A DNA stretch of 64,000 nt, from assembly GCA_963924555.1 (NCBI GenBank), contig OZ004585.1, forward strand, positions 3,237,488 through 3,301,487, written 5' to 3'. The translations under genes and the position numbers were made by a program. Shown in pieces: positions 1 through 64,000 of this stretch; the first letter of the stretch is position 1; each line of letters starts with the position of its first letter. The notes under the pieces are model-generated. The model did no database searches, was not told the DNA's origin, and saw nothing but the letters and a program-made list of their open reading frames with translations. This stretch comes from Crambe crambe. Its lineage: Eukaryota; Porifera; Demospongiae; Poecilosclerida; Crambeidae.

Positions 1-552
1 GACCTTCCATATCATAGGCTGCAAGAAGGAGCTTGTTAGTGAGTTCATGAGCTTTCCAATGTCTGCTTTCATTTCTTTCAGCAGACTCTACATCCCTCTA
101 TAACTAGAACAATTTTTTTTGTCCCCAAAAATGTCTTTTGGCATTATGATGTTATGATTACTTCCTTATGTTCAGGAGCATACCATATTCGTTCATTCTT
201 CATTACTTCACAATACTTCCATGTGGAAATCCTGGTATGTAATGTGTGCTGAGGCACAGTGAAAAGTAAATAATTTGTATGCATGTATACTGAATAATTA
301 AGGATGTCTCTATTATTTTGTGTCCAACATTGAGAGGTTTCACTGCACTTAGATAATATTAAGACTGTATGTTTTCTACTGTGACAGACTGGTTATCTCA
401 AGGACAAGGATTAAGACTTCCACTTTTCATTGGCTAGTTTGCATCATAATCATTTCATGCAGAGTTAGATGTCTGTATCGTAGTACCAGTCCTGCCTTGG
501 TTTTCCTGTTACAAATACCTGTGTGTAATTATAATGAATTCTATTATTATAG
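1..552. other. No gene recognised
   Basis: AT-rich sequence with no convincing exon. It probably contains intron or upstream sequence of the membrane-protein gene whose first recognisable exon starts at 553. Confidence 0.4.
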
Positions 553-1738
553 GTCAATATAGCTATACTATCATTTGCTCAGAACGTCACTCTTCTGTCA
601 ACTGCAGAGAGAGTTATCTTGGCCTTGCATCTGATCTACTTATGTGCTGCAGTCTTTTTCGGTGCCATGGCGGTCAGTTTAATAACACACATATTAGGGT
701 TGGGGTGGATTAGATTTCCTAAGCCTAATGTGCATGGTTTTTGTTAGTTTGTCTGTTTGTTTGTTTGTTTGTTGTTTTTGTTTTTTTTTTGGGATTACTA
801 ATTATATTTTTATGGTAATTAACAGGTTTTATGGGAAACTAAAGTAGGAGTAGTCATCTGGTATATTCTGATGGTACCATTCATCCTTTACTACTTCTAC
901 AGACTGATCAAGGTGATAATCATACTTTATAATTGCACAGTGGACGTCCACAAGGTAGATATTTATTTTTTGTGATCAAAAAAAAAAGTTGGACAACTAT
1001 TCAATCTTACAGTACAGATTTACCCCCTTTCAAGGAGTTGTTGTCCTCTCCACTAAGTGTCATGATTATTGTCAGTGACATCGAAGTAGTTCACAAGTCA
1101 TTGTGTTCTTGTAGATCCCAGTGCACTGGTTCATTTATACTACTGAGTTTGAGGAGTATCACACTAATGGAGAAGTTACATCAGCCACGCTTGAATATGT
1201 TGGAGTATCTCTTTTAGTAGCAGGTCTTTAAAAAGTGTATACCTAAAATAGGACCTAGCCATAACAAGGAAATAATTTCTTATCAGTTTGTTGAGGATAA
1301 TTGTGCACAGGAATTTTACAATAATTATTAATGAACCTACTATTCAAAACCATTACATGCCACTATACAATTTGGTGAGGGGGTGCAATTTACCCGTTGA
1401 GGATGTTGCTGTTCTTGATTCTATTGCAGTGTCCCTTGGAATGGTTACAGTTCTTGTTCTGATGATTTGCATGATATTCGTACTGCAAAATTTCAACACA
1501 GGACTGAAAAAGAAAGGTACAGTACTTTTATCGTAGTTAACTGTGAAATTTTACTCTTTGGACTACATCTCTACATTAAATTTCAACCCCAAGTGATAGC
1601 TCTGCTATAGAAAAACCATGGTGTGGCCAATAATTGTCTATTTCATTGTTTGAACTAATTGTGTGACAATTTTATCATGCTACAGTTTCTCCTCCTTTGA
1701 AGTCATGTGTAGAACAATGTTCCAAATACATCAGATAG
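553..1738 (+). CDS. Multi-pass membrane protein, 3' part (family not recognised)
   Basis: Spliced exons read at about 553-672, 826-912, 1115-1223, about 1288-1374, about 1402-1516 and 1686-1738 (TAG). The first exon follows an ATTATAG acceptor and encodes an NVT glycosylation sequon, then a hydrophobic stretch ending AAVFFGAMA. The second encodes another membrane segment around WYILMVPFILYYFY. The third is an amphipathic exon beginning IPVHWFIY. The fifth carries a strong membrane segment (LGMVTVLVLMICMIFVL) followed by a basic KKK stretch. The last exon adds a short tail with two cysteines. The 5' end is not visible, and the junction between the exons near 1223 and 1288 does not keep phase by eye, so one boundary there is wrong. 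I do not recognise the family. It converges with the SWAP70-like gene, about 290 bp apart. Confidence 0.5.
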
Positions 1739-2026
1739 ACTACTGACTCTCTCAACATTAATTTTAATTATTCACAAATTATAGTGCATTGCCCACTGTC
1801 AACATCATGAACAGTCGGTTTCCATAATTAACCTTCCACGCATGCACTAGTAGTAGTTTTTTAATTGTTAGTGTGCAAAGCGGCTAATAACTTAACATAA
1901 TAAGAAGGGAGACAAAAGTAGTATAGCTAGCTAAAATTTTATAAATATAATGTATTTAAAAACCATGAAATACAAAAATTATAACATTACTGATTGATGC
2001 ACATCTTCTTACAGTTAGGTTTGCAC

Positions 2027-2842
2027 TCAGCTCGTTTTGTGCATAGGGAGAGGTGGACTCTCTTCTGGGATGGCTGCCACCCCACGACGTGGCGGGACAA
2101 TAGGTGCTCTATTTGGTCCAACATTGACATATGGAGGATCATTCTCAAATTCACCCTCACTGTCTCCCAGTTCAGATTGTTTGAGGTCAGGTGAAGAAGT
2201 TGCCTTATCCACTCTACTTGGTAAAGAATGGTTGATTCCTGCATAAAGTATGTCGGAATCAGATACAAGCTTTTTCGGTGGCAGCGATGGGCCACTTCCT
2301 TCATACTTAGGAGGGGGGAGAGGTGGAACAGGTTTATTCTGCCTCATGCGCTCAGCACGCTCCTTATCACTGTATTTCTTCTCAGATTCAAACACAACAG
2401 TGGAGTAACCAAACTTCGTGCGTTCAAAATCCCGCACCTTTGGTGCATCTGAGACTACTTTTGATTTAGGCTTTGCAGTGATGTCCTCTGTATGAAAGTG
2501 CAAGCGCACGTACCCTGGATTCTCTCTGTTATGTTTTCCTTCCTTCTCATCTTCAGCATCCCAGCTTTCTATTTGCTTTGTTGACTCGATTGAGAGTTGA
2601 GCCTTGACACTGTCACTCAGCAATGATTCCACTTCAACAGCCTTCTTCTTCTTGCCCTTTTCTCCTCTGTTAATGACAGCATACTCCTCTCCTTCAAACC
2701 CTATGTGGTCTACATTGATAGAACTATGCCTTCTCAATTCATTTTTCCTTGTGGCCCTTGAATTTCTTCGTGCTTCAACAAATGCTTTTTTGTCAAATAT
2801 CTACAGAGGAAATTGTCACACAAAATGAAACTCCCTATTACA

Positions 2843-2873
<31 letters not shown>

Positions 2874-5800
2874 TGTGTGTGAATGGAAGGGGGGATCCAC
2901 TAGCATTACCTCGAAGTTCTTGTTTGAATTCAAGCCTTTAGTATCTCCAGAGTCAAATCTCTGAGGAGGTACAGGAGGAGGACTGCCATACTCTGAGGAA
3001 TCCTCAAAGCCAACCCCTACACCAATGGACAGTATACACAGTCATGGCCACACCCATTGGCTCTAATCTGAACAGTCCCAACTTGTAATTTTATCTCCTA
3101 TATTCACATTATTATTATGAATACTGTAATAGCTCTCTTATAGTACATAGTAAATTACTACTGTTTGACACTATCTGATAACTATAATGGTCACTTAGTC
3201 AATCTCTGACCATTTCAAGGAGTGTATTGAATGTCCAAAGTTAATTTCATTTTAGCCTCATACCCAGGCCCTTTTTTTTTTTGCAGGGCGGAGGAAAAGT
3301 GAAAGGGCCTGGTATAAATTGCATGCACATGCACTCCAGCCCCCGAATTAAGGGGACTTGCTATACTTTTGTGCATGTCCATTGCACAAATTATAATAAA
3401 CAATTATTTTGAGCAGCAAGATGGCTAATAGATCATTCAAAGATTCTGTTGTGTTTTTTCTTCCAGCACTAGATTTAACTCACCTCTCTCACATGCTATT
3501 TTTAATTGTTTTACATTATTCACCATGCATACAATATTATGTAGTTAAGCCATGCACATGCAATTTATACCAGGCCGTTTCCTCCGCCCTGCAAAAAAAG
3601 TGGGCCTGGGTACGAGGCGTATGATCATTCAAATTGGACCTCTTATTTCAAGCTCAGCAATTCATACCATTTCCCTCCTTGATAGCTCCAATATCTGGCC
3701 GTGTTGTGTCTGAGGTCTTAGGTTTCTTTTCCTTTCCCTCCCGGGAACTCGAGACGTCCAGAGGGACTGACTTTGAAGATGCTAATACCCTTTAAAATTT
3801 TACAATTGGAATAATTTATTGTACCAATACAAGAAACCCTTCAGAAGCTGTAGTCATTATAACACAATTTCTTCCCTTTGATTGAGTCCAATGCCTGTTG
3901 TTTTGGCCACTGGACTAACATAGCATAGAAACTGGGAAGGGGGGGGGGGGGGGGGGGGGAGCCATTGCTGCCCCACTTTTTGACCTGAAATTCACTTATT
4001 CTTGGTAAGGATCATCATTGAGCATGACATGGCTTCCATTATCCCTGCATATTTTTCACGGGTTGGGATTAAAAGACATGCATACTATTCCAGATATAAC
4101 TACACATACTGGTCATTTTCTGATCATTTGTTTCCAGTTCTGCTATTTCCACTGTATTTACCTGTGTGAAGATTGCTGAGTTGGGTTGACCTTTACTTTT
4201 TCCATAGATGCACTATGAGGCAAAATTTTGCCTTTGTTTGATGAAGAGGGAAGATTAGCAACAGCCATCCGATACTTATGAAGGAAGTTCCTCCCTTCAC
4301 TCGTGTGCATTTTAATGGCCTGCAAGAATATCTCTCAGATGATAAGCTAGGGTGATCCAAATACACAAATTTCTCCCTCTAGAAACTTATCATCAGTACA
4401 GTAACATGGAATTTAAGAGATTGGGAGAGTTATCAGACAGTCACTCCATCTCTCTAAATTTAATGCTGCAACTTCAATGCATACTAAATTAGAGGGTCAA
4501 CGTTTTCACAAACTCCTTGTACCTTAGTGTACGTCACTATCAACCCTTTATTAATCCAAGGTAAGTAAAAAGGCGTCTAGTACACTGGTTGTTCCTATGC
4601 AATAGTATAATGAGTCAATCAAAATCACATATCCACCACACATCACGTACACAATACATGGATTAATAATTAAGTCCTTCCATACCATTCTGATGGTGTA
4701 TATCCAATCCTGCAAACTGTTAATGTCAGGAGCAGAGATTTCAGTCCCAGTTTTTGTTTCCCCACATACTACTCTGAAACGATGAGGCCGTGCCCTAAAC
4801 TCCGGCATATTTTGCACCAGTGAATTGGAATTGATCACAACAGAGCCCTGCAAGAAAGGGTCCCACTTTATATGATACAATTAGCTGGAAGCATGTAAAC
4901 ATGTAGCTGGTTGAGATAATAACCATTATAGAAGTGGCTCTTAAACTATGGAAGCAAAAAAAGTTCATGTGAAAAGTAAGAGAAAAGGGTATGATAGAAT
5001 TTCTTAATGGTCGTCAAATGTGGGCTGTGGAATCCACAGGGAGCAACAAAGGGTTAGTACCACAAGAAGCACTTGAAGGATTTCTATTACTACTAGACTT
5101 GCTCTTATGAACAATACATACAACATACGTAGGATGCAGTTTTCTCAGTGATGAGTACATACATGTACTGACACAAGTATACACTACAACTGGCATCCCC
5201 CAATGCAGACAGGGTTTCATACAGCGGAGGGGGAAAGGGGGCCCCCCAAACCAATTTATTATAGCACATCCTAGAAAGGAAAAATCTTCCCTTCCATAGC
5301 TAATTGTACATAAAGTAATACAGTCACAACTTTGCTTTCAATTTTAAGTGCACATGACAGTCATGGAAAGTAATTAAAGTGGGTGTGGTAACCATACAAG
5401 CATGCCCATATGCATAGTCCCCTCTCTATCCAAAATTCCTGTATGAAACCCTGGCAGATATCCACAATGTCATACTGAACAGATTGAGTTTGCACTCCTA
5501 GATCATCATGCATCACCATAATGGTGTACATAACATAAGAACAGTTTCCTGATTCATTATTGCAAGGATACAAGAATATCAAGGTTTTTGCAACTTAGGC
5601 AGCTACACTAAGAATTTAATCATTACCCAGTATAAATGTTCTAGCTATACTCTATAGAATCCCACCACTCTTAAATTAAATGATTACCACTCAATAATTG
5701 ACTTCAATGAAGGAAGGGTATAACTTTCTTATCTACATGGCAAGAACTGTGGCCTTTAGAGAGGTGGTTGGTCATAAACTAAATACCTTAGCCAAACACT

Positions 5801-7806
5801 GTCCAGTATAAATGTCTTCATCGAGCATCACTTCTGGCTATACAAATTATTGATGGACAATTCACACCTCCTGGCAGTCATAGTATTTCACCCAAGCAAT
5901 TAAGTTTGAGTACATATTCCTTACTCACTAAGATCTAGAATGGGTTTTCTCTTATTTAATCACCTTTAATATCATGCTGTCATGTGACTCATAGTAGGTA
6001 AGAGCTGTAGCTGTCAACACAAACCATCTGCTCTTCCAATTGTGAACCCTGTGACCTTTCTTTTCCAGTCTCCCTTCCTTCAGGAACTCCGATACAACTT
6101 CCTGGTGTACCTCTTGGACAATATGGATTTGCAAGAGTCCAACAAAATTCTCAACAATCTGGCTAAAGAAGCCCCAAAAGTCAACCTTTTCTTCCCCACA
6201 AAACCACTCCTTGATGTTTTCTTCTCGCTCATTGTGGCCATTAGCTCGGAAAATTCGAAGGATCAAGTCTGCGATGTCATCAACATGGACTTTAATCTCA
6301 CTCTCTGTGAAAATAAAATGAACAGGCATTCCAAGTTCTACAACTCTAGTAGCTATCTAGCTCTAAAGCAAAAAGCACAAGTAACCAATTTAGCAATAGT
6401 ACTAGTGAATAACTGTGGGAGAGATATCATGCTCTGCATAATCCAGTATATACTACACTCTTCTTCTTCCATAAGTCTGACCACCATTAACTTATTATTC
6501 CATGGGCCTACTATCATGGTTTATAATTTGTTCCATGAGCCAGTGCAAGAAAATGAACACTCATCCTCAAATGGATCATCATTATTACCTTGTCTAGAAC
6601 AAAGATACAAGAGTATGATTAATTGGCTGACACAAATTTCAACAGATGCACTGCCTACAAGTATCTCACTAGCTGCTAGGCATGGGGCTAATACGTATGC
6701 TAGCATAATAATGGGAAAATAGGGCCTCACTGGAATCCCAGCACAATGGAACAGAATAATAGGCTGCAGTCATTATTATAGCTACTATAACCTCACTCCT
6801 CCCTAGCTCTTGCCTGATTGTCAAGTGCTGGCATCCTGGTGTGTGCATTCTGAGTGAGATTTTTAAAAAGCATCCTTTTGTACATCTTAGTTCAAAAAGT
6901 ACTCTTTCATATAGCTATATTGCTGAGAATAATAGGCTACTATAGAAGAATAATGGGTCTACTGGCAAAAAAAAAAAGAGCCATGCCTAGCTGCCTTAAC
7001 ACACTCAAATGTAGTAATGTTTACTTAAAATTCCAAGCTACCCAATTTAGTGGGTCTTGTATAAACTGTCATCTACCCACAAACACTCTAGAAAAAGGAG
7101 GGGCTCTTAGCTAATATGAAAATGTACATAGTCTTAGAGGAAGTCACATACTGGGACATGACCATAGTATATGAAAACATCAAAAGTTACACAGCAGAGC
7201 TAGGAATAACCGTTGGTACCAATCTTTTCAAGGAAACAGCTAACCAAACTTCAGTGTCATAGAACACAGAATATCTGATCAAATTTGCTCCTTGTCTAGA
7301 TTTTCTTATTTCTAACTTTTACGCACTGTACCTGTATCCAACTTGAGGAAGATTTCCCACAGCTGCCTACCAGAGAGTTTGGGAAGCCTATTACATAGAG
7401 CAAGGTTTTGTTTAGATAACAAATCCCAAACGACTGTGAATAACAAAGAGAGGTGGTTGAATGCGCTCACAACGGTTGACATTCCTCCATTACATGTACC
7501 AGGGTTGGACCCTGTGCTGACTACAGTTCCTGGACCGAAATGTGGAATCTTTGATAACAATTTATTCTGTACTGATGTCACAAAATCATTCTCTGTCATA
7601 TTCTTAGTATAAAATCCTTCCACCTCACTGTTTGGTATAAAGTATTCCAGTTTCTTCCCCTGACCTAGTGCTTTAGTCAAATCATCAAAAAAGTTTTCAT
7701 ACGGAGACTGCAGAGAGTCCTTGATATGGCGGTCTGTGTTACGCAAAGCTCGGAAAGCAAATAGGAGGCAATTTCGGACGATGTAGCTGCTAGATATTTC
7801 ATTCAT
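2027..7806 (-). CDS. SWAP70: SWAP70/DEF6-like PH-domain protein with proline-rich adaptor tail
   Basis: Seven exons (minus strand): 7332-7806, 5964-6304, 4686-4847, 4162-4319, 3668-3781, 2910-3016 and 2027-2799. The ATG at 7806 has A at -3. The N-terminal 240 residues follow the SWAP70/DEF6 plan, including a LWEIFLKLD segment. The PH domain starts near residue 250 (LKEGRLEKKGHR, then NWKSRWFVL) and ends with the helix around LQDWIYTIRM. SWAP70 and DEF6 bind phosphoinositides through this PH domain and act on Rac/actin and in immune signalling. Unlike the vertebrate proteins, whose C-terminus is a long coiled coil, the last exon is rich in proline (PVPPLPPPKYEG, VPPRR) and has a YVNV motif that fits a Grb2-type SH2 ligand. 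The junction between the 4162-4319 and 3668-3781 exons is out of phase, so a small exon or alternative splice site was probably missed. Being a pre-duplication homologue of both SWAP70 and DEF6 is likely. Confidence 0.8.
2842..2880. repeat. (GT)n microsatellite
   Basis: Uninterrupted GT dinucleotide run with one ACGT interruption near its end, in an intron of the SWAP70-like gene. Confidence 0.9.
3255..3618. mobile_element. Small inverted-repeat (MITE-like) element in intron
   Basis: The two ends are imperfect inverted copies of about 75 bp. The left arm begins GCCTCATACCCAGGCCC and continues through a poly-T/GCAGGGCGGAGG block and CCTGGTATAAATTGCATG. The right arm repeats all of this in reverse complement and ends CCTGGGTACGAGGC. 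There is no coding capacity. It sits in the intron between the 2910-3016 and 3668-3781 exons of the SWAP70-like gene. Confidence 0.75.
3940..3960. repeat. Poly-G tract
   Basis: A run of about 20 G in an intron of the SWAP70-like gene. Such a run could form a G-quadruplex on the plus strand. Confidence 0.85.
5210..5453. mobile_element. hAT-type MITE with 5-bp visible target duplication
   Basis: Perfect 15-bp terminal inverted repeats, CAGGGTTTCATACAG at 5210-5224 and its complement at 5439-5453. Directly repeated GCAGA flanks both ends (5205-5209 and 5454-5458). The CAGGG terminus is typical of hAT-derived non-autonomous elements, which usually make 8-bp duplications, so only part of the duplication may be conserved. 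It is non-coding and lies in an intron of the SWAP70-like gene. Confidence 0.75.
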
Positions 7807-9126
7807 CTTGAACGCTCTAGAACCAAAATGTATAAGTGAATGTAAGTAGAATAATTCACCCTTTGATACAGTGGAGTCTTCTACATCGGGAACTATAGTA
7901 GAAACAAACCTGCTCCTTGAACCCTCTATATGCAGACTGCATCCAGACCCTGAATAACTATAGTGGAACCCTCTGCATGCACACCCTTTGAGTGTAAAGC
8001 ACCCTAATCAGAGATTGTTGGTTACCACTGAAACAATACAGCGAGACCTGTTAATATTACCACCTCTCCACACAAACAACCTCATCCTTTCTAATACAAC
8101 CACTGATGGACCAACACACACACAATCAAGTTCAGCTGAGACCTAATGAACTGTGGCCAGGACTCAGTGTCCATTATGCTATTGCACAACAACATATTTG
8201 CATGTGTCAACACTTCCTCTAGAGTAAAATATTTGTAAGCAGTTAAGATTAATTGTTTGGTACAGTGTACACTAGCTATTAATAATTTTTCTGTAACGCT
8301 GTTTACATGTATGAAGCTAGAAAACTGCATCCATGAATCTAACTGTAGAGCTTCCAATTCAGATCTCACTAAAGCAAAAACATAGCTACCTAACTTCTAA
8401 ACAGCATAATACAGCAACCAGCTCCTACATCACGATGCATAAGCAGTAACATAAGCAGTAACAGTCCTAGAAATGAATACAGCTAGTTACCTCCAGTTCT
8501 ATAGCTATGCATGGTATATTAATAATAAACAAACTAGCTAGCCCTATTAGCTAAAGCTACGACTAGCTAATCACATCGCTCCGATTTAAGAGCAAGTTTG
8601 AAACTGGAATGCTTTTTATACCACCGCAACCCAGTAAGTAACCAACTCACCGAATGAAGCAGCTTCAAGTTGTGTTCAAACCTAGGTCTGTGGGGGTAAT
8701 GATGGGTGGGTCTAGCAGTGTTTATTCTGAACGCACGTGCAGATCTACGCCCACGCAACTCATTAGCTACGCCTTTGCAAAGCTGTTCCTATCAAGTTAG
8801 CATGCATGGGGGTGGTAGGTCAACAAGCATGCAGCCCCACCAGACCCAAAATCCTAGCTACTCCCTTGAGTTATTAATTATGGTACATGTAGTCTATAGA
8901 AGTGTATTCTTTACCACACAATGGACACTTCAGAGTGTTGGATGTGCTTCACCTTTGACCTTCGTCAGACCTGGGACTCCATTGCTCATGCAGGAAGCAG
9001 TGGGTGTTAGATAGCCAATATAACACTAGTACTATCACACATAGGTAGCCACTTGATTAATTGGACAACAATGTAGTGGCTAAGCTATCCGTACAATTGA
9101 ATTTTGTTATGTCTCCAATTATTCAC
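7807..9126. other. Intergenic: divergent upstream region of two genes
   Basis: This lies between the minus-strand SWAP70-like start codon and the plus-strand TATA box at 9127. Bases 7870-8100 hold degenerate repeated phrases (AGTGGA..CCTCT..CACACCC) resembling an old dispersed repeat. No exon was recognised; a 5' UTR exon of the SWAP70-like gene may lie here. Confidence 0.4.
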
Positions 9127-9133
9127 TATAAAG
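9127..9133 (+). promoter_or_regulatory. TATA box of first VEGF-C-repeat gene
   Basis: TATAAAG lies 80 bp upstream of the ATG at 9207. The paralogous gene at 16.6 kb has a TATA box at the same distance, which supports both. Confidence 0.55.
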
Positions 9134-9206
9134 CTGAATGTAGCTAGCTATCTCTAGCAAGCTAATTTTCTTTTGAGTTAAAGTGAAAAAGCTTGAATAT
9201 ACAAGA

Positions 9207-10611
9207 ATGAAGTCAGCCTCTCTATTTCTCCTTATTATAGCTGTATGTATGCATATTTTTTTGAGGTGTAGCTACATGAATCACAAATACTTACCTCTTT
9301 AGGCTATGGCACAGGATGGTGCTGCCATCAGTGGCGTTTGCCATGCTGATGCTACACTGACTGCAGCTACTTCTGCTGACCCCGGCTCTTCAAGTTCATC
9401 TCTCACCATTGCACCACCACCAATTCGATGTGAGAAGGGACCAATGAGGGTATGCAAGTACCAATAAGTAGCTATGTGCAATCATAATTATATGATATTT
9501 TGCTTGCTTCTCACTGCAGAAAATTCATACAGTGAGAAACGAGTTTCACTGGCCACCGATATACAAAGGTTCCTGTGATAAGCTCAAGTGTGACATTCCA
9601 CCTTGTATTGTACTTAAAAAGGTGTGGAGAAGAAGATGTGTGCTGGTTTACAGGCTAGTGCATGGCTGCTGGAAGAGAATTGGGTACCGAACTGTGCGAT
9701 ATCTCAATCATCTATCCTGTACCTGCCGCAAACAGCCAACTTGCAGAGATATCACAAATCGGAAGCAATGTAGTGCAACAAAGCCATGTCCAAAGATCAA
9801 AAATACCAGATCTTTTTGCTACTGGATACCTAAACACAGTCGATGTGATTGTTGTATTCCTAAATTCTGCCGCTATCCAAAGGTCTTCAATAAAAACACA
9901 TGTTCCTGCATCTGTCCAAAGCAACACTGTCCTCCTGGACAGAAATTGAATCCTAATACATGCAAATGCGAATGTCCTCCAGGAAGCAAAAAAGTCCAGG
10001 GAAAATGTATTGGAACGTAAGTATAGTTACAGGCTGTCCCCCCTCCAAAGATTATGACAGCCATATTATAAAGAAATTAGCTTAGCTTTTGTACCTACAT
10101 ACAATACAGAATAATTATGTCATCAGCGTTCAAAAATAAATCTATCTTACTGTTTCAGGTGCAAGAGTATCAGCCTCCGTTATTGTAAATACATTGTCTG
10201 CCGTGAAAATCGTAATCATAACTGTTTTATCAGAAGCCACAGTTGTGTGTGTCCTTCTTGTAAGGGAACAAGTGCTTCAAAATGTCCAAAAACCAGGTCA
10301 GTTCACCTAATGCAAAGAGTAGAGAATGACATCCCCCATCAAGTAATACTAATACTGTTTAATAGATGCTTGGAACAGAAAAATAAGCCATACTGCATCT
10401 ATGATACTTATGCCAAAAAGTGCCGCTGCCCTGAATGCAAGGATCAGAAGACTAGTCAGTCATGCAGAAAAATATATTGTGGGCCAAATTTCTCCAAACG
10501 TTGCAGGTCTGTGCATAGATGCATTATTATTGTTGTTTGCTCGATCTAATCTGTTCTTCTATTTACAGATATGATTATCGCCGACGCAAGTGCTCTTGCC
10601 CTAATCACTAA
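9207..10611 (+). CDS. Secreted cysteine-rich protein with VEGF-C/BR3P-type repeats, paralogue 1
   Basis: Six exons: 9207-9242, 9303-9449, 9520-10016, 10159-10296, 10366-10506 and 10569-10611 (TAA). All phases agree and give about 333 residues. Exon 1 encodes a signal peptide core (MKSASLFLLIIA). Exon 2 has a GVCHADATL segment reminiscent of the first PDGF/VEGF cysteine. Exon 3 holds a conserved FHWPPIYKGSCDKLKC core, a FLxH-like segment before a CxC pair (LSCTCRK), and two exact CX10CXCXC repeats (ending CSCIC and CKCEC). That repeat is the hallmark of Balbiani-ring protein 3 and the C-terminal region of VEGF-C/D. Exons 4-6 add shorter CxC modules. The canonical RCxGCC cystine-knot motif is not seen. 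It may be a divergent growth factor or another extracellular cysteine-rich protein. Confidence 0.75.
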
Positions 10612-12090
10612 ACCCTGCTTATCAAATGGACCAGTGAACAAAGGACAATAACTAAAATAATGTAATGCTAACCATTATAACTAAATACTCTATAACTGAT
10701 TATGAGCAAACAATCATGAAATTCTAAACTTTCTGCTATTATTATAGGCTACTATAATAGCTCACAGAATTTCTCTCACACTTTAGATAATATTCTCATG
10801 GTCAAATCGATGGCTATTTACTACCTAGGATCTAGGAACACAAAAAGACACAGGGCATGGCTTAGCCGCTAGTACCACAAATAGGGTGTGTGGTGAAATG
10901 TGGTTGTATAGAATAGGGTGTGTTCAGGACTTAGCTATGATTATGTCCCCCTTGACTTGATCTTTGTCCCCCTCGGCTGCCAAACAGCATGACTAACAGG
11001 TAGCAAGACAAACGAGGCTATCTAATGTTGGTTAGTCAAAGCTAGTTATTTCTTAAATATTTCTGAGAGGAAGAGTGGGTGATTTCTGATACTGAAAATA
11101 TAAATAATTATTAAGTGACTTAGCTACACCTAGTACCTACACCTAGTTAACTTAAACAAACAAAATCCCAAATAGCTACTGGCACTTGTGATTAAATGTT
11201 ACTTTGACACTAGGCTGAGCTTCTCTAGCCACCATTCATTAGATAATTACAAGTTCAATTTTCTGTTTCAACTTGTTTAATGCATTTTGTCTTACTTGCT
11301 GGCAAGTTCCTTATTGAGTCATGCCACAATAATTATTTATAACATGGCCTTACCAAAATATAAATGTACAATGCAATAACAATAAGAAATACATCATAAA
11401 TATTAGCTTTAGCTAGTACAAGCTGGGTTATAGCAGCCAATTTCCTTGCTATCTTTTGCATGGGTATGAAACTTAATTACAATGATGAACAAATGTCTTT
11501 ATAGACGAATGACATAGTTAATTGTGTGCTGTCCCTTCCTGAGACACTTCCTTAACTTAACTCATGCTGCCTTGTATATAGAAACTATACTGCAGCCAGC
11601 TAGGATGCTAATTTTCAACCAGGATGAGCTTAGGCACTACTTTAGCATATTAATGTTTTATGGATTATTGGATCTAAATGAAATAATCTATGCCATACTG
11701 CTTCATAGTCACTCAAAAGCTAAGTGTGGTCAAGTTCCTACAGAACCAGGCACTCCACAAAGATATGTCAGTGACAGTTAAGTTGTCGGAGTGGAGGCAA
11801 AACTGCTGTCAATATAACTTGCCTACCCAAGTCTGCCTTTCATCTGGTTGATCTATTGGTGTGATCAATCAAAATCATGAGCAAAGTCACGAGCTGTCCA
11901 ATGAAAATTAATGGACTCACAATAGTGCCTCTGTCATGCAAACTGTTATGGCACAATGAATGTTGTTTGTCCATTTTTCGTGATAGACCCACCCACGCGA
12001 TTAGCTAGGGCGCGCGCTAGTCGCATGTTGCGTAGGGCAAGAAAATGGCAGCTAATTTTTTTTCTTTTTTTTTTTCAGAGAGGAAGCTAT
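10612..12090. other. Intergenic, no gene seen
   Basis: AT-rich sequence downstream of the first cysteine-rich gene. No coding segment, RNA gene or complete mobile element was recognised. Confidence 0.4.
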
Positions 12091-12092
12091 AG

Positions 12093-12250
12093 ATGAGCAT
12101 TTTACGCGATCCTATTTTGCAAAGAAGGTATGCTGAAAAGCTCAAGATTGACAAAGAAGACTCGCCTGATCCATATGGTACCGGCTGGAGCTATGTGGAT
12201 TGATGACGTTTTATAATAAGTGGCCAAGCATCCAGTTTGGAAATTCTAAT
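12093..12250 (+). pseudogene. Fragment resembling N-terminus of YqaJ/SWIM-type transposon-associated protein
   Basis: An ATG at 12093 opens a 36-codon frame beginning MSILRDPILQRRYAEKLK, then a DPYG segment, ending in tandem TGA codons. After a frame change the sequence reads on as KWPSIQFGN. From memory, invertebrate proteins associated with SWIM zinc fingers or YqaJ nucleases start similarly (RYxEKL..DPY..W..D..WPSI). It looks like the broken 5' end of such a gene; a short real peptide is an alternative. Confidence 0.3.
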
Positions 12251-12444
12251 TGATAGGAATCTGTCCTTTTTCTTTGCTGTACCGCTTAGTGCAGCCTAGA
12301 AGGCATTCTTCAATACAGCTAGCCAGCTTCGAAGCTTCTGCCCTACGTAAGAACAATTTTTAGGTAAGGATCATCATACCTTCCGTCGATGGTTTCTATT
12401 TCAAAAGTAGCACCTCCCACACCAGAAGACCAGAACCCCCGTAC

Positions 12445-12897
12445 GCGATTTTTTAATTTGGGAATGGTTTCTGCCTAATTCTGGGGTCAAAGGTCGGCAC
12501 GTATCACCATGTCGCGCATGCTCAAAAAACTTAGCTGATGCCAGATTTCTGTAGCTTTGTTTTGAAGTCTAGCTAATAAGCTCAGCATTAACTTCTCGGC
12601 ACCTCCTTTATCTGTTCATGGTCTCAAAAGCCTTCTGTTTGTAGGTGAAGCTTGGAACTTGATTGGTACGGCTAGAGTTGTGACTTTGACCTGTTGCTAA
12701 AAATTCTGACACCATCAAGTTCCATGCTTCACCTGCAAACAGAAGGCTTTTGAGACCATGAACAAATAAAGGAGGTGCCGAAAAGTCAATACTGAGCTTA
12801 CTAGACTTCAAAACAAAAGTTGCTGGAATCTGGCATCAGAGTTTTTCGAGCATGCGCGACCTGGTGACCTTTAACCATTCCCAAATTTAAAAATCGC
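12445..12897. mobile_element. Foldback element with roughly 215-bp arms
   Basis: Two long arms are near-complementary around a centre near 12690. The left arm starts GCGATTTTTTAATTTGGGA and the right arm ends TCCCAAATTTAAAAATCGC. The arms also share the block GGTGAAGC..GGAACTTGA and the phrase CAAAAGCCTTCTGTTTG. No coding capacity. Transcripts would form a long hairpin. Confidence 0.75.
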
Positions 12898-14758
12898 CCC
12901 CCGCACCGTTGCGTTGACGCCTAAGCCACGCCCGTCAACAGCGCGGCCATTTTGGTGCACGTGCAGCGCTCGCGCTGCAGAGCTAAGTAGGCGGGGCTCC
13001 GGACATGGGGTAACTTCGGACTTTTTCAGAAACTACAAAGATTGATAACTATAACTGCTTCTTGTTTAAATGCATGCTTAGCTAAACTGTTCTTCCACCG
13101 TTCTGGACTGCATCGTGCCCCGAAATCTATAATCGTCGAACTGAAACTTTACGTCACGATCTCAAGCCTGGTTGAACATCAAGAGAGTGTAGGAAAAAAG
13201 TGCATGTGTATCAGATAAACCAAGGTTACCTCTCTAAAATTTTTCATGTTGAGTTGCTAGTTAGCTCTATCAGAGATTTCTACCAGTAGTGTACCACAAA
13301 CCGCGATTATATACTAGCTATGAATTTTGCCTGATAACTTCACAAGAGTAAGTGCTAAAATAATAAGTTTTTGGGGCTTTGATAGATGGAGAGTTCAGCT
13401 TTTTTTTGAACTTTGCTGCTCGATTCCATTCCAAAGTTATGAAAGCTCATCCGGAGTTACCCCCGCCTACCTTACTTCTTCTCAGTTGATTTGGGGAGTT
13501 TTATATTGATCTGCAACCAGTAAATCTAGTTTCAACTGAAATTTTTTTTAATTCCAAATAATAATTTAGTAGCTATTAGCTACCTCTACAAAAAAGTCAC
13601 TTTGAACTGGATGTGTGCATATAAAATATTTCATATTGATCTCTTCACTAAAAATAATCCAGGAATGTTCAATCAAAAAAATGTTCCAGATGTCGATTTT
13701 TGACTTCGTTGTGGTTTTAAGAAGTTAGTATCAAAATAGGAATATTGCCTTTGGGGAAACTTTAAGTAGCTAGACCTCTGCCTACAGTTACTTTTAACAG
13801 TTACTCTAGGGATGAATTTTACACTGGTGAAAAACTTTATTAGCATAGGTCACACTAGAGCTACCAAAAAGTTGGGGGGGGGGGGGCCTGCCCCTCCTGT
13901 GGCATCTCCCCTAAGTTAAATAGTTTATGTTACAGTATGTTTTTCGACCTACACATATTGTATTCATTTAAAATGAATGTAGCTGTATTTAACATCTCCA
14001 GCTATTTAATGTTGGTAATCTGAAATCCAATATTCAAACACATATACAATTATAGGCCTTATACATTTTAATGAAATTTTTCAACATGTAGCTATATAGA
14101 GTCCTGAAAATGGGAGAATATAATTATACAGAAGTGCCCTGTTCCATATCATTTTTATTTAAAGCTTTGTTCTCTTAAAGAATCCTTATATTCACACTGT
14201 TTATCTCAAAATACATTAAGATTAGCTACACACCAAATTTCTGCTGCTGGATTTTACCATTGATTTTACATATCTATTTCTCAGTTACTCCCCCTTGAAA
14301 GTGGGTCACACATGATGCCTGTACATGAACGAATTATGTACAGTGTAGCTAGCTACCTTTTTGTTGACACCATCAACGTTTTTTTCTCCTGGAGTTAGCT
14401 ACACACTTACACTTCACACAATTAATGATGACTCACCAATTTAATGACGACTCTTAGCTATGTACAAGATACCCCTTGATTATAGACATGACTAAAACTG
14501 CCACATGTCATTAACTACAAAGCCACCTCATATTGAAGAAACACTAGGTTATACACCTTAAACTAGATATTTAGCTATAGCACAATATGAGGCAATTTGA
14601 TGAGTAGGAGGGAAAGTTAACAAGTATGCATACATAAAGTTAAAGGTCGGCTGCAGCAGCCCTGTTTCAGCTCATGACGTTATCACTAGGCTGAAAGCTA
14701 CAACAAAGTCTAAACAGAGACTAATGTTCATTTAATACTAACTAGTTCCTTACATTAT
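12898..14758. other. Gene-free stretch with poly-G tract
   Basis: GC-richer at 12900-13020, then AT-rich. There is a 12-G run near 13875. No exon was recognised. Confidence 0.4.
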
Positions 14759-15790
14759 TTAATGTATATACTTCACTGCAGTTATTGGCCACCATTGCCT
14801 TCCACTCCACTTCCTAAATCCAGGAAGTGGAACCATCTTGTATGACAAGTCAACAATATCAATGAGAAGAATTTGTGTAGGCATTGGATCATTCAAGTAT
14901 TTGGAGCTGCTAGCCATCAAAGCAATCAGTGTATGTATTTCAAGATCATACATACATGTCCCAAATGAGGCAGTTCGTAGATCCTGGGGAAGCTTCATCA
15001 ATACTGTTGCATTCTTAGGCCAAGGATGGAGTTCACCTAATTTCGGTGGCTCACCTAATTCAGAGGAGATCGTGAAGGTCCTGTTTAAGTTGTGATCATG
15101 GGCAATACATATATCAGAACCAGTTCCATTGCCAAAGAATATTTCTTTTCCAGTGGTGTAGTTCACTCCACTTGAATATGTGATCCCCCAAAAGTACCAT
15201 ATGGACTGGTGTTTTTTATCCATGTAATATATGTCTGAAATAGGACTATACTCATTGGTGCCAGGAAACTGGTATAGAAATTCTACTTTAACGCCATTCT
15301 CTATTAAGTTATTCAGCTTTATACGACACCAATTCCAAAAGTTCCATGGTCCATGGCCAGTACATGCTCCATAGAGTGCTTTCTCTTTGGGTATATAGTC
15401 GTAGTTCCAAAAGTACTGCATGTTTGGGGCTTGCAGGGAAATGTTGATCTTCATTTCTCCTGTGGTCAAGTCTAGGGCAAGTAACTGGTCCACCACACCC
15501 AGATACACGAGGTTATTCTCAGTATCAATAGCAAAATCGTTGTCACTGAAGAGAATGTGTGGATAGTCATAAGAAAAATTCCAAAACTGAGTGACACTTC
15601 CATCAAAACCTATCTTGAAGAGAGAGGCATGATTATAGTACAGAGGTGGCTCTGGTCTGTCAATTTGTAGGACTCTTATTCCAAGCAGGTATCCATCAGG
15701 TAGGCCTACATTCTCTCCACTTCCGGAATTCAGAATGCTGGTCACAGATATAGTGAGATAAAGTACAGTGTCATACAGTAAATACTTCAT
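14759..15790 (-). CDS. Single-exon secreted Trp/Tyr-rich protein, unknown family
   Basis: An intact 343-codon frame begins MKYLLYDTVLYLTISVTS, a plausible signal peptide, with the stop at 14759. The mature part is rich in tryptophan, tyrosine and asparagine and contains several N-x-T/S glycosylation sequons (e.g. FGNGTGSD and NRTF), with few cysteines. Recurrent hydrophobic-aspartate phrases such as FAIDTENNLVYLG and LLALDLTTGEM resemble blades of an extracellular beta-propeller. That is an inference from pattern, not a family match. It lies between the two cysteine-rich paralogues on the opposite strand and, unlike them, has no introns, which could reflect retroposition. Confidence 0.7.
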   Translation of the reverse strand: MKYLLYDTVLYLTISVTSILNSGSGENVGLPDGYLLGIRVLQIDRPEPPLYYNHASLFKIGFDGSVTQFWNFSYDYPHILFSDNDFAIDTENNLVYLGVVDQLLALDLTTGEMKINISLQAPNMQYFWNYDYIPKEKALYGACTGHGPWNFWNWCRIKLNNLIENGVKVEFLYQFPGTNEYSPISDIYYMDKKHQSIWYFWGITYSSGVNYTTGKEIFFGNGTGSDICIAHDHNLNRTFTISSELGEPPKLGELHPWPKNATVLMKLPQDLRTASFGTCMYDLEIHTLIALMASSSKYLNDPMPTQILLIDIVDLSYKMVPLPGFRKWSGRQWWPITAVKYIH

Positions 15791-16545
15791 TGTTTTGTTT
15801 AGAGCAGCCTTTTTCGAGGGTGTGGCACTAAAGGTCTCATGAATAACACTACTGTAATAACAATAAGGCTGGGTATTACAAACTTAGTGAAAACTGTATG
15901 AAGGAATATAGCTTGCTTTTTTGACTATCACAATATTATGGTACACAGATAGAAGTGTTCAACAGAATGTTAGCTATAGCTACCTGCAACAAATCCCATT
16001 GAATAGCTAATACTGTAATATCCATTTTTAAAACTTGTATGTGGTCTTCCATTCCGGTAACATCCTTTCATTATAGACATAATCAACCACCTCATCGTGA
16101 TTAGCTACAAAGGCCACTTTGAGTTAAATCTATTTCAATACTTTATTATGACAGTCAAAGAAATATTATAGACATACAGAATCTTTCAAAGTTCATATAG
16201 CTAGGTTAGATGACCAGATCATACACTTACCTCAAATATCAACAGAGTCATTAATGTAATAATAGTGGAGTTGTTTATGGAGTGCGCAAGGCAAGGCACA
16301 CTTACACTCCTAATTTTGATGAGTGGGTGAAAAGCCAACACAAGCATTACTAATTGTATTAACTAGTCCACATATGACATACTTACAGTATTGCTCTTTA
16401 AATATGAGAAGACAAAAAATCCACCTTATGGGAAGCCTGGTCCATTTGGAACAGACAAAATCCAAAATAAGATTAGATTATCAAAAGCAAAACTCCATGA
16501 TAGTATTGAATGATTCATTTTTAAGAGATTCATCTTACCAACTGC
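15791..16545. other. Intergenic, no gene seen
   Basis: Divergent spacer between the minus-strand single-exon gene and the TATA box of the second cysteine-rich paralogue. AT-rich, with no recognised element. Confidence 0.4.
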
Positions 16546-16555
16546 TATAAAAAGG
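16546..16555 (+). promoter_or_regulatory. TATA box of second VEGF-C-repeat gene
   Basis: TATAAAAAGG lies 82 bp upstream of the ATG at 16628, almost the same spacing as in the paralogue at 9.2 kb. Confidence 0.55.
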
Positions 16556-16627
16556 ATGCAGTTTCATACGAAAATCAATTATTGCAATCTTCTCCAATAT
16601 TGCTCACACTTCACTATCTCCAGGACA

Positions 16628-18108
16628 ATGAAACTGCTACTATTGCTGGTGGCAACAGCTAGCTGTGTAAGTAGTTGATGTCTTCCTTCAAATTAATTTT
16701 ATCGTCTTCTCTCACCTCACAATATTCAGGTTGTGGCTCAACGTGGTAGCATATCCTCTGGAGTTTGCTATCCCACTCAATCCTTGAGGGTTGCTACAGC
16801 AGCTGATAACACTTCAAGAGCTAGCCTTTCATCTGCAAATAGATCTGGATTACTCTTGCCTGTTTCTATCAGATGCGAACATGGACCAGTCGGGGTGAGC
16901 ACAAAGTGGGCTTCCATTGTTACAACTATAATTTCAGTTCATTATACAGATAATCCACACCGTGCCCTATGAGTTTCACTGGCCACCTATCTACAAGGGC
17001 TCCTGTGATAAGCTCAAATGCAAGGACCCACCTTGCATTGCACGTAGGAAGGTGTGGAGGACGAGATGTGTGTTAGTTTACAGGCTGGTACATGGATACT
17101 GGAGGAGAGTTGGATTTCGCAAGCGTCGTTTTCTCGATCACCTAAAATGTGGCTGCAAGCAATGCAGAGACATCAAACATGAGTCAACGTGTGTTAGAAC
17201 CAAGCCATGTCCTAATACTTATTCTAAGAAGACATACTGCTATTGGAGGAAAATTGGATTCCATGGAAGATGTAACTGCTGTACTCCTCCCCCTAAAGGC
17301 TGCCCTTATCCTAAGATTCACCATAAGAGCACATGTTCTTGTGTGTGTCCCAAAAAGAAATGCCCCAAAGGACAAATCCGCAATCGTAGGACCTGTCAAT
17401 GCCATTGCCCCCGAGGAACAAGGAAAGTTGGACAGAAATGCATTGGAGTGTAAGTAGCTAGCTATGTTGTGGCTATGAATGTACAGCTAGTAAGTAAGTA
17501 TGTGCATGCATACAGATAATTGTGATTGTGTTTTATTGCAGTTGCAAATTTGTTGGCTTGAGGTACTGCAAGACCACTGTATGCAGGGATAATCCACTCT
17601 TCAAGTGTGAGATTCAGTACAACAAATGTATATGCCCATCCTGTGACAGGGCAAGTGTTTCACAGTGCCGAAGGACAAAGTATGCACTATCTATAGCTAT
17701 ATTTCCCCTTTCAAAAATTAATGCAACTGGGTAATGAATGCAATACAGCATGGAGTGTGTGTTTACACTTTTAATGGGCTGGGCAAAGAGCTGCTAATAA
17801 TTATCAATAAGTCCTCCTATTAATCATGTAGATTGCTTTATAGCTAGCAATTATGTTCTTTTATTTTAGGTGTGTGGAACAGAAGTACAAACCCCATTGT
17901 ACATATGACACTTACAAAAAGAAGTGCCGCTGCCCAGTGTGTGAAGAACAAAAAACTAAAGCAAAATGTTTAAAGACTCACTGTGGATACCTTTACCATC
18001 AGCAGTGCAGGTTTGTGACAACTAGCTAGCTCTCCTAGTATAAAGATTTATGGCATTTATACATGCAGGTTTGATACAAATCACAACAAATGCTTCTGTC
18101 CTGCCTAA
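16628..18108 (+). CDS. Secreted cysteine-rich protein with VEGF-C/BR3P-type repeats, paralogue 2
   Basis: Six exons: 16628-16666, 16730-16894, 16950-17449, 17542-17679, 17870-18010 and 18069-18108 (TAA). They are in phase and encode about 340 residues. Exons 4 and 5 have exactly the same lengths (138 and 141 nt) as in paralogue 1. Exon 1 is a leucine-rich signal peptide (MKLLLLLVATASC). Exon 2 contains GVCYPTQSL, close to the first-cysteine region of PDGF/VEGF domains. Exon 3 keeps FHWPPIYKGSCDKLKC and FLDHLKCGC, and has two exact CX10CXCXC repeats (ending CSCVC and CQCHC). The cysteine in paralogue 1's HGCW is a tyrosine here (HGYW). The pair evidently arose by local duplication. Extracellular location is well supported; a growth-factor role is inference. 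Confidence 0.75.
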
Positions 18109-20579
18109 ATTTCCTAACCGAATATGGACCTGATCTACCTGAACTGACTAGCAACATTAAATCTTTAAAAAGTAGCTGAATTTTTTTTTTTTTTTTCAGG
18201 CTTCAATGTTGGTGTTATTCTTGTAATAGCTATTTGAGAGAAAAATGGTCATAAAATCATACATCCCACCCACACACTTGGGCAGGTAGGCCTTGGCAGA
18301 TTCTGCTCAAAAAATTATGCTACAATACCATCTATTATGTCCAATACGCTCACATTATATATGACAGAGACAAAGAAACTGTTAGATTTAGGTTTGTTAA
18401 ATAATAAGTGACAGTCAAGCACTTTCTACCTTTGAAAAAAAAGGTTTGAAAGGCAGAAAATTTTATCAGTTGTGACAAAAGTAAACTTTGACACATAGTG
18501 TGTGGAATTGTCTGGGGATGAGGCTAGATGTTACAATTTCAATGAGTTATGACCTGAGAGTCAGCTTGCTATGGTGGCCGAGGCACCAGAGACACTACTC
18601 ACTGCAGTGGACAGACAGGGGAGGGGAGTTACCCTATAATACTGCAACAGTCACAAGACCTTAAATACATGAGATTGGATATAGAGGATCTAGGACTTGA
18701 TACATTCCTTTTGGTAACGCTTTGATAGATGCACTCTCACGTCAGTACAATTATAAGTACATAGCTAAATGACACAAAGTGGTTGTGGGTGATCCTCGTT
18801 CTTGCAGATTGCTGCTGCTGTTAAATGTCCTGTTTCATAAGCTGTAATCTCTCTGAAAGATCAAAATTAAAGAGAGAAGTCCAGCCAGGTAGCTAGAAAT
18901 CTCTACTTGGATTTGTAGGCAAACTGTCTTCCATCCTGGTATCATATGCATGCATGCACATGAGCTGTGATACACATGGTGTGGACTCGGCTCCATGAAA
19001 GCTAGGAGACTTGGCCCCGGAGGCAAGGACTTGGCCCCATAAGACTAGTCCCCGGAACCAAGTGCATGGGCTCGGTGACGCTCTCGGCCACCACACGACA
19101 GTCTACTAGGATGGCCCTAGTAGTCTTGCGTGGCCGGCCAGTCTGGGTCACCCTTTACCAACTGCAGCATGGATGTATTACATCATCCGCACACGGAAGG
19201 GTGGCGTTCACACCACAAACTGCGTACTATTATTATTTGGATCTTGCTTAGCTAGAAAAGTCTGTGGCTAGTACCTATGAGAAGAAGGAGACCCTTGCAT
19301 GGCAAGTGCACTGTCTTACTGCTCTTTCACATTCCTGGGGAATGGAACGAGAGCCCATGTACCCGCTGCGCTGCTACCCTGTACTATACTACTGTAGGAA
19401 GTTGAGGGGTCACAGATTGGTGTACTGACACAAGCATATTGCATGCAATTGTTGAAGGAGTCACTAGTATATGACTACCTTGTTTCTCAAAAAATGGCCT
19501 GGGAACACTAACCTTGGAATTAACAGCTGGAATACATTTAATAGTCTCGCATAGCCAGACCCCATTTTTTCCTTTTTCCTTTTCTTGAAAGGGTCTGGCT
19601 ATGTGAGACTACTTGGTACGACGAGGGAAGTCCAGTCATTGGAAGAGAAGTAATAGTTGGCTCTGCATTGGAACTATTAGAAATCAGAAGCATTTTCTGC
19701 CAGAGCTAATGAACAGACTCCAGAAGAAGACAAACTCAATCACCTGCTAGCTATCACAAACACAAACACAAACATATCAACCTCCAACTTCTTTCTTGAC
19801 AAGGTGAGACATCTGTGAATAGTGGCCTTATCAGCATTGACCTCTAGCTCTGGATGACAACGCTCTGGTGCAGCTGCATACACACCACAAGTATACTTAG
19901 AAAGCCAAGCGCCTACAATCCACTTACGGAATAAAATGAAAAGCACTGAAGTGCTAACCCTCAGCGCACACAAAAAGTAGCGATTCCGGAAGCCATACAT
20001 TTCCTGAAAATTTGCCCGGCCAGCGCAGCCTGACGGTTATAGAAGCGCTTGATGTTTAGGTATCACTAGCTAGCTTATAACAAGGCCTACCTGCTGTTGT
20101 GGGTTAACCAAGGAATAGGTGAAGCACATAGATGTTATACAGATTTACCGTTTTCCCCATATAAATCTCCATAGAACTAAAAATCAACGGCGCTAACTGT
20201 GAACATAGCACACTGGTTCATTTGGTGTTTGAGTAGTTACATTTATCAAGCTGCTGCTGGATATGAGTTAAGCGTTCATGTGTTGATTGATCTCTGAGAT
20301 AGAGCTAGTTGTATGTGGGGAGATCTAGCTTCTGGAATCACTACAAAAAGTCAATAGTAGCTATTATTATAATTATGTGCTTGCAGATATTGAGCAGATC
20401 AAGGATGAGGACTAACTGTATTAAGTATTTTATTTTGAAGCATCTTACATACTGTTGAGCTAGCTAGCAGTGTCTGTACTACAGAGTCCACATTTTTAAA
20501 TTTCGTTCTCATTTTGAATTATCATCAGTGCCTGCATGTAAAAATATACTGCTTGGAAGTTGGAGAACTGCACAGATAT
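18109..20579. other. Gene-free stretch with dispersed repeats
   Basis: It contains a poly-T tract near 18181, a copy of a dispersed repeat (ATTTCAATGAGTTATGACCT.. at about 18536) and a small hairpin element at 19543. No exon was recognised; the short open frames show no family resemblance. Confidence 0.4.
19543..19610. repeat. 68-bp hairpin repeat
   Basis: AGTCTCGCATAGCCAGACCC and its near-complement (GGGTCTGGCTATGTGAGACT) flank a short T-rich loop. Similar AGTCTCGCG-type phrases occur at about 21360 and 21405, so this is probably a minimal relic of a dispersed inverted-repeat family. Confidence 0.65.
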
Positions 20580-20586
20580 GATTAAG

Positions 20587-22017
20587 CATAGATATAAGAG
20601 GTTTACGGGATTGGAAACGGATCACGTGCTCTCGTTAGCAACTAACAACCGAGGCGCGTTGACAGCTGAATGACATAGCACTTTTGTCAAAGTTGCTGTT
20701 CTGACAAGATCCGTGAGGTAAGACTTATGCCAATGATACTATAATACACTAGGGCATATATTTACTGTATGAAATAAATTTCAGCTCAGATTTTCAAGTT
20801 TATTCCTACAAATACTACTGTAGTGGTTAATGGGACTGTAATCCCTCTCACGCTTGATGGAATCAATTGCTGTTGCCCATTTTCTGATCAAAAGGCATGT
20901 AAACTTTAGCTACATGGAATAGTAATGTTGGTTTTTGTATTAGCTAACATATATTGTCTCTAGCATTTGCAAGTGGTGTTAAAACTGTAATCCCTCTCCC
21001 AAGAAATAGATTAACAATATTGAAACTGTAGTAGTTATTTCAGGGAAAGGATAGAACAGTAAATGGAATTAGTGCATTCGTTTTCTATACAATAGTCATC
21101 CTATGGAGATGGCAAGCTTACTATATTTCCCCCCTAATATCCATAGGGTCCACAGGACAGCTGACTGAGCCGAATTCTTGAGGTGGATGGTGTCAAAACC
21201 CAACAGCCAAAAGCTGGAAGCATACTTGCCAACTTCTGGAAATGGAATATAGGGACAGCCTGTGCGCGCGCGAAATTTTTCTAGACCACGCCCAGTTTTT
21301 AATTAAACACGCCCATTTTGATTAAACTTGACCTTTAAACTTGGGACCGGGAAAGACCTTAGTCTCGCGTAGTCAACCCTTACCAACTGCGAGGGAAGAG
21401 AGACTATCTCGCGAGACTACCTTGTAGCTCTATCTGTCGGGACAAGTCATTGTTAAAGCACCATGTCGGGCGGGACCGGGACAAGAGCTATAATATCGTG
21501 AGTGTCCCGGCCAAATCGGGATGGTTGGCAACTATGTGGAAGTATTGCAATAATGTTGATGAGGGAGAACTGAGCAGAAACTGGCGGATAACTTTGGGGC
21601 AAAATTATCCAGCTATAATAATAATGAATTTATGTCTAATTTTAATACCAAAAGTCATTCTGGCCTTTCTTTCAAATCAATCACATAAAATTAATGTATA
21701 ATGAGCAATGATAGGTACTCATAGTTATAATTACAAGGAAAAAAGTTATGAATAATTAATAACTTCCTTCCTCAGACTCTCCAACTTCAACTCTCTGACT
21801 CTTCACTTCTTCAATACCTTCCCCTTAGCTTACTTGTACTATTCTGTGAGCTGTAGGGGCAGAATATCACTTTAACTGCCTTGAAAGGAGTGAATATTGA
21901 TCTCTTTTCACAACGATTAATATAATTAATGCTGCATGCGCGTGCGCATCTGTCAACGCGCCACGGTTGTGCAGTTCATTGGGCGTTTCCAATCCCGTAA
22001 AACCTCTTATATCTATG
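20587..22017. mobile_element. Inverted-repeat transposon, CATAGATAT family, copy 1
   Basis: The ends are CATAGATATAAGAGG.. at 20587 and its complement ending at 22017; the match extends through GGGATTGGAAAC. Direct repeats GATTAAG flank both sides (20580-20586 and 22018-22024), a clean 7-bp target duplication. The 1.43-kb interior has no transposase-like frame and holds smaller internal repeats, so the element is non-autonomous. Confidence 0.8.
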
Positions 22018-22203
22018 GATTAAGCATGCAGGTAAAAGTGTAGCAGCTAGCTAATGCATAAAGCCGTCCTACACCTGATAGCTAATGTAGTATGGAGTAG
22101 GTAATGGTCGGGAGCACAGAGTGTGCATTATATATGGAGTATAGGCTAGTGGCAGTTAAAATCCTGGCTTTCTGGTGACCAAAAGCTTTATCTAATGATC
22201 TAC

Positions 22204-23063
22204 CATAGATATTAGACACGGAACAGGATTGGAAACTTAATACTACCATGCGCGTGCTATCCGTGTTTGCCGGGAAATTTTGGCGCGAGATATGAATGCA
22301 TAGTTACCACATAATAGTTAAGAATGAGTTCTGCAAAAGATATCAGAGCGAATATTAGTTTAGTAGCTTAATATTAGCTGGACTAGAGTGTTTCCATGTT
22401 GTGCTTTTATAAAAATAATAAAATTTAATATGAGACTAGATCTAGCTAGATAGTATAAATCTATGATAGATTCAGTATCTCAAGTTTTGAAAGATGAAGA
22501 GTTTAGTCTTCCTCTCCAGCCATCTATAGATGCCCGTTCTTGTGCAGAGAGCTTTATGGAGTGGATAATAAAACATGATAATGCAAATAAATAATAGAAA
22601 TGTAATAATAATAACTATTTAACCCCTGCAATCTAACAGCTATGAATCAATATAACATATATCATCCGATAGACAAACTATTATACTACTAAAAGATACC
22701 AAATGCTTGACTTCTAAATTTATATGAGTCCTGTTCTAGTCCCACAAATTGGTAGGCCTATAAAATCTTTAGCAACATATCCTACACCAAAAACAGTTAT
22801 TACACTCTTTATTTCAGTCTATTCCAGTAAGAAACTTTACCTTCCAAACTTCTATAGGATAAAATTGCAAGAAAAACACTTGTACTCGTAGCTCTAGTCC
22901 CACAAAGTCTGTACCTCTCTTCCTCAGAAAATGTATTGCGACAATAGGGCTAAATTTTCTATGGTTACAACGCGGATAGCATGCGCGAAATGTATTAGCT
23001 TAATGGGAGTGACGTCACATGACGTAGGCAGTTTCCAATCCTGTTCCGTGTCTAATATCTATG
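22204..23063. mobile_element. Inverted-repeat transposon, CATAGATAT family, copy 2
   Basis: The ends are CATAGATATTAGACACGG.. at 22204 and its complement ending at 23063, extending through CAGGATTGGAAAC. GATCTAC is repeated on each side (22197-22203 and 23064-23070), again a 7-bp target duplication. It shares outer and inner TIR motifs with copy 1, but the interiors look unrelated. Confidence 0.8.
22463..22594 (+). CDS. Short ORF inside transposon copy 2
   Basis: A 43-codon frame from ATG at 22463 to TAA at 22594, with TATAAAT only a few bases upstream of the ATG. The peptide starts MIDSVSQVLKDEEF and has no family I recognise. It may be a chance frame or an exon of captured host sequence. 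Confidence 0.2.
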   Translation: MIDSVSQVLKDEEFSLPLQPSIDARSCAESFMEWIIKHDNANK

Positions 23064-23178
23064 GATCTACTCAATTTCAAAGCTAGAAAATAGCGTCTAG
23101 ACACCATGTAAATTGGTTTCAAGATCCAATAGTTGAAGTGACGAGAGGAATGCAGTGGCGGATCTAGTATGGTTCGAC

Positions 23179-23215
23179 CATAGATATACTAGACTACGTA
23201 CACAGGATTGGAAAC
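23179..23215 (+). mobile_element. Orphan left end of a third CATAGATAT-family element
   Basis: CATAGATATACTAGACTACG.. followed by CAGGATTGGAAAC matches the TIR plan of the two elements just upstream. No matching right end was found. The preceding 7-mer GTTCGAC recurs at 23440, which may or may not be a target-site relic. Confidence 0.55.
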
Positions 23216-24389
23216 AGGTCACGTGCGCCCATAACGACAATACTGACAATCCGTGTAGGCAGTTGTTCGTGCTAAATTGCCCCAAACAAACAGGGGAGGA
23301 GAAGTAGTGTGCCAAATTCTGCTAAACTATAGCCAATTGGTAAGTTCAAGAGTGGGCTAGTATACTGCTAAACAAGCATAGTTCTTAAAAAGGCTGGTTT
23401 CTCAAGTGTTAGAGGGTATAATTGCGAGTAACAATGGTAGTTCGACTTTGTGGACCTCTGGAGCTTGGATATTAAAAGTATAGTCTCTTTTTTTCCACTA
23501 ATCTGTTAGGTAGTGATCATTCATATGTACTTTTTAAAGGTGCCTGTAAAAAAATCATGTCAATGCTACTGTTTCTTCAGATTACCCATGGCTGGCTGCC
23601 AAGAAAAGCTATAGTAAAGAAGGATACTATAATGTAGCAACTAATACTGTCACTTTACACATATTTCCTTTCATGTTATAATAAGAAAATGATATAACAA
23701 ATACTGATAGTGCACTGGTGAACATCCAATTCATCGAGCGATTTGTGATATACTTGTTTTGGGGGATCAAGATGAAGAGTAAAGCTGCCCCAGTGTATCC
23801 TTTCCTGCCCCTGATACAAGAAGATATCTCATCTCCTCATATAAGAACAACAACATAGTGAAATGGCTTCTTACACCATCAATGGCAAATGGCATGCCAT
23901 CTCCAGCCCTGCACAAAATTAAAACTACTTGAGTACATATGGTCAACTAGTATCTTTCATTTTATACCAAAAGTAAGGCAGCTAGACTTCGTAAAAGCTA
24001 CGACTACTCGACGTATTTTCGACGTAGTTCGTTCGAACCCCCCCTTTTTCCCCTCGACGCATGCGCATACGAATTATTCTATTAATACGGTATTAAAAGC
24101 TCATCGAGTTCGGTTGTCAGTTCTCAGTTCTTGTTCGTCAGTTACCAGGTCTAGCACGGTTGATTCAGTGATTCTGATCCAAGGTCAGGATGACTCAGAG
24201 AAAGCTAGGATCTTTTTTCCTGAAGTCTTCTTCAACTCCCACGTAAGCGGTTTAGTTATCAACCTTTGGTGGGTACCACAGAACCAACAAGATAGCTAGC
24301 TGCTACTGCACCTAGTTGCTTTAGCTACTATTGCTACTATAGCAAGCTTGTGCACTATGCCACTCTATTGATTGCACTTTTTACTCTAT

Positions 24390-26690
24390 AGGAAAAGACC
24401 CAGAGTGGAGGTTGAAGGTGATCATTCTGCCTCTTCAACATCTCAAGGCCCTTCCCTTGATGCTAATGAATCTTTAGCATCTCTGTCTCCCCCACCATTC
24501 TTGCATGATTCTTTGGATGTTTTTGATCCTCCCTCAGCTAGTCCCTTAGCGGATTTGCCCATCATCTATGCATATGAGCACTTCCAGTGAGTCTTGCAGC
24601 GTACCTTGCTATGACATTGATTTATTGTTGAAATCAACACCTCAGTCTCATGTACGGTGTTTTTCTTCATCAAGGAAATACTCAATTTTAACTAATCATT
24701 TTAAGCCTCCAAGCAACTTTAAATTTTCAAGTAAATTTATGGATGGTTGCCAGATGTGTTGCCAATACACTTACTTAGTAGATAATCCATACAGCAAGGA
24801 AGAAGATGGCTTATTTTGTTTACCATGTGTCCTCTTTGCTAGTAAAGAGAAGTTGGACCAGTTGGTTACTGAAAAGTTCAATCATTGGACAAAGAAAACC
24901 CCTAAGTTTTCTTATAATTCTAAACAGTACCATAAATTGGCTGTCACTCAGGCTGAAGCTTTAAAATCTTCACATAATAGGCCTGAATTGGCAATAGATA
25001 ATCAACTTAAAGATATTAGAGAAGATGAGATAGCTAAAAATAGGACTATAATAAAGCATATTGCTTCTGCTATTCATCTCTGTGGCACACAATCTATAGT
25101 TCTCCGTGGGCACAGAGATAAGGATGATAGCACTTCTGATTCTGACAATAAAGGGAATTTTTTGGCAATACTTAATTATAGCATAAAGTGTGGGAATACT
25201 ATGCTTGCTCATCATTTCAAAGATGCTTCCAAGAATGCTGTGTACACTAGTGAAACCATACAAAATCAGATCATTGGTATAATAGGTAATCATATTAGAG
25301 ATAAAATACTAAGTGAAATAAAAGAAGCAAAATATTACTCCATTTTATGTGATGAAGTGAGTGATGTGTCTAAGTGTGAAGTGTGAAGAGTTCTTAGACT
25401 CCATCTTAACTGAAAGGGAAACAGGAGAAGTTTTGGCTTGTAATATTAAAGATACTCTAACTAAATATGGTTTGGACTTCAAAAATTGTAGAGGCCAAGG
25501 ATGTGACGGGGCCTCTAACATGTCAGCTCGGCATGGTGTGCAGGGAATATTGAGTGAAGAAAATACCAAAGCTGTATACATCCATTGTAATTCATATATT
25601 CTCAACTTGTATATAGTGCAGGCATGTTCTTTGCAGTCCATTCGGAATATGAATAGTACTGTTACTGAGTCTTCCTTTTAGTCCCAAAAGGCAAAAATTT
25701 CTTGAGCTTATAATAGAGAAGCAAACCAAAGTTCTAAAATAAAAGATTTATGCAGGACTCGCTGGATTTATCGCCACGAAGCATATGAATGTTTATTATT
25801 TAAATATTTACATAGTGTTATGTTAGCAATTACTAATAATGATAATATATATGGCAATATGGACTGGGATTCTAAAACAATTGTCACAGCAAATGGTCTA
25901 TTGAAGGCATTTAGTGGCTTTAATTTTATATATTCATTTATAGTTACCATGAATTGCATGTCAGTAATCAAACCTCTTAGCATTAAACTACAATACAGAA
26001 CTAATGATATGTTTATTCTAAAATTAAAGATGTAATTAAGGAATTAAAGTCAATACGTGCTAATGACCAATTACTTCATACTTGGTATGAACAAGCTGCA
26101 TCTCTGGCTAATGATGTTGATGTTGAACCAATGGTTCCTAGAACTGTTTGACGGCAGCTTGGTCGTGAGAATATTGATACTTCAATTGAGGAGTACTATA
26201 GAAGAATCATTGTAATACCGTTGCTAGACCATCTAATCCAGCAGATGCAGGAAAGATTTGGAGACCATCAAATATTAGTATCTAAACTGCTGTGCTTGGT
26301 ACCTTCATTCCTTTGTGATGACTCTACTCTGAACTTGGATGAAATGTTGGAGTTTTATCATGACTCTGCTGTGGTAGGTACTGAAATCTCCAGGTGGAAA
26401 CTGACCAAAGCAATCTTCCATGTACTTTAAAGGAAACCATACAGCAATGTGATGCTGATTTTTTCCCTAACATATATAGTTTGCTAAGAATAGGATGTAT
26501 ACATTACCTGTTACCTCATGCGAAAATGAGAGGGCAAATAGTACTCCTGAGAGAGTCAAAACATCTCTGCGCAGCACTATGGGTCAGGAGAGGCTATCTG
26601 CTTTAACCATGATGAGCGTATGACCGTGATTTAGAAATAGATTATGAGATTATTGATAGATTTAAGCAGGTATATATGTAATCGAAGAAT
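24390..26690 (+). pseudogene. Decayed hAT transposase (ZMYM1-like, TTF zinc finger + DUF4371)
   Basis: The longest intact frame, 24568-25386, encodes a TTF-type zinc finger (CQMCCQY..LFCLPCVLFAS) and a DUF4371-like region ending in the catalytic-type ILCDEVSDVS segment. A frameshift or small deletion follows. 25361-25681 continues with CRGQGCDGASNMS, a typical hAT block. Several stops come next, then alpha-helical segments at 26041-26430, and finally a CENERANS..SLRSTMGQERLSAL stretch that matches the hAT C-terminal dimerisation region. An upstream Ser/Pro-rich frame (24390-24590) is separated by another frameshift. A CAGTGGCGGATCTAG sequence at 23153 resembles a hAT left end, but no matching right end is visible. 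Confidence 0.75.
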
Positions 26691-26721
26691 TCCTCTATAA
26701 ATGTAGTGTTAACGTAAAGCG

Positions 26722-26921
26722 GGGCAATTCTGAACGGCAGGGTCACTCTGAATGGTTCAATCTGAATGGTTCAATATTTCTGAAACTACTGAGAATTCTG
26801 AGCTCAAAGTTGGAAGATAAAATCTACTATGGTAATAGAATAAATTATATCCTCCCTTTGAGCTCAGAAGTCTCAGTAGTTTCAGAACCATTGGGAATTA
26901 TCCCACCATTCAGAATTGCCC
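26722..26921. mobile_element. Foldback MITE, GGGCAATTCTGAA ends
   Basis: The left end GGGCAATTCTGAACGG and right end CCATTCAGAATTGCCC are inverted. Inner blocks TTTCTGAAACTACTGAGA and CTGAGCTCAAAG are also mirrored. The element is about 200 bp and non-coding. Confidence 0.7.
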
Positions 26922-28099
26922 AAATTTACCAATATGTATGTATTGTTGTTGTGCATGGTACTTTTTAATTCCCAAGTATGTATGTATTGTTGTATGCATG
27001 ATACTTTTTAAACTGACTTTCTCCACTCCATTCACTTAATAACATGTTTCATCATTTCCACCTCATTCAACATGCTCTGATCACAAAATTTCCAGGGCTG
27101 GATGTTTCCTTGGTTCTTGCTTGCGGCACTGCATCAGAGCTCCTAGCCAGCTTTTTAGTTGTAGTTTTCTCTCTGACAGGTATGTAGCTAGAGCATTCAT
27201 GAGCTATGCATGTTACTGTACACTTAGCTACCAGTCATGTTTAATATTTGGTCCTGCCATTGTGGTCCATAGCAATTGGCCTATGACTGCTGTCATCTCA
27301 GGTATCTATAGCTGCATCTAGTCCAGACACATTAATTTTTTATCAAGGAGTGATAATGCAGGATTATAGAACCAGGCACTCAAGACTCCAAATAAGAAAT
27401 GCAATGTACTTGAAGTGATGGAGACTGTCTTCTTACAGCATAGTTCCTATACTGTGGCCAGAGATCATAACTAGCTATAATTGTTGTAGGCAATGATTAT
27501 AAGATTAGGCACGATAAACCATAAAAATTACATTTTCCAAACCATGGTTATCTCCTACACACCCCCAACATAACTACATGAAATTAATTTTAAATTTTAC
27601 TGTATTGTCACTAGCTGTAAGTAGCTATGTCACTGTGTATTACCTATACTCATTTCACGAACTTGAATACACCACTGATAATAGCAAGGAGGGATTGGCT
27701 ATTATAGTTAGGCCATACCATGGGCCCTATACCTACTTCAACTATGATAGTTTAGAGTCAAAGGTTAACCCTGCATGACCTGAACCCTCACCTGTCACCC
27801 CACCACATGCTAAAAAAATGGCAAATAATTATAGCTTGGCTGAGTGTGACAGCTAAGTGAGGCAAAAGACCTGCCACTAGGCAGGCAAACAATGGCTAAA
27901 AACCCAACTCAGTGTCACCAAGGAGCAAATAATTTGCAATAAAGGAATTAGCTGGCAGCACACATCCTCTAATAGCATACGTTCATCTTAAATATTATGT
28001 GATATGCATATATGAACAGTAACCAACCTGACATAAGATTGGATACCTCAAGTCAACCTTAGTTTCATTTGAGACATAATTATCCCTGATACCGGTATG

Positions 28100-31000
28100 T
28101 GCATTTCCCCTCAAAATGGTACTGGGAATAACGCCTACTGTGTGATCAGTGACATGCATTCTCCTGACATGTAGCTAGTCAAGAACATCCATGATAGATA
28201 TATGTTCCCCTGACATGAAATTTGCAGCAAGGTAGTATTAATGCAGTACTACTGATCTGCGATACACATGTGGTACCTTGCCTGACATGAGGTTCCTCAC
28301 CTGAGGAATCATTTTAGTTAAGGAATTAGTAGGGGAATCACATATACCTGATCAATGATAATGTGATCCCCTGACATGAAATTTGTAGCAAAGGGGATTC
28401 CTGATCAGTGCCAGTATAATATTATTCTTGCTTGACCCAAAATCTCACCTGAGGTTTCTTTTAGTGAAGGGGAAACACATATCCCTCAGTGATATTTGTC
28501 CCCTGACATAAAATTTGCAGTGAAGGGATTATATATTCCTGACCAGTATGGTCTGACATATTTATTCCTCACCAGAGGTTACTTTTAGTGAAGGAATAAG
28601 CAGGGGAACACATATCCCTATGCATTCCCTGACATGAAGTTTGCAGCGAAGGGATTATACATTCCTGATCAATATTCCTCACCAGAGGTTTCTTTTAGTG
28701 AAGGAATAAGCAGGAGAAACACATATCCCTGATCAGTGACATTTGTTCCCCTGACATAAAATTTGCAGCAAAGGGAATACACATTCTGATCAGTAGCTAC
28801 GTATACCCTTGCCTGAGTGATATATGTAAGGTAAAATCAATTAGCTATATCTCGTGACCTGATGTTTCTTTCTGTGAAGGAATAAGCAGGGGAAACACAT
28901 AGCTATATGCATTCCCCTGACATGAAATTTGCAGCAAAGGGATTATACATTCCTGATCAGTATACCCTGACATATGTAAGGTAAAAAAATCAATTACTTT
29001 TAGTGAAGGAATAAGCAGGGGAAACACACATCCCTGATCAGTGACATTGTCCCCCTGACATAAAATTTGCAGCAAAGGGAATACACATTCTTGATCAGTG
29101 TACCCTTGCCTGACATAAGATAAAATCAATTAGCTATACCTTACTTTTTGTGAAGGAATAAGCAGGGGAAACACATATCCCTGATCAGTGATATGCGTTC
29201 CCCTGACATGAAATTTGCATGCAAAGGGATTATACATTCCTGATCATTGTACCCTGACATACGTAAGGTAATAGTGAAGGAATAAGCAGGGGAAACACAT
29301 ATCCTTGATCAGTGATATGCGTTCCCATACATTCCTAATCAGTATACCCTGACATATGTAAGGTAAAAAATCAATTATTCCTCACCAGAGGTTTCTTTTA
29401 GTGAAGAAGTAAGCAGGGGAAACAGATATCCCTGATCAGTGATATGTGTTCCCCTAATATGAAATTTGCACCAAAGAGAATACACATTCCTGATCAGTGT
29501 ACCCTTGCCTGACACAAGGTGAAATCAATTATACCTTACCTGAGGTTCTTTTAGTGAAGGAAAGCAGGGGAAACACATATCCCTGATCAGTGATATGTGT
29601 TTCCCTGGCATGAAATTTGTAGCAAAGGAAATACACATCCCTGATCAGTGTACCCTTGCCTGACATGCAAGGTAAAACCTCACCAGAGGTTTCTTTTAGT
29701 GAAGGAGGAAACACACTGATCAGTGATATGCGTTCCCTGACACAGCAAAGGGATTATACATTCTTGATCAGTATACCCTGACATATGTAAGGTAAAAAAT
29801 TAATTATACCTCACCAGAGGTTTCTTTTAGTGAAGGAATAAGCAGGGGGAACACATATCCCTGATCAGTGATATTCGTTCCCCTGACATGAAATTTGCAG
29901 AGAAGGGAATATACTATACATTCCTGATTAATATACTCCATGTAATGTAAAAAATCAATTATTCCTCACCAGAGGTTACTTTTAGTGAAGAAATAAGTAG
30001 GGGAAACAGATATCCCTGATCAGTGACATGAAATTTGCAGCAAAAGGGTAAAATACACATACTTGATCAGTGTACCCTTGCCTGACATAAGGTAAAATTA
30101 ATTATACTTCACCAGAGGTTTCTTTTAGTGAAGGAATAAGCAGGGGAAACACATATCCCTGATCAGTGATATGCGTTCCCCTGATATGAAATTTGCAGCA
30201 AAGGGATTATACATTCCTGATCAATGTACCCTGACATATGTAAGGTAATATTCCTCACCAGAGGTTTCTTTTAATGAAGGAATAAGCAGGGGAAACACAT
30301 ATCCCTGATCAGTGATATGTGTTCCCATACATTCCTGATCAGTATACCCTGACATATGTAAGGTAAAAAATCAATTATTCCTCACCAGAGGTTTCTTTTA
30401 GCGAAGAAATAAGCAAGGAAACAGATATCCCTGATCAGTGATATGCATTCCCCTGATGTAAAAGTTGCAGCAAAGGAAATACACATTCCTGATCAGTGTA
30501 CCCTTGCCTGACATAAGGTAAAATCAATTATTCCTCACCAGAGGTTTATTTAGTAAAGGAATAAGCAGGGGAAACACATACCCCTGATTAGTGACATGCG
30601 TTCCCCTGACATGAAATTTGGTAAAATACACATTCTTGATCAATGTACCCTTGTCTGACATAAGGTAAAAATCAATTATAGGTTTCTTTTAGTGAAGGAA
30701 TAAGCAGGGGAAGCAGATAACCCTGATCAGTGATATGCGTTCCCCTGACCTGATTAATATACCCTGACATACGTAAGGTAATTCCTCACCAGAGATTTCT
30801 TTTAGTGAAGGAATAAGCAGGGGAAGCACATATCCCTGATCAGTGATATGCGTTCCCTGACACAGCAAAGGGATTATACATTCCTGATCAGTATACCCTG
30901 ACATATGTAAGGTAAAAGATGAATTATTCCTCACCAGAGGTTACTTTTAGTGAAGAAATAAACGGGGGGAACACATATCCCTGATTAGTGATATGCATTC

Positions 31001-31440
31001 CCTTGACACGAAGTTGGCAGCGGAGAGATTATAGTGATATTTCTGATCATCATTTTGCTGAATATAAGATTTATTACTACCCTTGGTTGGGCATAATAAT
31101 TTCACTTGGCCTATGGCCTCTTGAAATATTGCCACCATGTAATAAGTCATGATAATATTATTCAAAGCATGAATGTGCAATAAATATTAATTATATCTCA
31201 CTTAAATTTAGTGAAGGAATTAGCAAGGGAAACATATGCATTCCCCTGACATAAAATCTGAAGCAAAGGGATTATACGTGTATACCCTTGCCTAAATCTT
31301 ACCCGAGGTTTCATGAAGGGGGCCCCGATCAGTGATGTGTTCCCCTGACATACTGATGTATAATCCCTTTGCTCTGATCAGGGATGCTTATTTGTATCAG
31401 GACTGTATCTTTGCTGCAAATTTCATGTCAGGGGAACGCA
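28100..31440 (+). repeat. Array of ~150-bp tandem repeats (unit A)
   Basis: About twenty imperfect copies of a module. In order it contains CTCACCAGAGGTTTCTTTTA, GTGAAGGAATAAGCAGGGGA, ATCCCTGATCAGTGATATG, CCCTGACATGAAATTTGCAG, a CCTGATCAGTATACCCT segment and ACATATGTAAGGTAAAA. Many copies are shortened by internal deletions. Each full copy holds two TGATCA palindromes. Near 31320-31440 the module appears in reverse orientation (ATTTCATGTCAGGGGAACGC), just upstream of the transposon promoter. Confidence 0.85.
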
Positions 31441-31852
31441 TAACGAAATTGATGTTGAAGAAAAAGTATATTATTATAAGGTCTAAATTCTCAATTTTAT
31501 TTTCTTAAGTGTCCGCAACCATCCCCTATAAGTATTCTTCCCTAGGGCCCTCTCATGCATAAGTAACTATGACTGAGCATGCTCAGTTTCAATCCATATG
31601 CAAGGTCGACCGTGCCTACTTATGTGACCACACCCACCACTGAGTAAACCTGAAACAATAACAACAACAACAACAACAACAAATTAAATGTACAAAACAT
31701 AGTTGCTGTGTGGCCAGCTTTGGACAAGTTTTTTCTTGTTTCTTGATTTGTGCTGTTTGTGCACTATGTAATCCTTGTAGTGGTTTTAGTTTTGTGCATG
31801 TCTTTTCTTGTCTTTACACTCGGTGCATGTTTTTTCTTGTCTTGGTGATTTC

Positions 31853-31860
31853 TATATAAA
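31853..31860 (+). promoter_or_regulatory. TATA box of transposon gene, copy A
   Basis: TATATAAA lies about 95 bp upstream of the ATG at 31949. It is conserved with the surrounding sequence in copy B. Confidence 0.6.
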
Positions 31861-33037
31861 TAGGAGCATTTTAGTTGTAGTGCAGTTTATTGTAAAGTTC
31901 TATAGTTAGTGGGACGAAAAAATCTATCTTCTGATTGGGCTTTCATCTATGGATGATAAACAATATGAAGCTCTGTACCTTTATATTAATGATGGAAAAT
32001 ATCCCCTTGGATACAGCAAAAGTGAGAAGTTCGTGCTACGAAGGAGTAGTAAAAATTTCCTTGTTCAAGGAGAGCAGTTATTTTATATCTCCAAGAGACC
32101 TGATGGCACTTCCTTTAATTGTTTAGTACTACGTGGTCAAGAAGAAGCTGAAAGGGCTTTTTTAGAATGTCATTTGACTACTGGTGGTCACAGAGGGAGG
32201 GATGCTACCACGAGTAAGATAAAGGAAAGATACTATTGGCCTCTCTACTACAAAGAAATTGAAGAAAAGGTTTGTGTTTAAGCATAGGTTCACTTTTTGT
32301 TACATGGTAAAGAAAAGTTTTTATAGCTAATAAATGGTAATTCCCTCCCATGATATTTCTTTCTTATAAATATATAGTTCTTTAATGGGTGTGCAGGCAT
32401 TACCCGTGTGTATTTACAGTTATCCAGTGTGGATTTCTGTTGATTTATCAATGCTATCTACTAACTGATTCTGAGGGACCTTAATTGGTTCTACTTCTGC
32501 AGATCAAGAGATGTGACAGGTGCCAAAGGAATGCATCACAGCTCAAAAAAGCTGTAGTTGAGCTTCAACCAGTAGCTGTTGAGCCACAGGTGTGGTATCT
32601 GGTTGGAATGGACATAATTGGTCCTTTTCAAAAAAGTGCCAATTTCTCATATATTCTCACGATGACAGACTATTTCAGTAAATATGTTGAAGCAGTGCCG
32701 ATAGAGGATAAATCAGCAATCTCAGTGGCCAAAGCTATTTACAAGGTGTATTGTAGGCATGGAGCTCCTGTGAGCATTATTTGTGATCAGGGAAAGGAGT
32801 TTACAAATCAGGTTTTTTTTTTATATAATAGTTGACTGTTGATTTCCTTGTAAAGTTGAAATATCTTTTTGAAAGCTTATTGAAACACTTCATCAAAGCT
32901 TTATGGTCAAAATGCGGATTACCTCACCATATCATCCACAATCAAATGGCTTAGATGAACGAACTAACCAAACACTTAAGAGGTAAATGGTGGCACAGTA
33001 AATAGAGAAATCTTAGTCATCATCATCACATAATAAT

Positions 33038-33039
<2 letters not shown>

Positions 33040-33096
<57 letters not shown>
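33040..33096. repeat. (AAT)n microsatellite in intron, copy A
   Basis: A pure AAT/TAA run in the intron preceding the 33137-33541 exon. In copy B the same intron holds a longer, palindromic version. Confidence 0.9.
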
Positions 33097-33098
<2 letters not shown>

Positions 33099-35082
33099 TA
33101 AATTATTAATGCCTAATTTCATGTGCATTTCGATAGGTCACTATCCAAGCTCATGTATGATCACGATGATGACTGGTGTCACTATCTTGATGTTGCAGTC
33201 TTTTCAATTAATACAAGTATCCAGCTCACTACAAAGTATTCTCCATTTAGGATGATGTTTGGGAGAGAGCCACGTTTCCCACTGGAAGCAGAAAAACAGG
33301 GAGAGAGGGAATGGTTTGAAAATGTTTTAAATACTTCCGAAGACATTGAAGGAATAATGCAGAGATTTATCAAGAAGCAGCAAGATATCTTTGTGTCGGC
33401 TGAGCTGAACATACAAAAATCACAAAAAAAGTAGAAAGAGCAATACCTAAAGCGCAAAGGAATGCTGCAATATGGATTTAAAGGTGACATGGTATTGCGA
33501 AGAAATATGAGACAAAAGACAAAAAAAGGAGAAGACAGATGGTAATTTTGAAAAACTAAACATGGTCATGTTAATTTTGTAAATTCAGGTTGGGTCCATA
33601 TAAGATTTCAAATATGAAGAAGTCAACCTGCCAGCTAGAGACCAAACTGGGAAAAAGGCTGAAGACTCGTGTTAACCTCAGTCAGCTGAAACCTTACAGT
33701 CAGCCTACATTGGGTAATAATGATGCCATAGAGCAAATCTTACTACAGTTAATTTCACTAGCTAATAATACAAGGGTGTTAAATAATCAATAGTTGGACC
33801 CCATATCAAAAACTAAAGTGTTATGTATGATACAACAGGTCATAGCTTTCTTGTTAAAATTGAAGGCATTCCTTCATGTCCAAAATCTGAAATTCCTCCT
33901 CCTCCTCCTCCTCCCCCTGTTGTTGCTGCAGCTACTACTATTGCTACTAAAGAGGAAGTTTATGAACTTCCCCCTCCTGCAAAGAAATTCTGTGCCATCT
34001 CTGAAGAAAAACTTACATTAAGCAATTTGGTTAGTGAAGGTTAACTAATAAACTTCCTCTCCCTTCACTCCCAACTCAATCAGAAAAAATACTGTGGAAT
34101 TACCAACAAAGAGAACAGTTGTTGGTTGATATCATGCATACAGTTATTAATAAATGGAACAAATATTCATCACTTCCTCCATGGTAAGTTCTGCAAATAG
34201 CATGATGTAACTAGCTATGAAATATGATACCAAAAGGTATGAGGAGCACCAAACAAAATCTGAAATAATTATTAATTTTCACTTAACAATTTTTCTTCTA
34301 GTCCATGCTCAAGAGTAGCCTAGTTGGTTCTGCACAACAGGATGCAGCTGAAGGTTTGCAGTGCTTAATAAACAAATTGACAGAATGTATTAACGTAAGT
34401 AGTTTAACACACTGATACTATCTAGATGAAACTATGGAGATCTCAATTTCATTTTATGCAGGAAGATGCACTCCTTACCTTCTCATATTTAAGTCAGTCA
34501 TATTGCACTTTTTGCCATAATGGAGGAACCAAAAAGGTATACTCATAATGACTGTGATCGACATACATTAGATGTTCTAAGTCATTTCTTGCCCTAGCTA
34601 CATATGATACATGTTTATTTCTTATCAGTTCAGTGATATTGCAGTGGAAGAACATAATATTTTATATTGCTCTCTCGGTAAATCTCATGAAGATATTGCA
34701 GTAAAGGATCTGATTACCACAAATTATGACCTTGAAAGAGTCACCAAAGGACCTAATGACAGGTATTAATATCTATAATTATAACTACTATGGCTGTAAT
34801 AATATTCTGGATACAGAAGGTGCACGAACTGTTTCAAGCCAGGAGGAATATATGTGACCTCAAAACTAAAAATGCCCCTAAGTACACTTGTAAAAGGACA
34901 CTAATGTTTGGCAGAAAGAGGTCAGGCCCTCCAAGAAGATCAAACAGGCCAGTCACCATCCAAAGGTGAAACTCTATGCCATTATAGTATTGCCACCCTA
35001 TTATTCTTCTGCATTCCAGAAAAATGAATTTGAAGCTTGATAATGGTCATGAGATTCAATATGACCTACAAGGTTTTATAGT

Positions 35083-35086
<4 letters not shown>

Positions 35087-35141
<55 letters not shown>
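35087..35141. repeat. (TC)n microsatellite in intron, copy A
   Basis: A long CT run directly after the 35020-35080 exon of the transposon gene. It is also present in copy B (46886-46930), where it is shorter. Confidence 0.9.
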
Positions 35142-35145
<4 letters not shown>

Positions 35146-37698
35146 CATTGAAAATAGTAGTTGCATCATGGTACCACAATAAAAAGTGGACATTGTAAGT
35201 TTTCACCAAATACGTAAGCTACCTGTAGACTATGATAATCATGATTTTTTTTCATTTCTTAGACACTGCTTACACTCTGACTCAGCAAGATACTTTAATC
35301 CACTTCAATGATGTACAAGTTTCAGAAGTAGAAAGTAGTATTATTGAGTCTACTTATATCCAGGTATACACTAGAATCACATTAATTTCATGCATCAATT
35401 AGTATTAATTCTATGCAGAGGAATGTAATCATTACCCCTCAAATATCAGGAAGAATTATACCTCTCTATAGCTACCACGATTACTTTCTACAACCTACAC
35501 AACATACATTCAGGTACATATTTTGAAGACTGATGTCAGTAATTTATAAATGGAATTAAAGGTAACTCATAATGTATATGTAGCAGTTATACTTATCATG
35601 ATCGCATATCGTTTAATAGGACTTCAGCATTGAGGAGGAAATGAAGGTATAGCTATAAGTATACTTAACTAGCTGGTGATCATAATGATAGCTGAAAATG
35701 ATTGCAGGAGAACTGAGTGCTTTTGTTATCTTTGTAGATTGTTTCATCTTTCAGTGACTCGCTGTTAGAATCAAGCTTATGGAGATTAAATGATGGTGAA
35801 TGGCTGGATGATGTGGTAAATAATGTAAATGCATTATCAAATGCATGCATGATGACAAAAGGGCTCATTTGCTCGTAGATTATCAACAAATATTTTTCAC
35901 TTATTGTTGATGAGAGTGCTTCTGATGCTAAGGTGAGATGACTAGCTGCTGCTCTCATTCTTATATCTATTATAAATAGCTCAAAGTTGCAGCAGCAAAT
36001 ACCTTTTTTGGTACCTCCTTTTTGTTGCATGGTTATATTAAATCAAAGAAGTACTTCCCTGAGGTAAGAGTAGCTGTATTGAATTTGAATTCTGATGTCA
36101 GATATTATAATTTCCAGAAAAATTGCTTTGACAACAACATCATTTTAATTCCATGGAATATACACAGTTCTCACTGGATATTAGTGGTAATTAATAAAAT
36201 TCATTATACAACATTAATCATCAGGTTGTAAAACCAAAGAAAAGAAAAATGATCTACATGGACTCTTCTCTAGAGCTTTCCAATTTCAGTATTGAAAATA
36301 GTATTTGGTAAGACTATAAGCATGAAAATTAATGACACAGCTAAAGTGCCATAATTATTATAGGTATTTTTTATGTGAGTTGAGTCAGGAGTCTGGACAT
36401 ATAGGTGAAATGGACCAGACTGAGTGGAAGAGGTGGAATTCTGAAGTAAATGACTTGATTATTATAATTATGATTATTATCAATCTGTTTCACCACAGAT
36501 GGGATGTATGCCATTACAGACTAATACATCTGACTGTGGAATATTTATATGCATGGTAAGTTGAATGATTGACACAAAATTGTGCAAAACCATATTCCTG
36601 CACTTATTTATATGTCCCCCTCCCCCTTCTCCCTATAATCTTCACCCTGCACTGAATAATTATCTTATATATTATCTTACTTACAGGCTGCTCGCTTCAT
36701 AGTAATAGATAAAGTTCCTTCCTTCGGCCAGGTATGGTCAAAATTTGCTACTAATATTTTTTATTGTTGTAGCTAATAGGCTGACATACCTCACTTAAGG
36801 AGGGTGATGAAGAATGAGCTAAGACAGGGGAAATTGATGCCCATCAAATTCAAAGAAAATGGTGGCCAGGATGGTAGATTCTGTATGTAATTAAAATAAG
36901 GCAATAAACTATCATAATTGTAAGCAGAGTCCAAAAGAAGTGAATCAGATAATCAAAGTGAATCCAACAAGGAGTCAGGATCAAAAGTTAATGGTAATTT
37001 CAGCATAGTCAATAGGCTATGCATGTATCTGTCTTTGCAAAAAAATTTGCTAATCATGATAATCAGTCTGATTTTCAGCTCTTTTTATCATTAGATTTAA
37101 GTGATTCAGTATTACCAGCAAACTTTCTATTCCCATCCTTCCAAGAGGACCAAACAAAATTAATTATGATAGTGATGATATTTTCACTTTTGATAAAAAA
37201 AGCATAAAAGACAGGTGGCTGGATATAGCAAAAATATATTATTGTGATAAAAAAGGTCCTATTGCTTCAGACAGGTACATATAATAGGTGGTAGTATGCA
37301 TTAATGTTAGTCACTGTATCTTCAAGAGAGAATTTGTGAGAAGGGTGATCAAAGAAAATGAGGTAGCTATTTGATTTTAATACAAAACTATAATGGTGCT
37401 AATTGGCAGGAATTGTGGAGAGGAATCATAGAAGGAAGAGTTTCAAGTTCATACACTACATATCCTACACGTGCACAGAGAAAAAAAATAGCATCTCAAT
37501 GGCCTATAGAGCTGGTGGACTTGGTACATAATAATTATAGCTAGCTAATAATTATTCTACTATCTCTAATTTTTTTAGGGATTTGAAGTGGAGCATTATC
37601 TTAAAGCACTTCAGTGCGATGTGCAGCAGATAAACAATATCACGGGTCTTCATATAGCACAATTCATATTATGGCCAGGCAATGATCCAGCTCATTAA

Positions 37699-39193
37699 AG
37701 AACGATTTGAAATCAAAAGAACTGAAGCGGACAGAATATACAAAAATCAAATTTGTTTAAGCACTTTTAGCTAAAATTTACTATTTCTCACTATAATCTG
37801 TATAGCTACGTATACGAGCGAGCAGAGCGAGTGAGTTGACTCTCAGGTTATGAAATTGTAGATAGACTCCAAAATTCCCCATAAGATACGTATGTACATG
37901 TCCTGAGTTAGTATATACCACCACCCCAAATCAGTAGCACCTGTCCCTATAGTATTTTAGGTGTGAAGAGGGATAGCTATGTTAATTCCTTCAAAGTCAA
38001 GCTTATGGTTTTCACTGATTATTGAACTCATATAGCGATTAAAATGGTTTCTGCACACCTATTATTTCTTTGTTTTGATACGTACAAATGGCACCCCAAT
38101 ATTATACTGTACTGATATGGGAAAAAAATAAAATTGGGTTGCGACTGATGATACTTATTGCTGGACATACATACATAGCTAAATGAAATACAGTTGAGAT
38201 AATTATTAGCTAAATCACTTATGGAACTTGGTGTTCCCCACTTGGGCTAATTTATTTAGTATTCGGGACATGTCATCATCACCTCCCTCATCATCAAAAT
38301 ATTGAATTTTTGATGAGGCATTTCAGACAAAAATTTGGTAAGATTTTATTCATTGACAATACCAAAGTACGATATTGAATATTGACTAAGTTCCCTCGAT
38401 CCCTCGATCCCTCATGGAAATCTGAAAATCTTGTGTCTGTGCACGTGTGGCCTTATCAGGGAAGTGAATATGTTCCTCTGCTGGTTCTTTCACTGTAAAT
38501 ATCATGTTGGGTGGCTCATACTTATCATTAGCTGGTTATACTACAGAGGTGGAGGAAGCAAATTTTCATTGGTGAGGGAAAAACCATGCATAGAGATTTT
38601 ATTGCAAGCCATATAATTTGAAGCCTGAAAACGATTTTTTTTGCAATGCTGATTTCTCATTCGGTGCTCATCCCCACTCTACATTAAAGTCCAACTTCTC
38701 TGCTTTATTCATGTAAAAATGTTTATAGAGAAAATGGTTCAATTGTGCCTGTCCCATGGTAACTTATTCCACTGTGGCTATGGCCTATTTTGCTTGCTTT
38801 TATTTTTTAGTTAGCTAGCTAGCTAAATCCACTGTCCTTTTTTTCCTTTGCTAAATCTTCAATCATTATGGGCGTGGCAGCGAATTGGTGTGCGTTAATT
38901 AGAGATCGCTCTGAAGCGCTGTAGAACTAGAAAGCTGCGACACTGCGACTTAGCTCAGGTTTACAACATTATAAGATTACTTTAGGCTTTAGTAATTTTT
39001 CAATATTGGTTCGGCAGCTGCCGGGTCTGCCGGGCCGGTTCCGGCGCCCCTGTACTAGCTAGTTTATCATGTCATGTCCCTTACAATTCAGCTACACGGA
39101 ACGACTAGCTACGTTGCAAGAGACTATAGCTACAGATAATAGCAAGAGACTACAGATCGTAGCTATAGCTAGCTATTCGCGATGGAAACATTC
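37699..39193. other. Transposon 3' flank, no gene seen
   Basis: Shared with 49630-50640 of unit B. It contains a dispersed repeat at 37815-37895 (CGAGCGAGCAGAGCGAGTGA then TTGACTCTCAGG) and GC-rich phrases near 39015-39050 (CTGCCGGGTCTGCCGGGCC). No exon was recognised. Confidence 0.4.
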
Positions 39194-39330
39194 TACCCGG
39201 GGAAACATATGGTGGCCGAGAAGGGTCACTCGCGACCGCTTCGCAAATATTCACTGCCGCTGTTGCAGTGATTTCTGTTTCCCCGGGTTGCGTGTTTCCC
39301 CGCACATATAACCCTAGGGAGGAATGTTTC
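39194..39330. repeat. Junction segment J between duplicated units
   Basis: It runs from CCCGGGGAAACATATGG through GGCCGAGAAGGGTCAC and GTTTCCCCGGGTTGCG to CTAGGGAGGAATGTTTCCC. It is present in inverted orientation at 50702-50886, so unit B is bracketed by inverted copies. It also has internal GGGGAAACA/TGTTTCCCC symmetry. Confidence 0.7.
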
Positions 39331-39754
39331 CCAACGGGGGGTCAAAGGTCATCACAAAGTTTCCAGGGCTGGATGTTTCCTTGGTTCTTGCTTGCGGCGC
39401 TGCATCAGAGCTCCTAGCCAGCTTTTTAGTTGCAGTTTTCTCTCTGACAGGTATCATGTAACCAGTCATGTTTAATATTTGGTCCTGCGATTGTTGTCCA
39501 TAGCAATTGGCCTATGACTGCTGTCATCTCAGGTATCTATAGCTGCATCTAGTCCAGACACATTAATTTTTTATCAAGGAGTGATAATGCAGGATTATAG
39601 AACCAGGCACTCAAGAGCAATTGGTCTCCAAATAAGAAATGCAACGTACTTGAAGTGATGGAGACTAGAATAACCAGTCTTCTTACAGCACAGTTCCTAC
39701 TGTGGCCAGAGATCATAACTAGCTATAGTAATTGTTGATTATAAGATTATGCAC

Positions 39755-42700
39755 ACTTTTAGTGAAGGAATAAGCAGGGGAAACACATATCCCTGATCAG
39801 TGATATGCGTTCCCCTGACATGAAATTTGCAGCAAAGGGATTATACATTCCTGATCAATATACCCTGATATATGTAAGGTAATATTCCTCACTAGAGGTT
39901 TCTTTTATTGAAGGAATAAGCAGGGGAAACATATATCCCTGATCAGTGATATTGTTCCCCTTACATAAAATTTGCAGCAAAGGGAATACACATTCCTGAT
40001 CAGTGTACCCTTGCCTGACATAAGATAAAATCAATTAGCTATAATGACCTGATATTTCTTTTTGTGAAGAAATAAGCAGGGGAAACACATACCCCTGATC
40101 AGTGATATGTGTTCCCCTGACATGAAATTTGCAGCAAAGGGATCATACATTCCTGATCAGTATACCCTGATATATTATGTAAGGTAAAAAATCAATTATT
40201 CCTAAACCACCTTTTTGGACATGTGATTCAGGGCTCGCTTGCTAGCTGCTACTAAAAAGGAGTCTGGGGCATGGCTACATGCGTTGCCAGTATCGTGTCT
40301 TGGACTGAGACTTGATGATGACACCATTAGAATTGCTGTTGGCCTGTTACCTCATCTCTGTAGTCACTGTGGTTCCCCTGTAGATGTCCTTGCCACTGCA
40401 GAAAGAGTTAGGGGAGACATTTGAGGCATAGTTCCATCAATGCCTTGATAAAAAGATCTTTATCATCTGCAAAAATCCCATCTAAATTAGAACCAAGTGG
40501 AATCAGTAGAAGTGACGGAAAGAGACCTGATGGAGTCACCCTTTGCCCTTGGTATGGGACTTCACTTTTTCTATATTGCACGTCAGCCTGGCTGCTTGAA
40601 GCACGAAATGTGGCTAATGAAGCGGAACACAAGAAGAAGGTCAAATATTCAAACTTAGGAGATCAGTACCTCTTTGTCCCGTTGGCAGTGGAGACATCAG
40701 GATCCTTTGGTTCAGCTGCCATGTCATTCTTTGGAGAAGGATTAGGGAAAACACTGGGGAGATAAAGTCTTACTTTTATTTAGTGCAGAGATTGTCCATA
40801 GAGATACAAAGAGGCAATGCTTCTGCTGTGCTGGGGACTTATTAACTTTAACCATATTATAGTTTTTTTGTTTGTTTGTTTGTTTATTTTTTTGTTTTTT
40901 TGTTGGCATTTCATTATTGATTCTCCGTTTCCGGATTCCCATCTCATTTTTGTATCTAGAACTCGTTATTATTATTATTATTATTATTACAGTCATGTTA
41001 TCGTTTTTGTTTTTGTTTTCCACTAGCTTTCTTCTTGGTATTTGTTTGTTCTAGAAAAAAAACTTCTGATCCTGAAGTTGAATTTACACCTGTTTAAAAA
41101 AAAGAAGAAAAAACCTCATCAGAGGTTAGCTACTTTTAGTGAAGAAATAAGCAGGGGAAAGATATCCCCGATCAGTGATATGCGTTCCCCTGATATGAAA
41201 TTTGCAGCAAAGGGGATACACATTCTGTACCCTTGCCTGACATCAATTATACCTAACCTGAGGTTTCTTTTAGTGAAGAAATAAGCAGGGGAAACACATA
41301 TCCCTGATCAGTGATATGCGTTCCCCTGATATGAAAGTTGCAGCAAAGGGAATACATATTCCTGATCAGTGTACCCTTGCCTGACACAAGGTAAAATCAA
41401 TTAGACTCTATACCTTACCTGAGGTTCTTTTAGTGAAGGAATAAGCAGGGGAAACACATATCCCTGATCAGTGATATGTGTTCCCCTGACATGAAATTTC
41501 CAGCGAAAGGATTATACATTCCTGATTAATATACCCTGACATACGTAAGGCAATATTCCTCACCAGAGGTTTCTTTTAGTGAAGGAATAAGCGGGGGAAA
41601 CACATATCCCTGATCAGTGATATGTGGCCATGATACAGCAAAGAGATTATACATTCCTGATCAGTATACCCCGACATATGTAAGGTAAAAAATCAATTAC
41701 GTATTCCTCACCAAAGGTTTCGTTTAGTGAAGGAATAAGCAGGGGGAACACATATCCCTGATCAGTGATATTTGTTCCCCTGACATGAAATTTGCAGTGA
41801 AGGGAATATACTATACATTCCTGATCAGTATACCCTGACATGTAAGGTAAAAAATTATTCCTCACCAGAGGTTACTTTTAGTGAAGAAATAAGCAGGGGA
41901 AACAGATATCCCTGATCAGTGATATGCGTTCCCCTGATATGAAATTTGCAGCAAAGGGAATACACATTCCTGATCAGTGTACCCTTGCCTGACATAAGGT
42001 AAAATCAATTATACTTCACCTGAGGTTTCTTTTAGTGAAGAAATAAGCAGGGCGGGAAACACATATCCCTGATCAGTGATATGCGTTCCCCTGATATGAA
42101 ATTTGCAGCAAAGGGAATACACATTCCTGATCAGTGTACCCTTGCCTGACATAAGGTAAAATCAATTATACTTCACCTGAGGTTTCTTTTAGTGAAGAAA
42201 TAAGCAGGGCGGGAAACACATATCCCTGATCAGTGATATGCGTTCCCCTGATATGAAATTTGCAGCAAAGGGAATACACATTCCTGATCAGTGTACCCTT
42301 GCCTGACATAAGGTAAAATCAATTATACTTCACCTGAGGTTTCTTTTAGTGAAGAAATAAGCAGGGGAAACACATATCCCTGATCAGTGATATGCGTTCC
42401 CCTGATATGAAATTTGCAGCAAAGGGAATACACATTCCTGATCAGTGTACCCTTGCCTGACATAAGGTAAAATCAATTATACTTCACCTGAGGTTTCTTT
42501 TAGTGAAGAAATAAGCAGGGGAAACACATATCCCTGATTAGTGATATGCATTCCCTTGACATGAAGTTGGCAGCAAAGAGATCATAGTTATATTCCTGAT
42601 CATTATTTTGCTGAATATCAGATTTATTACTTACCCTTGGTTGGGCATAATATTCCACTCAGCCTATGGCCTCTTGAAATATTGCCACCATGTAGTAAGT

Positions 42701-43075
42701 CATGATAATATTATTCAAAGCATGAATGTGCAATAAATACCTCACTTGAATTTAGTGAAGGAATTAGCAAGGGAAACATATGCATTCCCCTGACATTATT
42801 CCTGATCAGTGTATACCCTTGCCTGACATGAGGTAAATCTTACCCGAGGTTTCATGAAGGGAGTGATATGTGTTCCCCTGACATACTGATGTATAATCCC
42901 TTTGCTCTGATCAGGGATATATTTTCCTGCTTATTTCTAAGAGATATAAGCTATAATATCAGGGTATCTGTATCTTTGCTGAAAATTTCATGTCAGGGGA
43001 ACACATATCACTGATCAGGGATATGTGTTTCCCCTGCTTATTCCTTCACTAAAAGAAACCTAAGGTGAAGTGAAC
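39755..43075 (+). repeat. Array of ~150-bp tandem repeats (unit B), interrupted
   Basis: The same module as in unit A, at 39755-40200, 41115-42560 and 42740-43075. Copies between 41860 and 42520 are very similar to each other, suggesting recent local expansion. The last part (about 42860-43070) is in reverse orientation and contains GGGAACACATATCACTGATC. Confidence 0.85.
40230..40765 (+). pseudogene. C-terminal fragment of a retroelement polyprotein
   Basis: Two overlapping frames read [20 protein letters not shown], then [13 protein letters not shown], then (after a frameshift near 40420) an ALIKRSLSSAKIPSKLEPSG segment, RSDGKRPDGVTL and KVKYSNLGDQ, ending TLGR and a stop. From memory this order occurs at the C-terminal end of reverse-transcriptase-like ORFs in many invertebrate genomes. 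It is truncated at its 5' end, lacks the RT core, and is inserted inside the repeat array of unit B only. Confidence 0.6.
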
Positions 43076-43456
43076 GAAATTGATGTTGAAGCAAAAGTAT
43101 ATTATAAGGTCTAATTTTTCTCAATTTTAATTTCTTAAGTGTCCGCAACCATCCCATATAAGCATTCTTCCCTAGGGCCCTCTCATGCATGCATGAGTAA
43201 CTATGACTGAGCATGCTCAGTTTCAATCCATATGCAAGGTCGACCACGCCTACTTGTGTGACCACACCCACCACTGAGTAAAACAACAGCAACAACAACA
43301 ACAACAGTTGCTGTGTGGCCAGCTTTGGACAAGTTTTTTCTTGTTTCTTGATTTGTGCTGTTTGTGCACTATGTAATCCTTGTAGTGGTTTTGGTTTTGT
43401 GCATGTCTTTTCTTGTCTTTACACTCGGTGCATGTTTTTCTTGTCTTGGTGATTTT

Positions 43457-43464
43457 TATATAAA
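43457..43464 (+). promoter_or_regulatory. TATA box of transposon gene, copy B
   Basis: TATATAAA lies about 100 bp upstream of the ATG at 43563, conserved with copy A. Confidence 0.6.
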
Positions 43465-44657
43465 TAGGAGCATTCTAGTTGTAGTCAGTTTATTGTAAAG
43501 TTCTATAGCTAGTGGGACGAAAAAATCTATCTTCTGATTTGGCTTTCATCTATCCTTCAAACATGGATGATAAACAATATGAAGCTCTGTACCTTTATAT
43601 TAATGATGGAAAATATCCCCTTGGATACAGCAAAAGTGAGAAGTTCGTGCTACGAAGGAGTAGTAAAAATTTCCTTGTTCAAGGAGAGCAGTTATTTTAT
43701 ATCTCCAAGAGACCTGATGGCACTTCCTTTAATCGTTTAGTACTATGTGGTCAAGAAGAAGCTGAAAGGGCTTTTTTAGAATGTCATTTGACTACTGGTG
43801 GTCACAGAGGGAGGGATGCTACCACGAGTAAGATAAAGGAAAGATACTATTGGCCTCTCTACTACAAAGAAATTGAAGAAAAGGTTTGTGTTTAAGCATA
43901 GGTTCACTTTTTGTTACATGGTAAAGAAAAGTTTTTATAGGTAATAATATGGTAATTTCCTCCCATGATATTTCTTCCTTATAAATATATAGTTCTTTAA
44001 TGGGTGTGCAGGCATTACCCGTGTGTGTTTACAGTTATCCAGTGTGGATTTCTGTTGATTTATCAATGCTATGTACTAACTGATTCTGAGGGACCTTAAT
44101 TGGTTCTACTTCTGCAGATCAAGAGATGTGACAGGTGCCAAAGGAATGCATCACAGCTGAAAAAAGCCGTAGTTGAGCTTCAACCAGTAGCTGTTGAGCC
44201 ACAGGTGTGGTATCTGGTTGGAATGGATATAATTGGTCCTTTTCAAAAAAGTGCCAATTTCTCATATATCCTCACAATGACAGACTATTTCAGTAAATAT
44301 GTTGAAGCAGTGCCAATAGAAGATAAATCAGCAATCTCAGTGGCCAAAGCTATTTACAAGGTGTATTGTAGACATGGAGCTCCTGTGAGCATTATTTGTG
44401 ATCAGGGAAAGGAGTTTACAAATCAGGTATTTTTTAAAAATAATAGCTGACTGTTAATTTCCTTGTAAAGTTGAAATTCTTTTTATATTGAAAGCTTATT
44501 GAAACACTTCATCAAAGCTTTATGGTCAAAATGCGGATTACCTCACCATACCATCCACAATCAAATGGCTTAGATGAATGAACTAACCAAACACTTAAGA
44601 GGTAATGGTGGCACAGTAAATAGAGAAATCTCCTTAGTCGTCATCATCACATTAATG

Positions 44658-44778
<121 letters not shown>

Positions 44779-46883
44779 CCTAATTTCATATGCATTTCAA
44801 TAGGTCACTATCCAAGCTCATGTATGATCACGATGATGACTGGTGTCACTATCTTGATGTTGCAGTCTTTTCAATTAATACAAGTATCCAGCTCACTACA
44901 AAGTATTCTCCATTTAGGATGATGTTTGGGAGAGAGCCACGTTTCCCACTGGAAGCAGAAAAACAGGGACAGAGGGAATGCTTTGAAAATATTTTAAATA
45001 CTTCTGAAGACATTGAAGGAATAATGCAGAGATTTATCAAGAAGCAGCAAAATATCTTTGTGTCGGCTGAGCTGAACATACAAAAATCACAAAAAAAGCA
45101 GAAAGAGCAATACCTAAAGCGCAAAGGAATGCTGCAATATGGATTTAAAGAAGGTGACATGGTATTGCGAAGAAATATGAGACAAAAGACAAAAAAAGGA
45201 CATAAAAATGAAGACAGATGGTAATTTTGAAAGACTAAACACAGTCGTGTATTATTTGTTAATTTTGTAAATTCAGGTTGGGTCCATATAAGATTTCAAA
45301 TATGAAGAAGTCAACCTGCCAGCTAGAGACCAAACTGGGGAAAAGGCTGAAGACTCGTGTTAACCTCAGTCAGCTGAAACCTTACAGTCAGCCTACATTG
45401 GGTAATAATGATGCCATAGAGCATATCTTACTACAGTTAATTTCACTAGCTAATAATACAAGGGTGTTAAATAATTTATAGTTGGACCCATATCAAAAGC
45501 TAAAGTGTTATGTATGATACAACAGTTCCATGGGGTCATAGCTTTCTTATTAAAATTGAAGGCATTCCTTCATGTCCAAAATCTGAAATTCCTCCTCCTC
45601 TTCCTCCTCCTCCTCCCCCTGCTGTTGCTGCAGCTACTACTATTGCTATTAAAGAAGAAGTTTATGAACTTCCCCCTCCTGCAAAGAAATTCTGTGCCAT
45701 CTCTGAAGAAAAACTTACGTTAAGCAATGTGGTAAGTGAAGGTTAACTAATAAACTTCCTCCACCTTCACTCCCAACTCAACCAGAAAAAATACTGTGGA
45801 ATTACCAACAAAGAGAACAGTTGTTGGTTGATATCATGCATACAGTTATTAATAAATGGAACAAATATTCATCACTTCCTCCATGGTACGTTCTGCAAAT
45901 ACCATGATGTAACTAGCTATAAAATATGATACCAAAAGGTATGAGAAGCACCAATGAAGTCCAGGTTGAGTATTGTGATATCTGTAAGTCATTGGACATG
46001 CATCAATCAGTGAATATTCTATGCTTAAAGGTACAAAATCTGAAATCGTTATTAATTTTCTACATTATTACTTAAACAATTTTTCTTCTAGTCCATGCTC
46101 AAGAGTAGCCTAGTTGGTTCTGCACAACAGGATGCTGCTGAAGGTTTGCAGTGCTTAATAAACAAATTGACAGAATGTATTAACGTAAGTAGTTTAACAC
46201 ACTGATACTATCTAGATTAATAATGAAACTATGGAGCTCTCGATTTCATTTTTATGCAGGAAGATGCACTCCTTACCTTCTCATATTTAAGTCAGTCATA
46301 TTGCACTTCTTGCCATAATGGAGGAACCAAAAAGGTATACTCATAATGACTGTGACTGTTTCACCTATTCTAAGTCATTTCTTGCCCTAGCTACATATGA
46401 TACATGTTTATTTCTTATCAGTTCAGTGATGTTGGAGTGGAAGAACATAATATTTTATATTGCTCTCTTGGTAAATCTCGTGAAGATATTGCAGTAAAGG
46501 ATCTGATTACCACAAATTATGACCTTGAAAGAGTCACCAAAGGACCTAATGACAGGTATTAATATCTATAATTATAACTACTATGGCTGTAATAATATTC
46601 TGGATACAGAAGGTGCACGAACTGTTTCAAGCCAGGAGGAATATATGTGACCTCAAAACTTAAAAATGCCCCTAAGTACATTTTTATCACTTGTAAAAGG
46701 ACACTGTTTGGCAGAAAGAGGTCAGGCCCCCCAAAAAGATCAAACAGGCCAGTCACCATCCAAAAGTGAAACTCTATGCCATTATAGTATTGCCACCCTA
46801 TTATTCTTCTGCATTCCAGGAAAATGAATGTGAAGCTTGATAATGGTCACGAGATTCAATATGACCTACAAGGTTTTATAGTG

Positions 46884-46885
<2 letters not shown>

Positions 46886-46930
<45 letters not shown>
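46886..46930. repeat. (TC)n microsatellite in intron, copy B
   Basis: CT run after the exon ending GGTTTTATA, at the same place as in copy A. Confidence 0.9.
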
Positions 46931-46932
<2 letters not shown>

Positions 46933-49900
46933 ATTATGAAAATAGTTGTTTTTTTTAAGCTGCATCATGGTACCACAACAAAAAGTGGACATTGTAAGTT
47001 TTCACCAAATAAGCTACCTATAGACTATGATAGTTTTCATTTCTTAGACACTGCTTACACTCTGACTCAGCAAGATACTTTAATCCACTTCAATGATGTA
47101 CAAGTTTCAGAAGTAGAAAGTAGTGTTATTGAGTCTACTTATATTCAGGTATACACTAGAATCACATTAATTTCATGAATCAATAATGAGTATTAATTCT
47201 ATGCAGAGGAATGTTGTAATCATTCTCTACTCTACTCCTCAAATATCAGTAAGAATTACCTCTCTATAGCTACCACGATTTAATACTTTCTACAACCTAC
47301 ACAACATACATTAATATTCAGGTACATATTTTGAAAACTGATGTCAGTAATTTACAAATGGAATTAAAGGTAAATCATAATGTATACGTAGCAGTTATAC
47401 TTATCATCATTGCGTATCATTTAATAGGACTTCAGCATTGAGGAGGAAATGAAGGTATAGCTAGTGATCATAATGATAGCTAAGTTTCTGAATAATGATA
47501 ACACATTTCGCAGGAGAACTGAGTGCTTTCGTTATATTTGTAGATTGTTTCATCTTTCAGTGACTTGCTGTTAGAATCAAGCTTATGGAGATTAAATGAT
47601 AGTGAATGGCTGGATGATGTGGTAAATAATGTGAATGCATTATCAAATGCATGCATGATGATAAACGGGCTCGTTTGCTCGTAGATTATCAACAAATATT
47701 TTTCACTTATTGTTGATGAGAGTGCTTCTGATGCTAAGGTGAGATGACTAGCTGCAGCTCTCTACTGCTCTTATTCTTATATCTATTATAAATAGCTCAA
47801 AGTTGCAGCAGCAAATACTTTTTTTGGTACCTCTTTTTTGTTGCATGGTTATATAAAATCAAAGAAGTACTTCCCTGAGGTAAGAGTAGCTGTATTGAAT
47901 TTGAATTCTGATGTCAGATATTATAATTTCCAGAAAAATTGCTTTGACAACAACATTATTTTAATTCCATGGAATATACACAGTTCTCACTGGATATTAG
48001 TGGTAAGTAATAAAATTCATTATACAACATTAATCATCATTATTACACAGGTTATAAAACCAAAGGAAAGAAAAATGATCTACATGGACTCTTCTCTAGA
48101 GCTTTCCAATTCTAGTATTGAAAATAATATTTGGTAAGACTATAAGCATGAAAATTAATGACACGTGCAGCTAAAGTGCCATAATTATTATAGGTATTTT
48201 TTATGTGAGTTGAGTCAGGAGTCTGGACATATCGGTGAAATGGACCAGACTGAGTGGAAGAGGTGGAATTCTGAAGTAAATGACTTGATTATTATAATTA
48301 TGATTATTATCAATCTGTTTCACCATGCACAGATGGGATGTATGCCATTACAGACTAATACATCTGACTGTGAAGTATTTATATGCATGGTAAGTTGAAT
48401 GATTGACACAAAATAGTGCAATGTTGTGCAAAACCATATTCCTGCACAGATTCAGGCAACAACCCATGTACTTTGTATTTATACGTCCCCCTCCCCCCTC
48501 TCCCTATAATCTTCCCCCTGTACTGAATAATATCTTACTTACAGGCTGCTCGCTTCATAGTAATAGATGAAGTTCCTTCCTTCAGCCAGGTATGGTATGG
48601 TCAAAATTTGCTACTAATATTTTTTATTGTTGTAGCTAATAGGCCGACATACCTCACTTAAGGAGGGTGATGAAGAATGAGCTAAGACAGGGGAAATTGA
48701 TGCCCATCAAATTCAAGGAAAATGGTGTAGATTCTGTATGTAATTAAAATAAGGCAATAAACTATCATAATTATAAGCAGAGTCCAAAAGAAGTGAATCA
48801 GATAATCAAAGTGAATCCAACAAGGAGTCAGGATCAAAAGCTAATGGTAATTTCAGCATAGTCAATAGACTACATGTATCTGTCTTTGCAAAAAAATGAA
48901 CTTAAATTTGCTAATCATGATAATCAGTCTGATTTTCAGCTCTTTTGATCATTAGATTTAAGTGATTCAGTATTGCCAGCAAACTTCCTATTCCCATCCT
49001 TCCAAGAAGACCAAACAAATTATGATAGTGATGATATTTTCACTTTTGATAAAAGAAGCATAAAAGACAGGTGCCTGGATATAGCAAAAATGTATTATCG
49101 TGATAAAAAAGGTCCTATTGCTTCAGACAGGTATGTATAATAGGGGGAGTAATCTTATGGTAGCATGCAAAGCATTGATATTTTCATTAATATTAGTCAC
49201 TGTATCTTCAAAAGGGAATTTGTGAGAAGGGTGATCAAAGAAAATGAGGTAGCTATTTGATTTTAAATTTAATACAAAACTATAATGGTGCTAATTGACA
49301 GGAATTGTGGAGAGGAATCATAGAAGGAAGAGTTTCAAGTTCATACACTACATATCCTACACGTGCACAGAGAAAAAAAATAGCATCTCAATGGCCTATA
49401 GAGCTGGTGGACTTGGTACATAATAATTATAGCTAGCTAATAATTATTCTACTATCTCTAATTTTTTTAGGGATTTGATTATCTTAAAGCACTTCAGTGC
49501 GATGTGCAGCAGATAAACAATATCACGGGTCTTCATATAGCACAATTCATACTATGGCCAGAGGTGATAACTATGAAATTGGTGTATAGTATAGTATTAG
49601 TTGTATAGGCAATGATCCAGCTCATTAAAGAACGATTTGAAATCAAAAGAACTGAAGCGGACAGAATATACAAAAATCAAATTTGTTTAAGCACCTTTAG
49701 CTAAAATTTTGTTTTATGTAATTTCAGTGTTATTTCTCACTATAATCTGTATAGCTACGTATACGAGCGAGCAGAGCGAGTGAGTTGACTCTCAGGTTAT
49801 GAAATTGTAGATAGACTCCAAAATTCCCCATAAGATACGTATGTACATGTCCTGAGTTAGTATATACCACCACCCCGAATTAGTAGCACCTGTCCTTATA

Positions 49901-50701
49901 GTATTTAGGTATGAAAAGGGATAGCTATATTAATTCCTTCAAAGTCAAGCTTATTATGCTTTTCACTGATTATTGAACTCATTATAGCGATTAAAATGGT
50001 TTCTGCACTAGCTAAATGACACCTATTATTTCTTTGTTTTGATACATACAAATGGCACCCCAATATTATACTGCACTGATATGGGAAAAAAATAAAATTG
50101 GGTTGCATAAAGAAAGGACATAGCTAACCCTGACTGATGATACTTATTGCTGGACATACATACATAAACTAAATGAAACACAGTTGAGATAATTATTAGC
50201 TATAATATATGATGTAGAGGGAACTTGGTGTTCCCTAATTTCTTTAGTATTCAGGACATGTCGCTTAGGCCGAGCAGAGTTTATCGTCACCTCCCTCATC
50301 ATCAAAATATTGAATTTTTAGTGAGGCATTTCAGACAAAAATTTGAAAAATTGGTACATTTTATTCATTTGATTATCCAAAGTACAATATTGAATGGTGA
50401 CCAGGTTCCCTCCCTCATGGAAATCTGAAAGTCTTGTGTTTGTGTGGCCTTATCAGGGAAGTGAATATGTTCCTCTGCTGGTTCTTTCACATGTTGGGTG
50501 GCTCATACTTATTATTAGCTGGTTAATTAGCTAGTTTATCATGTCATGTCCCTTACAACACGGAACGACTGACTAGCTACGTTGCAAGAGACTAGCAGAT
50601 AATACAGATCGTAGCTATAGCTAGCTATTCGCGATGGAAACATTCTACCCGGGGAAACACTTACCACTGCCGGCAATGAATCTTCGCAGTTCAGTGCTCA
50701 A

Positions 50702-50886
50702 TGTGCGGGGAAACATTCCTCCCTAGGGTTATATGTGCGGGGAAACACGCAACCCGGGGAAACAGAAATCACTGCAACACCGCCCGCGGTATCCATAATA
50801 CCGCCAGCGTGCGAAGTGGTCGCGGGCATAGCTATGTCGCGGGTGACCCTTCTCGGCCACGCGCACGCCACCATATATGTACGTGT
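50702..50886. repeat. Inverted copy of junction segment J
   Basis: It starts GCGGGGAAACATTCCTCCC, passes through GGGTTATATGTGCGGGGAAA and GTGACCCTTCTCGGCCACG, and ends CCACCATATATG. This is the reverse complement of 39196-39330 with about 50 extra GC-rich bases in the middle. It lies just upstream of the glucuronyltransferase start. Confidence 0.7.
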
Positions 50887-50960
50887 ACGTGTACGCGTGG
50901 TTATTTGGGATTTCCCCCAAGCCAGATCTACAATCATAGCATGCATGACTATGGGTTTGC

Positions 50961-53900
50961 ATGGGAAGAATGATGATCGTGCGTGTTAGTACTTGGCTCA
51001 AGTATTTACTAGCTCTTGTAGTTTTAGTGCTATTTAATATCTTGGTCTTGCATCATATCAACGAGAATAATATCGCTTGCCCTCCATGTAGAAGTGGTGA
51101 GTTGATTCTAATGTATATTCCAAAATAATGCACACCTTGCCTGCACTACTACCGATCGAGCCTGGCCATAGAGCTAGAGACGTATATAAATAATCTGCCA
51201 CACCTCCTGACCTGTTGTCCAGTGGAATAAATATGGTAACCCTTTAGGTGATCTTTATTTATTAGCTTGTTAGTTCGTGACCTGGTAGTCCCATCTTGTA
51301 TGATTGAGCAGATCATGTATGCATGCTTTAGACTGAAAGACAGTATTATACTTGGTGTCTATAAGATTTTCCTGTTTTCTGCTAGAGGACTGCAATCATT
51401 ATCAAAATGTCATTCAGATCCAAAGAGAACTCATAGCAGGACTACGTAGGAATGCATCTAAGACAAAACTTCGAAATACAGTTAAATACTTAGATGAGAA
51501 TACCTCCATCTTACCCACAATATATGTTATCACTCCAACTTATGCACGATGGACACAAAAGGCTGACTTGACACGCATGTGCTCAACTCTCATGCACGTT
51601 CCAAATGTCCATTGGATAATAGTTGAAGACTCCGAAAAGAAAACTGCTCTAGTCACTAAGATGTTGTCTGGAAAATACAGCTGCAAAATAGAATATACAA
51701 CTCAATTGAACATAAGAACACCAAAAGAAAAAAGACTAGGTCCCAAGGATAAGCGGTGGACTAAGAGTAGAGGAATACTTCAGAGGAACTTGGCACTGCA
51801 GTGGTTGAGAGAGAGTGCTGCATCAGGAACGCTGGGAAATATAGATGGGAGGATTGATGGTGTGGTTTATTTTGGTGATGATGATAATACCTATGATCTC
51901 CAGCTCTTCAACGAGGTATGTATGTATAAAATCTAATTATGGGAAGTGTACCTATGTTAGAGGGCACAGTGGAATGTTCCCCTAAAATGTGGACTCTCTG
52001 ATTTGCAACTGAGTCAGCAAAAATTGCTGCACATGTTATCAGATAGCCAACTACGGATTGTGGATGTGTAGTGTTTGAAAGAAGAATACTATGACCTGTG
52101 TTCTGGCCCTTAATTGGACTGTTGTTTTTCAAGGGCAAACCATATGCTGCATTTTAATTTTCTAGAGAACAAGCTAAATAAACAACGTGAATATAATTTC
52201 CGCTCATGCCCGGGCAGAGCTTTGAACCAGGTGAGAGAAGCTAGTTTCTTGTTCCCCACCCCCCCCCCCCCCCCCCCCCCCAAGTGCTATGAAGCACCTA
52301 GGGAGGGAAGAGCAGCAAGGTAGTGTAGTTAGCTTAGTTTACGTATATCTCCAGCATATAAGCTGGAAAGCCAACTTTAGTTTTAGCATCCTATAGCAGC
52401 CAGGTTGGTCTAAAGGGAGGAACTGGTGGAGTGACAACTTTTACAATTCCACTACATTGCTAAGTTAGCTTCAAAGTGTTTTTTTCTACTCGCTATGTAG
52501 TTGCATGGCCCCTAAAAATTACATTCTCGATTTATTGGGAGTGACCATTTCATTTTCCTTGAACTGTCAGCAGCTCTGTACACCAGTGGACACCAAGCAT
52601 CACTCAAAATGAGCTGCAACAAGACCCATTGTTTCCCATCTCCTCTCAGGTAGGGGGGTGTTCTCAAGTACCATGTACAAGTTAAATTTGACGGTTTGGC
52701 GGTCCATCTTGGAACCGCCAATAATAATGTCCACCAAAAGCTAGCTCTATAAGGCTAGGGTGGGGGGTGGGGCTCGAGTGTATCTCAATCTTGTGGAAGA
52801 CTACATAATAGCTAGCTAGCTCCATTTCCAGCTGTTTTATGATCATGATGGGTCTTCGAAAGTTCTTGAAGAAGGAGGAAGTGAGCAGGCAGCTGAATGT
52901 GGCCAACTACGTATATGTTGCCATCTGATATTACCGCAACAGCGTATGGGTCCTCCGAGTTCCCTTTGACAGCTGAATAACTCCCCCACGTTTTGATTTC
53001 AGATAGCCCTCGAACATAGCTAGTCAAGTGAAACTCCATGGCTTGCTCCTCCTGGCTTGCTTGGCGCTCGACTGATGGCATGCGCACACGGTATAAGAAT
53101 GTGTGCATGAGCACAAGTGCGCCGCCGCCAATAATAATGTCCACCAAAAGCCTTCCATGGTACAGACGCCAAATAAAACTCCCGCCAAAATTAACTCGTA
53201 TATGATACGTATGTAAAAGACTCTTAGCAGTGATCAGTTAGAGTGAGTATGCTCCAGACTGAGTGCATGTGCTCCATCTCTACTGCATGATCTCATGGTA
53301 CAAGCTTACAGCTTTATTTGCAAGATGTTTGATTTTTCTCCTTCTTGTCTCAGTCCCTCAAAGAAACAAAAGCTACATATTTCCTCCCAACAAAAACAGA
53401 GAGAGAGAGAGAAAGAAATAGTAAAGCAATTATATAAGTGGTTCATTGACCTTGACCTGTTAGTGAGCTTCTATACCAGAAAAACCCTCCTCAACATCAA
53501 AGCAAGAATTTTTACACTCCTGTATTCGGCCACCAGCAGACGCTGCCATTCATAACAAACAGCATGAAGTTAGACAAGAACAGTTGCAGTTACAGGAGTA
53601 GAGGGAAATGGAGCTCCTGCAGCATTCCACTAGAAGTTTGAATGTTCACTATCCGATCACATAATATTCCACAAATCATTTTAATTTTATTGGAAGGGAC
53701 CCCATGATCATACACAAGAGTAATACTTCAGCACTCGTTCATGTCTACTGCAGCTGCTTGCCAAGTCTTGAGTGTTGATCTCTTGTGAGAGTCATTTGCA
53801 GTTATCCAGCCTATCTAGCTCGGATACCTCGGTGACTTGAAAAATGAACTAGATAGCTACAGAACAAGGTACATGTTGCCATCTAGACCTCAGCTCCAGG

Positions 53901-56900
53901 TCTTGATACCAAAAGGAGGCAGAGCACTCAATGACGTGTACGTGTGCATGCAAGTGCATAGCATCTAGACCTCAGCAGCTCCAGGTCTCATGGAAGTTAT
54001 TTTGAGCTTATTTCATGAACTACTTGCAAAAATAAGTATGAGCCCGTCAGCAAAAATCGCAATAAAATTTTCTACCTTCAGTCCTGCACAAAACAGGTGC
54101 AACCATGATCCACATTCATTGATGTATGATTTGGTTAAAATACAAAAATTATATACATATTATGCAACTCACTACCACTATCTGGACTAATTTGAGGCTT
54201 GGACTATATCAGAGAGTACAATAGTACTCGCTAAGTAGGGATGGCACAGATTGCCCAATTGGACTATTTTCCAGAATACTTCCCTCCTACAGTCAGCAAT
54301 TCCTAACTTGAAGACAGAATATCTTCAATGTGCTAGGACTCAAGTATGAAGAGCAGAAGACTTTTACAGCCACTTCTAAAATTACCATTTTCATCTGATC
54401 ATCCATCATCCACGAACTCATTTCAGAAATGGTGCTATAGTTTTTATACCACACTACTCAAAATTGACTGTGCTATAATCCCTTACCTTTACTTGACATG
54501 TTCAAAAATATCACGTCATTTTTCCAACCGTCTAGCTTTCAACCTATGATATGGCAGACAAATTGCCCCACCCTGTGCATGTGATTCTTGAACCTTGACC
54601 TCACATCTGACAGCTTTCTCTCTTGATGTTGGTCTCTCGATGCTCAGAGCATAAACTCAAGGCCCTGGTCTGGTTATGTATCCAGGGTTCTCCCCAGCGA
54701 AACTGATCAGAGCAATGCTTGAATACCACATTAAAAGATTTTGACATTCTTGTGGCTATTAAAATACATTGTTTTTACCACATGAAAGAAAAATGGGTCC
54801 CATCAGAGTAGTGTTGCACCTCTCTAACACCCTTTGGGGAGAACCATGGAATCAAGCCTTGATGCAACACTAATCAAGTATATCAGGTAGCTACATGCAC
54901 AACACCAGTAAAGGCCTTTATACAAAATGACAATATTATTGGTTATGATAAACTGTATAGATACAAGCTCCATAGATACAAATTCCATCAGCATTTGTCC
55001 TTCCAGATCATGATGAAACCTACGGTGAACTGCATAGCTACAATAGATGAAATTTAACTTGGACAGGAGGATCACAGCATCCAGTTACCTATAAATAATA
55101 GTTACAAAGTAATAACTGTCATTACATCAAAAATGGTAATGAATAAGTAAAGGAAAAAATATTTATTCTAAATAAAAAAGGCAAATAGGGATGGCTAATG
55201 TTTACAGTTCAAAAAAGTTTAGCAACAAGAGAGTCAAGTAACTCCTAACCTGTACTCATAATAACAAAACTATCAAAAACCACAAACTATTCCTACTTCA
55301 CTCCCATAATGTGCCAGGATGAGATATAAATGTAGTGAAATAGGAATAATTAGTCAGAATGGAGAAGGTGAGAAGATATGTATAAAGGAGTTAAAAAAAA
55401 AGAGTAGGAATGGCTAATGTGTATGGTTCAAAAAAGTTCAACAATAAAAGAATCAAGTCACCCATACTCATAACGAAACTCAAGAACCACACAAATATTA
55501 CCCACATGTGGACGTTGCATCTCCTCCACCTTGACCATTTGTCCTGCAAGTTTGCACCTAAAGTAAACATAATGAGGTGGTCACACCTGCTAGAGGATTG
55601 GACTTTGCACCTAAAATAAATAGTATACAGTGCTTCCAGTAAACTTGCTTTGATAGCTGTACTATTGGACCTTATTATCTTGAGACTTGATCTGAGCAAG
55701 GTAAAACTTTGTAGGGTTAGTAGTCTATCTCATCACCATTATTTCACTGATTAACACCATAGTTGATATAATGCAAGAAAGCAAGAGAAATGAAGGGGAA
55801 ACCTTGAACTGAAAAGTGCATTTTATGACTTGGCTAACTAATTCCCATACTGGGCATAATATCATACATGTAAGTCATAATAAGACTGTCAATATTTAGG
55901 TGCAAGCCAGCATTTCTAAGGGGTTGTCCAATAAGAGTCAAGAATTGAATCCTGGCACTCCAATAATTATATTTTCATGCATGAAAAATATTTCAGCCAT
56001 CACAGAGCATATGAGCATAGAAGTCAAATTCCACCTATTTCACTAAAAATAAACTAAGTTAGCATTTCCTATTAGACTTTTCACCTAAAGTCATTAATGT
56101 GCTGAGTCTTGGTCTAGAATAGAAATTATAAATGTTGCATACATAAAATATTCTAGTTGTTCTGCTCATACTTGATCTCAGATAGCAATATTTAAAATTG
56201 ACAGAAGACACCTCAATCTAAAAATAGTTTCCTTTTATCAAAGTGCGTCAAATAAAACATATCCTACATAGGTACACCAGGCATTGTTGTGTTTATTACA
56301 GTTTAAGTACCCTCAACGAATCGTCTCTACTTCTTCAAAAGTAAAGTACACTAATGTGACCATGCTCTCAGCACTATCACTAACAAACAACTTCCTAATA
56401 AAACATGATTGCTACACGGGAGTCTGTAATCACTAGACTGGACTACTGGACTCCAAAATTTAACCATGGAAACCTATAAATCTAACTTGCCTCAGTCCTT
56501 GTCTTGCTTTTCAAAGTCTTAAGCATGGCTATCTTTATGCTCATGTACTTTTCTGGATCAGCCCTGTGTGTAATCACCAGTGGTCTAGCTGGGGCTGATC
56601 CAGAAAGTTCATCATCAGGTCTGGGGTTGATCCAGAAAGTGCTTGTAATAAGAGTTGCTATACTGTAGTCTAGCTGGTGAGTAAGCAATGGAGCACTTAA
56701 AAAAGGGGGGCTGAATATCACTTACTATCATCAGAATCACCCATTGTTATGTCTCTTCTTGACCTAGACTTTTGGCTGCACATACTTTTTTCAAGCTTTA
56801 GTAAATGCAACACAACTGGCATTCATCCTTTGGATCAATCCAAATTGCTACCAAGGAAAGAGAGTGAGCGGAACACATGTTCCTATGATTAGTCCTGCTT

Positions 56901-59900
56901 GTCATATCAAGCTTCTTCATATTCTCTAGATGATAACCTGAACAATACCCTGGGTGATTCATGTCTCATTTCATGATTCAGTATTATTTACTGCTGGATG
57001 ATGCCTGTTTCATCATCCAGAGTACTAACCAGCATTGATAATAATGGAGGAAAAGTTGGCTGCAAAGGAACTTGAGAAGGAAAAAAAAAAAAAAAAAAAA
57101 AAAGAGTGGAAGGAGAGGATGGTCTTCATGATTATCACTGAAGTCCATGCTTCCCTAAATACAGTGTTGAAAACAAATAATGAAAACAAATAATGATATC
57201 ACCTTACCAGGATTTTTTATATTCATGGCATGCTTTTCACCAGTGGCTCTTGAGAGGTCCTAAACAACCTTTATCCAGGGGTTGAGAGAGATGAGTAGTG
57301 TTAGGTGGTAGTATGAATAATTCTTGGCTCCCATGCATAATTGCAGCGAGCAAGCACAGCAAGCGAGCTGACTCTCAGATCATGACTCATTGAAATTGTA
57401 AAATATATCTAGGTCTACACTCCAAAATGCCCCAGGTGTATGTATGGTATGGTACGTGTCATCGTATAATCAATCAATCAATCAATCTTAGCAATGTAAA
57501 GCCCAAAGGGCATATGCAAAATAAAACAGGGAAAAAGGCAAAAAATGTCAGGTGACTGAGGGAGGCTACTCAGGTGTAACTTTATAACAAGTGATAAGTC
57601 GGGTTCTGATGATGACAGAGCAGAGAGGATCCTGTCCACATTCATGAGGGAGGAGTGAGTTGCTATGTAGTGTTCAAAGTATAAACTGCCCTTCAGATCT
57701 GACACATCACATCGAGGGCAAGGGCTGGAACCATATGAGGGCCTGGTTAGCTCCCTATACAGGTTCTGTAAGGCAGTGGTGCCGGCTGTGCCTCTATCCA
57801 GGGCTGCGTCCCAGAGTTTTATCCAGCTAGACTCCATTGTAACCGCAGCTGCTATTCTGATACTTGTGTGCTCTCGACAGGATGAGAGTAGCAGTTCCAT
57901 GTCTCTGTTAGTCACTTCACTCTTCAGCTCTGCTGTAGAACATATCATTCCTAGGGTCTTCTTCACCAAACCATCCAAACCCAAACGAGATTCAAGGAAC
58001 CAGGACCCCTCTACGATCTGAAGTGGAATTTCACTGGGTGTGTCTCCCATGAGATGAGTGAGAAATAGGTGTCCGAAGGACTCTTCATTTGTTGGATGAA
58101 TAGGAGTTTCCGCTGTAGAACACATGCTGTCATTGAGGGCCACTCCAGAGCAAGTCTAGTAGCCCTGCCAGAGTGATATTGGGGCAGTTTCAAGATTCGA
58201 CAGCCTATCTCAGCTTGGAAAGATTCAAGCTTTTCCAGTAGAGATTCAGTCAAGTACCAGTTTTCACTCCCAAATAGCAGGACTGAGACGACACAAGTTT
58301 CGAAGATGGCTCTACCAGAGAGAGGGTTTAGCTTTCCCTGGAAACCACCCATTGCTCCAAATGCAAAGAAGCTACTCCTTACGAGTCCAATTGCGGAGTC
58401 AATTGACTCGTTTGCTGACATGTCCCAGGACCACCAATATCCTAGGAACCAACTGGAGAGAGGGGCTGTTCTTTGATTGTGCAAATTGGCTCAGCGGGAG
58501 CACTCTGGGATGAGACAACCACTACTTCACATTTAGATGCATTCAGGGATAGAGCATTTGTAGCTACTAACTCCTCCACTCTTTGGGAGTCCAGGGTATC
58601 CCTGCTAGTACATAGTGTCCTAATATCGTCTGCATGAGCAAAGCCCCCTGCATATAACCCAGCCACACATGGACCCAGCTGGTTCTTCTCCAGATGTTGT
58701 AGGAGGGGGTCCAGTATGAGCAGGAACAGGGTGGGGGAGAGGACCGAGCCCTGAAGGAGGCCATGCTCCATGGTATGAGGTTCAGAGGTCTTCCCATTGA
58801 GTAGGACACAACTCTTTGGGGCCGTGTACCAGGATCTCAGCAATCTCCATGTCTTCCCATGATACCACACTCATATGCACATTTCAGCATAACAGGGTAT
58901 TGCACTGAGTCGTAAGTCTTCTTGCAGATCGAAGAAGGTTGAGGGGCATTCCCATCTCAATCTTGCATGGTTCATCCTGAAACTCATTTTGTCTTGCAGC
59001 AAGAATGTATTGTGTCTGCAGTAGAAGCATTGTTGTGAGCTTGTGATAAGCTTGCAGTTGTCTGCAAAACCAACTCTATGAGAAAAAAAGACTCCCAGTG
59101 CATTCAATCCCTTTTTAGAACACGCTACCTGAACAATTGCCATCACCTCTTTTCTGGAGCGAGGATAACCAACCTTTGCGAAGTTCAACAAAAATATATA
59201 CAGTTCATCTACTTTTTTATTGAAGTAGCAGGGTCTTCCACTAACTGCACCTGGCAGAACTCGTCCACTGATTCTTTCACCCAAAGTGGACTTTGAAATC
59301 CATAATCTTCAGCTGCTATTCGAATGTTATAACCTTTGGTTATCACTGCTTCTGCTGTACTTCTACCTGATCATTCGACCAGTTCTTATAATGATCAGGC
59401 CGACAAGGAACTTTTGATGTAGGGCAAAATGATATGTCTGGCATTATTTAAACACCCGACTTGCTGCATCTGTAACAAAACTGGTTGCTACTGAATGAGC
59501 AAACTTCTTATTCCAGCATTTTAATAAAAAAACCTTTATATTAAGAGACTCAGTCATCTCCTGTTTATTGTCTAAACTTTCCATATTATATGCATGGAAA
59601 GTTAGATGATAAACTGTTATGACCTAGAGCTGCTAACTAGGAGCTGCTAACATACTATTCCTTCCAAGTGAAAATAGCACCGAGGCAAAATTCACTGGCA
59701 CTTCTCCCAAATTCCTAGATCCTATCAGCTTTTTCAGAAATTCCATTATGTTGGTGTTCAGAGAGGCATGGCTAGCACATGTCATTGGGAGACACACCCT
59801 TTTTGGCAGGAAAACCCAGAGGGGATCTAGAAGTGCATGTGCCTTATTCTGTAGATAGCTAGCTAGTACATTTTAAGCTCCTGGCTTAACCCTCGAGGTA

Positions 59901-61777
59901 TCTGATCATTGGATAACTACACGTTCTAAAAGAGACCAGTGCTCAAGACTTGGCAAGCAGCTGGAGTAGACATGAATGAGTGCTAGAGTGTGAATTAAAA
60001 CTATATCAGGTCAGGTGTGTGATCTGGGGTCCCTTCCAATTTTTATGTAATCGATTCAAAATTAATATCTCGTAGCAAAATGGAATGCTGCAGGTAGAGG
60101 GGAAATGGAGCTCCTAACTGCTTCATGCTCTGGGTTATGAATGACAGGACTGGTCACTTACTCTACAAGCATATGTTAATTTTGAGAGTGTTTTGATAAT
60201 TAGTAGTAGACCATTTAACCCCTAGATGCACAGGGCGATGACAAAGAATGACAATCAATAGATCACAAGTTAGCTAGCTGACAATAATTTACCGGCTAAC
60301 TAGCTATACTTTCTTCTCTTGATTCTCTAGCTTCCCTTTATCATGAAAAAGAAGGATTTCAGAAAGGTAGGCTGAACCACATCAAGACTGGATCATTCAT
60401 GCTAAAACATTTCTCGATATCTCCAAGGCAAACAGCATAAAACAATAGCCATCTCTAGCTAGCTCTACGTTGATAAACCGCAGCCATTCTATTACCTAGC
60501 CCAGGATCCAGAATTCCAAGAAAATGTGTGTGCGAGCAGTGTATACCAGGCCCTATTCCCCCCCCCCCCCCAACAAAAAAAAAAATTGGCCAGAAGTGTC
60601 TGGATGACTGAGGTTCCACTATATTAAATTTCTACTTGGTAGGATGAAATATATTGAATAATGAAGGTGGTTCATGATGGTTAATGATAGATAATAGCTA
60701 AGATGATAGAGTTTCTTCCCTAACCAAGGGTTTTGGTCCCATTAATTTCCTGACCTGTGGCTTGCTATGGAAGGGTCCCCCATGGGAGCCCAGACATGAT
60801 CCTGCTATCAGTAGTTGAAGCATACATGCAGATGTCCTTGCTACTCTTGGTCCCTATGGCCCAGGCCCCTTATATTTCTACATCTGTCTGTCCTGAATGC
60901 TTCATTTTTTCTTTAGTATCCTAGTGTATATGTTTTTATTGAAATTCATAGTCACACTGTTATTTTTGTTTACTGCAAATTTTAATAGGGTGAATCAGAA
61001 TTGGTGCTTCATGGGTCATGTTATATGTACATTTCTTTAGATGCGGTACACCAAAAAAGTGTCTATGTGGCCTGTAGGCATCTGTGGGGGGCTTAAATAT
61101 GAAGGTCCTATCTGTAAAAATGGCACTGTAATAGACTGGTATGCAGCTTGGGGCAAGAAGAGAGCTTTTCAGATTGATATGGCAGGTGAGAACAAGTCTG
61201 TGATAGCTACCTACACTCTTATTTATGTCCATATTTTGTCTTTACAACTTATAAAAGCAAGCCAGGATACAAGAAGAAAAGTATCCCTAGTCACCCCATT
61301 TGGTTTGCTTTATTGCTTCACATATCTGCAAGACTTAGATAAAGGGGATGGAAATTCTTGTGGAACTAAGCATGCGTCTTCATACTAGTTTAGGGGATTC
61401 CACTACTGTTTGACATAGCATGTGTCTTCATGGGAATTCCACTACTGTTTGAGATTATTAATTTGTGTGGTCAAGTTTCAAGGTGGTCACCATAAAAATA
61501 ATACAGACAGTGAGATGGCACTGTTAAACAGCAAGTTTACCATGTTTAAATGCCTTAGAAGAAGTGTAGTGAAACAGTTCTGGATTATGTAACCAACCCA
61601 TGCCATAACCTTTGTGTTACTATTACAGGTTTTGCAATTAACTTATCATACTTGCTGTCCAAACCAAAAGCTCACATTGATCCTACTGCTCAGCGTGGCC
61701 ATATTGAAGGCACCTTGTTGAAATATTTAGTGAAATCCTTGGAGGAACTGGAAGCCAAAGCTGATGACTGCAAAAAG
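50961..61777 (+). CDS. B3GAT: Beta-1,3-glucuronyltransferase (GT43), last exon missing
   Basis: Exons 50961-51096, 51386-51915, 61041-61185 and 61629-61777 join in phase and give about 320 residues. The N-terminus is a short cytosolic stretch plus one membrane segment (WLKYLLALVVLVLFNILVL), a type II Golgi anchor. The ATG at 50970 has the better context and could be the start instead. The catalytic domain shows PTIYVITPTYARWTQKA, then LMHVPNVHWIIVEDSE, QRNLALQWLRE and the UDP/Mn-binding DDDNTY. Exons 3-4 add MWPVGICGGLKYEGP, AFQIDMAGFAINL and GHIEGTLL, which keeps the expected catalytic glutamate. The family transfers glucuronate to galactose, in the proteoglycan linker tetrasaccharide (B3GAT3) or HNK-1-type glycans; which applies here is not decidable. 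The expected C-terminal exon (about 45 residues, VWHTRTE-like) was not found by 64000. Intron 2 is about 9.1 kb and full of mobile DNA. Confidence 0.85.
52258..52281. repeat. Poly-C tract
   Basis: About 24 consecutive C in the large intron of the glucuronyltransferase gene, beside a dispersed-repeat copy (GAGAAGCTAGTTTCTTGTTCC). Confidence 0.85.
52812..53147 (-). pseudogene. Possible HIRAN-like domain fragment from a mobile element
   Basis: An open frame contains the order FHLTSYVRGLSEIKTWG, DPYAVAVISDGNIYVVGHI. The DPYAVAV..VVGH spacing resembles HIRAN-like domains common in repeated sponge and cnidarian ORFs. There are no recognisable neighbours, and both sides carry CCGCCAATAATAATGTCCAC repeats (52713 and 53128). 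It is probably a relic. Confidence 0.3.
53530..53840. repeat. Left arm of long divergent inverted repeat
   Basis: Contains GCCATTCATAAC, AGGGAAATGGAGCTCCTGCA, TTGGAAGGGACCCCA and GCTGCTTGCCAAGTCTTGAG in this order. The reverse complement of 59890-60160 has the same blocks, so the pair may be the ends of a 6.6-kb element. Confidence 0.65.
53841..57469. other. Intron sequence, repeats only
   Basis: AT-rich. It holds a direct duplicate (GGCTAATGT..GGTTCAAAAAAGTT at 55192 and 55410), an inverted CTGGATCAGCCC/GGGCTGATCCAG pair (56553-56615) and poly-A at 57086-57103. No exon was recognised. Confidence 0.4.
57470..59060 (-). pseudogene. Non-LTR retrotransposon remnant (reverse transcriptase C-terminal part)
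   Basis: Read on the minus strand, frames 58442-58870, 58011-58484 and 57478-58143 are successive frameshifted pieces of one ORF. They show an FFDLQ then KTYDSVQYPVMLKCA palm segment (58920-58970), GKTWRLLRSWYT, motif B (LLQGSVLSPTLFLLILDPLL) and motif C (AHADDIRTL). Next come a thumb region (LNASKCEVVVVSS) and a distal CPRCD segment. The 3' end stops at YIAKID followed at once by a GATT tetranucleotide array (57470-57486), the kind of tail seen on CR1/L2-like LINEs. The 5' end is truncated and several frameshifts make it inactive. Confidence 0.75.
59075..59284 (-). pseudogene. Pogo/Tigger-like transposase fragment
   Basis: The frame contains GRPCYFNKKVDELYIFLLNF and then AKVGYPRSRKEVMAIVQ..KKGLNALG. 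This matches the helix-turn-helix region seen in CENP-B/pogo-type transposases (IGYPxTRxEVxxIVQ). It is fused by decay to the LINE remnant just downstream and lacks a DDE domain. Confidence 0.5.
59890..60160. repeat. Right arm of long divergent inverted repeat
   Basis: Reverse-complement counterpart of 53530-53840: CTCAAGACTTGGCAAGCAGC, GGGGTCCCTTCCAA, GGGGAAATGGAGCTCCTA, GGTTATGAATGAC. Confidence 0.65.
60161..61040. other. Intron sequence, no gene seen
   Basis: Contains a poly-C run (about 60558) next to CCAGGCCCTATT, similar to the MITE end at 3.3 kb. No exon was recognised. Confidence 0.4.
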
Positions 61778-64000
61778 GTAAGGGAGTCCATACCTCCTTA
61801 TTTTCCGAAAGGAACATGTCCCAGTTATTCAATAAGCAGTACCTATGATGGTACAGTACAGTACGCTTATACAGGTCTTGAACTACAGTCTTGGGTGCTA
61901 GGCTAGGGCACTAGGCTTATCTACGTAAGTGGATTGTAGGCTCTAGGCTTTATCTAAGCCCTTTGTGTTAAACATTACAGCTCTTTCTATGTATGCAGCA
62001 CTAACAAAATGGTGTATATCAGAGTGCTACCATCACATGCAAGCTATGTACATACACCTAAGGTATTTTGAAGTATAGATCCAATTTAAATGAGTCATGA
62101 CCTCTGAGCTTGCTCACTCACCTAGGGCATTTTGGAGTGTAGACCTAGACATATTTATCTACAATTTCAATGAGTCATGACCTGAGAGTCAACTTGCTCA
62201 CTCCACTCGCTCGCTGCAATTAAAATAATGAGTAATCTCTTATACAAGCACTCTAGAGTTTTTCCCATCTCAGTACTGTATGTCATTTCTAGTTCTCAGC
62301 TATAGATAGCTCAGTGAGGCCAGTAGGACACCATTTTCTTTTCTTTACGTAGCATAGGTACATCCTAGATCCTATGCTGACAAAGTTTAGAGCTTAGACT
62401 AAAATAGCTAGAAAGCGGTAGCAGAGTTGTGTGGAGAACCACTAAAGTACATTTAGGCTTCCAGCTTATATACTTGGAAATACACTACCTTCAGTACCTT
62501 GTTGGTCTTCTCTAGGCTTTGGTTGGCGCTACTCTAATTTGAAACTCCGCCCCTCATGTAGACATGGGCATGACCTATTCAGCTTGCCAGCTTTAATGAA
62601 AAAGCTCTAGATAACTCCGTACCAAGTAGAAAAATGATGTTGGCATTTTAGAACCTGGGGTGGGATTCAATCTAGAGTCAGAGAGAAGCTAGTATCTTGC
62701 TCCCAAAACTTGTAGGTTTAGGACTGGGTACTGCCTGCTGATTCAAATGTTATCTCTTATTCTCCCCAATTAGGGGAGAATAATTCTACATCCACTATAT
62801 ATACCCAGACCCATCACGGTAGGACTCCTGCCGATTCACTAAAGGGGAGGGTGGGTGCCCACCTTGTTTCCGTACTGCTTATAGTCATGTACTCAAGCCT
62901 ACAGCACTCTTTCATCTAGAAGAAATGTTTTCCTCTCACTTGTTTGCACACTTTTTTCAAGCCTAAGGATGTCAAGAAATAGAAATGTGTACATACAATA
63001 CATACGCACATGTGCTTACCTGGTGTGAACAATCCTTTACCAAATACCACGCCCACCGCAACTCAGCAAGACAGTTTTTTTCTTGTGATATACAGTGTAT
63101 AAACTAACTGTGTCTACGAAGCATTCTAGTGTTGTCTACGAAACGTCTACATACTGTCTACGATGGCATCACTAAACTATCCTGAACAATGGATGAGAAA
63201 GAGAAGATACGTAGCTTATTTTCTTTTATGAAGTAGTGAGTACTGAGATGGGAAAATGAAACTCTAGAGTGCAGAAACATTACAGTTCTACTTGATATGT
63301 TATTTCAAGGGCAATGGCATACCAAGTAGAATAATGACATGAACAGTCATGCCCATCCAAGGGGGTTTGAACTAGAGTCAGAGATGTTGGCTATTGACCC
63401 CATCTCCTTTCATCCCTACCCCTGTTTGCTTTATTAATTATTTTAAAGTGGGACCACATACCAAGTAGAAAAAATTGCTGCGTAAGGGGTGGGGTTTCCA
63501 ACTAGAGTCAGGGTGAAGCTATGAAATGCCAACTAAAGCATAGGGAAGAGCAACAAGGTACCAAAGGTAGCATAGATAGCTTAGTTCATTTATATTTCCA
63601 AGCATATAAGCTGGAGAGCCTACCTTAGTTTTAAGGGTTGCTGATATTAAGAAATTACGTAGTTATGTGATGTATATAGTGTAGGGGGGAAAAATGGTTT
63701 TCCATTCCACTGGCCTCACTAAACTATCAGTGATTGCTGGGCAATGGCTGAGAAAGAGGAGATGGCATGTAATATTTGGCTCTTTTATGACACTAGTAAG
63801 GACTGAGATGAGAAGAATGAAGCTGTCAAGGCAATAATTATTTTGATCATAAAAAAATATTATTTTGCTAGTAAGTAAACAGGTGAAAGGTCAGGAAGTA
63901 CAACTCTACTCTCTCACTAGTGTCCCAAGTCACAGATTCTTCTTGAAGCTGAAAGGCCATAACCTGATAAAATAGGAAACATCCATAATACAAGCAGCTG
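61778..64000. repeat. Dispersed and locally repeated non-coding sequence
   Basis: 62060-62220 holds a tandem dimer of the repeat AATGAGTCATGACCT..TTGCTCACTC, related to copies at about 18530, 37815, 49760 and 57350. A second repeat, ACCAAGTAGAA..ACTAGAGTCAG..GAAGC, occurs at about 62620, 63322 and 63455. A third (TGAGAAAGAG..ATGAAG) occurs at 63190 and 63750. The expected last exon of the glucuronyltransferase was looked for and not found. Confidence 0.45.

Follow-up and report, generated by a model that had tools for sequence, protein, structure and literature searches.

The 64,000-nucleotide window of the Crambe crambe genome analysed here contains two copies of what is probably a Ginger1-type cut-and-paste DNA transposon, in which one gene would encode an integrase, a USP, an Ulp1 and a C-terminal part, the two proteases presumably deubiquitinating and deSUMOylating and the pair perhaps being exchanged as a cassette. 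On sequence comparison the kind of element is a known one, Ginger1; what appears to be new is the USP between integrase and Ulp1, together with the presence of the USP-Ulp1 block in further families. Copies A and B (Table 1) belong to the same family (Fam1), and Fam2, Fam3 and Fam4 are three further families of the same genome.

Table 1. Features of the two element copies, numbered from the first letter of the window
Feature	Position	Strand	Basis or remark
Copy B, a Ginger1-type element of 11,519 bp in which both ends are present	39261..50779	+	
Inverted repeat at the left terminus, 72 bp, starting with TGTTG	39261..39332	+	terminus same in 4 of 5 left-end stretches examined
Inverted repeat at the right terminus, 72 bp, perfect reverse complement of the left one	50708..50779	-	terminus same at 7 right ends of other copies
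CCGC target site duplication, left	39257..39260	.	flanks and empty sites
CCGC target site duplication, right	50780..50783	.	flanks and empty sites
Integrase part of copy B, exons e1-e6, with zinc finger, DDE, GPY motif and a proline-rich linker; e3 has one in-frame TGA	43563..45731	+	
Copy B USP (C19) exons e7, e7b, e8-e14: NSCWL Cys box, QQDA, two CxxC pairs, HHG...SGH-Y, HFND; stop-free	45786..47148	+	UCH E 1.6e-22
Linker of copy B, exons e15-e17, connecting USP in phase with Ulp1; e15 (RNVVIILYSTPQIS) can be recognised in each of the four families	47207..47454	+	
Ulp1 (C48) part of copy B, exons e18-e25, with H in SHW, D in MDS, and Q and C in LQTNTSDC	47544..48589	+	Peptidase_C48 E 1.1e-12; SENP1 7e-19
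C-terminal part of copy B, exons e26-e32, with an open frame as far as the terminal stop	48644..49704	+	similar stretches in Fam2, partly in Fam4
Copy A, broken copy of the same element as copy B	31949..37698	+	terminal sequence of copy B absent at its ends
Copy A integrase exons	31949-33713	+	motif reading
Copy A in-frame TAG in integrase, between DDE and GPY	33432..33434	+	
Copy A USP exons; e7b mostly deleted, e11 out of frame	34084..35363	+	comparison with other copies
Copy A Ulp1 exons e18-e25	35738..36731	+	motif reading

Domain order and state of the two copies

Profile searches recovered Integrase_H2C2, rve, UCH (USP/C19) and Peptidase_C48 (Ulp1), in that order in the gene, which are the four domains that the sequence-only reading of copy A had proposed for an HMM search. 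The Pfam E-values for copy A are 1.7e-15 for Integrase_H2C2 and 7.1e-12 for rve; in copy B the UCH match spans profile positions 1-247 of 254, and the Ulp1 part matches PF02902. Among PDB sequences the Ulp1 part of copy B matches SENP1 and its USP part matches USP14 (3.4e-6), which aligns with the Cys box and the YDLQGFILHHG-SGHYTAY box of the element. No OTU domain was listed by the Pfam scan of copy B. After splicing, the USP part comprises 282 residues and the Ulp1 part 223. The GPY/F motif (DRWLGPYKI) was found by reading, the GPY piece having no Pfam profile match, and the stretch KYP...NF...LFY upstream of the zinc finger may, judged by eye, correspond to YPYY.

The integrase, USP and Ulp1 motifs are confirmed at the positions first read for them, far above chance. 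The claimed full USP/C19 signature is borne out by its Cys, His and Asn/Asp boxes and by the UCH match, whose absence had been named as counting against it, and the Ulp1/C48 domain with H, D, Q and C by its motifs and the profile and SENP1 matches. The integrase with H2C2, DDE and GPY is likewise present, but copy A is not intact, and its integrase contains the in-frame TAG. In that copy the exon at 34817-34965 measures 149 nt (156 or 159 in other copies), the GT donor is missing after 35448, and e7b, present in copy B at 45939-46030, is mostly deleted; direct reading of e1 revealed no stop. An inverted-repeat search of 31000-38600 did not find element ends around copy A. The terminal 10-mer of copy B, searched across the window, occurs only at that copy's own two ends, and copy A is therefore without that terminus.

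The gene of copy B starts about 11.6 kb downstream in the same window and is absent from the sequence-only reading. It was modelled with 33 exons and about 32 introns and continues beyond Ulp1 into a conserved C-terminal part. The match of this part to RTC4 is weak (17.5 bits, cut-off 23.7) and was not seen in Fam2, and no RTC4 claim is made. Rfam gave no match at gathering score. An apparent break in phase between the exons that carry the Cys box and QQD was considered as a feature of the young subfamily; this was rejected, as the comparison with L045-L047 revealed the missed exon e7b.

Ends, insertion sites and relation to Ginger1

The element was assigned to Ginger1, as had been supposed, because of its TGTTG ends with 72-bp inverted repeats, its 4-bp duplication and its integrase motifs. 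Five copies could be read at both ends, and their 4-bp flanks are identical in three and differ by one base in the other two (CCGG/CCGG once, CCGC/CCGC, CCCC/CCCC, CCGG/CCGC and ACGG/CCGG). CCGG is the right flank at three of the seven right ends of other copies. When the two flanks of copy B were joined, with the second CCGC omitted, they gave 80 matches, of which 39 cross the junction, 37 of these without length change; these paralogous empty sites support the duplication. The genome contains at least 16 loci of the element. The left end of the C18 copy does not lie within the stretch examined (L042), and the stretches examined for Fam2, Fam3 and Fam4 yielded no ends.

That these loci represent remnants of a Gypsy LTR retrotransposon beside host protease genes is extremely improbable. 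The integrase is indeed Gypsy-like, and many other integrases in the genome match it at about 29-37%; however, the terminal repeats are inverted and not direct, the duplication is 4 bp, and the unit recurs, proteases included, at many loci.

Ginger1 elements (Bao, Kapitonov and Jurka 2010, PMC2836005) have TGTNR ends, inverted repeats of 40-270 bp and 4-bp duplications of CCGG (75%) or CCGT/ACGG (24%), and their integrase comprises a zinc finger, DDE, GPY/F and a YPYY motif upstream of the zinc finger. The C-terminal protease is described there as OTU or Ulp1 but not both, the name USP is not used, and a role in repair is suggested for transposon-borne proteases. The present element shares with them the TGTNR ends, inverted repeats, 4-bp duplication, zinc finger/DDE/GPY integrase and C-terminal protease. 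In contrast to Ginger1 as published there, it combines USP with Ulp1 and has a conserved C-terminal part in addition; it is also longer (11.5 kb versus about 2.6-7 kb) and richer in introns (about 32 modelled versus 0-4). The same source cites XP_001314237.1 from Trichomonas vaginalis, in which a C19 domain is likewise fused to a DNA transposase (transposase_11), however of another superfamily, and the passage concerned does not mention Ulp1.

The best integrase match was found in another sponge, Dysidea avara (P0003; 55% identity over 49% of the query), in a predicted protein that starts within the DDE core. An Ulp1 lies behind the integrase, 25% identical to the present one over 88 residues, and no UCH match was found there at E <= 1; we conclude that a similar integrase bears a different tail in this sponge. 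P0007, P0009, P0010 and P0028 also combine a Ginger1-like integrase with a tag-removing protease, but according to precomputed Pfam labels this is OTU and not USP-Ulp1. A protein search with the USP-Ulp1 part gave no match among 5,837 candidates, and one with a three-family USP-Ulp1 alignment gave two matches, neither labelled with both domains. Among the 120 matches of the integrase search (E <= 1e-20; 3,460 candidates) none is labelled UCH, and viral contigs gave no match. The order integrase-USP-Ulp1 was found in no protein in these searches and in no paper of the literature searched.

A probable single reading frame and selection on its parts

The exon phases allow one reading frame. Since the linker exons e15-e17 keep the phase and e15 can be made out in every one of the four families, the union of USP and Ulp1 in one gene is well supported; the fusion of integrase and USP is less so. 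The element could instead contain an integrase gene with a separate USP-Ulp1 gene behind it, or even three genes. This is unlikely: the proline-rich linker exon e6 does stand between integrase and USP, and in the comparisons with Fam2 and Fam4 the integrases diverge more than the protease block, but the junction of e6 with e7 is in phase 0, 9 of 13 copies have e6 open and in frame, and the linker exons behind the USP speak against separate USP and Ulp1 genes. The claim that the USP lies between integrase and Ulp1 holds by the in-phase exons and by the same order in the three other families.

For the single-gene reading we infer one transcript and active proteases. The protein would be made as one chain, of which the integrase would join the element to CCGG-like sites, and the fusion would bring both proteases to the insertion complex. 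There the USP may strip ubiquitin and the Ulp1 SUMO, either from the transposase or from repair or chromatin proteins at the site. Removal of these tags would protect the complex against degradation or SUMO-linked silencing and allow strand repair to be completed.

Integrase, USP and Ulp1 are all under purifying selection between subfamilies. For copy B versus copy A the dN/dS values are 0.22, 0.29 and 0.25, respectively (Fisher p 2.9e-4, 0.013 and 0.0023). Little or no sign of constraint is seen for Ulp1 in close pairs, with synonymous to non-synonymous changes of 1:3 (B-C11a), 0:4 (B-C1) and 2:5 (C5-C9b; dN/dS 0.61). Integrase rows with C9b (0.91-1.05) were left out, as this copy is without most of the integrase and misaligned there. 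None of the 13 aligned copies is free of stops and frameshifts over all three domains as aligned, and both copies of the window are broken. The USP exons e7-e14 are stop-free and in frame in 8 of the 13; for e1 the count is four, affected by alignment slack at the start.

Decayed USP exons in several copies (A, C6, C5, C9b and C11b) would suit a USP that is a captured host gene, a passenger without a role in transposition. We regard this as very unlikely, because its dN/dS is 0.13-0.30 in all nine pairs compared, similar to the integrase, and because catalytic residues are kept in four families whose USP parts are 43-60% identical.

It is somewhat less improbable, though still a minority reading, that the USP acts on SUMO or another ubiquitin-like tag in the manner of USPL1, so that both proteases would serve one pathway. 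The Cys box, which reads CWL as in USPL1, is in line with this, and the substrate is not settled by a profile match. USPL1 has a Pfam family of its own. However, only UCH was listed for the USP part (plus UCH_1 for Fam2), and no USPL1-type family appeared in the Pfam scans at E <= 0.1 (first scan, copy A values) or 0.01 (copy B scan), so that the kinship to USPL1 considered in the sequence-only reading found no backing there. The alignment of both boxes with USP14 also points away from it.

Further families and a putative protease cassette

The order integrase-USP-Ulp1 recurs in Fam2-Fam4, with similar or different integrases and with corresponding USP-Ulp1 exons; the USP and Ulp1 exons of the families L044-L047 match, equal phase being partly imposed there, since the exon finder took only segments with copy B's phase and length class. 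Of the 20 exons e7-e25 in Fam2, 10 are identical in length to their counterparts in copy B, and both Fam2 and Fam4 have G, R, R and Y as the codons split at four USP junctions, the Y being that of SGHY. Poor exon matches include e16, e17 and Fam2 e22. In all four aligned families the USP retains its catalytic C, H and N/D and the Ulp1 its H, Q and C; the Ulp1 D is retained in all three with the exon recovered.

Integrase data reject a grouping of Fam1 with Fam2 (p-AU 1.5e-5; nine sequences, without Fam4), and USP+Ulp1 data reject Fam1 with Fam3 (p-AU 0.016). This conflict suggests that the protease pair is an exchangeable cassette, moving as a single unit between integrase lineages. In the integrase test with four families the protease tree was not rejected (p-AU 0.077), and the proteases offer few informative site patterns (13:8:10 for USP+Ulp1, 6:5:7 for Ulp1 alone), which lowers the probability of this reading. 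We give an even chance to a USP-linker-Ulp1-C-terminal cassette swapped as a unit among integrase heads, a related head in another sponge having another tag-removing tail.

We know of no answer to date to the question why transposons carry ubiquitin- or SUMO-removing proteases. Both kinds in one chain, in a block that keeps its exons as the integrase changes, argue for selection of the pair to the benefit of the element itself. They also suggest that protease tails assort with transposase heads in a modular way, and if the cassette is real, the removal of ubiquitin and SUMO would be a selected and portable function in this class of transposons.

Domain content and gene order

The sequence-only reading had claimed that a single gene combines an integrase with a USP-type (C19) and a Ulp1-type (C48) protease. 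The exons of all three (e1-e6 for the integrase, e7-e14 for USP, e18-e25 for Ulp1) were found with the residues described, and the catalytic residues are conserved. A Pfam profile search was run with spliced copy B, the second copy in the window (1000 residues, with X replacing one stop). It named the pieces Integrase_H2C2 (E 2.7e-14), rve (E 7.2e-12), UCH (E 1.6e-22, profile positions 1-247 of 254) and Peptidase_C48 (E 1.1e-12), and gave the order integrase, USP, Ulp1 as claimed. Searched separately, the pieces received the same four Pfam names. For the C-terminal part beyond Ulp1 Pfam gave nothing above cut-off.

According to the accessible text of Bao et al. 2010 (PMC2836005), Ginger1 elements carry OTU or Ulp1, never both together. 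The term USP is absent from that text, and C19 is named once, for a Trichomonas protein with a different transposase. No other report of integrase, USP and Ulp1 in combination was found in the literature searched, mostly outside subscription papers and preprints. In a protein search the label OTU was borne by four and the label UCH by none of the 120 integrase matches. The best match is a protein of the sponge Dysidea avara, whose Ulp1 tail differs from that of the element. This match and the glycosyltransferase exon adjoining the element would suit an animal genome, probably that of a sponge.

Features of the two copies and their surroundings (window coordinates)
Feature	Position	Remarks
Copy B element	39261-50779	perfect 72-bp inverted repeats, TGTTG start; CCGC at either flank
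C-terminal part beyond Ulp1	48644-49704	about 218 residues; similar stretch in Fam2
Copy A/copy B match	31442-34252 and 43073-45954	92% (self-comparison)
Copy A/copy B match	34253-38538 and 46033-50525	87% (self-comparison)
Degenerate minisatellite	28197-31050 and 39755-42606	units of about 140-155 bp, preceding the gene in A and in B; the second lies within the copy B element
CT-rich simple repeat	46886-46932 and 35085-35142	variable length; intron preceding the HHG-SGH exon; in many copies
Surroundings of copy B	39208-39260 and 50784-50880	seem to lie inside a terminal repeat of another DNA element starting TATGGTGGCC
Glyco_transf_43 exon	51337-51936 (+)	E 1.8e-30; glycosyltransferase family 43, ordinary host gene adjoining the element

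Insertion, copies and selection

Copy A is the gene of the sequence-only reading. Its integrase is interrupted by an in-frame stop, most of e7b is deleted, a difference in e11 breaks the frame, and the donor behind e15 is lost. In copy B, e3 contains an in-frame stop, and the USP and Ulp1 are open. Differences in element length may be explained by the variable length of the minisatellite.

The joined flanks of copy B, minus the second CCGC, were searched in the genome as an empty-site query. Among the 80 matches listed, 39 continue across the junction with the element absent, and 37 of these show no gain or loss of length. The remaining 41 comprise the two flanks of copy B, two partial matches and 37 short matches in inverted orientation. 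These empty sequences, together with the CCGC flanks, support the insertion of copy B with a 4-bp duplication. The empty sequences look like the terminal repeats of another element, the target of the copy B jump. Copy A is cut at its right end, and there it adjoins the DNA element that appears to host copy B. Copy A, the other DNA element and copy B appear to be three nested insertions. In the five copies with both ends read, the flanking 4-mers are identical for B, C16 and C10 and differ by one base for C11 and C14.

Searching the 143-Mb assembly (119 contigs, the window lying on contig C8) at the DNA level with copy B as query gave at least 16 loci of about 0.9 kb or longer, among them A and B. 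The alignment covers 13 of these loci, namely A, B and 11 more. In eight of the 13 the USP exons are open, in frame and full length, and the GT/AG signals at the junctions read are preserved in most copies. Selection is seen between subfamilies: dN/dS for integrase, USP and Ulp1 is 0.22, 0.29 and 0.25 for B against A (Fisher tests 2.9e-4, 0.013 and 0.0023) and 0.28, 0.27 and 0.24 for B against copy C5. Close pairs differ at few sites, and there the Ulp1 differences give no sign of constraint (B-C11a, B-C1, C5-C9b).

Related families and the protease block

Genome searches with the three pieces, one search scoring 117 of 850 candidates, revealed further families besides that of A and B (Fam1). 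Four loci were read: L046 (Fam2), L044 and L045 (Fam3) and L047 (Fam4). Fam2 has further copies in L048 and L049 and Fam4 in L050, with about 95-99.5% identity in the main blocks. An integrase stretch lies upstream of the USP exons in all four loci (in L044 the first two exons only, partly), and Ulp1 follows USP in L044, L046 and L047; behind the USP of L045 it was not found. USP and Ulp1 exons were recovered by an exon finder which demanded AG...GT segments agreeing with the respective copy B exon in phase and length class, and the equal phase in the relatives is therefore partly imposed. It did not find e7-e9 in L044 or e10 and the Ulp1 exons in L045, and the linker exons e16 and e17 match poorly in some loci. 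Ten of 20 Fam2 exons are exactly as long as in copy B, and the split codons G, R, R and Y occur in both Fam2 and Fam4. The integrase exon pattern of copy B is for the most part missing from Fam2 and Fam4.

The trees of the pieces conflict. Fam1 shares 40% integrase, 60% USP and 63% Ulp1 identity with Fam2, and 64%, 51% and 54% with Fam3; Fam4 has 26-30% integrase and 43-44% USP identity to the other three. USP and Ulp1 data favour Fam1+Fam2 and reject Fam1+Fam3 (p-AU 0.016), with few informative site patterns (13:8:10). With nine integrase sequences, Fam4 left out, Fam1+Fam2 is rejected (p-AU 1.5e-5); the four-family integrase set stays below significance (p-AU 0.077). Unequal rates may have produced such a conflict. 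The simplest reading of the sequences would be that integrase heads were swapped in front of one protease block.

Integrase, USP and Ulp1 would be made as a single protein, in which USP and Ulp1 would act as proteases on putative substrates. The element may benefit if ubiquitin and SUMO are removed at its insertion complex or during the host silencing response.
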